A stretch of 64,000 nt of DNA from Emticicia sp. C21 (GTDB lineage: Bacteria > Bacteroidota > Bacteroidia > Cytophagales > Spirosomataceae). Under the pieces are notes generated by a model. That model did no database searches. It saw only the letters and a program-made list of their open reading frames with translations, and was not told the origin of the DNA. Numbering within the stretch: position 1 is the first letter of the stretch; every line of letters starts with the position of its first letter. Below are positions 1 to 64,000 of this stretch, piece after piece. Position numbers and translations under genes: made by a program. The stretch is taken from positions 558,001-622,000 of the forward strand of contig NZ_QVMT01000002.1 in the NCBI RefSeq assembly GCF_003418935.1. Reading direction: 5' to 3'.

Positions 1-1
1 A

Positions 2-373
2 ATAGGCCCACAGTCTCATTCGGTAGCAGGTTTATTTACGATCGAAGAATTTGTGACCTTGATTGCCTCTACAAAAGCCGTAATATCGGTCAATACCAGT
101 ACCATTCATATAGCTGCCGCTACCCGGACACCGGCCGTAGTTTTATATGCTTTAACTAACCCACAACACACTCCCTGGAAATCTCCACATATATTACTTA
201 CCTATTCGGTAAAAGAAGCCATCAGAAGTAAAAACGAGGTAGTCCGCTACGTATCAGAGCATCATCTGAATCAAGACCTCTCGTATCCATCTCCTGAAGA
301 AGTAGCAGATGCCCTAAAAGTAATTCTGCAAGGTGATGATAATAAAATCTTCTCCAGAAATACTGGTGTATAG
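2..373 (+). CDS. Glycosyltransferase family 9 (heptosyltransferase-like), C-terminal part
   Basis: This is the 3' end of a gene that enters the window already open; the frame has no stop from base 2 to the TAG at 371-373. The visible C-terminal part has the hallmark of GT9 ADP-heptose:LPS heptosyltransferases: a 'VISVNTSTIHIAAA' stretch followed by a hydrophobic strand and 'TNPQHTPW', which matches the family's nucleotide-sugar binding loop (D/N-T-G/S-x-x-H-x-A-A-A). Such enzymes add heptose or related sugars to lipopolysaccharide or glycans on the cytoplasmic face of the inner membrane. The acceptor cannot be told from this fragment. A GTG at 53 is only an internal valine. A strong hairpin terminator follows at 407-441. 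Confidence 0.8.
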   Translation: MGPQSHSVAGLFTIEEFVTLIASTKAVISVNTSTIHIAAATRTPAVVLYALTNPQHTPWKSPHILLTYSVKEAIRSKNEVVRYVSEHHLNQDLSYPSPEEVADALKVILQGDDNKIFSRNTGV

Positions 374-406
374 TTATATCGTTTTTCTCGCACAAAAATA
401 AGATAA

Positions 407-441
407 CAAAAAGGGATATGAAGTAATCATATCCCTTTTTG
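407..441. terminator. Bidirectional hairpin terminator
   Basis: A perfect 15-bp inverted repeat (407-421 and 427-441) with a 5-nt loop, A-rich on the left arm and ending in CTTTTTG on the right. It sits between the GT9 gene (plus) and the membrane-protein gene (minus), which converge, so it can end both transcripts. Confidence 0.85.
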
Positions 442-458
442 TAGAAATCCAAACCGTT

Positions 459-953
459 TTAAACATGTATGAATTGTTTAGCCAGTATGATAATCCAGGT
501 AATCATAAATACTATTGGTAATATCCAAACTGAAAATACCTCCATCATTTTTACATTCTTTCCAGCGTCAATCGGTGGATAGTTTTCGTCGAACTGACCA
601 GATAAATCAAATTTCTTTTGTAATGAATGCATACTGATACTTCGGGCAATAACGCCAAAAAAAATGCAGATACAAGCAACTAAGGCAGCCGATGGAATCA
701 GCCACAAAAGTAAGTCCTGTTGGCCAGCGAATATGGGGCTTTTGGCCTCTTTGGGTGCATTGGCTACACTTGCATAGCCACCAAAGAAAAATGATTGAGA
801 GATAGCTAACCAAATGGTGCGCTGGTTCAGAATATTATGTTCATCGACAATGTGTTGCCGGAACTGCTTATAAAAATCCTCCCAGGGGACAGGTTTTCTT
901 ACTGGCGGCAGAACGCGCCTTTTGTCTAAGTGAGTAACTTCGTTTTCTAACAT
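459..953 (-). CDS. Hypothetical membrane protein, three predicted membrane segments
   Basis: Family not recognised. From the ATG at 953 the product has 164 residues: a basic, proline-containing N-terminal part with a 'DEHNILNQRT' helix, a first hydrophobic segment at about 46-62, a second at about 81-104, a soluble stretch, and a third at about 138-158. The frame stays open to a TTG at 995, which would add 'MRKHFFITTLLFTV'; I prefer the ATG because the upstream start is non-standard and neither start has a clear ribosome site. It stands alone, converging with the GT9 gene. The N-terminal segment before the first hydrophobic stretch loosely recalls small bacterial effector-type membrane proteins, but this is not strong enough to name a family. 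Confidence 0.6.
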   Translation of the reverse strand: MLENEVTHLDKRRVLPPVRKPVPWEDFYKQFRQHIVDEHNILNQRTIWLAISQSFFFGGYASVANAPKEAKSPIFAGQQDLLLWLIPSAALVACICIFFGVIARSISMHSLQKKFDLSGQFDENYPPIDAGKNVKMMEVFSVWILPIVFMITWIIILAKQFIHV

Positions 954-1026
954 GACAGTAAATAATAAAGTTGTGATGAAAAAATGTTTTCTCAATTGTT
1001 ATAAATTGAGATATATAATCAGATAA

Positions 1027-2187
1027 TTAAGGTACCATATTACAATTCAATTTAAACATACTTATATCATGGTCTTGCTCGAATATATTGATGGCAAAAG
1101 TGACTGTTTGTTGATTGTTTACTATAGTATCAAAGTATTCTCCCATGGTTGCATTGCCTCCTGCTCGGTTATAAGTAAGTCTGATAGGCGCATTGATGCT
1201 ACCCTCTGTCAGGTTCTTAAATTCTACTATGTAAGTACCATATGGCAGAAATCTTTGAGACTCTTTCGGATGATTATTTCCTCTCTCGTTTGGAATAAAA
1301 GTAGGATGAAAACCGCCTTTAGTATCTTTACAAAACATGACTACATTTCCTTGTGAGTCTTTGATAGTATATTCAATTTTACAGATAACCTGGTTATATT
1401 CAGGGTGCTGTATATCAATACCTGCACGGGCATTAATTGCATGCGTTGGCAAATCAATGGTAGAATACCCATTGGCTTGTATAACCCATTCGCCGGTTGG
1501 ATAATTATACTGATTTGTTTTACCATAAAACCAGAATTCATTTTCACCGCCCGGCATTTGAGTAAGCAGTCCCGTATAAGTATCAGTGGCTAATGGATAG
1601 GCCTTTGACAGACCAATCAATAAGTTTTTGGGAGGGTGTAAAAGTAACCCCTGACTGGTTTTAATAGTTATCTCATTTGATATCGGCTTGCTTTCTATAT
1701 TACCAGGGGGTACCCAGTCATTGGGCTTAGGAGTTACAACCGGTGGAACATTTACTACCACATTATTACCAGAACCGGAAGTATTTGTACTACCTGTATT
1801 ATTTGGTGGCTGGCTACTATTGCTGGTATTATTTATAGGAGGATTAACAGGAACCAGAGCGATTGGTATATGTAGGGTATCAGCTTTATTACGATGAAAT
1901 ATTTTAGAAACTGTTACTCCCGTATAAATGCCAAGACTATCTGAATGTTTATGAGAGCCGATGCTGTCTAGTACTTTATCTGCATTCTTACCTGCTTTTA
2001 AGTTTACAGTATCTTTTATTGCTTTCTCTCTTAATTTTTTCGAAAGGCTTTCGCTGTTACTTAATGCTTCAGGATTTAGAGCCAATTCGGATTTACTACA
2101 AGATTGCGCGATGCATCCTGTCAGACATAGCATAAGGAAAGGTTTATGCCAGATGCTCTTTTCAGTAAAAGTTGTAGAAAGTTTCAT
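1027..2187 (-). CDS. Putative lipoprotein with Asn/Pro/Ser-rich linker
   Basis: The start is set at the ATG at 2187, which gives a 386-residue protein with a clean lipoprotein signal: basic residues, a hydrophobic core and a lipobox LTGC with the lipidated cysteine at residue 25. An upstream in-frame start at 2253 would put 22 residues before the signal and is unlikely. After the signal comes a polar helical stretch, then a low-complexity linker rich in Asn, Pro, Ser and Gly (about residues 110-155), then a C-terminal beta-rich domain of about 200 residues with no motif I recognise. The layout suggests an outer-membrane-anchored protein whose C-terminal domain is held away from the surface by the linker. 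Function unknown. Confidence 0.65.
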   Translation of the reverse strand: MKLSTTFTEKSIWHKPFLMLCLTGCIAQSCSKSELALNPEALSNSESLSKKLREKAIKDTVNLKAGKNADKVLDSIGSHKHSDSLGIYTGVTVSKIFHRNKADTLHIPIALVPVNPPINNTSNSSQPPNNTGSTNTSGSGNNVVVNVPPVVTPKPNDWVPPGNIESKPISNEITIKTSQGLLLHPPKNLLIGLSKAYPLATDTYTGLLTQMPGGENEFWFYGKTNQYNYPTGEWVIQANGYSTIDLPTHAINARAGIDIQHPEYNQVICKIEYTIKDSQGNVVMFCKDTKGGFHPTFIPNERGNNHPKESQRFLPYGTYIVEFKNLTEGSINAPIRLTYNRAGGNATMGEYFDTIVNNQQTVTFAINIFEQDHDISMFKLNCNMVP

Positions 2188-2800
2188 GAGTGCAAAAATT
2201 GTCTGGATTTTAATAGGTATACACCTGATGTCGAGCTGATTGTGCGCAATCAACTTTGGAAAAGACTTTTATTTGTTATGTAGAAATAAGCCAAAAATGC
2301 TGAAGACAACATTATAATTAAGCACACTTAAGTACCTCCCTATCAATCACAGCATACTATGTTTTAGTCAAAGCTCAAAACTTAAAAGAATATTATTCCC
2401 ATTACCTGCGCTGCCCTTTCTGTCACTATAAAATAGGGCCTTTATATACATTTGCTTTTAGTATATACCTCAATACTTGTACCATTGATTTAATAAGAAT
2501 GATGAGGAAAGAAATACCAGATATACAAAACATGCATTCTCAGGTAATTTTTGTTTACTGAAATTGATGTGTAATAATATCCTGAAGAGTATAGGCAAAT
2601 AAGGATATATGTTGCTTATATACCTCACTATTATCTGTAAACGCGATATTTTAATGAAAAAAAATCATGGGAACCAATTCTACATTTTGAGTGACGAATT
2701 ACGCAGGTGATTTGGGTATAGTTTTTTTACCTTTACTAACAGAGCAGCAGAATATCTGGCTGATAGTGATTAAAAAGTTCTTCATGAAAAATATTTACAA
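2188..2800. other. Intergenic region between divergent genes
   Basis: About 610 bases of AT-rich DNA between the lipoprotein gene (minus) and the GH1-RmlD gene (plus). No open frame with protein-like composition, no long inverted repeat and no perfect TAnnTTTG box was seen. It must hold the promoters of both divergent genes; T-rich stretches near 2718-2735 are the likeliest place for the plus-strand one, but no assignment is made. Confidence 0.4.
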
Positions 2801-4969
2801 ATGTCGATTAAAGAAACTAAGTTGTTTGCGCCCGAAGTCTGGGCTGGTATAGAGTGTAGCTATAATAGAGTTAATCATCATTTTCTCGATCAGTTACAAT
2901 TAAGTAATCATTATGCCCGACCTGATGATATAGAACAGTTTGCAAAGCTGGGTATTAAAGCATTGCATTATCCGGTTTTGTGGGAAAAACACGAAACTCA
3001 ACAGAATGGTCCTATTAACTGGGATTGGGCCACCTTGCAACTCAACAAAATTCGGTCATATAATATTACGCCTATTGTAAGTTTACTGCATCATGGCTGT
3101 GGCCCCTCTTTTACTCATTTATTAGATGATGAATTTGCTGTGGGATTAAGCAGATTTGCCCGAAAAGTAGCTGATCGTTTTCCCTGGGTTACTTATTACA
3201 AGCCTGTGAATGAGCCCCTCACCACAGCTCGCTTTTCTGGTTTGTATGGATTGTGGCATCCGCATGCTAAAGATAATTTTGCGTTTGCTACTATATTGTT
3301 TAATGAATTGAAGGCGGTGGTGCTATCAATGGAAGAGATAAGAAAGGTTAATCCGGATGCAAAACTGATTCAGACAGAAGACCTGAGTAAAACCTATAGT
3401 ACGCCATCACTCCAGTACCAGGCAGATTTTGAAAATAACCGTCGCTGGCTTACTTATGATATACTCATGGGTAAGCTAGACAGATACCATCCTCTGTGGG
3501 ATTTTTTTACAGGCTTAGGGATTCCTCTTAAAACATTGCAATTTTTCTTAGAAAGGCCTTGCTGTCCTGATTTGTTGGGGGTAAATCATTACGTAACATC
3601 AGAGCGGTATCTGGATGATAATCTTTCACTTTATCCGGCACATTTACATGGGGGAAATGGTGTACATAGATATGTTGATGTGGAAGCCATAAGAATTAAT
3701 CATGGTCAGCCAAGTGGTTTGAAAGTTTTAATAGAAGAATTATATCAACGTTATAAAATTGATATAGCTATTACAGAAGTGCATTTGCATTGTACACGAG
3801 AAGAACAAATGCGTTGGATGCAATCTGTATGGAATATCTGTCTTGAACTTAACCAAAGTGGAACGCCTATTAAAGCCTTTACGGTATGGGCATTGTTAGG
3901 TGCTTATGGTTGGAATAAATTATTAACTCAACCCGATGGCGATTATGAATCGGGTATATTTGATTTACGTTCGCCCAAACCTCGCCCAACAGCATTAGCC
4001 ACGATGGTTAATTCACTTGCCAATAATCAGACTTTTCAGCATCCGGTTCTGCAAGAAAAAGGTTGGTGGGAAAAGGAGTCACGTTTTATCCACGCACACG
4101 ATAGAAATGGTTCTATTTATACCTCAACGCCCGCTTCTCAACCCTTATTAATTATTGGGAAAAATGGAAATCTCGGCAAGGCTTTTCGCTTGATTTGTCA
4201 ACAACGGGGGCTTCATTATTATGCACTAGACCGTCAGGAAATGGATTTATGCGATGAAACCTCTATTGAACAGGTATTAAGGCATTATCAGCCCTGGGCA
4301 GTAGTAAATGCTGCCGGTTACTCACATGTAGACCAGGCTGAATCGGAGCCACAGAAATGTTTTAATGACAATGTAATAGGGGTGCAGAATCTTAGCCGTG
4401 CTTGCCAGGCTGGCGGTATTAAGTTACTAACTTTTTCGTCGGCTATGGTATTTGATGGCATTAAAGAAAAGGCTTACCTAGAAAGCGATAAAGTATCGCC
4501 ACTGAATGTATATGGCAGAAGTAAAGTTGCAGCTGAAAAAATAGCTTTAGACTCGGGCTGCGATGCGCTGGTTATCAGAAGCAGTCTTTTCTTTAGCGCA
4601 TGGGAGCCAGAGAATATTATTAATAAAATACGGCTTACATTAGAAAATGGACAAACTGCGTTTTTTCCTGATGATATTTTTGTTTCGCCCACTTACTTGC
4701 CTGATCTGGTAAATGTGTCTTTGGATTTACTGGTAGATAATGAGTGTGGTATCTGGCATCTGGCTAATCAGGGAGAAACTAGCTGGCAGCAGTTTGCGCA
4801 TGAAATTGCAGACAGGATGGGTATTCATACAGATTTTGTCAGTAAGCATAATGCGGAATCATTTGACTGGAAAGCCCCCAGACCCCAACGTAGTGTATTG
4901 AGTAGTGAAAGAGGGATATTTTTACCAACTTTGTCTCATGCCTTAGATGCTTATTTTAGTAGTATTTAA
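2801..4969 (+). CDS. Fusion of GH1-like glycosidase and dTDP-4-dehydrorhamnose reductase (RmlD) domains
   Basis: A 722-residue two-domain protein. Residues about 8-405 form a GH1/clan GH-A-like barrel: 'KPVNEP' carries the acid/base Glu138 and 'AITEVH' the probable nucleophile Glu326, followed by a 'FTVWALLGAYGWN' strand. Residues about 448-720 form an extended-SDR RmlD domain with the dinucleotide motif GKNGNLG (453-459), a 'FSSAMVFDG' strand and catalytic Tyr571-xxx-Lys575. RmlD reduces dTDP-4-keto-L-rhamnose to dTDP-L-rhamnose with NAD(P)H. No signal peptide is visible, so it acts in the cytoplasm. The gene is monocistronic and no other rhamnose-synthesis gene is in the window. Fusions of this kind occur in other bacteria, annotated as 'family 1 glycosylhydrolase/sugar nucleotide-binding'; the true substrate is unknown. 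Confidence 0.8.
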   Translation: MSIKETKLFAPEVWAGIECSYNRVNHHFLDQLQLSNHYARPDDIEQFAKLGIKALHYPVLWEKHETQQNGPINWDWATLQLNKIRSYNITPIVSLLHHGCGPSFTHLLDDEFAVGLSRFARKVADRFPWVTYYKPVNEPLTTARFSGLYGLWHPHAKDNFAFATILFNELKAVVLSMEEIRKVNPDAKLIQTEDLSKTYSTPSLQYQADFENNRRWLTYDILMGKLDRYHPLWDFFTGLGIPLKTLQFFLERPCCPDLLGVNHYVTSERYLDDNLSLYPAHLHGGNGVHRYVDVEAIRINHGQPSGLKVLIEELYQRYKIDIAITEVHLHCTREEQMRWMQSVWNICLELNQSGTPIKAFTVWALLGAYGWNKLLTQPDGDYESGIFDLRSPKPRPTALATMVNSLANNQTFQHPVLQEKGWWEKESRFIHAHDRNGSIYTSTPASQPLLIIGKNGNLGKAFRLICQQRGLHYYALDRQEMDLCDETSIEQVLRHYQPWAVVNAAGYSHVDQAESEPQKCFNDNVIGVQNLSRACQAGGIKLLTFSSAMVFDGIKEKAYLESDKVSPLNVYGRSKVAAEKIALDSGCDALVIRSSLFFSAWEPENIINKIRLTLENGQTAFFPDDIFVSPTYLPDLVNVSLDLLVDNECGIWHLANQGETSWQQFAHEIADRMGIHTDFVSKHNAESFDWKAPRPQRSVLSSERGIFLPTLSHALDAYFSSI

Positions 4970-4983
4970 TACAATAATAAGTC

Positions 4984-5382
4984 TTATTCTAAAATCGGTA
5001 AAACTACCTGGCAGCTATGCTGATTAAAATCGAGCATAAAGACGGCATTGCCTGTTGTATCTGGTGAGCCAGATACTGTATAGGTCAGAAGTCCACCTCG
5101 GGAAACCAGCGTATTATTCTTTAAAGTGGCCAACAATCCTTTTACACCTGTGGATTCAATCGTATTTTCGGTTTCAAGAGCTATTGGTTTCTCTGCTACA
5201 TAAGGAACAGTAAATGTTCCCATATAAGTTGTTCCTCTGATAAGAGTCACAGAAAGCTTCGCATCCGGACAAGGGGGATTAACAACTGCGGGACTCACCA
5301 CAAAGTCGTTTTTGCTACACCCCTGAAAAATTATAGAAATGGCTAAAAGTACAATTATTAGCTCTATTTGCCGTGTGTTCAT
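4984..5382 (-). CDS. Small lipoprotein with one Bacteroidota repeat-type beta-sandwich domain
   Basis: From the ATG at 5382 the product has 132 residues, with a lipoprotein signal ending in 'IIFQGC' (lipidated Cys22). The rest looks like one copy of the beta-domain repeated in many large Bacteroidota surface proteins: 'VPYVAEKPIALET', a 'TGVKGLLATL' strand, 'GLLTYTVSGSPDTTGNAVF' and a final Cys-containing strand. Family membership is from memory of that pattern. In-frame starts at 5433 and 5418 exist, but the first lies directly against the hairpin at 5438-5484, so the internal start is preferred. It converges with the GH1-RmlD gene 14 bp away. Role unknown; surface anchoring is inferred from the signal. 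Confidence 0.6.
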   Translation of the reverse strand: MNTRQIELIIVLLAISIIFQGCSKNDFVVSPAVVNPPCPDAKLSVTLIRGTTYMGTFTVPYVAEKPIALETENTIESTGVKGLLATLKNNTLVSRGGLLTYTVSGSPDTTGNAVFMLDFNQHSCQVVLPILE

Positions 5383-5437
5383 AAAAAGAGCATTTATTCG
5401 GATTGACAAACATTTCATGGTTATTGACTCCATATTG

Positions 5438-5484
5438 AAAGTATTATAAAGGCACTGTTAACAACAGTGCCTTTATAATACTTT
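5438..5484. terminator. Long perfect hairpin terminator downstream of glf
   Basis: A perfect 22-bp inverted repeat (5438-5459 and 5463-5484) with a 3-nt loop. Each arm ends in AAAG/CTTT. It lies 56 bp past the stop of glf on the minus strand and just before the next minus-strand gene, so it most likely ends the glycosyltransferase-glf transcript. Confidence 0.8.
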
Positions 5485-5539
5485 TATTTTGCTTCATCAG
5501 TGATATGACCTTACTTTAAGGGAACTTTTAGAAGCTAAA

Positions 5540-6724
5540 TCAGCCTTTAAAAACAGGACTGCCGATTTTCGGAACAGCAGAGCCATTGACTTTAGTCTTA
5601 TTCGCTTTTGGTACTGCCAAATCTCTAAGTGTATCAATACCACTTAATTTTTTGTAAAGTGTCAGCGCCTGTGCTACTACCTGATCCATATTATAGTACT
5701 TATAGGTACCTAGTCTGCCCACAAAATGCACATTTGGCAATAGCTCTGTCATAGCTTTGTATTTCTGATATAACTCTGCATTTTCAGGCTTTGGCACCGG
5801 ATAATACGGGTCTCCATCCCAACAAGGATACTCATAGGTGATGCTTGTCTTTGTATGCTCTTGTCCGGTCAGATGCTTGTATTCGGTTATTCTTGTAAAG
5901 TTCTCCGAATTCGGATAATTCACTACTGCAACTGGTTGTAGTTGAGGCATATCTAATGTAGTATGCTCGAAGCACAAAGAACGATACGGGAGCTTCCCAT
6001 AACAATAGTCGAAATACTCATCTACTGGTCCGGTATAAATAACCTGATCGTAATCAAAAAAGTCTTTTACATCAGCAAAGTTGGTATTGAGCATAATATG
6101 AATATTCGGATGATTGAGCATGTTCTCAAACATACGTGTATAGCCTAACAATGGCATAAACTGAAACTCGTCGGTGAAATACCTGTCATCCTGGTTTGTA
6201 CGCGTAGGGATTCTGGAAGTAACCATTTTATCTAACTCCGAAGGGTCACAATCCCACTGTTTACGGGTATAACCTCTAAAAAATTTCTCATACAAATCTC
6301 GTCCTATCTGACTTACCACCACATCTTCTGATGTACGAATCTCATCTTTTTTCTCGCCGACTTCTTCAAAATATTTAGCCAACTCTTCGCTGGTAAAGTT
6401 GCGGTTGTACAATTTGTTAACTGTATCCAGATTGATAGGGATAGGCAAGAGCTTATCATCTACAGAAGCCAGCACCCGGTGTTCGTACTCACGCCATTTA
6501 GTAAATTGAGAAAGATAATTAAAAACCTCAGCAGAGTTGGTATGGAAAATATGTGGCCCATATTTATGGATCAATATTCCGTCTTCATTGTAGAAATCAT
6601 AAGCATTACCTCCAATATGATTTCTTTTGTCCAGTAATAATACTTTTTTGCCACTTTGAGAAGCTAAACGTTCGGCCAATACACTCCCTGCAAAGCCTGC
6701 ACCCACGATAACGTAATCGAACAT
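5540..6724 (-). CDS. glf: UDP-galactopyranose mutase
   Basis: A 394-residue flavoprotein that interconverts UDP-galactopyranose and UDP-galactofuranose, the activated furanose used in surface glycans. The N-terminus shows the FAD Rossmann motif GAGFAG (8-13) and 'DKRNHIGGNAYDF', both typical of Glf. Further on come 'GYTRKQWDCDP' and 'TSRIPTRTNQDDRYF', the substrate-binding region, and 'YPCWDGDPYYPVP' with 'GRLGTYKYYNMD', the conserved C-terminal FAD and substrate contacts. Length matches the family (about 370-400). The first ATG is used. It lies 27 bp downstream of a glycosyltransferase gene, and the two probably form an operon making and using UDP-Galf. A strong terminator follows. Confidence 0.95.
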   Translation of the reverse strand: MFDYVIVGAGFAGSVLAERLASQSGKKVLLLDKRNHIGGNAYDFYNEDGILIHKYGPHIFHTNSAEVFNYLSQFTKWREYEHRVLASVDDKLLPIPINLDTVNKLYNRNFTSEELAKYFEEVGEKKDEIRTSEDVVVSQIGRDLYEKFFRGYTRKQWDCDPSELDKMVTSRIPTRTNQDDRYFTDEFQFMPLLGYTRMFENMLNHPNIHIMLNTNFADVKDFFDYDQVIYTGPVDEYFDYCYGKLPYRSLCFEHTTLDMPQLQPVAVVNYPNSENFTRITEYKHLTGQEHTKTSITYEYPCWDGDPYYPVPKPENAELYQKYKAMTELLPNVHFVGRLGTYKYYNMDQVVAQALTLYKKLSGIDTLRDLAVPKANKTKVNGSAVPKIGSPVFKG

Positions 6725-6751
6725 AATTTAATAAAGTTTAAGTGTAGATAA

Positions 6752-7945
6752 TTAATTATCAGCAATCTGTTGTTTGATAAGATAAGTCATTTCGTCCCAG
6801 GTTTTATCCCAGGAAATATTTTGTAGATATGAATCAACTTCGGTTTTCCATGCTTCGTCACTTCCCTGTTTCAGAGCATATTCAATGGCCTTTTCAAATT
6901 CTTCCACGTTTCGTCCAATGCTTACTAACCCCTCTTCTTCATAAGGAACAATCACATCATGTATGGGTGTAGAAACCACCGGCTTTAATGCAGCCAGATA
7001 TTCAGGGGTTTTGGTAGGGCTGATAAAACGAGTCGATTCATTGAGAGCAAATAAAAGTAAAGCCACATCCCAACCACTTAAATAGACCGGTAATTCATTA
7101 TAGTTTTTCATACCTAAGTAATGAATGTTTTCTGCCCGGGGCAGTTCTTCCGGACTTATTTTAACCACTGGCCCTATAATTACAAAATGCCATTCTGGCT
7201 GGCGACTAGATAACTCACGAAGAAGCTCTATGTCAAAACGCTCGTCCACAACTCCATAAAAGCCTAACCTTGGATGTGGAATATCTTTTTGGTCTTCGGG
7301 CTCCGGCAGTAATTGTCGCCCTTGCATAAAGTGTTTTTTATCAATACTGCTCGGGAATGCATATACGTTAGAATGACGTTGCTTTTTAGCTTCATACAAG
7401 CTTCTCCCTCCGGTAAAAACCACATCTGCAGACGAAAAAAGAATTTTTTCCATATCGAGCAAATCTGAAGAGGCTCCTTTAAAGGCAGAAAGCTCATCCA
7501 TAGCATCGTAAACAATCACCCTGGGCATCAAATTAGCCGTGAATTTCAAAGCCATAGGCGTATAATACCACAACCCATAATCTTCTATTCTGAAATCAAA
7601 CATGAGCCTGGCAAGCATATCCTGTAATACTTTATTGATTTCTGCAGGATTAAACCCATGCGGAAGCTGAGGCACTACAATAAATAAAGTATCCGGATTT
7701 TCCTGTTGCCGAACGACTAACTCAGGCTTTTGAATATCACCTGAATAGATAGGTTCTTCTATAAAAAAAACACGCCAGTTTCTGGCAGCACGGCTCATTA
7801 AATGCTGCGGGCGCTGAAATACAAAATCCCATCGGAGGTGTGAAAAACACAAAAGACTTTCGATGTTATTCAAACTGTAAGTCAGTGCTTCCTGGCCCTC
7901 AATGTAATCCTCGGTGGGCTGTTCGATAAGAGAAAATTTATGCAT
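6752..7945 (-). CDS. Glycosyltransferase (GT4-like), partner of glf
   Basis: With the ATG at 7945 the protein has 397 residues. It begins with 'LLCFSHLRWDFVFQRPQHLM', typical of a GT-B glycosyltransferase subgroup whose N-terminal strand carries 'WDxVxQRPQ'. The second half has 'PRLGFYGVVDER' and 'HYLGMKNYNELPVYLSGWDVALL', followed by 'SPTKTPEYLAALKPVVST', the GT4-type donor-binding segment. The frame is open to 8107, but the extra 54 residues look random and hydrophobic, so they are left out. Being directly upstream of glf in one transcript, it may use UDP-galactofuranose; that is inference from position. It probably acts on the cytoplasmic face of the inner membrane during surface-glycan assembly. 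Confidence 0.8.
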   Translation of the reverse strand: MHKFSLIEQPTEDYIEGQEALTYSLNNIESLLCFSHLRWDFVFQRPQHLMSRAARNWRVFFIEEPIYSGDIQKPELVVRQQENPDTLFIVVPQLPHGFNPAEINKVLQDMLARLMFDFRIEDYGLWYYTPMALKFTANLMPRVIVYDAMDELSAFKGASSDLLDMEKILFSSADVVFTGGRSLYEAKKQRHSNVYAFPSSIDKKHFMQGRQLLPEPEDQKDIPHPRLGFYGVVDERFDIELLRELSSRQPEWHFVIIGPVVKISPEELPRAENIHYLGMKNYNELPVYLSGWDVALLLFALNESTRFISPTKTPEYLAALKPVVSTPIHDVIVPYEEEGLVSIGRNVEEFEKAIEYALKQGSDEAWKTEVDSYLQNISWDKTWDEMTYLIKQQIADN

Positions 7946-8462
7946 AATAAAAAGAAAAAGGTTATAGTCACCATTGGTTTCTATGAGCAAAAGAATTGTG
8001 CCGTAGCTTTTTTTATAGTTGACGAGGAATAAATGACTCATCAAATTAGAAATAGAGCTATGAATGAGTAAACTTATCAGTAAAATGGCGGGGCTAAAAA
8101 TACACAAGGCTAAATGAAGCTTTCTTCAGGACTATCAGGTAGATATAAAATGCCTCTTTTCTGGTTTTCAGGACAATTAAGAAGATTTTTTGATTTTAAA
8201 ATTTAAGTTGTTTAAGTGAAAAGAAACAAAAGGATTTCTATTACAAACTCGTAAAGAATATATCCGGTTTGGTATGTTATTTTCGGAGAGCTTGGTTATT
8301 AACCACGTCTAAAAAATGCCTCGCCAATTTGTATTCTGGGACAAATTTCACCCGTCGTTTTTTGTAAAGTAGTATCTGTTGGGGTGGAATAATGTTTTGG
8401 CAAAAGAGCTTGAGGATTACGAGTTCTCTCTCTTTTTATCAACTTTTAATTATTAAAAAATT
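7946..8462. other. Intergenic region, divergent
   Basis: About 520 bases between the glycosyltransferase (minus) and the small Gly/Ser-rich gene (plus). It holds short ORFs in several frames with random composition, and AT-rich DNA. Nothing recognisable apart from the promoters it must contain. Confidence 0.35.
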
Positions 8463-8627
8463 ATGGCAAATTCACAAGGCGGCCAAGGTGGCCAAAAGGA
8501 TTCCGGTAAAGGTGGTTCGCAAAGCTCAGGCAACAAAAGCAACGATTCAAAAAATTCAAATTCGGGTAACAGTGGTTCCCGCTCACAGGGCTCGCAAGGT
8601 TCACAAGGACAAGGCTCTAAAAAATAA
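8463..8627 (+). CDS. 54-residue Gly/Ser/Gln/Asn-rich hydrophilic protein
   Basis: A short frame from ATG 8463 to TAA 8625-8627, beginning 'MANSQGGQGGQKDSGKGG' and ending 'GSQGQGSKK'. The product is almost wholly Gly, Ser, Gln, Asn and Lys, with no hydrophobic core, so it is probably disordered. Strong composition bias, a clear ATG and a hairpin terminator right behind it (8659-8693) support a real gene rather than chance. Similar small hydrophilic, glycine-rich proteins are often stress-induced in bacteria, and the next gene is a DUF892 stress-type protein, which makes a stress role plausible but unproven. Longer frames overlapping it in other phases look like shadows. Confidence 0.6.
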   Translation: MANSQGGQGGQKDSGKGGSQSSGNKSNDSKNSNSGNSGSRSQGSQGSQGQGSKK

Positions 8628-8658
8628 GCTTTTGTCAAGGGTCTAAAGTTTGGAAGTT

Positions 8659-8693
8659 AAAAGGGGTGAAATTCATAAATTTTCACCCCTTTT
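8659..8693 (+). terminator. Hairpin terminator after the small Gly/Ser-rich gene
   Basis: A 13-bp perfect stem, AAAAGGGGTGAAA (8659-8671) pairing with 8681-8693, with a 9-nt loop and a T-rich tail. It separates the small gene from the DUF892 gene. Confidence 0.8.
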
Positions 8694-8871
8694 GATTTTG
8701 TGCGTAAAATTTAAAAAACTATTCTTGTAGAATTGGTTACCCGCCCTTTTTCGATAAATAGCAATTCTGCAATTTTGTCCCGATACCAAATTGCCATAAT
8801 TCCCCAAAACCAAGGTGGTATAACTTTTTCGTTTAAGAATGCATCCTCTTTTTATCAGATTTATTAAACAA

Positions 8872-9411
8872 ATGAATAATACAGACTCAACTCTTGCTGC
8901 TTCCCTGTCAGGGAAAGACGGTGAAAAACTAAAGGAATTATTTTTAGACGGCCTTAAGGATATTTATTGGGCTGAACAGCAATTGGTAAATACGCTTCCT
9001 ATATTAGCTAGTGCTGCTACTTCAGACGAACTAAAATCTGCTTTTAATGCCCATCTCGCAGATACAGAAGGGCACGTAATGAGGGTAGAAAAAGTATTTG
9101 TACAACTGGGAGAAGAACCTGTGGCAAAATTGTGCCCGGCTATTGAAGGATTAATCAGAGAAGGAAATGAAATTATCGCCTCTACAGAGACGGGTTCATT
9201 TGTGCGCGATAGTGGCTTGATTATGGCGGCGCAAAAAGTAGAGCACTACGAGATAGCCTCCTATGGCTCATTGAGAACACTGGCAGGGCTATTAGGACAC
9301 AAGAATGAAGCACAGTTGCTTCAATCAATATTGGATGAAGAAAACGCAGCAGACAGAAAGCTGACAAACATAGCTGAAGGACAGATTAATAAAGAAGCAC
9401 TTCAGGAATAA
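8872..9411 (+). CDS. YciE/DUF892 ferritin-like stress protein
   Basis: The 179-residue product from ATG 8872 has the layout of the DUF892 (YciE/YciF) family, a four-helix ferritin-like fold: 'LKELFLDGLKDIYWAEQQL' opens helix 1, a 'HLADTEGHVMRVEKVF' helix follows, then 'AAQKVEHYEIASYGSL' and 'LLQSILDEENAADRKLTNIA'. The Glu and His residues in these helices correspond to the possible di-metal site. Family members are linked to stress and stationary phase; their chemistry is unclear. An upstream ATG at 8839 adds 11 unusual residues; a weak -7-like box (TATAACTTTT) just before 8838 would leave that start leaderless, so 8872 is preferred. A 10-bp hairpin follows at 9450-9477. Confidence 0.85.
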   Translation: MNNTDSTLAASLSGKDGEKLKELFLDGLKDIYWAEQQLVNTLPILASAATSDELKSAFNAHLADTEGHVMRVEKVFVQLGEEPVAKLCPAIEGLIREGNEIIASTETGSFVRDSGLIMAAQKVEHYEIASYGSLRTLAGLLGHKNEAQLLQSILDEENAADRKLTNIAEGQINKEALQE

Positions 9412-9449
9412 AATTTTGTTTACAGATTTATAGATTTTTGAATTATCAG

Positions 9450-9477
9450 ATAAGCCTTATGCATTTGTAAGGCTTAT
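9450..9477 (+). terminator. Hairpin terminator after DUF892 gene
   Basis: Inverted repeat ATAAGCCTTA / TAAGGCTTAT (9450-9459 and 9468-9477) with an 8-nt loop, followed by a short T-rich stretch. It lies 39 bp past the DUF892 stop codon. Confidence 0.65.
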
Positions 9478-9618
9478 TTCCATCTGCTTATCAAGCAATC
9501 AGATTTTCTTTCACAATCAAATTATAGCAATTTATCAGCTACCTGTTCATGTTAACTAGTAGTCAGATATTTTTTTGCCAATAGTAATAATATACACAAC
9601 TAAAAATAAACAATTACT

Positions 9619-10833
9619 ATGAAAGTAACTCTTCAATTACTCTTGTCTTACTTCCTTTTGTGGGGGAATACAATAGCATTTGCTCAACGTGGACTTCCAC
9701 CCAAAGAAAAAACCAGCACAAGGCATGTTACAAAGTATGCACAACACCTCGATTTTTTGCCTTTTATGGTAAAAATGCTTAAAGTTCCTGATGGATGGGA
9801 GGTAAATGTGGCAGCATATGGTCTGGGAAAACCCCGAATGCTGTATATGGGGCCCAATAATGAACTATACGTCACGCGTCGTGATGGAACTGATGTATTG
9901 ATGCTAAAAGATATGAACGGCGATAATCAATTTGAAAATCTTACAACCGTATTATATGATTTTAAGGGTGTGCACGGCATTACTATTAAAGATGGCTGGA
10001 TGTACTTGTGTAATAATAATGAACTTAGACGTTATCAGCTAAAACAAGACGGTACGCTCAACAATGATGGCGAAATACTGATTAATGATATGCCAAGTGG
10101 TGGCCAGCACCCGAACAGAACTATGGAGTTCGGCCCTGATGGGATGCTTTATATATCTGTAGGAAGTCTGTGCAATGATTGTAAGGAATCGGATAAAGAA
10201 GCCGCCACGATTCTGCAGGTTGACCCCAAAACATGGAAGCGGACACTCTATGCCAGTGGTTTAAGAAATACTATCGGGTTTGACTGGCATCCATTGACAG
10301 GGCAGCTATGGGGTGTTGATAATGGAGGTGATGCCAAAGGAAATAAATGGCCGCCCGAAGAACTTAACCATATTGTTAAAGGAGGAGTATATGGTTATCC
10401 ATTTGCCTATGGCAAAAAAGAGATAGATCGCAGTCGCGAAGACCCGGCAGGAAACACCAAAGAAGAATGGGTGAAAAATACTCAGCCGTCTGTCTATGAA
10501 TTTCCGGCACATATGGCACCGATAGGGTTCAGATTTTTTAAAACCTCTATTAATGTACCGCTCGACCATGTAGATGATGCCCTGGTTTGCTGGCACGGCT
10601 CATGGAACAGAAGTAAGCCTGTTGGGTTTAAAGTACAACGAATAAAGTTTGAAAACGGCCAACCCATAGGCGAAGAAGATTTTCTTACAGGTTTTCTGAA
10701 ACCGGGTTTCCCGCTTATGAAGAGAAAGGCCCGATTCGGCCGCCCTGCCGGAATAACAGTATCTAATACTGGCGTTGTATACGTATCAGATGATGCCAAC
10801 GGAGTTATTTATGCCATTAGAAAAACTAAATAA
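9619..10833 (+). CDS. Secreted sorbosone/glucose dehydrogenase-type beta-propeller protein
   Basis: 404 residues with an N-terminal Sec signal ('LLLSYFLLWGNTIAFAQ', cleavage near residue 22). The mature part has the six-bladed propeller signature of PQQ-dependent sugar dehydrogenases (GSDH/L-sorbosone dehydrogenase family): 'GVHGITIKDGWMYL', 'HPNRTMEFGPDGMLYISVGS', 'YASGLRNTIGFDWHP', 'LWGVDNGGD' and 'GRPAGITVSNTGVVYVSDD'. Proteins of this type oxidise aldoses or related compounds in the periplasm with PQQ, but many Bacteroidota members are uncharacterised and need not be true dehydrogenases. The next gene begins 7 bp after its stop and is also a propeller protein, so they are probably co-transcribed. 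Confidence 0.85.
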   Translation: MKVTLQLLLSYFLLWGNTIAFAQRGLPPKEKTSTRHVTKYAQHLDFLPFMVKMLKVPDGWEVNVAAYGLGKPRMLYMGPNNELYVTRRDGTDVLMLKDMNGDNQFENLTTVLYDFKGVHGITIKDGWMYLCNNNELRRYQLKQDGTLNNDGEILINDMPSGGQHPNRTMEFGPDGMLYISVGSLCNDCKESDKEAATILQVDPKTWKRTLYASGLRNTIGFDWHPLTGQLWGVDNGGDAKGNKWPPEELNHIVKGGVYGYPFAYGKKEIDRSREDPAGNTKEEWVKNTQPSVYEFPAHMAPIGFRFFKTSINVPLDHVDDALVCWHGSWNRSKPVGFKVQRIKFENGQPIGEEDFLTGFLKPGFPLMKRKARFGRPAGITVSNTGVVYVSDDANGVIYAIRKTK

Positions 10834-10840
10834 ACACAAC

Positions 10841-11800
10841 ATGAAATATATTATTCTTACGCTTCTTTTAACTGGTTGTATAGCCAACAGACCAACCAGT
10901 CGCATTGAGTTTGAAGCCCCGGACAGATACCCTGAGGGGATTGCCTATGATAAAAATGCTGACGTTTATTATGTTTCATCTATGCGCGATGGAACGATTG
11001 GAAAAGTAACACCCGGAGGGGTATATCAGGTGTTACACGCTGATAGCACTTTGAAATCTACCTACGGTATGAAAGTGCATCCTGATGGCAAAAGATTGTT
11101 TGTTTGTGTAAGTGATGCCAATTATAGCAGATTTACTTCGCCTGACACCCGCCGCAAAATGATTCGTCTGATAAGCATTGATACTTCAACAGGTAAGCGC
11201 TTATCAGATACTGATTTATCAGATTTAGTACCGGGTAAACACTTTGGTAATGATATTACCTTTGATAATAACAACAATATTTATATGACCGATAGCTTTG
11301 CCAATGCTATTTATAAAATAACATCCGATGGGAAAGCCTCAGTTTTTGCTAAAGATAAGCTTTTTGAAACAGAGGGAATTGGTTTAAATGGTATTGTCTA
11401 TCACCCGGATGGATTTTTGCTAGTAGATAATAGCGGCACAGGCAGAATCTATAAAGTGGATATTCAGAACCCTAAAAATGTGAGTCAGGTAGGAATAGAC
11501 CAATACTTTATGGGAGCAGATGGTTTACTTTTACATGACAAAGACAGACTTACTATAGTCTCAAATGGCGGCAATGACAAGATATTTCAGATAAAGACTG
11601 AAGATAACTGGAGAACCGCCAAACTGGCAGCTACTACACTGCAAATGGATGCTTTTACATATCCGGCTACCGCGACCATGAAAGATGATAAAATATGGAT
11701 TATGAACGCCAAAACCAGTGAGCTGGCAGATAGCAACGCCACTCCATCCAAAAAATTTGCTATTCAATTGGCTACTTTAAAACCAATTCCTAAAAAATAG
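10841..11800 (+). CDS. SMP-30/gluconolactonase-like lipoprotein
   Basis: The start is taken at ATG 10841, 7 bp past the upstream gene's stop, because it gives a short lipoprotein signal (MKYIILTLLLTGC, lipidated Cys13). The 319-residue product has repeating propeller strands: 'YPEGIAYDKNADVYYVSS', 'TYGMKVHPDGKRLFV', 'GNDITFDNNNNIYMTDS' and 'LNGIVYHPDGFLLV'. This is the pattern of SMP-30/gluconolactonase or strictosidine-synthase-like propellers. Such proteins often hydrolyse sugar lactones. Directly downstream of a sugar-dehydrogenase-type gene, a lactonase acting on the oxidation product in the periplasm would make sense, but this pairing is inferred. An earlier in-frame start at 10775 lies inside the upstream gene and is rejected. 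Confidence 0.8.
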   Translation: MKYIILTLLLTGCIANRPTSRIEFEAPDRYPEGIAYDKNADVYYVSSMRDGTIGKVTPGGVYQVLHADSTLKSTYGMKVHPDGKRLFVCVSDANYSRFTSPDTRRKMIRLISIDTSTGKRLSDTDLSDLVPGKHFGNDITFDNNNNIYMTDSFANAIYKITSDGKASVFAKDKLFETEGIGLNGIVYHPDGFLLVDNSGTGRIYKVDIQNPKNVSQVGIDQYFMGADGLLLHDKDRLTIVSNGGNDKIFQIKTEDNWRTAKLAATTLQMDAFTYPATATMKDDKIWIMNAKTSELADSNATPSKKFAIQLATLKPIPKK

Positions 11801-11905
11801 GTTTGCTTCTTATTGCCATCTGAATGATGAAAATCTAAAATCATAGGAGATGTCTTTAGGATGGCCATGAGACACATATGAATATATCAAAAACGAGCTT
11901 GCAAA

Positions 11906-11942
11906 AGTTGAGAGAGGACGCAGAAATTCGCTTCTCTCAACT
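11906..11942. terminator. Hairpin between convergent genes
   Basis: 10-bp perfect arms, AGTTGAGAGA (11906-11915) and TCTCTCAACT (11933-11942), with a 17-nt loop. It lies between the SMP-30-like gene (plus) and the LytTR regulator (minus), so it may stop both. The long loop and lack of a T-run make this a weaker call. Confidence 0.45.
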
Positions 11943-12006
11943 AATTTAAAGTGATATTTAATAAACACAAGTTGTAACTTTGCTATTTTACGCTACTAAT
12001 CAAAAT

Positions 12007-12771
12007 CTATTTCCCCATCCACTCTTTAAACTCCGTAGCTTTTTCGCGACTTATCAGGACCTCTTTTTCTATAGCAGGCTGTAGCTCCAGCTTGAGTTTT
12101 CCATTAAAATAATTGTGAATCTTGGCAATAGATTTAACATGAACAATAAAACCCCGGTTAGCCTGGTAAAAGTCCTGCGGATCCAGCATCTGTTTCAGTT
12201 CTTCAATGGTATAATCTACAATGTATTTTTTCTTGTCCCATGTAATAAAATGAGTCAATCGCTCTTCGGCATAAAAATAAGCTATGTCTTGGGTTTCAAT
12301 GGACAACAGCCTTTGCCCCATCTTCACCAGAAAGCGCGAACGATATGATTTGGGCTGATGCTGTTTCAATTCATAGATAAGTTGCGCAACATCTATGCTG
12401 GAAGCAGAGAATTTTTGTTGCCAATGCATGTATTTATCAAGCGCATTTTCTAATTCTTCTTTTTTAATAGGCTTTAAGAGGTAGTCTACACTATTCACTT
12501 TAAAGGCCTGCAACGCATATTCATCATAAGACGTAGTAAAGATGACCATGCTCTGGATGGTCACATGATTGAATATTTCAAAACTCTGCCCATCGGTCAG
12601 TTCAATGTCCATCAGAATAATGTCAGGATGTTTATGCTGTAACAGCCATTCTACCGACGATTTAATACTTCTGGTATTGCCCACTATGTTAATAGAAGAA
12701 TCAATAGAGGTAAGCAGGCGACTCAGCTTTTCGGCACCTAATTGTTCATCTTCAATAATTAATATTTCCAT
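12007..12771 (-). CDS. LytTR-family response regulator
   Basis: 254 residues. An N-terminal receiver domain has the acidic pocket 'EDE' (7-9) and the phospho-acceptor Asp55 in 'ILMDIEL', with a conserved Thr and Lys further on ('IFTTSYDEYALQAF', 'DYLLKPIKKEEL'). Residues about 145-250 form a LytTR DNA-binding domain ('FLVKMGQRLLSIETQDIAYFYAEERLT', 'ANRGFIVHVKSIAKI'). The gene starts 7 bp after the stop of a LytS-type sensor kinase, so the two form a standard pair. LytTR regulators usually bind direct repeats upstream of target promoters; no target site was identified here. The OmpA and carboxypeptidase-regulatory-like genes upstream in the same orientation may be in the regulated group. Confidence 0.9.
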   Translation of the reverse strand: MEILIIEDEQLGAEKLSRLLTSIDSSINIVGNTRSIKSSVEWLLQHKHPDIILMDIELTDGQSFEIFNHVTIQSMVIFTTSYDEYALQAFKVNSVDYLLKPIKKEELENALDKYMHWQQKFSASSIDVAQLIYELKQHQPKSYRSRFLVKMGQRLLSIETQDIAYFYAEERLTHFITWDKKKYIVDYTIEELKQMLDPQDFYQANRGFIVHVKSIAKIHNYFNGKLKLELQPAIEKEVLISREKATEFKEWMGK

Positions 12772-12778
12772 GATACTA

Positions 12779-13813
12779 TTACATATTTTTAATCAGTGGC
12801 AATACCACTATAAATTCATCAACTGTTTCTTTAATTTCCACTTCGGGGTAATTCAGCAACTCGTATTTTGATAGGATATTACTCAGTCCGACTTTGTTTG
12901 ACACCACTGTTTTGTTTTTCTTTTGCAGGTTATTACTCACTACAAGTTTTTCGTCCTGCGTATACAGTTGCACTTTTAGTGGTGTATCCGGATCAACAAT
13001 ATTATGTTTTACCGCATTCTCCACCAGCAACTGTAATGTCATAGGCGGCAATAGCCAGTCCTTCATTTTTTCTTCAATTCTTATCACTGGCTGGAAACCT
13101 ATGCCAAAACGGGTCGTTAATAACATATTATACGACTTAATAAAGTCTATTTCCTTTTGCAGGGTTGTTAGCTGCTCTTCGTTGCTGCGTAGCAGGTAAC
13201 GATACACCCGGCTCATTTCTTCTACAAACTCCTCAGCTTTATCGGGATGTGTAGCAATGAGCGAAGAGAGCGAGTTTAAACTGTTAAACAAAAAATGGGG
13301 GTTTACCTGTTCTTTCAGCAAATCAAACTGGGTCTGTAATTGCGCTTTTTTCAACTGCTCTGTCTCCAGTTGTGAGGCTTCGATACGACTAAAAGAGGTG
13401 TTTGTTTCGTAAACTGCCTGGTTAACAATGGTGCAGATAGCTCCTGCCATAAGACCACTTAGCCAGGTTTTAACAGTAAACTCGTAGTTTAGTATATTAA
13501 GCAGATCAAACGCCAGACACATCAATGTAACAATCATGGTCACAATAAGCAGGTTTATAATCGAGAAAAGTACCACTCTTTTCAGGGTATCTTGGTACGA
13601 AGGATACATCTGCAGCATCTTTCCGGCCAGCCTGCCTTGCAAAATCCATATACCAACCACGATAAAAAATGCAACAGTTGAAGCCACACCAAAATTTTTA
13701 AGGCTGGAAAAATATACGCTGCCTAAAATGAAGTAATTAATTACCACCACTGTGGGCGGAAGTAATACTGCCATCAATAATAAGGCTGTTCTGGTTTGAA
13801 GTTTGGGCTGCAT
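12779..13813 (-). CDS. LytS/YehU-type membrane histidine kinase
   Basis: 344 residues with four predicted membrane segments (about 11-34, 43-60, 80-104, 117-137), a short coiled-coil linker, and the His_kinase (LytS-type) domain. The phospho-acceptor is His173 in 'EQVNPHFLFNSLNSL', and the ATP-binding N-box appears as 'LQLLVENAVKHNI'. The C-terminal G-box region is short ('NKVGLSNILSKYELL'), as is usual in this family. There is no periplasmic sensor domain of any size, so the signal is probably sensed in or near the membrane. It precedes the LytTR regulator by 7 bp on the same strand. Confidence 0.9.
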   Translation of the reverse strand: MQPKLQTRTALLLMAVLLPPTVVVINYFILGSVYFSSLKNFGVASTVAFFIVVGIWILQGRLAGKMLQMYPSYQDTLKRVVLFSIINLLIVTMIVTLMCLAFDLLNILNYEFTVKTWLSGLMAGAICTIVNQAVYETNTSFSRIEASQLETEQLKKAQLQTQFDLLKEQVNPHFLFNSLNSLSSLIATHPDKAEEFVEEMSRVYRYLLRSNEEQLTTLQKEIDFIKSYNMLLTTRFGIGFQPVIRIEEKMKDWLLPPMTLQLLVENAVKHNIVDPDTPLKVQLYTQDEKLVVSNNLQKKNKTVVSNKVGLSNILSKYELLNYPEVEIKETVDEFIVVLPLIKNM

Positions 13814-13953
13814 AACTCAAATATCGCAAAAAATACACTTCATGCGAATAATACAGGGTGTTAAGCTGCAAAATCTTGTTTTGAAGCGTAGAAATAGCTG
13901 TTTGAAATACCCCTACGATTATATACGCTTCCCCAGAGCTCCTATCTGCTCCA

Positions 13954-14802
13954 CTATTGTATGGATTGTATCCACTCACGAACGAAAGTTCTGGCAGGTT
14001 CTACTACTTCTTTGCCGGCGCGGAAAGCCATTTTCCAGTACATACTTTTACTTTCATAGTTTTTATCCGTAAAATATCTGATGCCTTTCTTTTCGTATAG
14101 TTCAGCCTCAAAATTGATGTCTTTAGTTTCTTCCATGAATCTTAACAGACGCTGCTTTATAAACTGCTGATGTTGGGCTGGATATTTCGTTTCCCAATCT
14201 GCAATAGCTTTTGCGTAAGTATCATCCCTGTTTTTTACCAATGACGGGTAGCCTTTTCTGTAGCCTGCAATGGCCTTATTATTAGGGTCTTCTGCCTGTT
14301 GCAATTGTTTGCGGATAGATTCCAGTACTTTTTCAAACACAGGTTTCATCGAAGCATCCGCTTTTTTCAGACTCTGCTCCACATCTGCCATGCTTTTCTT
14401 TGTATTGGTAATGATTCCCTGTTGCATTTCTTCAGGTGTTTCTACTACATACATGACCGGTTTCTTCTGTTCGCGCAAAGCATTGTATTCTTTAATAAAG
14501 TCTGAACTGTTTGTATATTGTTTCGTATATGCCAATAGGTTATTAGTAAGAGTGGTCCGGTTTCCGAGGGCAGTACTTCTGATATTTTTTACACCATAAG
14601 CATCCAGGTAACCTCCCAGCAGGCTATTGGTTATTTTATCATTTGCATCGGCTTTGCTGATACCTAACTGTTTTAAAAAATCATCTGCTATTTTTTTATG
14701 CACGGTGAATGAAACCATGAACAGAGATAAAAGAACTATGGCTATCATTAAGACAGATGCTTTGATAATGGCAATGGGTTGGTGTATTTTTTGAGGTTTC
14801 AT
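13954..14802 (-). CDS. Hypothetical exported protein with N-terminal membrane anchor
   Basis: 282 residues. One hydrophobic segment at about 14-31 ('ASVLMIAIVLLSLFMVSF') serves as an uncleaved signal anchor or signal peptide. The remainder is soluble, charged and mostly helical, with many Lys, Glu and Gln residues and segments such as 'KKSMADVEQSLKKADAS' and 'FIKQRLLRFMEETKDINFEAEL'. I do not recognise a domain. It lies between the carboxypeptidase-regulatory-like lipoprotein (50 bp upstream) and the LytS kinase (140 bp downstream), in the same orientation, so a role in the same envelope-related group is possible. Periplasmic location is inferred from the signal. Confidence 0.65.
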   Translation of the reverse strand: MKPQKIHQPIAIIKASVLMIAIVLLSLFMVSFTVHKKIADDFLKQLGISKADANDKITNSLLGGYLDAYGVKNIRSTALGNRTTLTNNLLAYTKQYTNSSDFIKEYNALREQKKPVMYVVETPEEMQQGIITNTKKSMADVEQSLKKADASMKPVFEKVLESIRKQLQQAEDPNNKAIAGYRKGYPSLVKNRDDTYAKAIADWETKYPAQHQQFIKQRLLRFMEETKDINFEAELYEKKGIRYFTDKNYESKSMYWKMAFRAGKEVVEPARTFVREWIQSIQ

Positions 14803-14852
14803 ATGTTTATTTTTTATGATTATAATAGTTGAAATTCAGCTTATTTTGGTTC

Positions 14853-15599
14853 TTATTTAACTTGTACCACTATCTGATAACTGGTACTGCCTGTATATCC
14901 GGACTTGAAAATTCCGGTGACTTTATTGTTGTAGGTGCCGGTATTACGTATTCTTATTTGCAAAAGCTGACTATTGGCTTTATTTCTGGCAGCTATGATA
15001 TATTTTCCAAGCGGTACATCCTTAATGCCGTCTTCTCCGCCACCAATATCTGTGAGGCTTTTGGTAATAGTTTTCCCGGTAGTACCATCTGCCAAAGGAC
15101 CTTCAGGTGTCAAAGTCAGTTCTACATCTTCCATTAAAAACGCTGCCCCTGGTTCAGGATACACCGCCACGTAGCTACCATAAAAGCCCCCTTCGGGTTT
15201 AGCACCGCTTAGCTTCCAGCTAAAGTTCCGGACAGCACCAGTATTACCTGCAAATGGTTCAGCGTTATCCGGGTGCAGGTTAAATTTATAGGTCTGCCCC
15301 TGGTAATTGCGTTGTATCTGAACCGATGCTTTCCAACTTCCATTGGGCACATTGGTTTTGTAGTATCCATTGGCATCACTGGTAGCGTATACGTAGCTAG
15401 CATAATACACCGTGTGCTCAATTACTACCTGAGCGTTTGCCATTGGATTTCCCTGACTATCAGTAATGCGTCCTTTTATTACTCCCTTTTCAGGACTGGT
15501 GTTGGTAGAGATATCGGGTAGTGGTTCTTCTGTTTTAGTACAGGCAGTCAATAATAGGGCCTGTAACAGGATTAATAAAAACATCTTTTTCGTTTTCAT
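14853..15599 (-). CDS. Lipoprotein with carboxypeptidase-regulatory-like domain
   Basis: 248 residues with a lipoprotein signal ending LLTAC (lipidated Cys20). Residues about 38-120 form a CarboxypepD_reg-like beta-sandwich: 'GVIKGRITDSQGNPMANAQVVIEH' followed by 'ATSDANGYYKTNVPNG'. This domain is found in many Bacteroidota surface proteins and in SusC/TonB receptors, where it is thought to be structural. The second half is beta-rich with 'DIGGGEDGIKDVPLGKYIIAA' and no known motif. It starts 11 bp after the stop of the OmpA-family gene, so the two are probably co-transcribed. Function beyond surface or periplasmic anchoring is unknown. Confidence 0.75.
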   Translation of the reverse strand: MKTKKMFLLILLQALLLTACTKTEEPLPDISTNTSPEKGVIKGRITDSQGNPMANAQVVIEHTVYYASYVYATSDANGYYKTNVPNGSWKASVQIQRNYQGQTYKFNLHPDNAEPFAGNTGAVRNFSWKLSGAKPEGGFYGSYVAVYPEPGAAFLMEDVELTLTPEGPLADGTTGKTITKSLTDIGGGEDGIKDVPLGKYIIAARNKANSQLLQIRIRNTGTYNNKVTGIFKSGYTGSTSYQIVVQVK

Positions 15600-15610
15600 G
15601 GATAAAAAAT

Positions 15611-16882
15611 CTAAAGTTTTACAAATTCAACTCTGCGGTTATTGGCTTTGCCTTCTTTGGTAGTATTATCATTGACAGGCATCTGTTCTCCGGCTCCTTC
15701 GGTCTTCATCCGGTTGGCATCAATACCGTAATCGTTCACCAACGCCTGCTTTACTGCTGCGGCTCTTTTCTTTGAGAGTTCCAGGTTAGCTGCATGATCG
15801 CCATCACTATCTGTGTGCCCGATGATATTTATTTTCAGTTCCGGGTTCTGGGTAAGAATGGCGGCTATTTCGCGCAATACGCCGTGACTATCCGGCAACA
15901 AGACAGGGGCATTTACATTGAATCTTATGCCGGTGGTAGAGAACCTTCCTTCATCAAGCAGTTTACGCCTTGTGTCCGGCAAACCCTTTGCAATTTTGAT
16001 GTTGCTGATGGCATAGCCTACTTCCGCTTCCGGTCCGCCATATCTTTTCACAATAAAATAGAGTTGGTTGATGTTTGCAGTGGCAACCATTGCCTTTGGC
16101 AAATCATACAGTTTTTCTTCATTGAACCAGATGCGAAGCCTTTCTTTCTGTACCTGCATGGCCACATGAATTTTTTCATTAAATGCCTGCAGGCGGGCAA
16201 CCGGTTTTTTAATATCGGTTTTTAAATAGGAGGTACCGTTGGCATAAGTTTGTAAATGAATAGAAGCATTGCTGTTTTCGGAAGGCTGGATATTCATTTC
16301 TGTAGCAAAAGTGGCCATATAGTTTTTCAGCAAGGCATTATCAATGGTTGATAACTTTCCTGAAGATAATACACCCCAGATAAACTCAGGAAATGGCGCT
16401 CTGGGATTGGTGCGGTGCAGTACAAGATCAAACTCAACCGTAAAGTTTTCAGTGAATGATGCTTTATTATCGGTGAGGTAAGCAGAGCTTTGATATAATT
16501 GTACCCAGTTACCATCAAAATTATTCAGCTTTACCACAGCGCCGGTTCCATTGGTGTTCCAGCCGGTGGGCAATTCTCCCATATTATCTGTGGCAAAATC
16601 ATTGCTGTAAATCACTTTTTCACCCGGAATAAAATCATATTTCACCTGTAGTTGTTTTCCGGTAAGAGCTGTCTCTTCAACTCTTTTATTGGCAAGGCCA
16701 TTATTTTTTATGGGTTGGTTCGCCATGTCAAGCGTCTCAGCAATGCCCTTGTCTATTTTCCGGTCAGCTCGGGCTTGGGCGTGTATCTGATTATTGACTT
16801 TATTGTTCCACCCATCTACTTGTGTTTGCGCCACTACCTGACAGGCTGCTAACAGGATTACAAAAATTTTCTTAATCATCAT
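15611..16882 (-). CDS. OmpA-family outer-membrane protein
   Basis: 423 residues. The first 20 include a signal sequence; 'LLAAC' at 10-14 could be a lipobox, or the peptide may be cleaved after 'VVAQ'. Residues about 90-300 form a beta-sandwich resembling concanavalin-like domains ('NDFATDNMGELPTGWNTNG', then 'FTVEFDLVLHRTN'). The C-terminal 110 residues are an OmpA/MotB peptidoglycan-binding domain with 'LNIIGHTDSDGDHAANLELS' and 'KANNRRVEFVKL', including the conserved Asp and Arg residues that bind diaminopimelate. Such proteins tie the outer membrane to peptidoglycan. It is the first gene of a minus-strand group that continues into the lipoprotein, the unknown protein and the LytS/LytTR pair. 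Confidence 0.85.
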   Translation of the reverse strand: MMIKKIFVILLAACQVVAQTQVDGWNNKVNNQIHAQARADRKIDKGIAETLDMANQPIKNNGLANKRVEETALTGKQLQVKYDFIPGEKVIYSNDFATDNMGELPTGWNTNGTGAVVKLNNFDGNWVQLYQSSAYLTDNKASFTENFTVEFDLVLHRTNPRAPFPEFIWGVLSSGKLSTIDNALLKNYMATFATEMNIQPSENSNASIHLQTYANGTSYLKTDIKKPVARLQAFNEKIHVAMQVQKERLRIWFNEEKLYDLPKAMVATANINQLYFIVKRYGGPEAEVGYAISNIKIAKGLPDTRRKLLDEGRFSTTGIRFNVNAPVLLPDSHGVLREIAAILTQNPELKINIIGHTDSDGDHAANLELSKKRAAAVKQALVNDYGIDANRMKTEGAGEQMPVNDNTTKEGKANNRRVEFVKL

Positions 16883-17365
16883 TTATTTGTTTTTCTGCTG
16901 CAAAAATGGAAGTACTAGAAAGCAGAAAAAAGCCTGATTGGTATCAAACGGAGATAATACTACATGAATTAACAGTTCTGGTGAATTAATGCTGATAGCT
17001 CTAAGAAATAAGGAAATTTGTGGTGTTGGAGCTTTTAATTCAGGATAATGGCCTCATTCTGAACTATCTAAACTTCGGTCGCTTATTTCTCCGTTTCATT
17101 ACACGCCTCATTGTCCGTCAGCATAAACGGGTCTAACTTGCGCCGGTATTCATCAAAAATCAAAATTATGTTAAAGCAAGTTTCTCTTTTTTTAACCGGT
17201 TTCATTGCCACCATATGCGTGAAGGCACAACCGCCTCCCGGACATTAATATCACTAATAGTTGGAGTCTCAATAGTGGATTTCAAAGCTTATTAGAGGCA
17301 AAGGACTATTCAAATAGTCTTAAGCCAAAATTTATCTCTTCACTTATTTTTTAAATAAAAATTTT
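16883..17365. other. Intergenic region with an orphan signal-peptide frame
   Basis: About 480 bases between the OmpA gene (minus) and the cupin gene (plus). Apart from the short frame at 17168-17248 I see no coding sequence. It contains the divergent promoters, and the stretch at 16990-17160 shows no repeat or inverted repeat of note. Confidence 0.35.
17168..17248 (+). pseudogene. Orphan signal peptide followed by a stop (gene remnant or 26-residue peptide)
   Basis: ATG at 17168 opens a 26-codon frame that reads as a near-perfect Sec signal: 'MLKQVSLFLTGFIATICVKA' with a cleavage-like end, then 'QPPPGH' and TAA. No continuation in another frame was recognised. It may be the 5' remnant of a deleted secreted protein gene, or a short expressed peptide. 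Composition alone supports it. Confidence 0.3.
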
Positions 17366-18046
17366 ATGCGATTTAAAATCATTAAAAAAACAGCAATGGT
17401 ATTTCTGATACTTCTGAGTTCTTATTTAATCATAGGAAATTTACTTCACCGAATTGTATTTCCGGAGGAAAAACCGGCGGTGGCCGGATGGTTCAAACCG
17501 GGACAGGAATTTTATAGCAAAGCAGAGGGTTTCCGGCAAACTATTGTGAAACAGGAAGATGGGTTTGTACATTGCTTACTGGAGATAGAACCCTTTGCCG
17601 GAGGGCCTCCCAAACATATCCATACTGAATTTGACGAAAAGTTTGAAATAGAAAATGGAGAACTAACGGTGTGGGTGAATGGAGAAATAAAGAAAATCAG
17701 GCCAGGTGAAGTATTAAACATTCCTAAAGGTACACCGCATAGGCCCTACAACGAAACGGCTGATACAATACGTATCAAAAATCCGATTGCCTTTCCTGAA
17801 AAGTTTGCCTTTAATCTTATACAGGTATATGGTGCAATGGACAGCCGCCCTGCTTTTGAACAGTCATCAGATATCGCTTTCCGGATGGCAATGTTCCAAA
17901 CTAGCGGTTTGGACTCTTATGTGGCAGAAGGACCACCCGTGTTTATTCAGAAAGCCATGGGTTTTGTATTGGCCCCAGCACTACGACTTTTCGGATACAG
18001 GAGCTATTATAAAAATTACGACCCGTTAGTAAGGGAAAAGCTATAA
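17366..18046 (+). CDS. Membrane-anchored cupin-domain protein
   Basis: 226 residues. A hydrophobic segment at about 10-28 anchors the protein; the rest is soluble. Residues about 60-140 form a cupin barrel: 'GGPPKHIHTEFDEKFEIENGELTVWVNGE' holds the first motif with likely metal ligands (two His and Glu), and 'RPGEVLNIPKGTPHRPYN' holds the second with a third His. The C-terminus has another hydrophobic helix ('AMGFVLAPALRLFGY'). Cupins of this size can bind metals and sugars or act as dioxygenases; no substrate can be named. A DUF1772-like membrane protein follows 63 bp downstream on the same strand, and the two may be co-transcribed. Confidence 0.75.
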   Translation: MRFKIIKKTAMVFLILLSSYLIIGNLLHRIVFPEEKPAVAGWFKPGQEFYSKAEGFRQTIVKQEDGFVHCLLEIEPFAGGPPKHIHTEFDEKFEIENGELTVWVNGEIKKIRPGEVLNIPKGTPHRPYNETADTIRIKNPIAFPEKFAFNLIQVYGAMDSRPAFEQSSDIAFRMAMFQTSGLDSYVAEGPPVFIQKAMGFVLAPALRLFGYRSYYKNYDPLVREKL

Positions 18047-18109
18047 AGCGTTGGAAAACTATTATTACAAATACATTTAAACGGTTATTCTTAAAACAAT
18101 GATTTTATT

Positions 18110-18574
18110 ATGGACTTCAAGAACATTATTTACGCATTTGCCTGTCTTTCTTTCGCTATTGTAATAGGGGGCGCCATCTATGAACATATGGGAGTAGTAC
18201 CTCGATGGAGCGCCGCTCCGCCTGCTTCGTTAAGCATGTTTCAGGGGAAATATGGGTTAAATCCAGCTCCTTTTTGGATGACTATACACCCTGTTACCCT
18301 GCTATTGCTGACCACTGCTATTATCTTATTCCGAAAAACAGACTGTAAGGCTTACCTGCTTACAACCACCATTGGTTATGTAATAGTATTGATTATCACA
18401 TTTATGTTTTTTGTCCCCGAACTCATGGCCATAACCGGTACTCCTTATTCAGAGAATATAGATAGTTCTTTAACAAAGCGGGCAAAGCAATGGGAAGTCT
18501 TAAGCCTTGTTCGGTTGGCTTTTTTGATTGTATTGGCGATTGTAGCGTTTTTAGGGCTTACTAAAACGAAATAG
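18110..18574 (+). CDS. Four-helix membrane protein, DUF1772-like
   Basis: 154 residues with four predicted membrane helices (about 5-26, 62-80, 88-108, 131-150). Features such as 'GGAIYEHMGVVPRWSAAPPASL', 'FWMTIHP' and 'FFVPELM' resemble the DUF1772 (anthrone-oxygenase-like) membrane family. The family assignment is from pattern only. It follows the cupin gene on the same strand. A possible minus-strand coding remnant overlaps its 3' end. Confidence 0.6.
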   Translation: MDFKNIIYAFACLSFAIVIGGAIYEHMGVVPRWSAAPPASLSMFQGKYGLNPAPFWMTIHPVTLLLLTTAIILFRKTDCKAYLLTTTIGYVIVLIITFMFFVPELMAITGTPYSENIDSSLTKRAKQWEVLSLVRLAFLIVLAIVAFLGLTKTK

Positions 18575-18772
18575 TAGAGCGTAAAATTGACGGACATATC
18601 TATTGAGTGTTTGCTCAATCATGGCTTGTTTTAGGGTTTCTGGCATCATCATTAGAAAGGGGCAGCTAAAAAAGATTTTTAGCCAAATACTATTTGGAAA
18701 ACTCCATCCTAATGCTTCCGCGTGGTGTCCGTCCCAACAGTTGAGAAGGGCTTGAAAGTCCCTCTGTAATTT
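18551..18772 (-). pseudogene. Possible coding remnant, minus strand
   Basis: A 73-codon open stretch with no start codon near its upstream end, bounded upstream by TAG. Its translation looks protein-like: 'QALLNCWDGHHAEALGW', then 'FPNSIWLKIFFSCPFLMMM' and 'PETLKQAMIEQTLNRYVRQF'. It overlaps the end of the DUF1772-like gene by 24 bp. It may be the C-terminal debris of a mobile-element or other gene, or chance. No family recognised. Confidence 0.2.
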
Positions 18773-19050
18773 CTATGATTCAAGCAAGTGAAAATGTATG
18801 ATATTCCTGGTGTAAAAATTACTTTTTAAATTATAATTAATTTATCAGGTTTTTATTCGATTCCAGTCATAACAATTGTTGCTTATATAGGATTTGGACT
18901 CTAATCAGGTTCGATTTTGTTCATTACCACCCGAGAATCAGGTAGTTAGGAAGAAATTCATGGCTACCTTTTTTCTTATGTATAGAATAGGTATCAATTT
19001 TTTAAAACTTTCAAATTTTGAAAATGACTTATTGTATTCCTTATTTTCTA
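18575..19050. other. Intergenic region between convergent genes
   Basis: About 475 bases between the DUF1772-like gene (plus) and the kinase gene (minus). It holds the possible minus-strand remnant described at 18551-18772, and otherwise AT-rich DNA without a clear terminator hairpin or promoter. Confidence 0.35.
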
Positions 19051-20541
19051 TTAAATTTTACTACCCTCTATCCATTTTTTCCAGCCGTCATAACCAATAT
19101 GGACATCGGTATTTGATAGGTTCGGTTGTATTTCTTCGGTTTTTGCCTGATTGAGTTTTTTCAATTGTTCAATACTTTCATAAACACCACTCTTAAGACC
19201 TGCGAGATAGGCGGTACCTAAGGCCGAAATATCAGCATTTGATTGTTTTTTAAGAGGGATACCTAATAAATCAACTAAAAAGCGAATCACAAATTGATTA
19301 CGGGTAATACCGCCATTCACCGAAATAGATTGCAAGGCTGTACCTATATCCTGCCTCATGGCTTCAATCACATCTTTAATCTGATAGGGGATACTTTCCA
19401 AAGCTGCTCTTACAATATGGTTCTTGCTGGTTCCAAAGGTCATGCCTTCGAAGGATGCGCGTCGGTTCATTTGCCAGTGAGGGCCACCTAAACCGCTAAA
19501 AGCAGGAATAAGATATACACCTGCATTGTCTGGGATAGCATTGGCCATTGCTTCGGTTTCTGAAGAATCTTTGAATAAATTGAGTTCATTTTTGAGCCAT
19601 TCGATGGTAGAACCGCAAGCCACAATTGCACCTTCAAGGGCGTAGTCAATTCTATTTTCAACACTCCAGCAAATGGTGGTTAGCATGCCATTTGACGAAA
19701 TTACAGGTTTGTTTCCGATGTTCATCATAATTGAACTGCCTGTACCCAATGTCACCTTGGCAGTGCCTTGCTCAAAACAACCCTCGCCAAAGGTTGCTGC
19801 ATGAGAATCACCAATGAGGGCATTGATGCTTATGGATAAATTTGTTGTTTCAAACTCAATATTCCAGATACCAAATTCGTATGAAGACGGGCATACTTCC
19901 GGCAGATTTAGTTTTTCTAAACCCCATAGTTTCAGAATCTCCTCGTCCCAGTTAAGGGTATTGATATTAAAAAGGAGTGTTCGGTGAGCATTGGTATAAT
20001 CGGTTTTAAATGATTTACCTTCAGTAAATTTATATAATAACCAACAGTCTACAGTTCCGAAGTAAAGCTCTCCTTTGGTCAATTTATCCTGTAAATCCTT
20101 ATCATTTTCAATCAACCAAAGTAGTTTAGTGCCAGAAAAATAAGGGTCGATTATTAGTCCTGTTTTTTCTTTAATCAAAGGCTCTTGATTATTGGCTTTT
20201 AACTTTTGGCAGATATCAATTGACCGTTTACAAGCCCACACTACAGCGGGTGCGAGGGGCTTACCTGATTTATCCCAGAGTATGAAAGTTTCTCTTTGGT
20301 TGGTGATGCCACAAGAGGCGATATCGGAGGCACTAAACCCTTTTGCCACAAAATCTTCCATACATAGATTTACAGCATCTAAAACATTCTGATAAATTCC
20401 TTCAGGGTTTTGCTCTACAAAACCATTGCCGAAATAATCGGTATGCAAATCAGCGTGGCCAAAGGCCACAGGATTACCCGCTTGATCAAAAACAATGGCT
20501 TTAGTACTACTGGTACCCTGATCTATGGCAAGGACGAACAT
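19051..20541 (-). CDS. FGGY-family carbohydrate kinase (glycerol-kinase-like)
   Basis: 496 residues with the two-domain FGGY layout: the N-terminal phosphate loop 'AIDQGTSSTKAIVFD', 'EQNPEGIYQNV' and 'GITNQRETFILWDKSGKPLAPAVVW', which are strongly GlpK-like, then 'LGTGSSIMMNIG' and 'VNGGITRNQFVIRFLVDLLGIPL' in the second ATPase half. Length matches glycerol kinase (about 500). By sequence it reads as a GlpK relative, but it is the last gene of an operon with an Rbs-type importer, an isomerase and a split transketolase, so the physiological substrate is more likely the ketose made by the isomerase. It would act in the cytoplasm, phosphorylating the imported sugar with ATP. There are 51 bp between the permease gene and its start. 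Confidence 0.85.
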   Translation of the reverse strand: MFVLAIDQGTSSTKAIVFDQAGNPVAFGHADLHTDYFGNGFVEQNPEGIYQNVLDAVNLCMEDFVAKGFSASDIASCGITNQRETFILWDKSGKPLAPAVVWACKRSIDICQKLKANNQEPLIKEKTGLIIDPYFSGTKLLWLIENDKDLQDKLTKGELYFGTVDCWLLYKFTEGKSFKTDYTNAHRTLLFNINTLNWDEEILKLWGLEKLNLPEVCPSSYEFGIWNIEFETTNLSISINALIGDSHAATFGEGCFEQGTAKVTLGTGSSIMMNIGNKPVISSNGMLTTICWSVENRIDYALEGAIVACGSTIEWLKNELNLFKDSSETEAMANAIPDNAGVYLIPAFSGLGGPHWQMNRRASFEGMTFGTSKNHIVRAALESIPYQIKDVIEAMRQDIGTALQSISVNGGITRNQFVIRFLVDLLGIPLKKQSNADISALGTAYLAGLKSGVYESIEQLKKLNQAKTEEIQPNLSNTDVHIGYDGWKKWIEGSKI

Positions 20542-20592
20542 TTTAGCTTAAAATTAAGGGATGTACAATCGAGTTATAAATACTAGGTTAGT

Positions 20593-21552
20593 TTATTTCT
20601 TTTTGCTTTTCTGGTCGATAATTACGGCTAGTAAAATCACTAATCCTTTGACCACTTGTTGCCAGAATGGCGATACATTTAAAAGAACCAAGCCATTATT
20701 TAAAACACCTATAATAGTTGCGCCAATGACTGTACCAGTTACAGAGCCTATACCTCCAGACAGGGAAGTGCCGCCTATTACTACGGCTGCAATAGAGTCT
20801 AATTCATAACTGGTTCCTGCATTGGGTTGGGCAGAATTAAGTCGTGAACTGACTAATACACCTCCAACAGCAGCCATCATGCCGGCAATTCCATAGACGG
20901 CCAGTTTGATATTATTAATATTGATACCTGATAGAAACGCGGCTTTCTCATTCCCGCCAATAGCATATATATAACGGCCGAAAGTAGTTTTTTTACTGAT
21001 AAACACCACTATCGCCACTACAACCAATGAAATCCAGACAGGTACCGGGATGCCAATCAGCCAACCAGAACCTATAAACTCAAAGCTTGCACCCAGATTT
21101 GAAATAGGCATACCTTCTGTATAAAGCATGGTTGCTCCGCGAGCGATAGTGAGCATGGCCAATGTTACGACAAAGGGTGGGAGAGAAAACCGGGTAATAA
21201 CCCAGCCATTGAAAATGCCAATTAACAAACCTATAAGCAGGGCTGCTAATATGCCGCCTAAAGTAGTAAAGCCAATCAATAAATCGAAGGGTTCAATCGC
21301 AATGCCTTTTGTTAATAATCCGGCACAAACGGCGGAGGTGAAAGCCAATACCGAACCTACGGATAGGTCAATGCCCGCAGTTAAAACAACCAGGGTCATG
21401 CCCACTGAAATGCATACATTGACAGATATTTGCCGGAGAACATTCCACAAATTATTGGCGGTCAGGAATTTATCTGATAAGATACTAATGGCCAGGCATA
21501 ACACAAAGAGTGCTATCAATGATTGTGATTTCTTTAATAGTTCTTTATTCAT
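20593..21552 (-). CDS. Ribose-type sugar ABC transporter permease (RbsC-like)
   Basis: 319 residues, almost wholly hydrophobic, with eight to ten membrane helices. The 'VLTAGIDLSVGSVLAF' segment and 'AIGGNEKAAFLSGININ' are hallmarks of the BPD_transp_2 family of RbsC/AraH/XylH permeases; the latter is the cytoplasmic loop that docks the ATPase. 'SIAAVVIGGTSLSGGIGSVTGTVIGA' is also conserved. It forms the inner-membrane channel as a homodimer. The gene starts 21 bp after the ATPase gene's stop. Substrate is a pentose-like sugar by family, and the operon suggests an unusual one. Confidence 0.9.
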   Translation of the reverse strand: MNKELLKKSQSLIALFVLCLAISILSDKFLTANNLWNVLRQISVNVCISVGMTLVVLTAGIDLSVGSVLAFTSAVCAGLLTKGIAIEPFDLLIGFTTLGGILAALLIGLLIGIFNGWVITRFSLPPFVVTLAMLTIARGATMLYTEGMPISNLGASFEFIGSGWLIGIPVPVWISLVVVAIVVFISKKTTFGRYIYAIGGNEKAAFLSGININNIKLAVYGIAGMMAAVGGVLVSSRLNSAQPNAGTSYELDSIAAVVIGGTSLSGGIGSVTGTVIGATIIGVLNNGLVLLNVSPFWQQVVKGLVILLAVIIDQKSKKK

Positions 21553-21573
21553 CTATTTGAGTGAATAGTTTTT

Positions 21574-23058
21574 TTAAATAGCGGCTTTCAATAGTTTGTC
21601 CTCATTTGCTTCATCAGCCGAAAACTCTGCTTTCAACTTTCCTTCCGACATCACCAATATTCTATCTGCTAACGCCAGTAATTCAGGGATTTCTGAAGAC
21701 ACTATAATAATGCTTTTGCCTTCGCTTGCCAGTTTTTTAATGATTTCGTAAATCTCATTTTTCGCATTGATGTCTATACCCCGGGTGGGTTCATCAAGCA
21801 TTAAAATCCTGGGATTGGTTGCCAACCATTTTGCCAATACCACTTTCTGCTGATTTCCCCCACTTAAATTCACACATAATTGCTGGGCCGACGGCGTTTT
21901 AATAGCTAAGGTTGAAATATAGTCTTTAGCAAGCTGTTTCTCTGATTTTTCGTTCAGAAGACTGTTTTCAGGTAAAGTAGTCAGGCTGATGTTTGAGGCA
22001 ACATTCATTCCTAATACCAGACCCTCGGTTTTCCGGTCTTCTGTTACAAAAGCCATTCCATGCTTAATTGCATCTTTCGGTGATTTGATGCTGACTTCAC
22101 GATTATCGATAGATATAGTCCCTTGCACTTTTGTAACATTCAGCCCAAAGATAGTTTCCAGTAATTCAGTTCTGCCTGCGCCCATTAAGCCAAAAATACC
22201 CAGTATTTCACCTTCTTTTAGGTTAAAAGATATGTTATCAAGCAGGTTTCTGTTTTTTAGCGTGGGATGGGGTAAGGTGAAATTTCTTATGCTTAATAAG
22301 TCTTTTGTAATATTGGTATTGCCTTGTTTTTTCTGAATCAACACCTCTCTGCCTACCATTTTTCTGATTAAATCCTGCTCGGTGGTCTGGCTCATTTCTC
22401 CGGCATCGATGCTATTCCCATCCCTCATGACGGTATATGTCTCTGCTATTTTGAATAGCTCGTCCATCTTGTGGGAGATATAGACAATGGTCTTGCCCTC
22501 TTTCTTTAAACCGGCAATGATTCGGTGCAGATTTTCTATTTCTTTATCGCTTAGTGCTGATGTTGGCTCATCCATTAGAATTACCTGTGCATCAGCCAAA
22601 AGAGCTTTGGCAATTTCAATGAGTTGTTGTTCGCCTACTTTCAGGTTTTGCACCAAAGTATTGGGCGAAACATTTAATTCTAATTTAGCGAGTAATTCTT
22701 TGGTAATCTGAGTCATTTTTGGAGTATCTAATAAACCCCAGTTATTTCTTATTTCCTGCCCAAGGAATAGATTCTCTACAATATTCAATGCGGGAATCAG
22801 ATTTAATTCCTGATGAATGATGGCAATCCCGGCTTGTTGCGCATCTTTGATGCTTTTGAATTTTACAGGCTGACCATTCAACAAAATCTCGCCTTCATAA
22901 TCTGTATAAACACCCGTCAGTATTTTCAGAAGGGTAGATTTTCCTGCCCCGTTTTCGCCCAAGATAGCATTCACTTTCGACGGGTAAAAAGTCAGGTTTA
23001 CCTCGTTAAGCGCCTTTACGCCCGGAAAAGATTTAGATATGTTAATGGCCTTTAGCAC
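21574..23058 (-). CDS. Ribose-type sugar ABC transporter ATPase (RbsA-like)
   Basis: 494 residues holding two fused ABC ATPase domains. The first has Walker A 'GENGAGKST' near residue 35, a signature 'LKVGEQQLIEIAKAL' and Walker B 'VILMDEPTSAL'. The second has a degenerate Walker A 'GLMGAGRTE', an intact signature 'LSGGNQQKVVLAKWL' and 'MLDEPTRGID'. The degenerate second P-loop is normal for RbsA/XylG/MglA. It powers import together with the RbsC-like permease and RbsB-like binding protein encoded around it. It lies 10 bp after the DUF2291 gene. Confidence 0.92.
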   Translation of the reverse strand: MLKAINISKSFPGVKALNEVNLTFYPSKVNAILGENGAGKSTLLKILTGVYTDYEGEILLNGQPVKFKSIKDAQQAGIAIIHQELNLIPALNIVENLFLGQEIRNNWGLLDTPKMTQITKELLAKLELNVSPNTLVQNLKVGEQQLIEIAKALLADAQVILMDEPTSALSDKEIENLHRIIAGLKKEGKTIVYISHKMDELFKIAETYTVMRDGNSIDAGEMSQTTEQDLIRKMVGREVLIQKKQGNTNITKDLLSIRNFTLPHPTLKNRNLLDNISFNLKEGEILGIFGLMGAGRTELLETIFGLNVTKVQGTISIDNREVSIKSPKDAIKHGMAFVTEDRKTEGLVLGMNVASNISLTTLPENSLLNEKSEKQLAKDYISTLAIKTPSAQQLCVNLSGGNQQKVVLAKWLATNPRILMLDEPTRGIDINAKNEIYEIIKKLASEGKSIIIVSSEIPELLALADRILVMSEGKLKAEFSADEANEDKLLKAAI

Positions 23059-23068
23059 GAGTAGATTG

Positions 23069-23674
23069 TTATTCTGATTTTGAGATTTTAACTGGTAGAA
23101 TATTTAATACAAGCGATTTATCTTGTTGCTTACTTAGTTTAGTGGCTCCATGCACCGTTATTTTATCACCAACATGAATACTTTTCAAATCTTGCGGAAT
23201 GGACTTTTCCCGGATGATAGTATTCAATTCTTCAGAAAGCTTGTTAAAATCAGCATTGGTTTTAAAATCTGTTAACTTAACTAAATCCGAAGCATCTCTG
23301 ATAGCATTGCCAAAGATATATTTTGTGTCGACAAAGAATACTATATTATTATCGGTGACTACTTTCAATCCACTTTCCTCTTTTTCTATCACTTTTCCTT
23401 CGCCTTTTATCATGAAGTAAGCAGAATTACCAATACCTAAGCGATTGCCATAAGCTTTAAATGCAGAGTCCGCATTCGATTGTGCCGATGACATTAGTTG
23501 CGAAAGCTCAACCGCATGATTGCTTTTGAGAATACCCTGATAATAGAGTGAGTCAGCAAAAGCTTTAAAATTGAAACTGCTTTGTTTCTGATTCCGTACC
23601 TCGCTCAGTTTTCTGAAATAAACTGAGTTATAGCCAAGAATCAACAGAATAAGGATAAATATGCCTTTCTTCAT
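23069..23674 (-). CDS. DUF2291 family protein of the sugar-import operon
   Basis: 201 residues with an N-terminal membrane segment (about 4-20), then a soluble extracytoplasmic part. Features such as 'FNFKAFADSLYYQGIL', 'YGNRLGIGNSAYFMIKGEGKV' and 'FGNAIRDASDLVKLTDF' fit DUF2291, a small family found next to RbsABC-type genes. Its exact role is not known; it probably works at the periplasmic side of the importer. It sits between the RbsB-like and RbsA-like genes with gaps of 12 and 10 bp, which ties it to the transporter. Confidence 0.75.
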   Translation of the reverse strand: MKKGIFILILLILGYNSVYFRKLSEVRNQKQSSFNFKAFADSLYYQGILKSNHAVELSQLMSSAQSNADSAFKAYGNRLGIGNSAYFMIKGEGKVIEKEESGLKVVTDNNIVFFVDTKYIFGNAIRDASDLVKLTDFKTNADFNKLSEELNTIIREKSIPQDLKSIHVGDKITVHGATKLSKQQDKSLVLNILPVKISKSE

Positions 23675-23686
23675 AATGCTCGATTA

Positions 23687-24604
23687 TTATTGATAATTGA
23701 CTGCATTTGCCATTGTTACCAATTCTACTTCTACTGGTACTCTTTGCGGGAAATCCCGTTTGCCTTTAAAATATTCATCAGCATACTGGGCGGCGGTTTT
23801 TGCCATTACTTTCGGGTATTGCATGCCTGTTGCCACAATTTTCTTTTCCTTTATTTTCTCAACTACATCAGATGCTCCATCAAAGCCAAATACCTTTACT
23901 TTATCTGCCTTGCCTGCTGATTGAAGTGCCTGGTAAGCACCCATGGCCATTGCATCATTACCACAAAAAACAGCGTCAATATCGGGGTGTGCCTGCATGA
24001 TGGTTTCTAGTACTTCCATGGCTTTGTTGCGGTCGAAATCACCGCTTTGTTGGGCTACCATCTTCAAGTTTGGGAATTTATCTACTACTGAGTGAAAGCC
24101 TCCAGATCTTGCCCAGGTATTATTATCACCTACTAGTCCAATGATTTCAGCGTAATTTCCTTTTTCTTTCAAAGCTTTTACGAAAGTTACTCCGATCTCC
24201 ACACAACCCGAATAATTATCGGAAAGTATCTGACTGGTAGCAGCGTTATCGGCATTGATTTCTCTGTCCATACAGAACACCGGAATACCTGCAGCCTTTG
24301 CTTTGAGTACATTGGCAATAGAACCATCGGCATCAGTTGGGTTAAAAAGAACGGCATCAAAGCCAGAAGAAATCAGATTTTCAAAATTATCTGACTCAGT
24401 AGCAGGATTATTCTGTGAATCGAAAATCTTGGCTTCATAGCCTAGTTTTCTAGCGTTTTCGGCTGCTGACTCTGCTAAGACCACAAACCATGGGTTATTA
24501 AGCGTAGAGATAACTACGGCTATTTTAGGTTTTCCGGAATTTTTCTCTCTACAGGAGATACTCGCCAGACTCAGCATAGCGAGTAGGAAAATGACTTTTT
24601 TCAT
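23687..24604 (-). CDS. Sugar-binding lipoprotein of the ABC importer (RbsB-like)
   Basis: 305 residues. A lipoprotein signal ends in 'ASISC' (Cys18). The mature part is a type-1 periplasmic binding protein: '[20 protein letters not shown]', '[14 protein letters not shown]', '[14 protein letters not shown]' with the ligand-stacking and Arg-type contact residues, and '[17 protein letters not shown]'. This matches D-ribose/allose-binding relatives. It captures the sugar at the outside of the inner membrane and delivers it to the RbsC/RbsA pair. It is 5 bp after the DUF1593 gene. Ligand not known; a pentose or branched pentose is inferred from the downstream enzymes. Confidence 0.9.
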
Positions 24605-24609
24605 ACGCT

Positions 24610-26010
24610 TCAGGGTGTAACGTTGACGATTACTCTTTGATAACGGGTAAGATTAGGCTTGCCGTTATCGGTTACTTCCAATATAAAATGCATAGTTTTG
24701 GGCTCTGTGACTTTGGGCGCTGTAAAAGTGATTTCCTGCCTGGTAGGATTATTTAGTACAAATCGGCTGGCAGTCAGGCTACCTACTTCTTTGTAAAAGA
24801 GCCAGTTATAAGTCAGCTCATTATTGTCAGGGTCAGTTGCTTTGCCTGATAAGGTTACAGGTACTCCTGATTTTACTGTGATATTATTTTCGTGACCCAA
24901 AGAAACTACTGGCGGATGATTGGCTTCTTTATAGGTTTTGGCTACGCACCAGTCCATCCTGGCAAAGAAATCGTTCTGAAAGGCCTTTCTCCATCGCCAG
25001 ATAGTAGCCTGATTACCCGTATGGTAAGACTTGGTGATATCGCTATATACTTCATCCTGCGTATCTGTCCAGATAGGGCGGGTTTCCGGCTCATACATAT
25101 ACTTTTTGAATTGGGGGATATACAATTCGTATCTACCTCCCCAGCCGCCATAATTCGGATTTTCAGGGTCATTTAAACCATTTTTAATTAATCCCATAAA
25201 TGCTGGGCTATCACCTTCCATTAAAAAATCTATTTTCGGATATTTCTCACCTAATGGTCCATGATTCTGGCGGACGTGCTGGTCCAAATATTTATTACGA
25301 ACGATGGTAGTATCTGCCCCTGTAAAGCGTCCATGAAAAATATCACCAGAAATACCCGTCCAGGTAGCAAAGTGGTATTGTCCTCCGCCATTTTCTTCAT
25401 AACCCGGGCTAACGATATAGAATAAATCAGGAAAATTTTTTCTTATCCAAGGGCCTGTATCATCCTGATCAGAGATTGTATAAACTCTTAATTTTTTTAC
25501 AATTCGATTAACGTCAGCTTGCTTCTGTGTCTTTTGTAGTTTGAAAAGCGCTTGTGCTAATACATTTGTACCTCCCCATGCTTGAATATACAAAGGTCGG
25601 GCATCGTTTTTCAGCATGCTTTTCACAAGCCATTCAGAGCCTTCTGAATCTTTGCCTTCACCCAGACCTTCTTTACCAAAAACAGGTAAGCCTTTTTTAA
25701 TGATAGAGTGAATGTATGCTTCAGTAGGATAACCTTTTTCATGTATTTCAAGATTGTCTCTTACTTTTCCGTAGGCATCTGTAATTTCGTGTAAGCGCCA
25801 CTCGGCAGTTTTAGTGCGTTGCCAGCATGAGGTGGTTGCTACCAGACCCTCTATGTCGAACTGATTGGCATAGGTCAGGAAACGCACGTAAGACATGGCA
25901 TCATCCGGCTCATTTTCAATATCTGTCAGCACAAATACTCGTGGATTCTGTGCATAACTCAATTGGCAGGCCAGGAAGCATAGTAAATAACCAATAATTC
26001 TGTTTCTCAT
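24610..26010 (-). CDS. Secreted DUF1593 protein (nucleoside-hydrolase-like fold)
   Basis: 466 residues with a signal peptide ('[15 protein letters not shown]'). The N-terminal DUF1593 domain opens with '[20 protein letters not shown]', an Asp-rich motif like the calcium site of inosine-uridine nucleoside hydrolases, and continues with '[17 protein letters not shown]' and '[13 protein letters not shown]'. A C-terminal Ig-like domain starts at about 375 ('[17 protein letters not shown]', '[16 protein letters not shown]'). The fold suggests hydrolysis of a furanoside outside the cytoplasm. The operon position, between the glycosidase gene and the importer, fits release of a sugar for uptake. A second DUF1593 gene lies at 33573-35084. 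Confidence 0.8.
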
Positions 26011-26016
26011 GGTTTG

Positions 26017-27636
26017 TCAGGGTATTTCAGTAATTTTTAGGGCGATATAGGGTTTCAACGGCAGTCTGACTTTCTGATTATCTTTATCCAGAATCCGGTA
26101 ATCGTTTGGCTCATTAGTAAAAAAAACTAAATCGACGGGTGAGACAGACATATCCCATGTATCAATTACTTCCACTTTGTATTTCATACCTGCCTTAGGT
26201 CGTTCGAAACTGGCATTTTTATGTGGTAGGTTGAACGACCATGTTTCGTTGATTTCTTTACCGAAATAGATAAGATAAGCGCCTTTTCCATTAGTAGCGG
26301 TTTTGAAGTCCCGGCTTACGTCGGCCATTTCTAATGGGCCGGTTTCTGAGACTATCTTTCTGATAAATCCGGCTCTTTTCCAGCTATTGCCTTTAAATTT
26401 TCCGCCCTTTGCCCAAAAAATAGTGTCGCGGAGGTCTTTAAACATAAAAGATTCGCCGTGAGTCACATAAGTACCACCAATCAATCCCATCCATATCAAG
26501 TGATTCATTTCTTCGCCGCTATATCTTCCCCAACGGGACTTTAAATTGCCTTCATAACCCACCTCGTCAAAAATGATAGGTTTTGGATAAATGCTCCGAA
26601 CAATGGCCGCTCCACCCCAGTTTATCACAGGCGATTCATCCTGAATAGAAGTATGAGTAATTTCAGGCATCTGATAATTAAAGTATTTGGCCGTGCTGCC
26701 ATGAATGGAGCAGAGATGATGGTAAGGATCGGCTTTCGTAACTGCTTTAATCAGGGTGTCCCAGTCTTTATCTGTTTTACTTTTCACATAATCATATTCG
26801 TTAGCCAACGACCACCAGACATTGCGGAAAGAAGCCAGGCGAGCCACTAAATATTTAATATAATTCAGATTAGCCTCCATTGGCATTTCGTCAAATCCCC
26901 ATCTGCCTTTGTCGTATGGATGAAAAAGGATTAAATCGGCTTCAATACCCAATGCCTGCAAATCATCGATACGTTTTTCTAAATGCCTGAAAAAGACAGG
27001 GTTGAACTGAGTATAATCCCAAACTTTTACTTCGTTTCCTTTAGTGTCTTTTTTCACTTCTTTAATAAAGTAGGGATACACCGAAGGTTCTTCTTTTACC
27101 AGTTCATAGTTTTTAGGAAACACGCACATCCGGATTTTATTGAACCCTGAATTCTGTAAAGATTTCAGGGTTTGTTCCTGAACATCATTAGCCATATGTG
27201 TCCAGGCATAGGCAGTTGTTCCTAATGGAAAATAAACAGTGCTATCAGCATATTTGAAATGATAGGTTTGAGAAACCCTCACAATTCCGTGGTTTTTCAC
27301 ACCTGCTTTTACACATTGAAATTCGCCTTTTTTGTTGTTCAGTGCAGCTAATGAACTACTGGTTTTGTATTGCCATGTACCCGTATTTTCGGGCATAAAC
27401 CGGATAATATATCTGTTATCGCCATCATAAAAACCAGCAATAGTAATTGAAGTATCTTTATGAGTAAACGTAGCCGATAAGGCATTATCTGAAAAAGTAT
27501 TTTTGCCAGAAGTATTTTCTAGTATAAACTCAAACCTATTCCATTGCTCAATTTTCTGTTGAGAAAAAAGAGCAATGCTGCTTGAAAAAAAGCAAATGAA
27601 TGAGGTGAATAGGGAAATATTGTATCTGGACATCAA
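26017..27636 (-). CDS. Secreted glycosidase, DUF5060 plus apiosidase-like (DUF4038-like) barrel
   Basis: 539 residues with a signal peptide (about 1-25). An N-terminal DUF5060 beta-sandwich ('YDGDNRYIIRFMPENTGTWQY') precedes a TIM barrel of clan GH-A type. The probable acid/base is Glu280 in 'WWSLANEYD' and the nucleophile Glu358 in 'IIFDEVGYEG'. The C-terminal part looks like a DUF5605-type domain. Related barrels in GH140 release D-apiose from rhamnogalacturonan II; whether this enzyme does the same is not certain. It starts 1 bp before the end of the transketolase gene spacing and ends 6 bp from the DUF1593 gene, well inside the operon. Its placement with importer and metabolic genes suggests it frees the sugar that the operon consumes. 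Confidence 0.75.
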   Translation of the reverse strand: MMSRYNISLFTSFICFFSSSIALFSQQKIEQWNRFEFILENTSGKNTFSDNALSATFTHKDTSITIAGFYDGDNRYIIRFMPENTGTWQYKTSSSLAALNNKKGEFQCVKAGVKNHGIVRVSQTYHFKYADSTVYFPLGTTAYAWTHMANDVQEQTLKSLQNSGFNKIRMCVFPKNYELVKEEPSVYPYFIKEVKKDTKGNEVKVWDYTQFNPVFFRHLEKRIDDLQALGIEADLILFHPYDKGRWGFDEMPMEANLNYIKYLVARLASFRNVWWSLANEYDYVKSKTDKDWDTLIKAVTKADPYHHLCSIHGSTAKYFNYQMPEITHTSIQDESPVINWGGAAIVRSIYPKPIIFDEVGYEGNLKSRWGRYSGEEMNHLIWMGLIGGTYVTHGESFMFKDLRDTIFWAKGGKFKGNSWKRAGFIRKIVSETGPLEMADVSRDFKTATNGKGAYLIYFGKEINETWSFNLPHKNASFERPKAGMKYKVEVIDTWDMSVSPVDLVFFTNEPNDYRILDKDNQKVRLPLKPYIALKITEIP

Positions 27637-27637
27637 T

Positions 27638-28591
27638 TTAACTTTTGGTCAATGTTAAAACTGTATTTGTTAAACCTTTCTCTGATATGCCATAATGTTC
27701 AAATATCTCCACCTGTGAACCTGAAACGGTATGGTCATCCGGTAATCCCACAATTTTGAACGGGTTACGAGAGCCGTTCTGGAAAAGCAATGAAGCAACC
27801 GCTTCGCCTAATCCGCCATTCACCGAATGTTCTTCTACTGTAATAATGGGTTTGCCATTGGCTGCAATATTCAAAATTAAAGTGCTATCTAAAGGCTTAA
27901 TAGTGTGCATGCTCACGACGGTACAAGAAATGCCATGCTCTTTTTCTAAAACCTCCGCCGCTTTTGCACATGGGAGAACCGCTTCACCCGTAGCTATAAA
28001 TGTCAAATCTTTGCCCTCTTTAATAATTCGGCCTTTACCTATTTTAAAATCCCTGCCAGCTTCACCACTCAATGAGTCGGGCATATTTTTCTTGCCGAAA
28101 CGGATATAAACCGGACTTGTCATTTCTGCAGCCTGACGAATGGTCTGCTCAGTTTCGAAATTATCTGAGGGGGAAACAATCGTAATATTATTGATGGCGC
28201 GAAGCACAGCGTAATCATGTAAACTATGGTGCGTACTGCCCAAGGCACCATAACTGACACCCGCCGAAATACCAATCAATTTAACCGGATTGTCAGAATA
28301 GCAAACGTCATTTTTGATTTGCTCTAATGCCCTTGCTGTCAGGAAACATGCCGGGGAAACCGCAAAGGCTTTTTTACCCATACTGGCTATACCCGCTGCT
28401 ATGCCTACCAGATTTTGTTCAGCAATGCCTATTTCTACAATTTGCTCAGGGAAACGCTGTCCGTAAGGCACCAATTTACCAGAGCCACGAGAATCGCTTG
28501 TTACCACATAAATATCGGAATCCTGTTCAGCCAGAGACTGTAACGTTTCTGAGAAAACCTCCAGATTTGCTTTATTGATTGTATAATTCAT
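27638..28591 (-). CDS. Transketolase, C-terminal subunit (pyrimidine-binding and C-terminal domains)
   Basis: From ATG 28591 the product has 317 residues. It carries the Pyr domain with 'GIAEQNLVGIAAGIASMG', whose Glu contacts the thiamine ring, 'STHHSLHDYAVLRAINNITIVSPSD', and the C-terminal domain 'TVEEHSVNGGLGEAVASLL'. An in-frame start at 28603 adds only four residues and overlaps less cleanly. It pairs with the N-terminal subunit gene 17 bp upstream; together they make one two-subunit transketolase with thiamine diphosphate bound between them. Split transketolases dedicated to one sugar occur in the D-apiose pathway (apulose-4-phosphate transketolase, AptA/AptB), and the operon context fits that role. 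Confidence 0.88.
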   Translation of the reverse strand: MNYTINKANLEVFSETLQSLAEQDSDIYVVTSDSRGSGKLVPYGQRFPEQIVEIGIAEQNLVGIAAGIASMGKKAFAVSPACFLTARALEQIKNDVCYSDNPVKLIGISAGVSYGALGSTHHSLHDYAVLRAINNITIVSPSDNFETEQTIRQAAEMTSPVYIRFGKKNMPDSLSGEAGRDFKIGKGRIIKEGKDLTFIATGEAVLPCAKAAEVLEKEHGISCTVVSMHTIKPLDSTLILNIAANGKPIITVEEHSVNGGLGEAVASLLFQNGSRNPFKIVGLPDDHTVSGSQVEIFEHYGISEKGLTNTVLTLTKS

Positions 28592-28608
28592 AATTCCGGT
28601 CAAACTGC

Positions 28609-29415
28609 TTAATTTAACTCTGTTAAAGCCATTTCATACTGCTCAGCAGTTGGTACGCCGTGGTGCCATTTCAGTACATTTTCCATATAACTTATACCTT
28701 TTCCTTTAGTAGTATGGGCAATCACAAATGAGGGTTTGCCTTGTTCAAATGGGAGGCTCTCTAAAGTTTGTGTCAGCGCCTCAATGTCGTTGCCATCAAT
28801 CTGTCTTACTGCCCAGCCAAAAGCTTCCAGTTTTTTATCCAGTGGTTCAAGACCCATTACTTCTGCATTGGGGGCGGTAATCTGTAATTTATTGTAATCC
28901 AATATGGCGCAGAGATTATCTAATTTATAATGTGCGGCAAACATAAATGCTTCCCAGTTTGAGCCTTCGGCCATTTCACCATCACCTAATATTGTAAAAA
29001 CTCTTACCGGAGACTTATCTTTCTTGGCCATCAGTGCATTGCCGCAACAGATAGATAAACCATGCCCCAAGCCACCCGTATTCTGTTCTATTCCTCTGAT
29101 TTTTTTGGTCGGGTGACCGATATATGGTGACTGGTATTTACATAAGGTCAATAAATCTTCTTCCGGAAAAAAGCCTTTGTCTGCCAGCACTACATAGAGT
29201 GCTTCTACGCAATGTCCTTTGCTCTGCACATACCTGTCGCGCAGATTGGAATCAAAGTTTTCAGGCGAGACATTCATGATTCTATTATACAGCACATTGA
29301 GAATATCAATGACCGACAAACTCCCACCCGTGTGCCCGGCTTTGGCATTGTAAATGTATTTCAGAATGTTTCTTCTGTAGAGCTTTGATTTCTCTTGTAA
29401 TGCTTTGATTTCCAT
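28609..29415 (-). CDS. Transketolase, N-terminal subunit (thiamine diphosphate-binding domain)
   Basis: 268 residues. The TPP-binding motif GDG-x-E-x-x-EG-x-N-WEA is seen as 'LGDGEMAEGSNWEAFMFA' with 'LCAILDYNKLQ' following, and the substrate/cofactor histidines appear in 'HTGGSLSVIDIL', 'SKGHCVEALY' and 'GHGLSICCGNAL'. The protein ends where a full-length transketolase would continue into the Pyr domain, which is encoded by the next gene. Same strand, directly adjacent. A 124-bp gap that carries a REP-like palindrome separates it from the isomerase gene upstream. Confidence 0.9.
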   Translation of the reverse strand: MEIKALQEKSKLYRRNILKYIYNAKAGHTGGSLSVIDILNVLYNRIMNVSPENFDSNLRDRYVQSKGHCVEALYVVLADKGFFPEEDLLTLCKYQSPYIGHPTKKIRGIEQNTGGLGHGLSICCGNALMAKKDKSPVRVFTILGDGEMAEGSNWEAFMFAAHYKLDNLCAILDYNKLQITAPNAEVMGLEPLDKKLEAFGWAVRQIDGNDIEALTQTLESLPFEQGKPSFVIAHTTKGKGISYMENVLKWHHGVPTAEQYEMALTELN

Positions 29416-29478
29416 TTCTTTGGCTTTTTGGACGGCATTTTTAAAATTAAACGTTTTTTAGAAAGTGCCGGTTTGGTG

Positions 29479-29507
29479 GTAGAGACAGGGCATTGCCCTG
29501 TCTCTAC
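29479..29507. repeat. REP-like palindrome with GTAGAGAC termini
   Basis: Perfect inverted repeat with 13-bp arms (29479-29491 and 29495-29507) and a 3-nt loop, beginning GTAGAGACAGGG. Palindromes with GTAGAGAC...GTCTCTAC ends are scattered through many cyanobacterial and Bacteroidota genomes as short interspersed elements. It lies in the 124-bp gap between the isomerase and transketolase genes, inside the operon. Confidence 0.7.
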
Positions 29508-29539
29508 GTGGATATATTGCAATATTTCTCTGCCTTCTA

Positions 29540-30934
29540 TTAATGCTTGTAAATCTCCCATCCCATATAGTTGCCCAATGCTTCTTCCAGGATGCTGGCA
29601 GTTTTTGAAGCATTCATTACTACATGGTGTTCGAAACCGTTTCTACAAACATATTTCATGAGTCCTTGTAAATCAGGGATTTGTGCAACTGCCCGATTCC
29701 CGAAAGTGTTCAGAGGGTCGTTGGTCAGCTCACCTTCTCCTATATAAGCTTTGATGACTCCTTTAGGGTCGTCGGTACTGATACGTCCATAAGTCAAAGG
29801 CATGGCAGGGGTGCGGCCGTCTAATGCGCCGTAAGTATTTTCAACACCTACTGTAGTGCCTAAAATCGGTGCATTGCTAATTTCAATATCCGGTAAGAAC
29901 GACTTTGCCCAGTTGCCGCAATGAAACAATACACACTTGTTTTCATCGTCGGCATAATTATTATTCCAGTCTACCAAAGCGCTTGGTGAGCCTGAGGCCA
30001 ATTGCATGGCATACATCGAAAGCGTACCAGTCACATCTACTTCGCAAGCACTAGGTAACATATTTTCTGACATGATACTCATGCTTGTACATACATTGCA
30101 GCCATAGTTTTGTTGAAGGGAAGTCCAGCATTGAATGGCTGTTGCATCCAGTACATTTTCTTCCATTATCTCCTTCAAAACCACATCTAATCGGGCAATC
30201 TGTAGCATGGCTTCGTTGGGTGTCCTACCTTTAGGCGCATAGGCATTGATAGATTCCAGATGTTGTTTTACTTTAGTATCGTCAGTTGCCAGTTTATTGG
30301 CTCTTCCTAAGATTTCTGATAAGTCGAAAGTCGTTACGGTAATGCCATTTCTTTGAAGTATTTTCTCTGAATAACGAACCGTATTAAAAGCACCAGGCCT
30401 TGCACCAATTGCCCCGATTCTCACATTTTTCAGGCCTTTTACTACCCGGCAAACGGCTACAAAATCCAACAAGTCTTTCTGAAAAGTTTCACTAGATGGC
30501 AAACTCACATGCTGGCTCGTCAAAGTATATTTAATGCCATATTGATAAAGGTTATTACAAACCGAAATCTTACCACACCATGAATCGCGGCGATTCACCA
30601 CGTTCATCTTATTGAGGTCGTCCGGGTATGCCTGAATCAGTACAGGAACATTCAATCCGGCTAACTTAAGGGTATCCGCCACACCTTTTTCATCACCAAA
30701 GTTGGGTAGTAGAACCAGTATTCCGGTGATTTCCTCCCGATGGGCTTTGAATAATTCGGCACATTTCTGTGCTTCTTTAAAAGTCTCCACTCCTCCGAGC
30801 TTTGTTTCGTTGCTATCTACCAGAATAGGTTTCAGGTTCAGTTTAGCAAAAACATCAATGATTTCGGTTCTTGCTTTTTCTACTAAACTATCAGGAAAAA
30901 AATCTCTGTTTCCGATGATGATTCCAAGTGTCAT
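29540..30934 (-). CDS. Sugar isomerase of the L-fucose/L-arabinose isomerase superfamily
   Basis: 464 residues. It starts 'TLGIIIGNRDFFP', then an N-terminal Rossmann-like region with 'ILVLLPNFGDEKGVADTLKL' and 'VPVLIQAYPDD', a central 'IGAIGARPGAFNTVRYSEKIL', and a C-terminal domain with 'CEVDVTGTLSMYAMQLASG' and 'VLFHCGNWAKSFLPD'. Glu in 'CEVDVTG' and His in 'FHCGNW' are the likely metal ligands. The layout matches FucI/AraA-superfamily isomerases, which convert aldoses to ketoses with Mn2+. In this operon it would supply the ketose for the FGGY kinase. Which aldose it uses is not seen from sequence. Confidence 0.85.
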   Translation of the reverse strand: MTLGIIIGNRDFFPDSLVEKARTEIIDVFAKLNLKPILVDSNETKLGGVETFKEAQKCAELFKAHREEITGILVLLPNFGDEKGVADTLKLAGLNVPVLIQAYPDDLNKMNVVNRRDSWCGKISVCNNLYQYGIKYTLTSQHVSLPSSETFQKDLLDFVAVCRVVKGLKNVRIGAIGARPGAFNTVRYSEKILQRNGITVTTFDLSEILGRANKLATDDTKVKQHLESINAYAPKGRTPNEAMLQIARLDVVLKEIMEENVLDATAIQCWTSLQQNYGCNVCTSMSIMSENMLPSACEVDVTGTLSMYAMQLASGSPSALVDWNNNYADDENKCVLFHCGNWAKSFLPDIEISNAPILGTTVGVENTYGALDGRTPAMPLTYGRISTDDPKGVIKAYIGEGELTNDPLNTFGNRAVAQIPDLQGLMKYVCRNGFEHHVVMNASKTASILEEALGNYMGWEIYKH

Positions 30935-30974
30935 TTTTAATTTTAATTAATTGTAAGACAAACATTTTTTAGCC

Positions 30975-31369
30975 TTAACTATTACTTCGCCAGACTTTAT
31001 CATAGAAATCATCCCATTTATTTCTTTCTATAGTTTTGCTTGCAAAAATATCCCACCAAGCTGTTTTGATTTTATATGAATCAATCACTTTATTAAACGA
31101 AAAATATGCGAGAGGGTCGTTATCCTCTTTTGGTTTATTAAAACCATTTTTAGTAATTCCTCTAAATATTCCACCATAAACTCTCCCAACTGCGAATTCA
31201 CTATCTTCGTTGCTTAATTCAAACTTCTTTTGTACTAATTGGGATATTACAGAATCAGGCAAAGGGTTTCTAAATTGGTCTCTATTAAATCAAAAATTTC
31301 ACTGGCAAGTTGGCTATGAGTAAATCCATATTTGATATTTACTCGCAAATCATTTGTAGATTCGTTCAT
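30975..31369 (-). pseudogene. Frameshifted small gene (about 131 residues if repaired)
   Basis: Two minus-strand frames join end to end. The first starts at ATG 31369 with 'MNESTNDLRVNIKYGFTHSQ' and meets a stop; the second continues with 'PLPDSVISQLVQKKFELS' to the stop at 30975. One missing base at the AAA run 31272-31274 (TTT in the sense strand) explains the break: adding one base gives 'IETNFRNPLPDSV' and a 131-residue reading frame ending 'DDFYDKVWRSNS'. I recognise no family; the product would be soluble with several Trp and Phe residues near its end. It lies 9 bp after the DeoR gene and 40 bp before the isomerase gene. Confidence 0.6.
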
Positions 31370-31378
31370 ATTCTCTAT

Positions 31379-32146
31379 TTATGCAATAATTACCTCAATC
31401 TCATTTTCTCTGAAAACATCTTTGTGTTTTTCTTCTATTCCGGCATCGGTAATGATATAATCTATTAAGCCTAAGGCACCCAGACTCGCTAAGGCACTTT
31501 TACCAATTTTGGTGCTATCCGCCACCAGATAGGTAACCTCTGCGGCATCAATCATGGCTTTTTTTACCACCAAGTCGCTGATGCTCGGGTAGGTTAAACC
31601 AGATTTCAGTGAGATGCCTGCAGTTGCCAGGAATAGCTTCTGTACATTCAGTCCCTTAAAAAAATCGGCCGCTTTTTGTCCGGTTAATGAGAGGGTAGGA
31701 GGTTTGAACTCTCCGCCTGTCATGATTACTTCTATACTTGGCTCTGTGCCGAGCATCAGGGCTATATTCAGCGCATTGGTAATAACTGTTAAGCTTTTAA
31801 TACCAGAGGTCTTTATCTTTTTGGCAATCTCGGTGGTTGTACTGCCCGAATCCAGAATAATGGTATCTCCTGTTTCGATAAACTCCAGACATTTCTGGGC
31901 GATTACTTCTTTTTTATCCAGATTATCCTGATGCACTAAAGAAAAGCTCCGCACCTGGTCTTCAACGTTTTTAAGGTATGCTCCACCGTGTTCTTTTATG
32001 ATGAGATCTTCGGCTTCGAGTTTCTCTAAATCCTGCCGGATGGTTACTTCTGTTACTTTAAAGAGGCGAGCCAGATCTGCTACTTTGGCTGAGCCATCTT
32101 CACGCAATAATTCTAAAATTCTATCTCTCCGCTGATTTGGTAGCAT
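31379..32146 (-). CDS. DeoR-family transcriptional regulator
   Basis: 255 residues. The N-terminal winged helix ('RRDRILELLREDGSAKVADLARLF' region, then 'VTEVTIRQDLEKLEAEDLI') is the DeoR HTH with its conserved 'R-x-DL-x-x-L' pattern. The C-terminal sugar-phosphate sensor domain has 'TIILDSGSTTTEIAKKI', 'LTVITNALNIALML' and 'KLFLATAGISLKSGLTYPS'. DeoR proteins usually repress sugar operons and are released by a phosphorylated intermediate. As the first gene of the minus-strand operon, it probably controls its own transcript and the divergent one; the 10-bp repeats at 32231-32270 are candidate operators. Confidence 0.9.
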   Translation of the reverse strand: MLPNQRRDRILELLREDGSAKVADLARLFKVTEVTIRQDLEKLEAEDLIIKEHGGAYLKNVEDQVRSFSLVHQDNLDKKEVIAQKCLEFIETGDTIILDSGSTTTEIAKKIKTSGIKSLTVITNALNIALMLGTEPSIEVIMTGGEFKPPTLSLTGQKAADFFKGLNVQKLFLATAGISLKSGLTYPSISDLVVKKAMIDAAEVTYLVADSTKIGKSALASLGALGLIDYIITDAGIEEKHKDVFRENEIEVIIA

Positions 32147-32230
32147 AGTTTACGAATGAATATTAAATGTTGATAAATGAATAATCAGCAATTTACATAT
32201 TTAAAATTCATTTTCTTGAAGTAAAATTAA

Positions 32231-32270
32231 AAGAAAATAAAAGAAATAAAAAGAAAATAAACGAAAATAT
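32231..32270. promoter_or_regulatory. Four 10-bp phased direct repeats, candidate DeoR operator
   Basis: Four copies of an AAGAAAATAA-like decamer start at 32231, 32241, 32251 and 32261; the first and third are identical. A period of one helical turn would put each copy on the same face of the DNA. They lie between the DeoR gene and the divergent esterase gene and end just before the plus-strand -33 box. Confidence 0.45.
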
Positions 32271-32300
32271 TTGACAAATGAATTTTTGCTTTTACTTTCG
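32270..32300 (+). promoter_or_regulatory. Bacteroidota-type promoter for the esterase-DUF1593 unit
   Basis: TTTG at 32270-32273, a 19-bp spacer, and TACTTTCG at 32293-32300, one base off the TAnnTTTG -7 consensus of the Bacteroidota primary sigma factor. The start codon lies 54 bp downstream. The -33 box touches the phased repeats, which fits repression. Confidence 0.55.
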
Positions 32301-32353
32301 CAATCAAAAATAAGTTAAAGTAATTATTTAAAAAATTATAAAACTATCTGAAG

Positions 32354-33558
<1,205 letters not shown>

Positions 33559-33572
33559 ACCCTAAAATATAT

Positions 33573-35084
33573 ATGATGAAAACAAAGCTTAAATTAGTAT
33601 TATCCCTGTTTTTTGGATTGATACTATTAATGAATACGGCCAACGGACAATCAAAACCGCGAACCATAGTAACCACTGATGGCGAGATAGATGATGTGGA
33701 TTCATTTATCAGAATGTTGCTATATGCGAATGAGTTCAGGATAGAGGGATTGGTTTATAGCAGTTCGATGTGGCATTATAAAGGCGATGGCAAAGGCACT
33801 AAGTTTGTTTCTGAAATGGCCATGACTAAAAACCTGTACAAAGAAAAAACTGACCTTCGCTGGCCGGGTGTTACCTGGATGCAGGACCTGATTGGAGCTT
33901 ACGAAAAAGTATATCCAAACCTTATGCTGCATGATAAATCTTTTCCGACTGCCAATTCGCTTCGCAAACTGATAAAAGTAGGAAATATTGATTTTGAGGG
34001 AGAAATGGAGAAGGTGACCGAAGGCTCAGAGCATATCAAAAACAAATTACTGGATGCAACCACCGAACCTATTTATCTGCAGGTTTGGGGTGGAACAAAT
34101 ACCATTGCCAGAGCATTGAAATCTATAGAAGAGCAGTATAAGAATACGCCTCAATGGTCGCAGATATATAAAAAAGTATGTCAGAAGGCCATAATTTATG
34201 CTATTCTTGACCAGGACGCTACTTATAAAAAATACGTGGCTCCTAATTGGAAAGACATTAAGGTTTTCTATAATGCCAGCCAGTTCTGGTGCTTTGCATA
34301 TCCCTGGAAAAGAGCTGTTCCTCAATCGCAGCATTATTTACTGGAGGGTAAATTTATGGGTGATGAAATCATCAATAATCATGGGCCATTGACGAAGATG
34401 TATTATAGCTATGGCGACGGACAAAAACAAGAGGGAGATGATGAGCATATACATGGTGATTTAAGCAAAGTAAAGACTGGTCAGTGGGGCGCATTTGGTA
34501 AGTACGATTTTATTTCAGAGGGAGATTCACCTTCTTATCTGCACCTGATTGATGTAGGCTTAGGTAATATTCAGAATCCATCGTATGGCGGTTGGGGAGG
34601 TAGATTGAAACAATCAGCCGAGAATCCGAATCGTTGGGAAGATGGCAAAGAGGTGGCTGATTATAATCCATTTACGCAGAAGATGGATTTAACTTATCCT
34701 CAAACCCGTTGGATAGAGCCTATTCAATTAGACTTTGCCTCTCGTGCCGATTGGTGCGTAAAAGACTTTAAAAATGCCAACCATGCACCAAAAGTGTCGG
34801 TGAAAACCAATACTATTAAAGCCAAAGCAGGTAGCAAAGTGCAGATTGTAGCAAGCGCCAAAGACCCTGATAATAACAAAGTAAACTTCAATTACTGGCA
34901 ATACAAAGAAGCCGGAACTGCCAAAGATGCTGTGGAAATAAGTAAGCAAACCAACGAAACGGCAGAAATAACATTGCCAGCGACATTAAACAGTGGAGAT
35001 ACCGTGCATATCATTGTAGAAGGTAAAGACGAAGGAACCCCTGCACTGACTCGCTACCAAAGGGTGATTATTACGGTTTTGTAA
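33573..35084 (+). CDS. Secreted DUF1593 protein (nucleoside-hydrolase-like), second copy
   Basis: 503 residues from ATG 33573 (33576 is equally possible). A signal peptide ends near 'MNTANGQS'. The DUF1593 domain has 'TIVTTDGEIDDVDSFIRMLLYA', the Asp-rich metal motif, 'PIYLQVWGGTNTIARAL' and 'IYAILDQDATYKKYVAP'; a C-terminal Ig-like domain shows 'VQIVASAKDPDNNKVNFNYW'. It shares the layout of the protein encoded at 24610-26010 but is clearly diverged. The gene follows the esterase by 14 bp. Extended frames upstream (to 33504) run inside the esterase and are rejected. The long terminator at 35098-35144 follows. Confidence 0.8.
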   Translation: MMKTKLKLVLSLFFGLILLMNTANGQSKPRTIVTTDGEIDDVDSFIRMLLYANEFRIEGLVYSSSMWHYKGDGKGTKFVSEMAMTKNLYKEKTDLRWPGVTWMQDLIGAYEKVYPNLMLHDKSFPTANSLRKLIKVGNIDFEGEMEKVTEGSEHIKNKLLDATTEPIYLQVWGGTNTIARALKSIEEQYKNTPQWSQIYKKVCQKAIIYAILDQDATYKKYVAPNWKDIKVFYNASQFWCFAYPWKRAVPQSQHYLLEGKFMGDEIINNHGPLTKMYYSYGDGQKQEGDDEHIHGDLSKVKTGQWGAFGKYDFISEGDSPSYLHLIDVGLGNIQNPSYGGWGGRLKQSAENPNRWEDGKEVADYNPFTQKMDLTYPQTRWIEPIQLDFASRADWCVKDFKNANHAPKVSVKTNTIKAKAGSKVQIVASAKDPDNNKVNFNYWQYKEAGTAKDAVEISKQTNETAEITLPATLNSGDTVHIIVEGKDEGTPALTRYQRVIITVL

Positions 35085-35097
35085 GATAAAGGATTGA

Positions 35098-35144
35098 TTA
35101 ACTAAAAGAGGTTTCTCATTGCCAGAGAAACCTCTTTTAGTTAA
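35098..35144. terminator. Bidirectional hairpin terminator
   Basis: Perfect 20-bp arms (35098-35117 and 35125-35144) with a 7-nt loop; the arms contain AAAAGAGG/CCTCTTTT. It lies between the convergent DUF1593 gene (plus) and DUF4832 gene (minus). Confidence 0.85.
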
Positions 35145-35178
35145 TAAGAGGTATACCATTATTATTGGTATGTATTTA

Positions 35179-36576
35179 CTAATTACCAACTGTTAACTCA
35201 ACCTTCAAATCATTATAACCCTTGTCTGAATCCCAAGTACCTTCATTGGCGAATCTAACTGCATATTCAACCCGATCTTTAATAGACGCAGACATATCAG
35301 GAAGATAAAGATATAAGTGATATTTACCTGAAACTGTATTAACAGGAAGTTTAATTTGCTCAACAATTTTACCAAATTTGCCAAGCCATTTTCTTGGGTC
35401 AGTTTTCAACTTTATTCTCACTTCTTTATCGGTTTTAGTATTAACCAGAACCAAATAAGCTTTTCTTTCATTAAACATAGCACTATAGCCCTTGTTCTCA
35501 ATATTTAATTCTACTTTGAATGCCTTTGACCGAGATACTTTTTGGGGATAACTAATTGAGTTTAATTGTAACCTGTAGCCAAGATTATTAAATATATCAT
35601 CATAACAATTGTCTCCTCTTTTCCACTGGTTCATTAATTCCATAGGATAATCCATATTAAGAAAAGACCAGTGAAATTTTCTTAGTTCTATCACAGCATT
35701 AGGACAATCAGAACGTGGCGAATTTACTTTACAGGTTTCTCCACCCATTGGTAAGTATTTAGTCTGATTTTCCATAAAGCCATATTCAGTATTTATTCTG
35801 GCTTTCACATATGTTCCTAAATCCGTATCACTGGCTAAAAAACAATCATTGTGAAATCCTATACGAGATTCATTGGACTTATTAAATGCTTTTGAAAGTG
35901 TAATAGCTTTATTGCCATACATACCGGTTTTGTATCTGGGAGTTCGTATTTGTACCATGCGGCTAGCAGGTAGTGCGTCTAATAGAGCATCAAGTACTTC
36001 CCTTCTAGCCGGATAATTAGGTTCAGAGTCAACTCTTGTTGGAATTCCAAACTCTGCTTGCGTTGTGGCATGCCATTCGCCATAAGTGCCTATAAATCCG
36101 GCTTGTACCACGTAAATCACATCAACATTCTTTTCAAAAATAGGTTTTAGCTGTTGGATATGATTGATAATCATGCTTTTTGAAGCGTCTCTTACATTTG
36201 CCTTTGAGTTCTTTGTGTATGAGAATCTAATGACAGCTTTAAGACCAACCTTTCGGAGCATATCAAAATCAGCCTGCACGTTGTCCAGATAAGCTTTTGA
36301 AATTGGGGCATTTATAAAATCGTCAAGATAGAATCCTCGATAGATTATGGAGATATTAGCTCGTTTTAATGTATCTAATATATTCTCTTTAAGCCTTGAG
36401 TAGTACTTTGAGTTTGTATCGAAATGCTGGTAAAAACCTCTTTCCGGATTAAATATCCTTTCTTCTGTAGGCTTAAAACCATTATACTTTACTAATGAAG
36501 AGGTATTTACATTCTGCTTGCCAATAAACGAAAGGCAACAAAATGTCATGATTAGGTGAGATAGTCTAATTTTCAT
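35179..36576 (-). CDS. Secreted DUF4874/DUF4832 protein
   Basis: 465 residues with a signal sequence in the first 20. The N-terminal half matches DUF4874: 'IFNPERGFYQHFDTNSKYYS', 'RANISIIYRGFYLDDFINA', 'GLKAVIRFSYTKNS' and 'IYVVQAGFIGTYGEWHAT', the last being a GH-like barrel strand with a Glu that could be catalytic. The C-terminal half matches DUF4832, ending in a beta-sandwich ('GKYHLYLYLPDMSASIKDR'). These domains together form a barrel fold related to clan GH-A glycosidases, but no activity is established that I know of. It stands alone between the carbohydrate cluster and the CRISPR array, so its relation to the sugar operon is uncertain. Confidence 0.75.
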   Translation of the reverse strand: MKIRLSHLIMTFCCLSFIGKQNVNTSSLVKYNGFKPTEERIFNPERGFYQHFDTNSKYYSRLKENILDTLKRANISIIYRGFYLDDFINAPISKAYLDNVQADFDMLRKVGLKAVIRFSYTKNSKANVRDASKSMIINHIQQLKPIFEKNVDVIYVVQAGFIGTYGEWHATTQAEFGIPTRVDSEPNYPARREVLDALLDALPASRMVQIRTPRYKTGMYGNKAITLSKAFNKSNESRIGFHNDCFLASDTDLGTYVKARINTEYGFMENQTKYLPMGGETCKVNSPRSDCPNAVIELRKFHWSFLNMDYPMELMNQWKRGDNCYDDIFNNLGYRLQLNSISYPQKVSRSKAFKVELNIENKGYSAMFNERKAYLVLVNTKTDKEVRIKLKTDPRKWLGKFGKIVEQIKLPVNTVSGKYHLYLYLPDMSASIKDRVEYAVRFANEGTWDSDKGYNDLKVELTVGN

Positions 36577-36706
36577 GTTTCTAAATAAAGTTTATTTCCA
36601 AAATCTGGTTTCTAAGTAACTCAATTAAGCCTAATAATGTTGCTTAAGATATTTTGAAACACGATTAAAAGATTAATATCTAGAAGTTTTACAAGGATTC
36701 TGAAAG

Positions 36707-39700
36707 TTTTCAATTCCATAAGGTACGATTAGAGGCTGGTAAAGCCTGATAAAGCAAATAGCCCCTAAAACAGTTTCAATTCCATAAGGTACGATTAGAG
36801 GGTATGGAGATAAGTTTTTATCAATCCTTACTACCAAGTTTCAATTCCATAAGGTACGATTAGAGGGATAAGAAGCTTAAAACTGATTTTAAATTAAAGG
36901 AGTTTCAATTCCATAAGGTACGATTAGAGGTATTCACTACGGTATAATACCATATAAATACCACTGTTTCAATTCCATAAGGTACGATTAGAGGTGCCGC
37001 TTTTGGTGTAACAGGAAGTAGAATAACTAACGTTTCAATTCCATAAGGTACGATTAGAGGCTGCATTAATTATGTTAGACATCATCTTTGCCTTCTTGTT
37101 TCAATTCCATAAGGTACGATTAGAGGGCTACTAATGCCTGGACATATAATCCTATTCAGGCCGTTTCAATTCCATAAGGTACGATTAGAGGACTGATATT
37201 AGCGGCCTAACAAAATCTTCTGTAGGTTGTTTCAATTCCATAAGGTACGATTAGAGGTGAGCATACTATTTAAGGTAGTACTGATTTTATCAGGTTTCAA
37301 TTCCATAAGGTACGATTAGAGGATAGCTGCTATTGCGCTTTTGACTGGTGGTGTAATCGTTTCAATTCCATAAGGTACGATTAGAGGCACTTTTTCATTA
37401 GGTTGAACCTCTTCTTTAACCTCGTTTCAATTCCATAAGGTACGATTAGAGGCTTATTTTGTAGATATAGAGCGCCTGAAGGTAAATGCGTTTCAATTCC
37501 ATAAGGTACGATTAGAGGTTTTGTCTATATGAAGTACGAGATAAAAACACAAAAGTTTCAATTCCATAAGGTACGATTAGAGGTAGTTTGAGTACCTTAA
37601 AAAAAAGCCCTGTTCCTGAGTTTCAATTCCATAAGGTACGATTAGAGGTCGTTAGAAAATTCTCAGTATGGCGCGGGCAATTTATGTTTCAATTCCATAA
37701 GGTACGATTAGAGGTGCCTCAGTACGTGGCATTTTAAATTTCCCACCAAAGTTTCAATTCCATAAGGTACGATTAGAGGTAATAATCTAAAACATTATCA
37801 CGAGATACATTTAGAGTTTCAATTCCATAAGGTACGATTAGAGAGTAGTTTTTCCAAGTCTGCTTTGAAGCACTTAGCTTGTTTCAATTCCATAAGGTAC
37901 GATTAGAGGCGACCAGAACGCACTGGCGCAACTCTTAGCCGCAAAGTTTCAATTCCATAAGGTACGATTAGAGGCACACCGCCTGTGCCTGTTGAAATGG
38001 CTGGTAATGGGTTTCAATTCCATAAGGTACGATTAGAGGGCCGACAATACGGCTATTATTAAAAATATTCTCATCGTTTCAATTCCATAAGGTACGATTA
38101 GAGGGATTAATCAAAATCACGTGTAGTGCCAAAGTTACGGCGTTTCAATTCCATAAGGTACGATTAGAGGTTTCAGCTTTTTTTCGTAGCGTGTCCAAGT
38201 TGATTTTGTTTCAATTCCATAAGGTACGATTAGAGGTCGGAGCGATACCCCTTGCACCAAAGGTTTTAACAGGGTTTCAATTCCATAAGGTACGATTAGA
38301 GGCAAAAATAGCGGTGCAGAATTAGGCACAACAGACTTTGTTTCAATTCCATAAGGTACGATTAGAGGCAACTGGAATATCCTCATTAAGACTACTTATA
38401 AAAGGTTTCAATTCCATAAGGTACGATTAGAGGTTCGTATTTCAGCTACCAGCGACGTAGCAAAGTTTAGTTTCAATTCCATAAGGTACGATTAGAGGTT
38501 TTTGGCTCAACCCAACAAGACGGCGTATTTTCATGTTTCAATTCCATAAGGTACGATTAGAGGGAAAAACACCACTACCAGTTGAACCCGAATGCAATGT
38601 GTTTCAATTCCATAAGGTACGATTAGAGGCTTAAAATACCGATTGTGCGAATAAAGAAACACCCAAGTTTCAATTCCATAAGGTACGATTAGAGGAATGA
38701 CATTGATTTTATCAAAGAATTAGAACGCCGTGTTTCAATTCCATAAGGTACGATTAGAGGCCAAATCCTTTGATGCCTTATGACGAGTTTATGTAGTTTC
38801 AATTCCATAAGGTACGATTAGAGGTTGCTTCGCCCGCAGGATTGGCAGCCGCCGCTTTAGTTTCAATTCCATAAGGTACGATTAGAGGAAGGGATCGGGT
38901 TCAAGAAAATGGATTGGCAACTAAGTTTCAATTCCATAAGGTACGATTAGAGGTCAATGAAATAAAGTATAAGCACTTAAGGTATCTTGGTTTCAATTCC
39001 ATAAGGTACGATTAGAGGCCAGAAGCGATGAAGCCAAGGCTCTGGGAGTTCAAAGTTTCAATTCCATAAGGTACGATTAGAGGAACCGGTTCGGCAATGC
39101 TCTGGGGGGCCGTAGTGCAGTTTCAATTCCATAAGGTACGATTAGAGGTTATCAGGTAGGCCAGAATGTTCAGCTAAAAATACCGTTTCAATTCCATAAG
39201 GTACGATTAGAGGAGCAGGAGGTAGTTAAGGAATACTATAAGAGTAATCCGTTTCAATTCCATAAGGTACGATTAGAGGTTAATTTGTAATGGTAATAAT
39301 TAATGGTAATTTCTAAGTTTCAATTCCATAAGGTACGATTAGAGGTATCAATATTATCCCGATTATGAAGCAGCCTAATTGGTTTCAATTCCATAAGGTA
39401 CGATTAGAGGATATTGATGATACGGGGAAACGGGTGGCGTTTGCGCGTTTCAATTCCATAAGGTACGATTAGAGGCGTTACTATCACATTGGGCACAAGT
39501 CCGGTATTCAAGTTTCAATTCCATAAGGTACGATTAGAGGATGCATCATGAATTGAACGGCCGCCCATGTATACCGCGTTTCAATTCCATAAGGTACGAT
39601 TAGAGGAAGGAATTTAGCTATGAAGCATTTAGCTAAGTTTTGTTTCAATTCCATAAGGTACGATTAGAGGACCGTACCCATGAGAGCCGCTACGATAGCC

Positions 39701-42700
39701 TCCTATTGTTTCAATTCCATAAGGTACGATTAGAGGCCAGGGTTGCGGGAACTTCTTACACGATACGAGCGGGTTTCAATTCCATAAGGTACGATTAGAG
39801 GGGGCCAAACTTACCGACAAACGAGCCGCTAAATATGGTTTCAATTCCATAAGGTACGATTAGAGGAGTGAAGTGCGATTGATAGAAAAGGGTCACCTAC
39901 CGAGTTTCAATTCCATAAGGTACGATTAGAGGATTTATTCGGCGTGTTAATTGCCTGTTCTCAAACGCCGTTTCAATTCCATAAGGTACGATTAGAGGTC
40001 CAGCTGTTACTAAGTGATAAGCCCCTCTTATTTCGTTTCAATTCCATAAGGTACGATTAGAGGTCGGTTAATCAACGTATAACCAACTTAGTATAACAAG
40101 TTTCAATTCCATAAGGTACGATTAGAGGTTGTGGGAGATAAGGCAGGTTGTACGGAACTGGTTGTTTCAATTCCATAAGGTACGATTAGAGGCCTGAGTC
40201 AGGGACAGCACCCGCGGGGTGGAGCAATGTTTCAATTCCATAAGGTACGATTAGAGGAGAATTTAAGCCACGTGCACCATAGGTTTTTACTATGTTTCAA
40301 TTCCATAAGGTACGATTAGAGGTAGTAAAATACTGTGTACTTGCTTGACCTTTGAAAAGTTTCAATTCCATAAGGTACGATTAGAGGATTGCGGATACCA
40401 CCGACCGAAAACAATAGATTTTGTTTCAATTCCATAAGGTACGATTAGAGGCATGTACCCTACAATTCGATTTCGCCCTTTACTTTTGGTATCTGCAAAC
40501 ACAGTACAAACCTGGCATGTACCCTACAATTCGATTTCGCCCCCGTCCAGAGTTTCAATTCCATAAGGTACGATTAGAGGAAAGGCTATGAGCCAATTAA
40601 AAAGCATAAAGGTGAAGTTTCAATTCCATAAGGTACGATTAGAGGTTAGGAATGCAGTTGGAAACTTAATTCCGAAACAAGTTTCAATTCCATAAGGTAC
40701 GATTAGAGGTAGCCGATACCATCGCACAGTATGTTGCGAGAAAAGGTTTCAATTCCATAAGGTACGATTAGAGGGAATGAGTTTTTAAGAGTACTTTAAC
40801 TTTTTTGCAAGTTTCAATTCCATAAGGTACGATTAGAGGGCTTTTATCTTCTACCGAAAGCAAAAACGGTTTATTGTTTCAATTCCATAAGGTACGATTA
40901 GAGGTTAATTTTGGCTTTTTTGGTGCTTTTAATACTCGCATGTTTCAATTCCATAAGGTACGATTAGAGGTTTTGAGCAAAAAGTCAAGCAAATCGCAAG
41001 TAGACTGTTTCAATTCCATAAGGTACGATTAGAGGCTGTTACCAGTCCTTCCATAAATTTCGCTACGTCGCGTTTCAATTCCATAAGGTACGATTAGAGG
41101 CCATCTGGAGCGGTGCAATTATTAATGTCATCATTGTTTCAATTCCATAAGGTACGATTAGAGGCGCTTTGGTTAGTGATGCCTGAACCGCCTGACTAAA
41201 GTTTCAATTCCATAAGGTACGATTAGAGGTCTTTGCGGATTCGGTTCGCATATCTCCGTACAAATGTTTCAATTCCATAAGGTACGATTAGAGGGGCGAC
41301 CTTTTTTGCAATGCTTTCAGCACTCGTAAAAGTTTCAATTCCATAAGGTACGATTAGAGGCAGAAACCATGAACTTTGATAATTTTCGATTTGTTCGGTT
41401 TCAATTCCATAAGGTACGATTAGAGGTGTGTATCCTGGCACATCTTTTATACGTGCTTCCAAGTTTCAATTCCATAAGGTACGATTAGAGGAAGGATGCG
41501 AATGCAGCACGAATGAAGCAATAAAAGTTTCAATTCCATAAGGTACGATTAGAGGTATTGATATAGCTGATAAAAGACTATTAACTGAAATGTTTCAATT
41601 CCATAAGGTACGATTAGAGGTGGCATCAGTAGCGGCACCCCGTAAATTGTTATAATGTTTCAATTCCATAAGGTACGATTAGAGGTATTTCACAATATGA
41701 GAAATCACCCGACACACAGCAAGTTTCAATTCCATAAGGTACGATTAGAGGTCTTCTCATGTACTTTAAATGCTGGCTTAAATCCATGTTTCAATTCCAT
41801 AAGGTACGATTAGAGGTTGTATTTGCCTATCAGACAGCTAACCGCGAAACTGAGTTTCAATTCCATAAGGTACGATTAGAGGTGGGCCAGGAAGTCCAAT
41901 TAGATTTTGCAATGCGTAGTTTCAATTCCATAAGGTACGATTAGAGGCCAAGTGATTCTGATTGCATTAGAATTGACCGTAATGTTTCAATTCCATAAGG
42001 TACGATTAGAGGGTGAGTATAGGGAAGAGCGTGAGCCGTCGGCGGAGTTGTTTCAATTCCATAAGGTACGATTAGAGGGAACCGATTGCGGCAGGGAAAG
42101 GTGAGGCGAAATAAGTTTCAATTCCATAAGGTACGATTAGAGGACTACTCTACCTAATGTTTATTGCTGTTGTTTTTGTGTTTCAATTCCATAAGGTACG
42201 ATTAGAGGGGCCAGATTCGAACTGTTTGGTAGTTGTTGAGATAAGTTTCAATTCCATAAGGTACGATTAGAGGGTGTGAAGCTTGATGCAAATGAAAGTC
42301 AGGAAAATTGTTTCAATTCCATAAGGTACGATTAGAGGGGGCTACGTTCTGGAAGTGCCGGAAGTGTGGGGGAAGTTTCAATTCCATAAGGTACGATTAG
42401 AGGCTTCGATGATGCAGCTAATGAGCATGTGACTAAGGAGTTTCAATTCCATAAGGTACGATTAGAGGAAGTGTTGGGGCTGTTCAGCAGAAAGCTTTTA
42501 AACTGTTTCAATTCCATAAGGTACGATTAGAGGAATGAAGCCAGTGCAGCGGCTGCAAGTCCGAATGGGTGTTTCAATTCCATAAGGTACGATTAGAGGT
42601 AAATTAATTTTCATTTCTCAAACCTTGTACAAAAAGTTTCAATTCCATAAGGTACGATTAGAGGTAAATTAATTTTCATTTCTCAAACCTTGTACAAAAA

Positions 42701-43577
42701 GTTTCAATTCCATAAGGTACGATTAGAGGTTAAACGCTTTTACTTCAGGTGGAAAATTTTTACCCGTTTCAATTCCATAAGGTACGATTAGAGGAAGCCA
42801 ATGCCGCTATTGAAAGAAAGATTTCTTTGAGTTTCAATTCCATAAGGTACGATTAGAGGCAAATTAAGATCTAATGGCACACTTGAATTTGTTGGGTTTC
42901 AATTCCATAAGGTACGATTAGAGGTGTTCGGCTGTTGGAGATAGCAATATTTCTATTTCTGTTTCAATTCCATAAGGTACGATTAGAGGAGGCAAAATGT
43001 GCAATTGAAACATGCCACTACCTTGGTTTCAATTCCATAAGGTACGATTAGAGGTATCAATGAAGAAAGGATGGAAGAATCAAAGAAAAGGTTTCAATTC
43101 CATAAGGTACGATTAGAGGCAGGATTTAAACCATACGCAACACCTTTTTTTAAATTTGTTTCAATTCCATAAGGTACGATTAGAGGCGGGTGATAATAGC
43201 AGGAATGTAGCCAGTGTTATTGTGTTTCAATTCCATAAGGTACGATTAGAGGGCAGACGTGGCACTATTGCTGTGGCGGCCTGAAACGTTTCAATTCCAT
43301 AAGGTACGATTAGAGGCATGTAGCTTGCCAATTTGTAACCACCAACCATAATGTTTCAATTCCATAAGGTACGATTAGAGGCAGACAATGCCGGGATAAG
43401 ACTGGTATTTATAAATAAGTTTCAATTCCATAAGGTACGATTAGAGGCTGAAGAAAAACCAGGCATTCAACGTATGGATTCATGTTTCAATTCCATAAGG
43501 TACGATTAGAGGCAAATTTCAAGATGGTGAAATAGTTACAATTATTGAGTTTCAATTCCATAAGGTACGATTAGAGG
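36707..43577 (-). CRISPR. Type I-B CRISPR array, about 105 repeats of 29 bp
   Basis: Repeats of 29 bp on the plus strand begin GTTTCAATTCC and end GATTAGAGG; on the minus strand they end in GAATTGAAAC, the usual 5'-handle sequence of type I crRNAs, so transcription runs right to left. I counted 105 repeats and 104 spacers, mostly 35-37 nt. The repeat at 36707 has T instead of G at its first base (the last base of the transcript), as expected for the leader-distal end; the repeat at 37816 ends in A. One spacer is 100 nt (40452-40551), and one spacer is present twice in a row (42600-42635 and 42665-42700). The adjacent cas genes match the subtype. Confidence 0.97.
40452..40551. repeat. 100-nt anomalous spacer with an internal 27-nt direct repeat
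   Basis: Between the repeats at 40423-40451 and 40552-40580 lies a 100-nt stretch, the length of spacer + repeat + spacer. Its first 27 bases (40452-40478) recur at 40516-40542. The second copy plus nine bases makes a normal 36-nt spacer. The bases between, 40488-40515, show only weak similarity to the CRISPR repeat. Confidence 0.85.
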
Positions 43578-43779
43578 CCGATTGAAAAACGGCCTTGCAG
43601 AGGTAAATAAAGCGATTTTTGACATAAAAACAAAGACAAAAATCGTCGGACTCCGGTAATAGGATTTTACCGGGAGTCCGACGACTATTGATTATCAGTG
43701 ACTTAGCTGTTTTTATTTTGTTTTTCAAAATGTCAAAGAACAAAATCTGATTCGTTTTCTTCCTACCGACGACATCCCC
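43578..43779 (-). promoter_or_regulatory. CRISPR leader region
   Basis: The AT-rich 202-bp gap between cas2 and the first repeat. The part next to the array (43578-43643) is most likely the true leader: on the minus strand it reads T-rich, with TTTG boxes but no perfect TAnnTTTG. It ends at a small inverted repeat, GGCCG...CGGCC (43576-43594), that spans the leader-repeat junction. The cas2-side part holds the hairpin at 43644-43683. Confidence 0.7.
43644..43683 (-). terminator. Strong hairpin after cas2, probable cas-operon terminator
   Basis: Arms CGTCGGACTCC-GGTAA (43644-43659) and 43667-43683 pair with one bulged C and a 7-nt loop. On the minus strand the hairpin is followed by ATTTTTGTCTTTG, a T-rich tail. 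It would end the cas transcript before the leader, so the array must have its own promoter. Confidence 0.65.
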
Positions 43780-44043
43780 TCATAAAAAATTATCTGTCGT
43801 CATGCGTTCTACACCCACAATTTCTCTAACCAGCCACTTCGCATCTCTACTTTTAAAAATAATCACACTATCCCGCGCTTCATCCATTATTTTTCTGGCG
43901 CCTGCCAGCAATTCTTTTAATTTTACCTCTGTGATTTCTCCCTCAAATACCGAATTCTGTATCCAGTTCAGATATTTGCGGCAATGCTTGAGCATCTTGC
44001 CGACACGCTTTTCGCCGATGTCATAAACCAAAATTACATACAT
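43780..44043 (-). CDS. cas2: CRISPR-associated endonuclease Cas2
   Basis: 87 residues with the Cas2 ferredoxin-like fold. The N-terminal strand 'MYVILVYDIGEKR' carries the conserved Asp of the family, followed by 'VGKMLKHCRKYLNWIQNSVFEGEIT' as helix 1 and strand 2, and 'ARDSVIIFKSRDAKW'. Length and motifs are typical of type I-B Cas2. It forms the core of the spacer-integration complex with Cas1. It is the last gene of the cas operon, about 200 bp before the first repeat, and appears intact, unlike cas1. Confidence 0.95.
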   Translation of the reverse strand: MYVILVYDIGEKRVGKMLKHCRKYLNWIQNSVFEGEITEVKLKELLAGARKIMDEARDSVIIFKSRDAKWLVREIVGVERMTTDNFL

Positions 44044-44081
44044 TTACTTTAAAATTTGTCAACAAAACTAAAATTATCACA

Positions 44082-45087
<1,006 letters not shown>

Positions 45088-45096
45088 AACATTGTT

Positions 45097-45642
45097 TTAT
45101 TCTTCGCCTACCCAGCAAAACTCAAAAAAACTGCACGACCTGCATTGGCTGACCGGAAGCCGCTCCGGACAAGTCTCTTGCTGCACCAGGGCGTGCGCCT
45201 TCCTGATCTGGCTTTCTAACTGTTGCTGATCGTCTGTTGTCAAGCTAACTCTTTCAGTTATACGTAACTTCGGATACTCTATCAAACCATACTCTGCCTT
45301 GATGCCATTCAGCCTTAACACATATAAATAAAACTGTACCTGGGCGATATGCGCCTGCTCTTTAGCCACCGATTTCTTCACCTCATGCACAATGCCCAGA
45401 TGAGGATCAAAGAAGTCAATTTTAGCTGCCAGTTCGATTGGCGTGTCAGCAGAGTAGGGGAGCATCCCGGAGACCTCAATTTCTGTCCAACGCTCTGCCC
45501 GTTGCGGATAACTCTCCACCCCGATAAGCCGACCCTCAGCCACAACCTCTGAGGTATGTTCCATGCGGATGCCATTGGCATGCAGCCAAACCTTCCGACG
45601 GCAAAGCATCAGGTAATTGATGAGAGTTGCGGTGATGGGCAT
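45097..45642 (-). CDS. cas4: CRISPR-associated exonuclease Cas4
   Basis: 181 residues. RecB-type nuclease motifs appear as 'AAKIDFFDPH' (Asp) and 'IVHEVKKSV' (Glu-x-Lys), with 'AHIAQVQFYLYVL' as the helical QhxxY-type motif. Four cysteines, Cys14 ('MLCRRK') and the C-terminal cluster including Cys167, Cys170 and Cys176 ('QCRSCSFFEFC'), fit the Fe-S site. Cas4 trims prespacers and selects PAM-containing DNA for Cas1-Cas2. It begins 2 bp after the cas3 stop and is followed by cas1 after 9 bp. Confidence 0.93.
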   Translation of the reverse strand: MPITATLINYLMLCRRKVWLHANGIRMEHTSEVVAEGRLIGVESYPQRAERWTEIEVSGMLPYSADTPIELAAKIDFFDPHLGIVHEVKKSVAKEQAHIAQVQFYLYVLRLNGIKAEYGLIEYPKLRITERVSLTTDDQQQLESQIRKAHALVQQETCPERLPVSQCRSCSFFEFCWVGEE

Positions 45643-45644
45643 AA

Positions 45645-47975
45645 TTAAAGTGTGTTGAAATCTTGCCAGGGTTGTTGTTTGTCTTTAAACAAACCAAATT
45701 CAGGATCGTAAACTTTATTAGTAATAAAGTATTCAATCTTTAATAGATCTCCTTTTTTATTTTTTTCGAAAGAGAAGCTTTCTTTTCTTATGTTTCCGCT
45801 TACGCTCCATTGACTAAATCTATTTTTCTTTATTGATACCTTAAGGTTATCAGCCTTGATAAAATCAAACGACATCAAATAGCCTTCAAAGTCTTGCTTT
45901 AATTCTTGTGGAAGAATCTTGGCGCCATCAAAAGATTTATAAAAATCTTCTTCTTTATCTTTGGAGTGTTTTAATGGAACAAGGTTATCAAGAGTCATCT
46001 TCATTGTATCATAAGTCATTCGAAATTCATCTTCTTGTTTTTTATTCCAGCTTTCATAAACATGATCAATGTATTCCTGCAATGTCGCTTCATCAATTGA
46101 TTCCTCGTTTTCTGGTTTTGACAGCATTTCTAATGTTCTTTTTATAACATCTTTGTCGTACATATAAAAGTCAGAACTGTTATTTTCTGTAAAAACAAAA
46201 CAAGTAGAAATGCCTCTCTGTCTTTTTCGATTTACTCTGCCAAAACGTTGTAATAAAGCATCAATTGGCGCAGGTTCAGAATAGATTACTTCAAAATCTA
46301 TATCTAAGCTAATTTCTATAGCCTGTGTGCCGACAAGAAGATTTACGTCCTTCAAATCGTCTCTTTTTTCAGCTTTTAAGAGAGTTTGCTCATGTCTGTT
46401 TCTATCCTCCCCATTAAAGCCTCCGTGCAGCAAGACAGCGTTAGTAGAATAATCTTTCAAATCTCTATAAACTTTTTGGGCTTCAAGCACGGTATTACAA
46501 ACCACCAATACTTTTTTACCGGCTTTTAAATCATTGATAATTATATCAAGATTATTTGCTAATAACCCTTCTTTTAAAATAATTCTATGTCTTTTAAATT
46601 CTTTAAAAAGAGAATTATCAGTATTGACGGGGGTAAAGGTTTTAATGGCTTCTTGTATATGTTTTCTTAGAAAATTTGGTAAGGTTGCCGTCATTACCAT
46701 TACTTTTACATTTAAATACTGAGTAGCAAACTCCAGAAGAACCTTTATTTGTGCAAAAGTTTTAGGGTCGTAGGCGTGTATTTCATCGAAGATAAAATAA
46801 CTATTTGTCCACTCAAATAACCCTTGTTCAAAACCCTTTAATCCGAAAAGGTGCTTTAAAAGTTGAAAAGGTGTACAGACTTTTATAGGAGTCGTAACAT
46901 ACTTAAATTTATTCTTTAATTCGTCAATGGCCTCTTTTTTGGTATTCTGGCTGTATTGATGTTCTTCGAAATAATCATTTAAATAAGCACTAAGTTTCCC
47001 ATGAAGCATACCAACTTTTTCTTTTTCAATAACAGCGCTTAGTCTTTCAAACATAGCATTAATTGAGGCTGTGAATGGAAGAATATAGAAAATACGACCT
47101 GTCTGGTTGAAACTAAAGTGATTTTTAATCCATAAAAACGCACTCTCAGTTTTTCCGGAACCAGTTGGCGCAGTTAATATAACATTGCCTAAAGTCTGCG
47201 CACAGATTTTTTGATGTTGATAAAAGTCTAATCCTTTCTCTTGTAAATATTTCTGTTGATTTGTCAAAAATTGAAAGTCCTGAGTATTAACAGACGAGAT
47301 ATGCTGTATTCGTGCAGAACCTAAATGGTCACAGTTTTTAACAGCACCAAATAAGAGTACTAAAAACCAATAGTTAGCATTGTTAATAATTACCCCTTTA
47401 TTATTATACTTCCTGATAAAGTTAAATTGGTTTGAAATATTAATTCTTCGATTGATTTCAATACCGTATTTATCTTTCAGAAGTTGTTTTATTGCCTCTA
47501 CATCAACTTTTTTAAATTCATCCTTGAATGTTCTTGCTGCAATTGACCCTAAGTTTAGTTGAAGACCATCATCAGGCGTTTCATCCTGATAAAAATTGTT
47601 AATATATTTTGAATAAAGATTCCCAAAATCCTTGTGATGGCCTGTAATAGCTAAAAGCATAAGATACTTTACAGATTCATTATCTATTCCATCAAAAGCC
47701 TCAAAAAAAGGTAGAGAGAATAATTCATGTCTTTGTTTATCCCACTTATTTGGTTGATTTCTTAGAATATTTTGAAATTCAATATGACTTTTACCAAGGT
47801 CATGAAAAATCATACAGATTCTGACATACTCCCAAAATTCCGTAGGAATATTTGGGATTTTAGTTATGTCAGCAAATTGATCTTTTAGCAACGAGTGAAT
47901 TTTCAAACAGTCATCAATATGCACATATAATGGCAGTTGAGGTTCAGATTTGGCTAAGATTTCATTCATGCTCAT
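45645..47975 (-). CDS. cas3: CRISPR-associated helicase-nuclease Cas3
   Basis: 776 residues. The N-terminal HD nuclease has His58-Asp59 in 'MIFHDLGKSHIEF' and a second His pair in 'TGHHKDFG' (near 113). The SF2 helicase follows with Walker A 'APTGSGKT' (269-276), the DEIH box at 397-400 ('FIFDEIHAYDP'), 'VMTATLPNFL' and motif VI 'LLQRFGRVNRKRQRG'. After Cascade finds a target, Cas3 unwinds and degrades it. Its start overlaps the cas5 stop by 14 bp. All catalytic motifs are intact, so interference should be functional. Confidence 0.95.
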   Translation of the reverse strand: MSMNEILAKSEPQLPLYVHIDDCLKIHSLLKDQFADITKIPNIPTEFWEYVRICMIFHDLGKSHIEFQNILRNQPNKWDKQRHELFSLPFFEAFDGIDNESVKYLMLLAITGHHKDFGNLYSKYINNFYQDETPDDGLQLNLGSIAARTFKDEFKKVDVEAIKQLLKDKYGIEINRRINISNQFNFIRKYNNKGVIINNANYWFLVLLFGAVKNCDHLGSARIQHISSVNTQDFQFLTNQQKYLQEKGLDFYQHQKICAQTLGNVILTAPTGSGKTESAFLWIKNHFSFNQTGRIFYILPFTASINAMFERLSAVIEKEKVGMLHGKLSAYLNDYFEEHQYSQNTKKEAIDELKNKFKYVTTPIKVCTPFQLLKHLFGLKGFEQGLFEWTNSYFIFDEIHAYDPKTFAQIKVLLEFATQYLNVKVMVMTATLPNFLRKHIQEAIKTFTPVNTDNSLFKEFKRHRIILKEGLLANNLDIIINDLKAGKKVLVVCNTVLEAQKVYRDLKDYSTNAVLLHGGFNGEDRNRHEQTLLKAEKRDDLKDVNLLVGTQAIEISLDIDFEVIYSEPAPIDALLQRFGRVNRKRQRGISTCFVFTENNSSDFYMYDKDVIKRTLEMLSKPENEESIDEATLQEYIDHVYESWNKKQEDEFRMTYDTMKMTLDNLVPLKHSKDKEEDFYKSFDGAKILPQELKQDFEGYLMSFDFIKADNLKVSIKKNRFSQWSVSGNIRKESFSFEKNKKGDLLKIEYFITNKVYDPEFGLFKDKQQPWQDFNTL

Positions 47976-48636
47976 AATTAATAGCGTGCATAAAAATATT
48001 CACATTAAGGTCATTATCATGCAAAGCTTTAATGCTTGAAGTTTTGACACCATTTCTATGCGATACAATAGAAAAAGGTTTAGTGCCTAAGTTCTTTCTG
48101 GGAAAGGTATTCGTAAAATACTCAGGTAATGCTTGAATCTGCCCGGCTAATTGATAAGGAAATGTTGGTACGATTTGTCCTTTTATCTCTATATCTTCAT
48201 CAACTGACTGCATTTCTAGCTCAGAAATATTATCAATTGTCGCTAAGTCATTCATTCTCCCTAAAAGTATTGGATAAACAGGGCTTTTGAAATAGTCAGC
48301 GATTTGAGGATTAGAAGTATATATTATCAGACGTGGATTAAATAAAAATTGGCGTCTAATAACATTTGACTTTGCTATGTTGTTAGTTGTTTTCCCGTTT
48401 CCATCCATCTGATATATGGTTTCCAAATCAGTGCCGATAGCATCAAATTCAAAATAATACCCTATTTTGTCATTTTTATAGCTAACGAATTTACCTGCAG
48501 CAGCATTGATTAAACCTAAAACCGTACTTAAAGGCGGTACTTCCAAAGTTGGCTGATAGCCACTAATCAGATTGGGGTATCTGAAACTGGCTGTCCAACC
48601 CGAAATATCTATTTTATAGAATTTCATATTAAACAA
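47962..48636 (-). CDS. cas5: Cascade subunit Cas5 (type I-B, Tneap)
   Basis: 224 residues (221 if started at the third Met at 48627). The N-terminal RAMP-type strand and turn read 'FYKIDISGWTASFRYPNL', followed by the Cas5 signature 'PPLSTVLGLINAAAG'. A 'GRMNDLATID' loop and 'YQLAGQIQALPEYF' follow. Cas5 binds the 5' handle of the crRNA and links Cas8 to the Cas7 backbone. It overlaps cas7 by 8 bp, or lies 1 bp from it with the shorter start, and overlaps cas3 by 14 bp, so all are translated from one message. Confidence 0.92.
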   Translation of the reverse strand: MFNMKFYKIDISGWTASFRYPNLISGYQPTLEVPPLSTVLGLINAAAGKFVSYKNDKIGYYFEFDAIGTDLETIYQMDGNGKTTNNIAKSNVIRRQFLFNPRLIIYTSNPQIADYFKSPVYPILLGRMNDLATIDNISELEMQSVDEDIEIKGQIVPTFPYQLAGQIQALPEYFTNTFPRKNLGTKPFSIVSHRNGVKTSSIKALHDNDLNVNIFMHAINYEHE

Positions 48637-49714
48637 TTTGGGTTTCTAGTTGCTTGCAATAGCCCTCTATGGCCTGATTAACTGTGGTTACAACCACATT
48701 ATCTGAGGTCAAGCTTTGTAAATCGTTATTGATTTCATCCATAAATCCAGATCTCTTACCTATAAAAACTCTTCCTTTAATCTGGTCTTTATAATCTTCT
48801 AATACTTCCTTAATCGCCTCAATATTCAGTACTGCAATATTTTTGAATGCTCCTTCTGCTTTTGCAATATGAGAAAAAGGATGATTGCCACTTGTAGTTG
48901 TTGCCAAGATTATAAATTTAGGAGTTACATCTCCCATATTATTCGTTTGCATAGCCCCCCCGGAAATAGTTTTAAGAGCTTTAAGAGTATCTAGGGTTCT
49001 CTTCAATCTGGTTTGTTTTGGTAATTGAACTAACTTTTGAGGAATGCCTTTAGCATCTTTCACAAATGAATCATCTATGGTAGAACAACCATTGGCAATG
49101 CCCTCTTCTTGTAATTTTGAAGTAAGATTCTTGAAGCCTGTTTTATTGTAGGTAGCAAAAGTACCTATCTGTGCCAAATCAATAGAGAACATTCCTTTCA
49201 TTACAGCACTATATTCTTCTTTGCTATATGGTACTGAGTCGCCATCTTGCCGTGCCATACTTGACCAATGTTCTTCAGTTTTTGTACTTGCTACTGAGAC
49301 TAAAACAGAGTTTTTTAAAGGAGAAATGCGTGTAACCGTAACATCTTCTTTTTTCTCTTTCCCTTTAGAGTCGAGTTCTGGAGTGCCATCCTCTTTTAAA
49401 ACAACATCTTTTGCTGCTTTCATGTATCCAAAAACATCATCGTCTGCATATTTTAGAGGGTTGGCGTCTGTAAACGCAATTTTACTCTCTCTGGTAATTG
49501 GTGATAGATCCCAATTAAAATCCTTCCTCAGTGTTTCTCTCCACCAATATCTCCAGGCTTGGCCAGAAACATAGGTAAATTTACTGCCATTTTTTGAAAT
49601 GGTTTTTGTCGCAACTCCATTATCAAAATTTGTACTTGAGCTCTTACCTGCATTATTAAGCGCTACTACATCTACATCGATTAATACAAATCCTTGTGTT
49701 TTTAGTAAATCCAT
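48629..49714 (-). CDS. cas7: Cascade backbone subunit Cas7 (Cst2/DevR type)
   Basis: 361 residues. It begins 'GFVLIDVDVVALNNAGKSS' and has 'KFTYVSGQAWRYWWRETL', a typical Cst2/DevR pattern, then 'TRISPLKNSVLVSVA', 'YSAVMKGMFSIDLAQIGTF' and 'LKTISGGAMQTNNMGDVTP'. Several copies coat the crRNA in Cascade. It lies 13 bp after cas8 and overlaps cas5. Confidence 0.93.
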   Translation of the reverse strand: MDLLKTQGFVLIDVDVVALNNAGKSSSTNFDNGVATKTISKNGSKFTYVSGQAWRYWWRETLRKDFNWDLSPITRESKIAFTDANPLKYADDDVFGYMKAAKDVVLKEDGTPELDSKGKEKKEDVTVTRISPLKNSVLVSVASTKTEEHWSSMARQDGDSVPYSKEEYSAVMKGMFSIDLAQIGTFATYNKTGFKNLTSKLQEEGIANGCSTIDDSFVKDAKGIPQKLVQLPKQTRLKRTLDTLKALKTISGGAMQTNNMGDVTPKFIILATTTSGNHPFSHIAKAEGAFKNIAVLNIEAIKEVLEDYKDQIKGRVFIGKRSGFMDEINNDLQSLTSDNVVVTTVNQAIEGYCKQLETQIV

Positions 49715-49727
49715 TTGTTAAATAAGT

Positions 49728-51125
49728 TTAATAGTTTTGAATATTATTGTCTTCTTCATTTTCAGGTTCATCTTCAATTGAGATGTAACGATTGGTTTCA
49801 TGTAATTTCTGATAAATAGCTATTATCAATAGGTCTCGGGTATCTCTCCAGAATGATCCATCTGGAAATAGGTAAAACACATAATCTTCTAATGTTATGA
49901 GTGGCGCAGGTGTTTTAGCTTCATAATTGTCTTTAATCAACTTTATTAAATAGAGTCTAAAATCACTACTGCTCTTTAAACCATTAAGCTTGACTAGAGC
50001 CTTTTTTATCTGGTCTTCTGACTTATCATTAAGAATGAAATCCGCCAGTTCTTTAATTTTCTGAATTGTATATTTATCCATTTTTAATATATTTATGCAG
50101 TAAATTTCTATGATATTAAAGCTAAATTGATGGTTTTTACTCCATTGACGCAGATTTGGGATTATTGAAGTATTTTTAATTAATTTATTCAGAATGGGAT
50201 TGTTCCAAACCTTATAATCTGAGTAAGAAAGGTGTTCTTTTTTATTATACCACTCCTGGGTTTTCTCGTCAAATTGCGCCTCTTTAAACTTTGAAGATTT
50301 ATAGTGTTGATTGATGAAATCACTCCATTCTTTAGCGTAGTGCTTTTTGCAATGACCGTAGAACTTAAAAAGCAGATTTGAAAACGTATGAAGTTCAATA
50401 TCAGGGCTTGCTCCAAAATTGGTAAAGTGATACATATTTAATTGTACATCCGGAAGTGCAATATCACTCTCATCCTCTGGAACGGCATTAGGCAATTCAT
50501 TAATGCAAGAGTCGGCAAAATTAAATAAGGCATTTGAAATAATTCCAAACTCTGATTTTAATGTCCCCTCTGCTAACCCATTTGCAACATTTGCAAGATT
50601 GGTATCAACATTTTTTTTAATTAAAAATCGACTTACGGTATCATAGTTACTTTGCAGTAACGCAATTTTATCACCTACAAAGCATACTCCTAATGGGATA
50701 AAAAAGGTACGTATTAAGGCTTCTTTAGAAAAGTATAAACCACTTTCATAAGCACTATGAAAGTTAATAAATGCACTTGAAGCAGACATCATATGATTAT
50801 GTCTCCCGGCAATATAAAGTTTGGTTTCTGTTCCTACTATACGACAATACCCAGTTTTGTAGTCTTTATTTGTTTCCTCTATAAGACCACAATAATATTT
50901 CATTGTCTCTTCTATTTTCTTCTCTGTATTAAAGGCAGGTTGAGTGATAGAAGAATTTAAAAAGTAGGTATGCAATTTGCCACCCCAATACTTTACATAA
51001 ATATCCGTTGCATATGCTATATGTTCTAGGATGGTTTTGTCAGGGGATTTTTCTATCAGATATTCTAATACAAAGCCACCGACATCTATAAAAGGGTCAC
51101 CTGTTGGTTTTATGAAATCATTCAT
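49728..51125 (-). CDS. cas8: Cascade large subunit Cas8 (Cst1 type, I-B Tneap)
   Basis: 465 residues. The start 'FIKPTGDPFIDVGGFVLEYL' matches the Cst1/Cas8 N-terminus ('TGxPFxDxG'). Next come 'YCRIVGTETKLYIAGRHNHM' and 'MSASSAFINFHSAYESGLYF'. The zinc-finger CxxC pairs seen in some Cst1 proteins are absent here. The C-terminal part is helical. Cas8 recognises the PAM and recruits Cas3. It is the first gene of the cas8-7-5-3-4-1-2 run; cas6 and the WYL gene lie upstream, separated by about 420 bp that holds a plus-strand gene. Confidence 0.9.
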   Translation of the reverse strand: MNDFIKPTGDPFIDVGGFVLEYLIEKSPDKTILEHIAYATDIYVKYWGGKLHTYFLNSSITQPAFNTEKKIEETMKYYCGLIEETNKDYKTGYCRIVGTETKLYIAGRHNHMMSASSAFINFHSAYESGLYFSKEALIRTFFIPLGVCFVGDKIALLQSNYDTVSRFLIKKNVDTNLANVANGLAEGTLKSEFGIISNALFNFADSCINELPNAVPEDESDIALPDVQLNMYHFTNFGASPDIELHTFSNLLFKFYGHCKKHYAKEWSDFINQHYKSSKFKEAQFDEKTQEWYNKKEHLSYSDYKVWNNPILNKLIKNTSIIPNLRQWSKNHQFSFNIIEIYCINILKMDKYTIQKIKELADFILNDKSEDQIKKALVKLNGLKSSSDFRLYLIKLIKDNYEAKTPAPLITLEDYVFYLFPDGSFWRDTRDLLIIAIYQKLHETNRYISIEDEPENEEDNNIQNY

Positions 51126-51260
51126 TGTATGTTCAATATATTTATTTCAATTGATTTTATTTTCTAAACTTACAATCTCTAAGGTAATACGCTGTTTAAC
51201 TATAGATTTTTGCTTTACTCTATTCTCTGTTAGGTAGGCAAAAGATTTAGGACTCTTTAT

Positions 51261-51268
51261 TATCTTTG
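51261..51268 (+). promoter_or_regulatory. TAnnTTTG -7 box for the small plus-strand gene
   Basis: TATCTTTG is a perfect Bacteroidota -7 element, 14 bp before the ATG at 51283. No good -33 TTTG was seen 19-21 bp upstream. Confidence 0.5.
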
Positions 51269-51282
51269 AACAATATTTTTCA

Positions 51283-51486
51283 ATGTACATGAAATTTACT
51301 ATCAAAAAAGAAAACTCTGATTCTGCAATTGTATTTGATGATAGCTGTTTTGACAACATCAAAGGAGAACCTCTATCTGCTAAACGTAGCAAGGAAATTG
51401 AAAATTTAATCATGCCTAAGTTGTTATCTGAATTAGAAAATCTAAAAAAAACTAATCCTTTATTTCAAAAAAAAGCTAAAAAGTAA
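51283..51486 (+). CDS. 67-residue protein encoded against the cas operon
   Basis: Starts 'MYMKFTIKKENSDSAIVFDD' and ends 'NPLFQKKAKK'; mostly charged and helical, with no membrane segment and no family I recognise. Support for a real gene: sensible composition, a perfect TAnnTTTG box just upstream, a near-palindromic hairpin behind it (51495-51528), and its position in a real intergenic gap between cas8 and the WYL gene, on the opposite strand. The minus-strand frame that overlaps it (51147-51413) has poorer composition. Role unknown; a small regulator or inhibitor of the adjacent cas genes is one guess, but nothing in the sequence shows it. Confidence 0.5.
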   Translation: MYMKFTIKKENSDSAIVFDDSCFDNIKGEPLSAKRSKEIENLIMPKLLSELENLKKTNPLFQKKAKK

Positions 51487-51494
51487 ATTATAAA

Positions 51495-51528
51495 GCAAAT
51501 ATTAGATTGCTCTTAGGGCAATATTTGC
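51495..51528. terminator. Hairpin between convergent small gene and WYL gene
   Basis: Arms GCAAATATT (51495-51503) and AATATTTGC (51520-51528) with a 16-nt loop; AT-rich and weakly T-tailed. It lies 9 bp after the small gene's stop and 19 bp beyond the WYL gene's stop at 51547. Confidence 0.5.
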
Positions 51529-51546
51529 CCCACCACTAAAAATCCC

Positions 51547-52470
51547 CTAAAATTTTATCTCCCTACTCTTCGCCCGAATATGCTCAATCAATGATTCCGG
51601 CTCAATAATGGACTCTATATGCTCAAAATAGCCCATTATAAAATTGGTTAATCCAAAAAACTCATCATTCACTTTACAGGCAAAATCATAGAGGTCGTCG
51701 TGCTCGGCGCAGGGTTGTATATACGCCTGAGCTAATGGGAACCGTTCGATCAATTCATTTAAGGCACCTGTCTTTAGTTTCAGATGCACAAATACCTGTT
51801 GGTCGCTCACAATCCTGAATGGGTCAGTCGCCGCAGAATGGTGTTTTGTTTCATACTGCCAGGGCTGGTCCTGTACTTTTACTTTCTCAATTCTTGAAAT
51901 CCGGAAATGTCGTATTACCTTTTTATCTAAATCAAAGGCATGAAGAATATCGTCTTTGGTACTCACATTAAAAGGCTCTACGAGTCTGTTACTTACCTTG
52001 CTACTCATAGTTGAGCGATAATTGACCAGTTGTACTACTCGTTTTTGCTTTTTAGCTTGTTCCAGTAGGTTAGCTTTGTTGAGAAAGGTCTTTGAGAATA
52101 AGCTACTACCTAGTTTTGAAACATCATAGATGGTCTCAAGCTTCGCTCTGATTTTCTCCAGACGTTTATCTGAAGCATTAGCTTTAGTCAGGGCTTCCAA
52201 CAAAAATTCTTTTTCTGGCTCCGTAAAAAACAAGATATCCTGCAAGTATTCCAGCGATTGATTGGAGGCAATATAATATCTGTTTTTATTGGCCACTTTT
52301 ATCATAAAATCGGCGTTCCGCAATTCTCTAATATCTCTTTTAATAGAATAGGGGTCTACGCCATACTTAGTAGCCAACATATTAAGAGTATAGTAAGAGG
52401 GTTGTTCCAGTAAATTTCTCAGAACACTCAATAGTCTGTTTTTAGGACTATTATCATGAAAAACGTTCAT
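51547..52470 (-). CDS. WYL-domain transcriptional regulator of the cas locus
   Basis: 307 residues. An N-terminal winged helix ('YYTLNMLATKYGVDPYSIKRD', 'IRELRNADF') is followed by a middle linker and a WYL domain ('RVVQLVNYRSTMSSKVSNRL', 'EPFNVSTKDDILHAFDLDKK', 'FRISRIEKVKV'), then a WCX-like C-terminal extension. WYL regulators are common in CRISPR and other defence loci, where they respond to nucleic acid or nucleotide ligands. It begins 12 bp after cas6 and is transcribed with it. Most likely it controls the cas genes. It lacks any CARF domain. Confidence 0.88.
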   Translation of the reverse strand: MNVFHDNSPKNRLLSVLRNLLEQPSYYTLNMLATKYGVDPYSIKRDIRELRNADFMIKVANKNRYYIASNQSLEYLQDILFFTEPEKEFLLEALTKANASDKRLEKIRAKLETIYDVSKLGSSLFSKTFLNKANLLEQAKKQKRVVQLVNYRSTMSSKVSNRLVEPFNVSTKDDILHAFDLDKKVIRHFRISRIEKVKVQDQPWQYETKHHSAATDPFRIVSDQQVFVHLKLKTGALNELIERFPLAQAYIQPCAEHDDLYDFACKVNDEFFGLTNFIMGYFEHIESIIEPESLIEHIRAKSREIKF

Positions 52471-52482
52471 CAGCCTGTTGTT

Positions 52483-53292
52483 TTATAAAATTTCACAATA
52501 GCCCATCCCAGCCGATGAGGTAAATTTCCCAAAGCCTCCATAAAAGCCCACTTCTATTACCTGTGCAGGAGCGTTCAGTTCAAAGACAAAGTTTTCATAG
52601 CCTTTTATTTTGGTTTCATTGTCGCGGTCTTGCTTGATGGCAATCAATTTCGACCGCATTCTATCCGTGTCAACCAGTTTAAAGCTGATGAGTTTTTCAA
52701 GGCTGGCGGTATCCATCTGCATCCCTTTACCATATACAGACTCATATTTGTCGAGCAGATTGATGGCGAAATAGTGGGCAAATCTGGGGTCAGTAGGGGG
52801 TAGGTAGTCGTCGTTGCCGTCGGGGCGTTTTTCTGCAATCACCATAGGGGAGGTGGCTCTGAATCGCTTTGGAGTAGTATCTGCGAGAGGTGCTGCCATT
52901 GATTCTACAGACTCTATCACAAAATCTGCCTGATATTTTTTATTATAAACACTGATGCGTTGATTTTTGAAAAGACCAATAATAAAATCCTCAGCAGCTT
53001 TATCAATAAAGAAAGAAACGGTAATGTATATAGGCCGATCAGAAAGCAGTATAAAATCCTCACCCTTTTCAATAGGCCTGGCTTTGTGCGGTATGTCGAA
53101 TTTTGAAAAAGTGAAGTGTTTAAAATTCTTAGCCGAATTCTCTACCTGATAGCCCTGATGGTGCAGAAAAGCAGCATAATCAGCATCAGATTCCTGAATA
53201 CGGGCATATACCCAACTTGAAAAAGGATAGTTATAATTAAGCGTAAGTTTTTGTAGGGAGGTTTCGGGACGTAAGGTCAATCTGAATCGCAT
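52483..53292 (-). CDS. cas6: CRISPR RNA endonuclease Cas6
   Basis: 269 residues from ATG 53292, which gives the usual Cas6 start 'MRFRLTLRP'. The N-terminal RAMP domain has 'LTLNYNYPFSSWVYARIQ'. The second RAMP half ends in the glycine-rich loop 'GFYGGFGKFTSSAGMGYCE', the family hallmark. A His in the N-terminal helix region ('FLHHQGYQVENSAKNFKHF') is the probable catalytic residue. Cas6 cuts the array transcript within each repeat, leaving the ATTGAAAC handle. The open frame upstream to 53406 is hydrophobic random sequence and is left out. The WYL gene follows 12 bp after its stop. Confidence 0.92.
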   Translation of the reverse strand: MRFRLTLRPETSLQKLTLNYNYPFSSWVYARIQESDADYAAFLHHQGYQVENSAKNFKHFTFSKFDIPHKARPIEKGEDFILLSDRPIYITVSFFIDKAAEDFIIGLFKNQRISVYNKKYQADFVIESVESMAAPLADTTPKRFRATSPMVIAEKRPDGNDDYLPPTDPRFAHYFAINLLDKYESVYGKGMQMDTASLEKLISFKLVDTDRMRSKLIAIKQDRDNETKIKGYENFVFELNAPAQVIEVGFYGGFGKFTSSAGMGYCEIL

Positions 53293-53444
53293 CGCAGCAG
53301 GCTGTTTAGTTTTCAATATTAGGTTAAAAATCAGGTAGAAGCAAGTCAGGAATTGAGTATTTATTTTCCGGTCATCTTTCTTTTGTGAAAGAATAATCCT
53401 AAACAACTTCCGTATCTAATGACAGGATTCAATAGCATATTAAT

Positions 53445-53477
53445 GTAAAAAAGCTACTCTTAAAAGTAGCTTTTTAC
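53445..53477. terminator. Hairpin terminator between the charged small gene and cas6
   Basis: GTAAAAAAGCTACT (53445-53458) pairs with AGTAGCTTTTTAC (53465-53477), one A unpaired, with a short loop and T/A-rich flanks. It follows the stop of the minus-strand gene at 53494-53736. Confidence 0.7.
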
Positions 53478-53493
53478 TAAAAATGTTGTCTCT

Positions 53494-53736
53494 TTATGAA
53501 TTCATGTTATCTGGTTTATCACTTTTGGCTGAAAGCCTTCTTTCTTTATTTTTTCTCCTACGTTCTATTTCATAGGCATTCACGCGGTCTTTATTTATCT
53601 TACGATATTCACGGCAATACTCTTTCATTTCATCCCGATGTTGCTCGGCATACTGACGAGACCTTTGATTCAGTTTTTCTCGATTTTTTTCCCTGTATTT
53701 TTTTTGATACTCTCTTTGATAATCAGTCGTTTTCAT
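53494..53736 (-). CDS. 80-residue highly charged protein
   Basis: Starts 'MKTTDYQREYQKKYREKNRE' and is rich in Lys, Arg, Glu and Tyr with helical, coiled-coil-like spacing; it ends 'SAKSDKPDNMNS'. It resembles the basic helical proteins and N-terminal regions often found in phage or HNH-type genes, but no HNH motif is present. The hairpin at 53445-53477 follows it, and the frame has an ATG start. An opposite-strand frame of the same length has poor composition. It lies upstream of cas6 in the same orientation, separated by about 200 bp. Function unknown. Confidence 0.55.
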   Translation of the reverse strand: MKTTDYQREYQKKYREKNREKLNQRSRQYAEQHRDEMKEYCREYRKINKDRVNAYEIERRRKNKERRLSAKSDKPDNMNS

Positions 53737-53949
53737 AAATTATACGTTTTTGCAAAAGTTAGATTTTGTTCTCAAAAATAGAAGTTTTTTCCAATTATCA
53801 TAGTTTTTTAAGAGTTTTTATTTGACAGGTCATTAATCAATTTAAATGGCAGGAGATTATTCTATGCTTTATTAATCAGGATGTCATTAACGAAAAAAGA
53901 CAGCCACCAATAGTAACTGTCTTTCGGAATTCAATAGTTATAATGTTTA

Positions 53950-56658
53950 TTATTTTCCTTTTTGACTCACTAGCAGTATGTTTTTCAGACTTTCTACATC
54001 TTGTCTTAATTGCTTAATATCCTGATTCTCTTTTTCTAACATCTCAATGCGTTTTAATAATTGTTGAGTAGCAGAAATATTGAGGGTTGTCAAAGCTTCG
54101 TAATCAACCGTTCGGAAGTCGTTTACCTCTTTGCCATAGACAAATACTTTTCCGCTTTTTTCTGAATTGACCTGAATACCGTTGGCGAAAACAGAAAGTA
54201 CTTCTACCACTTCCTGTTTTTCTTCAGTCATTAATTTAAGTTTGTCACCTGCTTTTAAAGTTGTTTTGGCTAATGGAATAAATCCTTTTTCGATAGAGCT
54301 TAACTGGTAAATATCTGGTATGAAATCTGTCATTTTAGTCACAGCAGAAGGATAACTCTCTTCTACCTGTTGGGCAATTACTTTTTTATAGTTCGTATTT
54401 CCTTTTGAGATTGAATCAATTAATTGATAATTGGTTATCTGAATATTTTTTAAAATTTCCAGGTCTTTGGCATTATCAGACAAACCTTTAACTTTCTTAA
54501 TGCGGGCATCAGAATACACGTTTAACTCGGAAGTGGCAATACGATGAGTAGCATAAATGGAGTAAGTATTTGTTCCGCTTGCAGTTCCAGTAGAACCACT
54601 GCTATTCAGATAACCATATGGTGATGAACTACTTGACAAGTTACCATCTACTACCAATTTTGCTTTGGTAGGAATTTCGGTACCTATACCAACCGCGCCA
54701 TTGCTTTTGATAATTATTTTACTGCCGCCGGCGTCTTTTATTAGTAAATGCCCGGCACCTTCGGTATTTGAATTGCCTAAAGAGACAAATTTCCAGGTAT
54801 TGCCGTTGGTTGAAGTATTTTTAAGACTAAACCATGTGCCTGTAACAGATGAGCTATTAGCCAGTAGCGTTTCATTGGTTGTGCTTACCACTTCTAACTG
54901 AGAACCAGGATTGATTGTGCCAAATCCTACCGCTCCTGAAGTGTTCTTAATAATCATTCTTGAATTTCCTTCTTCTTTTATCAATAGATTGCCAGACCCT
55001 TCAGTATTTCCGCTCCCTGTAGAAATAAATCTCCAGCCTTTACCACCTGAAGTAGAGTTTGTTAAATGAAACCATGTTCCTGAAGTAGAAGAGCCTAAAG
55101 CACTGATAAGGTCTTTTTGAGTACTTGCTATTTCAAATTGAGCTACCGGATTTGTAACGCCTATTCCTACTTCGCCTGTATTTTTAATAACAAAACGTGA
55201 AATATCACCTCCAGTTTCTACTGCAAATGACCCATTAGTATCCTGACCCACATCGACAAAATTGTTTCCGGTACGTTCAAAACGCAGTTGAGGCGCAACA
55301 CTTGTAGAAGACAGTAGCCTTGCAACAACTAGTCCATTATTAGCTGGTGTCCAACTCTGTACGATAAAACGTGCATTTGCCGTTGCTAGTACATCCAGTT
55401 TACTTGCACTTTCAAGAGGTTCATGCGCCCCTATAATTAATCTACCATTTACTCCCATATTACGATTTAGAAAATCGCCATAAATTAAGGGGGTGGTAGT
55501 GTTAGAGTTATGGATATACAATTTATCATTGGTGTTTTCGTTTTCACCTGCTCCGTATCCCAGAAATACATTAAAACTTCCTGATGAATTGCCACCTGCA
55601 TAAGCACCTAAAGCTGTATTATGAGTTCCGGAAGCACTAGTATTAAGGGCAAGACGTCCTAGAGCAGTGTTAAAATTTCCTGTAATATTATTTTCTAATG
55701 CTCCGGCACCTATAGCCAGATTATCTGCACCGGAAATAGTTTTAGACCCAGAATTAAAGCCAACAAAAGTGTTGTATTTAGAGGTTAAATCATCACTTTT
55801 CCCTGCTCCTTCGCCAATAAATACCCCTAAACCTGTGTTGCGTATATCTATTCTTCCATTAATACGCGCATTGCCATCTACTTCAAGCATTTCTGATGGG
55901 TTTGTTACCCCTATACCAACCCTTCCTGTATTCCGGATAATCATTCGGGTACCTTCATGGTCTTTGAAGTGTAGTTGCCCATATCCACCATTTTCACTGG
56001 CGATTCCTGTTCCTGAGTGAAATATCTGCCACTCTTTCGAAATAGGAGTTTCATCAATACTACCGGTAACGCCAGAAGAGATTCTTATCCCTACACCATT
56101 AGTCTCACTTCCTTTAAAATTCGCAACTGTTGGAGAAGCAGAACTCCTAACATCTAATTTATAGTTAGGGTTATCAGTACCTATGCCTAAATTAACTGAA
56201 GGTACCTGATATAAATGACTATTATTAATAGCCCAATAAGCGTCTTTAAAAAAATTAGGATCAGTCCAGATTCCATTGCCTGTCTCGTCTGAGGTCATTA
56301 CTTTAAGCGCCCCTGCACCATTAATCATTCTAAGAAATTTGGTTGATACGGTATCTGTCCACCTACCATTTCCATTATTATCTGAAGCCATCACTTTATA
56401 CCAACCAGCCCCATTCGTTAATCTAATAGATTTAGTTGATAGAGTATCAGCCCATCTGCCATTTCCATTATTATCTGAAACCATCACTTTAGATATGCCT
56501 GCGCCATTAGTCATTCTTATGAATTTGGTTGATAGGGTATCGCTATTCGTTTGTGATTTTGGTAGTATAGTTACGCTTTGTGAGAACACCTCTGTTAAGG
56601 AAACCAAAGAAAAAAGAATAGATAAGAAAATGTGCTTAAGTTTTATATATGTATTCAT
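53950..56658 (-). CDS. Long surface protein with C-terminal endosialidase-chaperone (S74-like) domain
   Basis: 902 residues with a signal peptide (about 1-26, 'LVSLTEVFSQ'). Residues about 40-135 hold three copies of a roughly 33-residue unit with 'TNGAGxxKVMxSDNNGNGRW' and 'DTLSTK'. The middle has many beta-helix-like repeats ending 'RMIIRNTGRVGIGVTNP' or near variants, separated by 'STSGTWFHLTN' segments. The C-terminal part starts 'ELNVYSDARIKKVKGLSDNA', the S74 intramolecular chaperone pattern, and ends in a coiled coil. Such proteins trimerise, and some self-cleave. Phage tail fibres and bacterial adhesins share this build; here no phage genes are adjacent, so a cell-surface adhesin is more likely. 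An operator-like motif shared with the TetR gene lies about 80-100 bp upstream. Confidence 0.8.
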   Translation of the reverse strand: MNTYIKLKHIFLSILFSLVSLTEVFSQSVTILPKSQTNSDTLSTKFIRMTNGAGISKVMVSDNNGNGRWADTLSTKSIRLTNGAGWYKVMASDNNGNGRWTDTVSTKFLRMINGAGALKVMTSDETGNGIWTDPNFFKDAYWAINNSHLYQVPSVNLGIGTDNPNYKLDVRSSASPTVANFKGSETNGVGIRISSGVTGSIDETPISKEWQIFHSGTGIASENGGYGQLHFKDHEGTRMIIRNTGRVGIGVTNPSEMLEVDGNARINGRIDIRNTGLGVFIGEGAGKSDDLTSKYNTFVGFNSGSKTISGADNLAIGAGALENNITGNFNTALGRLALNTSASGTHNTALGAYAGGNSSGSFNVFLGYGAGENENTNDKLYIHNSNTTTPLIYGDFLNRNMGVNGRLIIGAHEPLESASKLDVLATANARFIVQSWTPANNGLVVARLLSSTSVAPQLRFERTGNNFVDVGQDTNGSFAVETGGDISRFVIKNTGEVGIGVTNPVAQFEIASTQKDLISALGSSTSGTWFHLTNSTSGGKGWRFISTGSGNTEGSGNLLIKEEGNSRMIIKNTSGAVGFGTINPGSQLEVVSTTNETLLANSSSVTGTWFSLKNTSTNGNTWKFVSLGNSNTEGAGHLLIKDAGGSKIIIKSNGAVGIGTEIPTKAKLVVDGNLSSSSSPYGYLNSSGSTGTASGTNTYSIYATHRIATSELNVYSDARIKKVKGLSDNAKDLEILKNIQITNYQLIDSISKGNTNYKKVIAQQVEESYPSAVTKMTDFIPDIYQLSSIEKGFIPLAKTTLKAGDKLKLMTEEKQEVVEVLSVFANGIQVNSEKSGKVFVYGKEVNDFRTVDYEALTTLNISATQQLLKRIEMLEKENQDIKQLRQDVESLKNILLVSQKGK

Positions 56659-56732
56659 GGGTAAATGGGCTTTGATGTTTTGATAAATTACTAAGGACTA
56701 ATTAAGGTTTCTGATGTTTTATTTGAATTATG

Positions 56733-56760
56733 CGACAAAATTGTTCGACAAAATTGTTTA
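56733..56760. promoter_or_regulatory. Tandem operator-like motif upstream of the surface-protein gene
   Basis: Two head-to-tail copies of CGACAAAATTGTT (56733-56745, 56746-56758). The 23 bases 56738-56760 are identical to those at 57422-57444 in front of the TetR gene. Each copy has ACAA/TTGT half-sites, a typical TetR-type inverted arrangement. Confidence 0.6.
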
Positions 56761-56768
56761 ATTAAGGT

Positions 56769-56800
56769 TAAAAAAATATGACCATAGGGTCATTTTTTTT
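56769..56800 (-). terminator. Hairpin terminator after the TetR gene
   Basis: ATGACC / GGTCAT stem with an AT-rich extension and a 3-4-nt loop, flanked by A-runs on one side and T-runs on the other, so it can act for the minus-strand TetR transcript that stops at 56805. Confidence 0.65.
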
Positions 56801-56804
56801 AAAA

Positions 56805-57416
56805 TTAAGGCTTGATGCCATTCAGCACGAATGCCTTAATTTTACCCCTTCTTTTCCTGATAAAGGCTTTCATACTTTCTTCGTCTCTGTTTTCTTTGGC
56901 TTTTACATAAGCCATTGTCAGATAGGGCATAACACATAGGCCGTAAATATTCATAATTAAATCTTCGCCGGTCACGTCCTCACTCACAGTACCTCGTTGT
57001 TTTTCATTTTTAAGAATTTCGTCTAACTGAAACGGGATCGTATCCTGTTGTGAATGTGCCAGAAAATACGCTAATTCTTCTGATTCATTAAATAGATTGA
57101 CCAGAAAACCGGGTAATCCGGGTTTGGCTTCAAACAAATCACTTACTACTTCAATAATACCTCCCACCAACGTATCTAAATCGAACTGCTCACCTATCAG
57201 GCGCTTCATGTGAAAAAATACTGTATTTAATGTACTTTCCAATATCTCCTGAAAAAGTGATTCTTTGGTTCGGAAATAATAGTGCAGCATCGTACGGCTA
57301 ATACCTGCTTCTTCGGCAATCTGGGTAGTGCGTGTGCCTTTAAATCCATTCTTATGAAATACCTTCTCAGCAGCTATTAGTATTTTTTGCTTGGTGTCGT
57401 GGTCTACTCTTGGCAT
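56805..57416 (-). CDS. TetR-family transcriptional regulator
   Basis: 203 residues. The N-terminal HTH is clear: 'KQKILIAAEKVFHKNGFKGT' then 'TTQIAEEAGISRTMLHYYFR' and 'TKESLFQEIL'. The C-terminal ligand-binding part is helical, with 'VGGIIEVVSDLFEAKPGLPG', and shows no named subfamily. An identical 23-bp motif lies 6 bp in front of its start codon and again upstream of the surface-protein gene at 53950, so it probably represses both. The ligand is unknown. Confidence 0.9.
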   Translation of the reverse strand: MPRVDHDTKQKILIAAEKVFHKNGFKGTRTTQIAEEAGISRTMLHYYFRTKESLFQEILESTLNTVFFHMKRLIGEQFDLDTLVGGIIEVVSDLFEAKPGLPGFLVNLFNESEELAYFLAHSQQDTIPFQLDEILKNEKQRGTVSEDVTGEDLIMNIYGLCVMPYLTMAYVKAKENRDEESMKAFIRKRRGKIKAFVLNGIKP

Positions 57417-57421
57417 AAACT

Positions 57422-57444
57422 AAATTGTTCGACAAAATTGTTTA
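57422..57444. promoter_or_regulatory. Operator-like motif upstream of the TetR gene
   Basis: This 23-bp sequence contains TTGTTCGACAAAATTGT with ACAA/TTGT half-sites and is identical to 56738-56760. It starts 6 bp before the TetR start codon, as expected for an autoregulatory operator. Confidence 0.6.
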
Positions 57445-57599
57445 TAAGAAATTTATAAAGCAAATTTTTGACAGATTTTCAGATAAAAAATATTTTCAAA
57501 GGTAAATAACATCAAAAAAAGTCATTGTTACTTAGTTTATTTTGTCCTAAGTAACAATGACTATGATAAAAAGTTTGTAGAAAATCTATGAAAACTAAA

Positions 57600-58763
57600 C
57601 TATGATTTTGTCAACTCCAGTTTCTTGGCAAACTTCTGTGCCTTTAATGATAATTCAGTTGCTAAGAAACAATGGTCCTGTGTCATAGCTGTTTCAGTTC
57701 TGTTCACAATATCACTTACTAACTGGCCACCAAATGGGAGAGGTTCTTTGCCGCAATCAATATACTTTGTTTCCTTATTATTCACTAAGTACAGGTTATT
57801 ACCTGTATCTTTAATAGCAATATCTATATTTTTGCGAATCTCAATAAATCCTTCTGTTCCTAAGATGGTCAATCGGCCATCCCCCCAGGTTTTTAGACCG
57901 TCTGGTGTAAACCAGTCTACTCTGATATAACCTGTGCCACCATTACCTTTTACCATCGCATCACCGAAATCCTCAAAAAGCGGAAATTCAGGATGATTTA
58001 CATTACCTACCTGCGAACTAACAATTTCGCCTTTGGTTGAGCCTGTGAAAAATAAAAACTGGTCGAACTGATGGGAAGCAATATCAGTAATGATACCCCC
58101 AAATTTGCTACGGTCAAAAAACCATTCCGGACGCGTTTTAGTATTCATTCTATGAGGCCCCAAGCCTATGGTTTGAATTACTTTGCCAATCACCCCTTCT
58201 TTTATCAACTCACCTGCTTTTACGGTAGCCCTGTTTTCAAAGCGTTCGCTATACATAATTGAATAGATACGCTTGGTTTCTTTCTGTACTTTTCTTGCCT
58301 GTGCCAATTGCTCCAGAGTAGTGATACCCGGCTTATCAGCCATGAAATCTTTACCATGTTGCATGGCTCTGATTCCGATTGGCGCACGTTCGCTGGCAAT
58401 CGCAGCACTCAGGATTAGTTGTATCGAATTGTCTTCCAGTACTTCTTTTTCGCTCGTGGCTTGCTTTACATTCGGATATCTTTTTACATAGGCAGCCATT
58501 AAATCAGGCTCTTTGGCATATACTGCTACTAATTCGCCACCCCCGCGAATGATAGCCTCTGTCATCCCATAAATATGACCATGATTAAGACCTATCACCG
58601 AAAAACGGATACTTGGGGCTACATTTTTATAAATATAAGGAGCTTCAATAGTGTTTGATTTTGCGGCAATTTCATTCACAAGGCTTGTTGATAGGACCAG
58701 CCCTGCGGTGCTTGCCAGACTATTTTTTAAGAAGTTACGGCGGTTTTTCTGATTGTTTTCCAT
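57600..58763 (-). CDS. Gfo/Idh/MocA-family oxidoreductase, exported
   Basis: 387 residues. The N-terminus 'NRRNFLKNSLASTAGLVLST' is a twin-arginine-like leader. The NAD(P)-binding domain has 'IRFSVIGLNHGHIYGM', 'GGELVAVYAKEPDL' and 'HGKDFMADKPGITTLEQL', the last replacing the usual E-K-P with D-K-P. The C-terminal domain has 'FGGIITDIASHQFDQFL', containing the conserved His. These enzymes oxidise or reduce sugars or inositols; the substrate is unknown. It is the last of three such genes in one minus-strand run, 16 bp after its upstream neighbour. Confidence 0.88.
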   Translation of the reverse strand: MENNQKNRRNFLKNSLASTAGLVLSTSLVNEIAAKSNTIEAPYIYKNVAPSIRFSVIGLNHGHIYGMTEAIIRGGGELVAVYAKEPDLMAAYVKRYPNVKQATSEKEVLEDNSIQLILSAAIASERAPIGIRAMQHGKDFMADKPGITTLEQLAQARKVQKETKRIYSIMYSERFENRATVKAGELIKEGVIGKVIQTIGLGPHRMNTKTRPEWFFDRSKFGGIITDIASHQFDQFLFFTGSTKGEIVSSQVGNVNHPEFPLFEDFGDAMVKGNGGTGYIRVDWFTPDGLKTWGDGRLTILGTEGFIEIRKNIDIAIKDTGNNLYLVNNKETKYIDCGKEPLPFGGQLVSDIVNRTETAMTQDHCFLATELSLKAQKFAKKLELTKS

Positions 58764-58779
58764 AGTTTAATCAGGTTTG

Positions 58780-60150
58780 TTATTGAGTTTTGGTTGCCAG
58801 TTTTAAGGCCTGGGTAGTTGTATAATATTTGGCAATCATGTTGGGTACTTCCCATGCCGGGAGTTTGCCTTTTTTCAGATATTCAAGGTATTTTTCGGTG
58901 ACTCTTCCGAAATGGGCTTCATGTCCTTCTTTGTATTTTTCCGGAATTTCTACTTCCCAACCTTTGTCATTTTTCTTCAAACTCACGCCAGGATATTTTT
59001 TCTCAACTATTGCCAAAGCTTGCTTTACTCCTGCTTCATAAGCGGCATTATTGTTAATAGGCTCTATATAAAGCGTTGGTTTATAATTCTGTTCAGCGCC
59101 TTGTCTGATAATCAGATTCGCCTTAGTTCCTCGCATAATTGAATAGTGTGTATCACCACCACCTTCAGGTGCCTGATAAGCCCAGATAACCGATGCTTTG
59201 GCATGCACACCTTTTAGCTGATAATTGATTTCTCCATTGCAGTATACCTTTAAGACATCGTTTAATACATCTTTTTTCAGATAATCAGGAAAACCCTCTG
59301 TTTTGGTAATAGTTTTAAACTGATTCAACGTCATATCAGTAGTCCAGTGGCGGGCACTTGTCAGCTTAATATCTTTCTGATAATCAATTATCTGCTCAGG
59401 AAAACACTCCCATTGGATCAGGTCTACCAGGTGCGTATTTACATCTACAATGCCCTCACCCTGTTGTGCTATATCCATAAACCATGACGGACGAGTAAGC
59501 ACACTTCCTGATACGTATTTATAGAAATGGTGCACACTTTCTTTGGTTACTGCAGGGTTTTCAGGTGTACCTTTTTCCAATTTTCCGAAAGCCGAAGGTA
59601 ACATCGAAAACTCTCTTTGTAGCATAGTAGAAATCTCATAACGTTCGGTCATGATGTCGTAAAGCAACACCTTTTTCTGCGCAGCAGTAGCAAAGGTTTT
59701 CTTCAATTTGTCAAAATCATTACCATTGATAATCATCGGCTTATCAGCCAATACATTCAACCCTGCATTGATTGACTTTTGGACATAATCAGCTTTTATC
59801 CGATTGTTTCCGGCAATTACCACCACGTTTCCTGCTTTTTCAGCTAGCATTTTTTCAAAATAATCAGCACCTGTATATACCTTCTCCACCCATTTCGTTG
59901 GATTATCTCCACGTTTATTATATCCCTCAATACGTTGTAAGTGAAAATTGAGGTCAGCGCCCGCTGGGGCATATACCCTCACTTCGGGACTAACTTCAGG
60001 ATACATATTTTTCTGTACCAAAGCCGCATGAAAATGGCCCGGGTCAAGGGTAATTAGTTTGATTTCTTTTGAAGTCTGGGCAGATGTTTCTTGATTGATT
60101 AACATACTTAGTGCTAGAGCAAACCCTGTTGCTAACTGTTTTTTTCTCAT
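58780..60150 (-). CDS. Gfo/Idh/MocA-like oxidoreductase with Oxidoreduct_C domain, exported
   Basis: 456 residues with a Sec signal ('GFALALSMLINQETSAQ'). The N-terminal region is a divergent NAD-type domain: 'IKLITLDPGHFHAALVQKNM' in place of a plain GxGxxG, then 'VVVIAGNNRIKADYVQKSIN' and 'GLNVLADKPMIINGND'. The C-terminal half matches the putative oxidoreductase C-terminal domain ('DVNTHLVDLIQWECFPEQII', with the conserved His). Because the glycine motif is changed, nucleotide binding may differ from ordinary Gfo/Idh/MocA enzymes. It lies 12 bp after the upstream gene and 16 bp before the next. Probably periplasmic. Confidence 0.82.
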   Translation of the reverse strand: MRKKQLATGFALALSMLINQETSAQTSKEIKLITLDPGHFHAALVQKNMYPEVSPEVRVYAPAGADLNFHLQRIEGYNKRGDNPTKWVEKVYTGADYFEKMLAEKAGNVVVIAGNNRIKADYVQKSINAGLNVLADKPMIINGNDFDKLKKTFATAAQKKVLLYDIMTERYEISTMLQREFSMLPSAFGKLEKGTPENPAVTKESVHHFYKYVSGSVLTRPSWFMDIAQQGEGIVDVNTHLVDLIQWECFPEQIIDYQKDIKLTSARHWTTDMTLNQFKTITKTEGFPDYLKKDVLNDVLKVYCNGEINYQLKGVHAKASVIWAYQAPEGGGDTHYSIMRGTKANLIIRQGAEQNYKPTLYIEPINNNAAYEAGVKQALAIVEKKYPGVSLKKNDKGWEVEIPEKYKEGHEAHFGRVTEKYLEYLKKGKLPAWEVPNMIAKYYTTTQALKLATKTQ

Positions 60151-60162
60151 CAGGTATTAAGG

Positions 60163-61569
60163 TTATTTAGTAACTTTTATCGCGTAAGCACTTCTTTGTG
60201 GTCTTGACAAAAGTGCGTTGGCTTCGTTGTCGTTTTTAAAACGTTCAGTTTTCGGATCCCAGTATAATCTTCTTTTCAACTTCATAGCAGCATGATGCAA
60301 CAAACAGGCTGAACACGAACGGTGACCGATTTCAGCCGGAGCAATAGGTTCTTTGCGAGAAGCAACGCTTTCCAACCAGTTACCATGGTGATCATTACTT
60401 ACAGGTAAATGTAATTCATTCGGCCCGATTTCAGAAGTAATAATTTTAGGGTCACTGGCATCTAGTTTCTTGGCAGCATTTTGTTTTGCTATCGGGTCGC
60501 TTGAAGTAACCGCTCCATCGCCACGGGAAACGAAAATCCAGCCTTCTGTTCCCTCAAATTTAATTCCATTTGGAATCTCGTTGCTGATAATCATTTCAAC
60601 ACCATTGTCATACATCGCATGGGTTGTAAAAATACCATGTACATTCCATAAACCACTGGTTGGGAAATCTGCCTTACCCCAGATCTCTGTTGGCCCTGAA
60701 TATTCTTTATCCATACCCCAGTGTGCAATATCTATATGATGCGCGCCCCAACCTGTAATCATGCCGGCACCAAACTGCTCGCAACGCAACCAACCGGGGC
60801 GGTCGAAACCGACCTGTGGATGCACGCGTTTTTCAGTATAATACACCTCCGGTGTTGTGCCTAACCACATATCGTAATTCAGGTTTTTGGGAATCGGCAT
60901 TTCTGCTTCTTCGTTTCCTGAAGGGTCGCCCGGCAAACCCACATATACTTTCTGCAATTTACCTATTCTTCCGTTTCTTACCAACTCTACCGCATATCTG
61001 AATTGTGAAGTGGAACGTTGCTGACTACCAATCTGCAATATTCTTCCTGATTTCTTTACGGCATCAGCCATCATTCTGCCTTCTGAGATAGTCAATGAAG
61101 CAGGTTTTTGTACATACACGTCTTTTCCGGCTTCTACAGCATGTACTACAATCGGAGCATGCCAATGGTCAGGAGTACTGACAATAACGGCATCAATATC
61201 TTTATTGGACAATAATTCTCTGTAATCGCCATATCCTGTTACTCCGTTGAACTCTTTGCCGGTCTTTTTGGTATAATAACCATTGACTAATTTCTGCGCT
61301 GATTCTATACGATTACTATCTAAATCGCACACGGCCATAATCTGAGCCGTATCATGTTTCCATACACCCGGCATATCGTGTCCGCGAGAAATTCTTCCTA
61401 CACCAATAGCCCCAATGTTGATTCTGTTACTGGGTGCATTTTTACCAAAAACAGAAGAGGGAACAATGGTTGGAAAGCCTGCCAGAAGTGTACTGCTTGC
61501 CAATACGCCTTTACTACTCAAATCAAGGAATTTTCTTCTCGAAATGTTATTGTTTTGTTCGGTAGCCAT
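60163..61569 (-). CDS. Gfo/Idh/MocA-family oxidoreductase with Tat leader
   Basis: 468 residues. The leader 'NISRRKFLDLSSKGVLASST' holds the twin-arginine motif (S-R-R-K-F-L). The NAD-binding domain has 'NIGAIGVGRISRGHDMPGVW', 'IMAVCDLDSNRIESA' and 'GKDVYVQKPASLTISEG', with Q-K-P at the usual E-K-P position. The C-terminal domain has 'ITGWGAHHIDIAHWGM', with the conserved His-x-x-D. Such exported members are frequent in Bacteroidota sugar clusters. It is the first gene of the three-gene run; an in-frame ATG just after the leader would remove the signal and is not preferred. Confidence 0.9.
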   Translation of the reverse strand: MATEQNNNISRRKFLDLSSKGVLASSTLLAGFPTIVPSSVFGKNAPSNRINIGAIGVGRISRGHDMPGVWKHDTAQIMAVCDLDSNRIESAQKLVNGYYTKKTGKEFNGVTGYGDYRELLSNKDIDAVIVSTPDHWHAPIVVHAVEAGKDVYVQKPASLTISEGRMMADAVKKSGRILQIGSQQRSTSQFRYAVELVRNGRIGKLQKVYVGLPGDPSGNEEAEMPIPKNLNYDMWLGTTPEVYYTEKRVHPQVGFDRPGWLRCEQFGAGMITGWGAHHIDIAHWGMDKEYSGPTEIWGKADFPTSGLWNVHGIFTTHAMYDNGVEMIISNEIPNGIKFEGTEGWIFVSRGDGAVTSSDPIAKQNAAKKLDASDPKIITSEIGPNELHLPVSNDHHGNWLESVASRKEPIAPAEIGHRSCSACLLHHAAMKLKRRLYWDPKTERFKNDNEANALLSRPQRSAYAIKVTK

Positions 61570-61923
61570 AGTTTTTATATGAATGGTTGAATAAAGTATT
61601 GATAAAATGGGATTGGTTTGGCCATAACACTAGATTTAAAATGATTACAACCACAAGTATTGTCCCATTAATTGTAGAATTGTTTCATAATAGTGAAGTC
61701 AGTGTTTACTAGTGGAATGCTTAAGTTGAATACACAATATAGTTTAGGGGGTGGGTAATTCTAAATAAAATACAATTACATCTATTTTTCTTAGTTTGAC
61801 TAAGCTTTTCAAATCATTGCTACCCAATCAAATTCAAAAGAATATTACGGCTATTTTTGCATTTAACAAAGACTTTTATGGCTATTTTTTATATTTTTTA
61901 ATCTATATCTCCCGGTTTCGTTT

Positions 61924-61939
61924 TCGGAAACGTTTCCGA
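61924..61939. promoter_or_regulatory. LacI-type operator-like palindrome
   Basis: TCGGAAACGTTTCCGA is a perfect 16-bp palindrome with a central CG, the usual form of LacI/GalR-family operators. It lies 355 bp upstream of the oxidoreductase run and 476 bp upstream of the permease. No LacI-family gene is in the window. Confidence 0.5.
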
Positions 61940-62071
61940 TAGTTTTGGCGAACTTGTAAAAATTATAGAAATTTTGGTTGTTTAATCTTTATGTGGATGA
62001 GGATGAGATGGGATTAAGAAGACTGAGGCATTGGAAAAGTATAATTTCTGTGTATACTGTCTTAAACTTTG

Positions 62072-62362
62072 ATTTACCTGATTGAATGATTATGCTGATG
62101 TTAACTTTTATTGCACTATGCCTTCTTATAAAAGCTATTTTAAAAATCAATGGAATCATTCAATCAGTTAAATAATAGTTCAGACAATTTCTTCGGCGAA
62201 CTGGAGGCGATCGTCGCAAGGTTCGCTCCACAATATTTCAGGTCAATGATTAAATAAGGTAAAACGGTACGCCGTCGCGGCAAAGTTCAGACAATTTTTT
62301 GAGGTGAACCAAAGTTTGCTCCACATCAGCGAAATCATTAAATCAGCTAAATCAAAGTTCAA
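62072..62362. repeat. Short intergenic direct and inverted repeats
   Basis: A 14-bp inverted pair, CTGATTGAATGATT (62078-62091) and AATCATTCAATCAG (62154-62167), extends to about 20 bp with one mismatch. A diverged direct copy of the second arm lies near 62333. GTTCAGACAATTT occurs at 62178-62190 and 62285-62297. Together they look like one or two worn units of an interspersed element. Confidence 0.5.
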
Positions 62363-62414
62363 GAAGAAATTTTTCCGTACTTTTCAGGACAATCACCACT
62401 ATTACCCTGAACTA

Positions 62415-63710
62415 ATGGAAACAGACAAACTCAAAAGAGAAATTGATATACTGGGCCTGGCTGCCAATACCGTAAATATGATTATTGGCGCAGGCATTTT
62501 TATTTTGCCGGGTCTGGTAGCGGCTTATCTGGCAGAGGCTAGTATAATCGCGTATATCTTCTGTGGCATTCTGATGTTTACGATAGTCTTATGTTTTGCA
62601 GAAATTGGTAGCCGCGTAACTGTGACAGGAGGAGCCTATGCTTATATTCACGAAGCTTTTGGCGACTATGCGGGTTTTTTGTCTAATGCGCTTTTCTGGT
62701 TCGGAACAGGCGTATTGATAAACGCAGCCGTGATTAATGCAATGGCAGATATGTTGACTGTTTATATCCCATCGCTGCAAATACTTGCTTACAGAAGTCT
62801 GTTTTTTATTTTGATTTTCGGCAGTTTTGCCTGGATCAATATCAGAGGGGTAAAATATGGGAATTCGATGGTTAAAATCAATACGCTTATCAAACTGGTT
62901 CCTTTATTGTTACTCATTGTGGGTGGTGTTTTTTATGTTTCAGTAGATAATCTTAAATGGCAGGCATTGCCTACGCTGCCTAATATAGGAGGAGCCTCTT
63001 TATTGTTATTCTTTGCTTTTGGTGGGGGAGAGGCCGCCCTTAGTGTAAGCGGTGAAACCAAGAACCCCAGGCGAGTAATTCCCATGGGCATATTGCTCGG
63101 GATGAGTGTTGTGATTCTGTTGTATATAATCATTCAATCGGTAGCTCAGGGTGTTTTAGGCAAAGAGTTGGTGAATCATAAAGATGCTCCGCTAGCGGCA
63201 GTGGCAGGGAAGATTTTCGGACCATCAGGCGCTACATTGATTACTATCGGAGGAATTATGTCTGTGTTTGGATCATTAAGCGGTTCAATTTTATCGTACC
63301 CCCGCGTATTATTTGCAGGAGCACAAAGCGGATGGGCTCCTAAATTTATAGCAAAAGTGCATCCTAAGTATGCTACGCCTTACTGGGCTATTATCATCTA
63401 TACTATTCTTGATTTTATATTCGCCGTAACGGGTGGTTTCAGGCAATTAATTATTATTGCCAGTGCTTCTTTATTAATCATTTATCTCGGGGTGGTGGTG
63501 GCAGTTGTCAAGTACCGATTCACAAACAAAACTTCTGCCGAAATTCCTTTCAGATTACCTTTCGGATTATTAATTCCTGCCATTGCGGTTATTTCTATTA
63601 TCTGGTTTTTATCAAACCTTAATTTATCAGAGTGGATAGGTGTAGGTGTTGCCGTGGTATCGCTTTCAGCTATTTATTTGATAATGAAATTATTAAAACG
63701 TACTTCCTGA
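62415..63710 (+). CDS. APC-family amino-acid permease
   Basis: 431 residues from ATG 62415. It has about twelve membrane helices, beginning 'REIDILGLAANTVNMIIGAG' then 'IFILPGLVAAYLAEAS', the APC family's unwound first helix with the GAGIF motif. 'IGSRVTVTGGAYAYIHEAFG', 'FAFGGGEAALSVSGETKNPR' and 'IPMGILLGMSVVILLYI' are also typical. The family moves amino acids or amines by proton or exchange coupling. The upstream extension to 62304 is polar, lies in repeat-like DNA and is not expected. Substrate not predictable. Confidence 0.88.
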   Translation: METDKLKREIDILGLAANTVNMIIGAGIFILPGLVAAYLAEASIIAYIFCGILMFTIVLCFAEIGSRVTVTGGAYAYIHEAFGDYAGFLSNALFWFGTGVLINAAVINAMADMLTVYIPSLQILAYRSLFFILIFGSFAWINIRGVKYGNSMVKINTLIKLVPLLLLIVGGVFYVSVDNLKWQALPTLPNIGGASLLLFFAFGGGEAALSVSGETKNPRRVIPMGILLGMSVVILLYIIIQSVAQGVLGKELVNHKDAPLAAVAGKIFGPSGATLITIGGIMSVFGSLSGSILSYPRVLFAGAQSGWAPKFIAKVHPKYATPYWAIIIYTILDFIFAVTGGFRQLIIIASASLLIIYLGVVVAVVKYRFTNKTSAEIPFRLPFGLLIPAIAVISIIWFLSNLNLSEWIGVGVAVVSLSAIYLIMKLLKRTS

Positions 63711-63806
63711 TTTCTGCCTATGGGACTTTTTTGCTGATTTTTTTGTTCAATACTCGCGGATGCTGCGGATATCCGGAATAATACCGGATTTCTCGTAAAA
63801 ATCCGT

Positions 63807-63814
63807 TAATTTTG
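63807..63814 (+). promoter_or_regulatory. TAnnTTTG -7 box at the radical SAM gene
   Basis: TAATTTTG is a perfect Bacteroidota -7 element and ends 4 bp before the ATG at 63819. Transcription from it would start at or just around the start codon, giving a leaderless or near-leaderless message. No clear -33 TTTG was seen. Confidence 0.4.
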
Positions 63815-63818
63815 TAAT

Positions 63819-64000
63819 ATGATTATAAGACCGGAAAGACCTATAACAGATTGGCTGCCACTTACTTTGAGTGAAGTGGAAAAAAGAGGTTGGGACGAAG
63901 TAGACGTTGTACTCGTTTCAGGCGATGCTTATGTAGACCATCCTGCCTTTGGCACGGCTGTTATCGGACGTATTATTGAGAGTGAAGGATTCAGGACTGC
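63819..64000 (+). CDS. YgiQ-family radical SAM protein, N-terminal part
   Basis: The frame from ATG 63819 runs off the window edge. Its first 60 residues, 'MIIRPERPITDWLPLTLSEV' followed by 'EKRGWDEVDVVLVSGDAYVD' and 'HPAFGTAVIGRIIESEGF', match the N-terminus of YgiQ-type uncharacterised radical SAM proteins (UPF0313). The Fe-S cysteines lie further on and are outside the window. Its natural substrate is unknown. Confidence 0.85.
   Translation, partial: MIIRPERPITDWLPLTLSEVEKRGWDEVDVVLVSGDAYVDHPAFGTAVIGRIIESEGFRT

Follow-up and report, generated by a model that had tools for sequence, protein, structure and literature searches.

A probable D-apiose utilisation operon in Emticicia sp. C21 and candidate apiofuranosidases of family PF07632

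Gene content and layout of the locus

The window, a stretch of 64,000 nucleotides from Emticicia sp. C21, carries the features listed in Table 1. The open reading frame (ORF) list and a Pfam scan confirmed every gene of the original prediction at its place: a DeoR regulator, a FucI/AraA-type isomerase, a split transketolase, an apiosidase-like glycosidase, DUF1593 proteins, an Rbs-type importer, an FGGY kinase and an esterase. The minus-strand genes had been described as a single operon. From the kinase through the N half of the transketolase, the gaps between the listed ORFs are only 1–51 bases, which makes a single transcript of these genes likely. The isomerase and deoR lie further off, the former 124 bases from the transketolase N half and the latter a further 444 bases away.

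Table 1. Features of the locus, with positions in the window and the supporting evidence
Feature	Position	Strand	Evidence
FGGY (glycerol-kinase-like) kinase, probable apulose kinase	19051..20541	-	Pfam FGGY; best PDB match E. coli glycerol kinase
RbsC-like ABC permease	20593..21552	-	Pfam BPD_transp_2; 42-48% identity to E. coli RbsC and cluster permeases
RbsA-like ABC ATPase	21574..23058	-	Pfam ABC_tran, two stretches; 40-47% identity to E. coli RbsA and cluster ATPases
DUF2291 lipoprotein of ABC system	23069..23674	-	Pfam PF10054
RbsB-like sugar-binding protein, ribose-type pocket	23687..24604	-	Best PDB match T. maritima ribose-binding protein, 360 bits
PF07632 (DUF1593) nucleoside-hydrolase-like protein 1, candidate apiofuranosidase	24610..26010	-	PF07632 366 bits; PDB 2yhg 288 bits; linkage
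DUF5060 + Apiosidase-like + DUF5605 glycosidase	26017..27636	-	Pfam; PDB 4n0r 668 bits
Transketolase C half (AptB-like)	27638..28603	-	41% identity to E. coli AptB, 24% to TktA; tree
Transketolase N half (AptA-like)	28609..29415	-	50% identity to E. coli AptA, 29% to TktA; tree
FucI/AraA-type isomerase, probable D-apiose isomerase	29540..30934	-	Fucose_iso_C; 55% identity to Sodalis cluster isomerase
deoR-isomerase gap, long, reading frames broken	30935..31378		Gap only 46 bases (L083) and 54 bases (L082) at related loci
DeoR-family regulator	31379..32146	-	Pfam DeoRC, HTH_DeoR
Putative shared divergent promoter region	32147..32353		Between deoR (-) and esterase unit (+)
CBM + esterase gene, two ORFs in window	32354..33558	+	One 393-401 aa ORF in L083, L084, L091 (two in L091)
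PF07632 (DUF1593) nucleoside-hydrolase-like protein 2	33504..35084	+	PF07632 234 bits

A divergent plus-strand unit (32354–35084) comprises an AMPK1_CBM ORF, an esterase and the second PF07632 protein, the true start of which is probably downstream of the listed TTG. The carbohydrate-binding module and the esterase are encoded by a single ORF at three related loci, so the gene is split in the window. The region between deoR and the divergent unit is AT-rich with short inverted repeats; since this was all that was found, a shared DeoR operator was not retained. No pectinase gene was detected among the 20 window proteins scanned with Pfam, a point against the apiose reading.

Transketolase, isomerase and kinase

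The proposal of a dedicated two-subunit transketolase was borne out. Both by sequence identity and in the trees (75 and 74 rows), the two halves cluster with E. coli AptA and AptB, apart from the general transketolase, and the enzyme is by these comparisons of the AptA/AptB type.

The isomerase is 54–55% identical to isomerases within the apiose-type clusters of Sodalis and Rahnella. FucI-type isomerases are present in apiose-type clusters of many gammaproteobacteria, and those clusters that contain 55%-identical isomerases share their layout with the E. coli apiose cluster. The positions that we take to be the metal ligands of FucI align in the window protein. Four kinds of first-step enzyme were observed within one order.

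An isomerase of the same superfamily and a split transketolase also occur in the sulfo-transketolase pathway for sulfoquinovose, and the sulfoquinovose isomerase SftI is the sole NCBIfam match of the window isomerase. However, the match scored 98 bits, far below the cut-off of 700, and none of the 20 window proteins scanned is of the sulfoquinovosidase type. To our knowledge, the pathway has no need of a kinase like that of the operon. With the isomerase this far below the SftI cut-off, we dropped the sulfoquinovose pathway as having next to no probability.

The kinase shares 41% identity with GlpK and 37% with AplK. In the tree, it is located within a clade of 44 cassette kinases and outside the eight GlpK rows, and an AU test gave a p-value of 7e-87 against placing the window kinase alone within these eight rows. 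Thus, a true glycerol kinase is ruled out for the window row alone. All 66 cassette kinases were found on one side of a branch with a support of only 69. When the clade of the window kinase was constrained to group with GlpK, the resulting tree passed the test (p = 0.66) and its log-likelihood exceeded that of the free tree; constraining the AplK clade to group with GlpK was likewise not rejected (p = 0.65). The score of 548 bits is below the NCBIfam cut-off for TIGR01311 (590) but above that for the glycerol-kinase subfamily NF000756 (498). The kinase thus lies close to the glycerol kinases, though outside them, and the trees gave no clear branching order for its clade, the AplK clade and GlpK.

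The importer and the case for ribose

The importer has the same layout, ABC genes plus DUF2291, as that of the E. coli apiose cluster. The two DUF2291 proteins gave no match to each other by blastp at 1e-5. Import by an ABC system instead of SusC/SusD had been put forward; the ABC import genes are present, but the contrast mixes two membranes, since ABC import takes place at the inner one. SusC/SusD-type genes are located near the cassette in relatives (SusD at locus L090; SusC plug and SusD at locus L262).

The binding protein leans against the apiose reading. At 14 positions, which we presume to be the ribose contacts of RbsB, two of its residues deviate from RbsB and three from the Sodalis/Citrobacter cluster type; where the cluster type has Asp64 and Trp164, it matches RbsB. 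The pocket is therefore of the ribose type, and the best PDB match is to a ribose-binding protein. Such a pocket is consistent with ribose or ribonucleoside salvage, in which the PF07632 proteins, which have a nucleoside-hydrolase-like fold, would free ribose, RbsABC would import it, the isomerase and kinase would yield ribulose phosphate and the transketolase would feed the pentose phosphate pathway. The ribose operon of T. maritima (RbsR regulon), which responds to ribose and xylose, is reported to contain a transketolase and two predicted D-arabinose enzymes (PMC3750489). Its binding protein is close to that of the window, but it differs from the locus by having its own ribokinase and a LacI-family regulator.

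No ribokinase was identified in the operon by the Pfam scan of the window proteins. The ribokinase of this genome, which exceeds both NCBIfam cut-offs, is located elsewhere (genome G000, C1:829 kb), beside an IU-type nucleoside hydrolase and a sugar-transport-type permease, which makes ribose an unlikely purpose of the operon. Nor do we know of a need for a dedicated transketolase in processing ribulose phosphate. Furthermore, the solved PF07632 protein Sde_0182 reportedly shows no activity on purine and pyrimidine nucleosides (PMC8910321). Weakened by the separate ribokinase locus and by the apiosidase-like and pectin genes near the cassette in relatives, ribose salvage is in our view improbable.

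The cassette and its neighbours in other genomes

The isomerase, both transketolase halves and the kinase were found together at 21 of 24 gammaproteobacterial loci (L129–L152). The cassette is also found in relatives and in genomes of other phyla, so the gene arrangement is not due to chance. The transketolase N half was absent within 12 kb at 26 of the 123 isomerase loci, partly owing to contig ends.

Growth on apiose has been published for strains with the E. coli SE15-type cluster (PMC13001218). This cluster contains genes for a substrate-binding protein, DUF2291, the ABC system, AplK, AptA and AptB. The D-apiose clusters of E. coli SE15/ST131 and Pectobacterium share with the window the split AptA/AptB, an FGGY kinase and RbsB/DUF2291/RbsA/RbsC import. 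A D-apiose cluster with AplK, AptA and AptB was reportedly described by Carter et al. in 2018. In contrast to the window, the E. coli cluster encodes two SDR oxidoreductases instead of the isomerase, lacks a glycosidase gene, and has a kinase and binding protein from other branches. The clusters of the Sodalis, Rahnella and Citrobacter type are similar in having the FucI/AraA-type isomerase, an AptAB-type transketolase, a kinase and the DUF2291 ABC system, but their kinase is of the AplK type and a "sugar-binding transcriptional regulator" replaces DeoR; the Sodalis binding protein is nearest to PDB 5ibq/4ry0. The Monoglobus pectinilyticus cluster has the isomerase, transketolase halves, kinase and DUF5060 glycosidase (45% identical to that of the window), but the isomerase is only 26% identical and no DUF2291 is present in the stretch examined. 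The Rhizobium version also contains a triose-phosphate isomerase, which fits dihydroxyacetone phosphate as a product.

The same kinds of enzymes could serve another pentose or branched sugar, such as D-arabinose or hamamelose. The isomerase family is broad, with ten relatives of 49–51% identity in other gene contexts (L110–L119), and the T. maritima enzymes are predicted as "D-arabinose" enzymes (PMC3750489). However, the transketolase pair and the isomerase recur together in clusters that resemble the one associated with apiose growth, and we consider another sugar to be very improbable.

In a relative of the same family, the cassette is located 9–28 kb from two PF13204 + PF12904 proteins, a pectate lyase, GH88 and GH127, and at a Chitinophagales locus its neighbours include a PF13204 + PF12904 protein as well as a BT_1020-like protein. 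These apiosidase-like and pectin-related neighbours favour apiose. DUF5060 or Apiosidase-like proteins are also encoded in the Monoglobus, Listeria and Kluyvera cassettes and at a Pantoea isomerase locus. As a partner, PF13204 is loosely linked: 93 of 101 genomes contain it (E 1e-10), and inspection by eye of the matches listed placed it within 40 kb of the isomerase in at least 8 of 36 isomerase genomes, a tally that omits weak matches such as that of the window. A tight association in this family was therefore not supported. The window glycosidase matches PF13204 modestly (64 bits against a cut-off of 26.5), and its DUF5060, PF13204 and DUF5605 domains differ from the layout that we assume for GH140, PF13204 followed by PF12904; by layout, it does not qualify as a GH140 apiosidase.

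PF07632 proteins and the proposed route

The newest point of the analysis is the link between the cassette and PF07632. Both window proteins score above the curated cut-off of 26.8 bits and, like Sde_0182 (PDB 2yhg), combine the PF07632 domain with the Sde0182 C-terminal domain. In the 36 related genomes, at least 48 of 110 PF07632 genes are located within 12 kb of the isomerase, whereas uniform placement would put 0.46 there. PF07632 genes also occur in most genomes that lack the isomerase, and at 20 such loci, hand-picked from genomes where the isomerase was not found and examined over about 20 kb each, there was no isomerase, transketolase-half or kinase match. A strictly apiose-specific role was therefore rejected.

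In a remote alignment with RihC, the first Asp and the DD pair of what we take to be the nucleoside hydrolase motif, DxD....DD, are kept, and Glu replaces the second Asp. The literature searched, which lacked most subscription journals, yielded no enzymatic function for PF07632 in the texts as far as accessible and no mention of DUF1593. Judging from sequence and linkage, the PF07632 proteins may be apiofuranosidases that free apiose from plant material. We suggest, with more doubt than confidence, that they represent a new class of calcium-dependent furanosidases of the nucleoside-hydrolase fold that cleave off O-linked apiofuranose and perhaps further furanoses with a cis-diol. If true, this would account for the calcium site that Sde_0182 has retained despite its inactivity on nucleosides.

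The operon very likely serves the utilisation of D-apiose, a branched sugar of plant walls, by the non-oxidative, isomerase-kinase-transketolase kind of route, which is a variant of the known pathway. The claim that the locus frees and consumes apiose or a similar furanose is thus largely supported by the transketolase grouping, the kin of the isomerase and the cassette context. The glycosidase, the two PF07632 proteins and the CBM-esterase, presumably exported, would release apiose from plant apiosides or apiose-bearing pectin. Apiose would then be imported by the RbsB-type binding protein with DUF2291, RbsA and RbsC, converted to apulose by the isomerase and phosphorylated by the glycerol-kinase-like enzyme. 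The transketolase would transfer a two-carbon unit to glyceraldehyde 3-phosphate, yielding xylulose 5-phosphate and dihydroxyacetone phosphate. The chemistry of these steps is that of the published apiose pathway. The DeoR protein may control both the operon and the divergent unit.

If the apiose reading is right, the pathway would be spread through Bacteroidota and further phyla, hidden behind misleading annotations such as ribose transporter, glycerol kinase, fucose isomerase and transketolase, and its first step would be taken by no fewer than four kinds of enzyme. The furanosidase reading proposes a concrete, testable function for PF07632 and, if true, would give this orphan family its function.

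Operon layout and relation to the E. coli apiose cluster

ORF listing and a domain scan confirmed that all genes of the originally predicted D-apiose operon are present in the window, which comes from a 6.64-Mb draft genome. The gap between deoR and the isomerase contains minus-strand reading frames that are broken, and a blastn comparison with the loci of eight relatives yielded no match; in two loci fetched for comparison (L083 and L082), the gap measures only 46–54 bases. The AMPK1_CBM and esterase ORFs of the divergent unit form a single ORF of 393–401 aa in L083, L084 and L091, so one gene has been split in the window. The gene downstream of this unit has an 85%-identical counterpart at the equivalent place in L083.

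Positions of the operon, its divergent unit and the adjacent gene in the window
Feature	Position	Strand	Remark
Kinase to transketolase N half	19051 to 29415	-	Inter-ORF gaps of 1–51 bases
PF07632 (DUF1593) protein	24610–26010	-	
Isomerase			124 bases beyond the transketolase N half
deoR–isomerase gap	30935–31378		444 bases
Start of divergent unit	32354	+	
AMPK1_CBM and esterase ORFs	32354–33558	+	Overlapping, in different frames
PF07632 (DUF1593) protein	33504–35084	+	
DUF4874/DUF4832 protein	35179–36576		Downstream of the divergent unit

PMC13001218 names an apiose cluster in E. coli SE15 and states that strains carrying it grow on D-apiose. The cluster encodes two SDR oxidoreductases, a permease, an ATPase, DUF2291, a 'D-ribose' binding protein, the apulose kinase AplK, a sugar-binding regulator and the transketolase halves AptA and AptB. 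Every kind of part except the SDR pair and the sugar-binding regulator is shared with the window, which has an isomerase and hydrolases in addition. In blastp comparisons, the transketolase N half was 50% identical to AptA as compared to 29% to the ordinary transketolase TktA, and the C half 41% to AptB as compared to 24% to TktA. The kinase was 41% identical both to E. coli glycerol kinase (GlpK) and to a Monoglobus cassette kinase, and 37% to AplK; the isomerase was 55% identical to that of Sodalis; and the binding protein was 39% identical to RbsB, 37% to the Sodalis protein and 34% to the E. coli apiose-cluster protein. The window DUF2291 protein had no match at 1e-5.

Transketolase trees of 75 and 74 rows, built by a quick method, grouped both halves with cassette AptA/AptB rows, away from two ordinary transketolases; the grouping with general transketolases that had been named as evidence against the original prediction was not seen. 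The kinase tree also had 75 rows; apart from named reference loci, these were sampled randomly group by group. The window kinase fell inside a clade of 44 cassette kinases (SH-aLRT 99), and the AplK rows formed a 22-row clade with Rhizobium, Deinococcus and Acidobacteria (support 100). Eight rows that we labelled GlpK, one of them the second copy in the window's genome, stood apart (support 53), and all 66 cassette kinases lay on one side of a branch with a support of only 69. Constraints joining the window's clade (p 0.66) or the AplK clade (p 0.65) to GlpK were not rejected. A tree with the window row by itself among GlpK was rejected (p 7e-87), and thus the affiliation with true glycerol kinases that had been named as evidence against an apiose pathway was not found for the window kinase itself. 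On its sequence, it cannot be called an AplK ortholog. Seven Dyadobacter-type loci (L099, L100, L103, L169, L174, L181 and L196) have a cassette without a kinase in the fetched stretch; in L103, a GH43-like gene follows the permease.

Candidate first-step enzymes

The window isomerase has Glu, Asp and His aligned with what we take to be the metal-ligand positions of FucI. A tblastn search of plasmids matched 13 records; the best three isomerases, from Klebsiella, Sodalis and Rahnella, were 54–55% identical to the query, and each is adjoined by a kinase 70–72% identical to AplK. The gene order in Sodalis and Rahnella is binding protein, DUF2291, ABC genes, regulator, transketolase halves, isomerase and kinase. 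A scan of GTDB contigs with a Rahnella-led isomerase alignment was limited to the best 80 of at least 574 stretches encoding relatives, with no Pectobacterium among the 80. Of the 24 gammaproteobacterial loci nearest to the query in this set (L129–L152), 21 contained the isomerase, both transketolase halves and the kinase; L130 and L148 have no transketolase genes nearby and L138 is broken off at a contig end. The isomerases of L110–L119, 49–51% identical to that of the window, occur in other contexts without a split transketolase, in some cases beside FucK-like kinases or genes of about 557 aa of no known kind.

Among 247 genomes from the order of one Yersinia genome, 22 had an AptA match at E 1e-50 or better, at 27 places in all. 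Both transketolase halves scored like those of the cassette in 17 (L232–L248) of the 20 places fetched. The first-step enzyme in these 17 was an SDR (3), FucI type (3), a TIM-barrel protein (2) or a distant FucI type (7), with none in 2; the distant type resembles Monoglobus and Listeria isomerases and is 26–27% identical to that of the window. With L122 and L038 included, four kinds of first-step enzyme accompany one importer–transketolase–kinase cassette. For the SDRs and the TIM-barrel protein, a role in the first step is our inference, which PMC13001218 also draws for the SDR pair. In Pantoea (L148 and L234), the isomerase and a PF13204 + PF12904 gene lie about 500 kb from an importer-less transketolase–kinase set on one contig.

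Binding protein and the ribose alternative

The window binding protein scored 360 bits to the T. maritima ribose-binding protein as compared to 206 bits to 5ibq/4ry0, structures that presumably contain apiose and ribose; the Sodalis cluster protein scored 431 bits to the latter. Of 14 alignment positions that we take to be the ribose contacts of RbsB, the window protein shares all but two with RbsB and all but three with the Sodalis/Citrobacter type, and the E. coli apiose-cluster protein is strongly unlike both. The predicted pocket thus leans towards ribose or mixed specificity, a result that leans against the original prediction. This would favor reading the operon as a ribose operon, but the genome has a separate ribokinase, above two NCBIfam cut-offs, adjoining a Ureide_permease/Sugar_transport protein and an IU-type nucleoside hydrolase in what resembles a standard ribonucleoside route. 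According to PMC3750489, ribose and xylose induce the T. maritima ribose operon, which includes a transketolase and two predicted D-arabinose enzymes; the proteins of this operon may be a further copy of the window-type cassette, and it may serve apiose too. A PF13204 match occurred in two of 14 control genomes, T. maritima being one of them.

Linkage and candidate function of PF07632

Of 101 genomes from the family, 36 have the isomerase and 84 have PF07632. The 36 with the isomerase contain 110 PF07632 genes (positions listed for 86), of which at least 48, spread over 31 genomes, lie no more than 12 kb from it. Uniform placement predicts 0.46, but because these genomes share ancestry and genes of this kind tend to cluster, the probability calculated from this excess is not to be read at face value. 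Two of the other five genomes (G060 and G066) have a DUF5060 glycosidase in the operon instead. We surveyed 123 isomerase loci, including one duplicate (L099 and L181) and six near-identical Alphaproteobacteria loci, and counted the labelled Enterobacterales set apart. Outside this set, PF07632 was within 12 kb in 37 of 71 loci with the transketolase N half as compared to 1 of 23 without, where the contig of the lone positive (L164) stops 196 bases past the isomerase and other loci are also broken off. The Enterobacterales set had PF07632 in 1 of 26 loci (Tolumonas); the remaining positive loci belong to Bacteroidota, Verrucomicrobiota (3 of 7) and Acidobacteriota (2 of 4). The other unmodelled ORFs around 75 cassettes, 193 in number, formed no cluster that occurred in more than 7 loci.

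The link is one-directional: PF07632 was present in 50 of 65 isomerase-less genomes, and 20 hand-picked PF07632 loci from such genomes contained no isomerase, transketolase half or kinase within about 20 kb. The family therefore has a wider role than the apiose pathway, or also acts on apiosides where apiose is not consumed by this route.

Neighborhoods were scanned in hand-picked loci, not a random sample. In one relative (G034; L090, L256 and L257), a SusD gene, a 998-aa gene (SusC-sized by length alone) and PF07632 genes lie past a transposase gene. At 9–28 kb from its isomerase are GH88, two PF13204 + PF12904 proteins (presumably the GH140 layout), a PF07632 + DUF5060 fusion, GH127 and a pectic acid lyase. 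The fusion (L256, 13369–14703) unites both hydrolase families of the window operon in one protein. In a Chitinophagales locus (L197), the isomerase, transketolase halves and kinase adjoin a PF13204 + PF12904 protein (374 bits), together with an MGH1-like GH, GH2 and a propeller protein like BT_1020, which we take to be part of RG-II breakdown. PF13204 proteins also occur in the Listeria (L047) and Kluyvera (L132) cassettes and at the Pantoea isomerase locus without a nearby transketolase (L148), and a DUF5060 protein in the Monoglobus cassette. Further loci have mixed neighbors (alpha-fucosidase, GH95, GH2, GH31, rhamnosidase and GH127), and the glycans involved may therefore vary.

In a remote alignment to the nucleoside-hydrolase motif, both window PF07632 proteins retain the Asp pair and the first Asp, with Glu in place of the second Asp of RihC. 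The solved member, Sde_0182, is by name match presumably PDB 2yhg. Since glycosidic apiose is a furanose with a cis-diol, which nucleoside hydrolases grip through calcium, we propose from linkage and fold that PF07632 includes candidate apiofuranosidases. According to PMC8910321, Sde_0182 retains the calcium ion and shows no activity on purine or pyrimidine nucleosides; that paper proposes it as a furanose-interacting module.

The window operon is ordinary in kind, a known catabolic route, and informative in detail. What is particular is the Bacteroidota version, with a FucI-type isomerase, a GlpK-like kinase and a ribose-type importer, and the operon gives a lead to the function of the orphan family PF07632.
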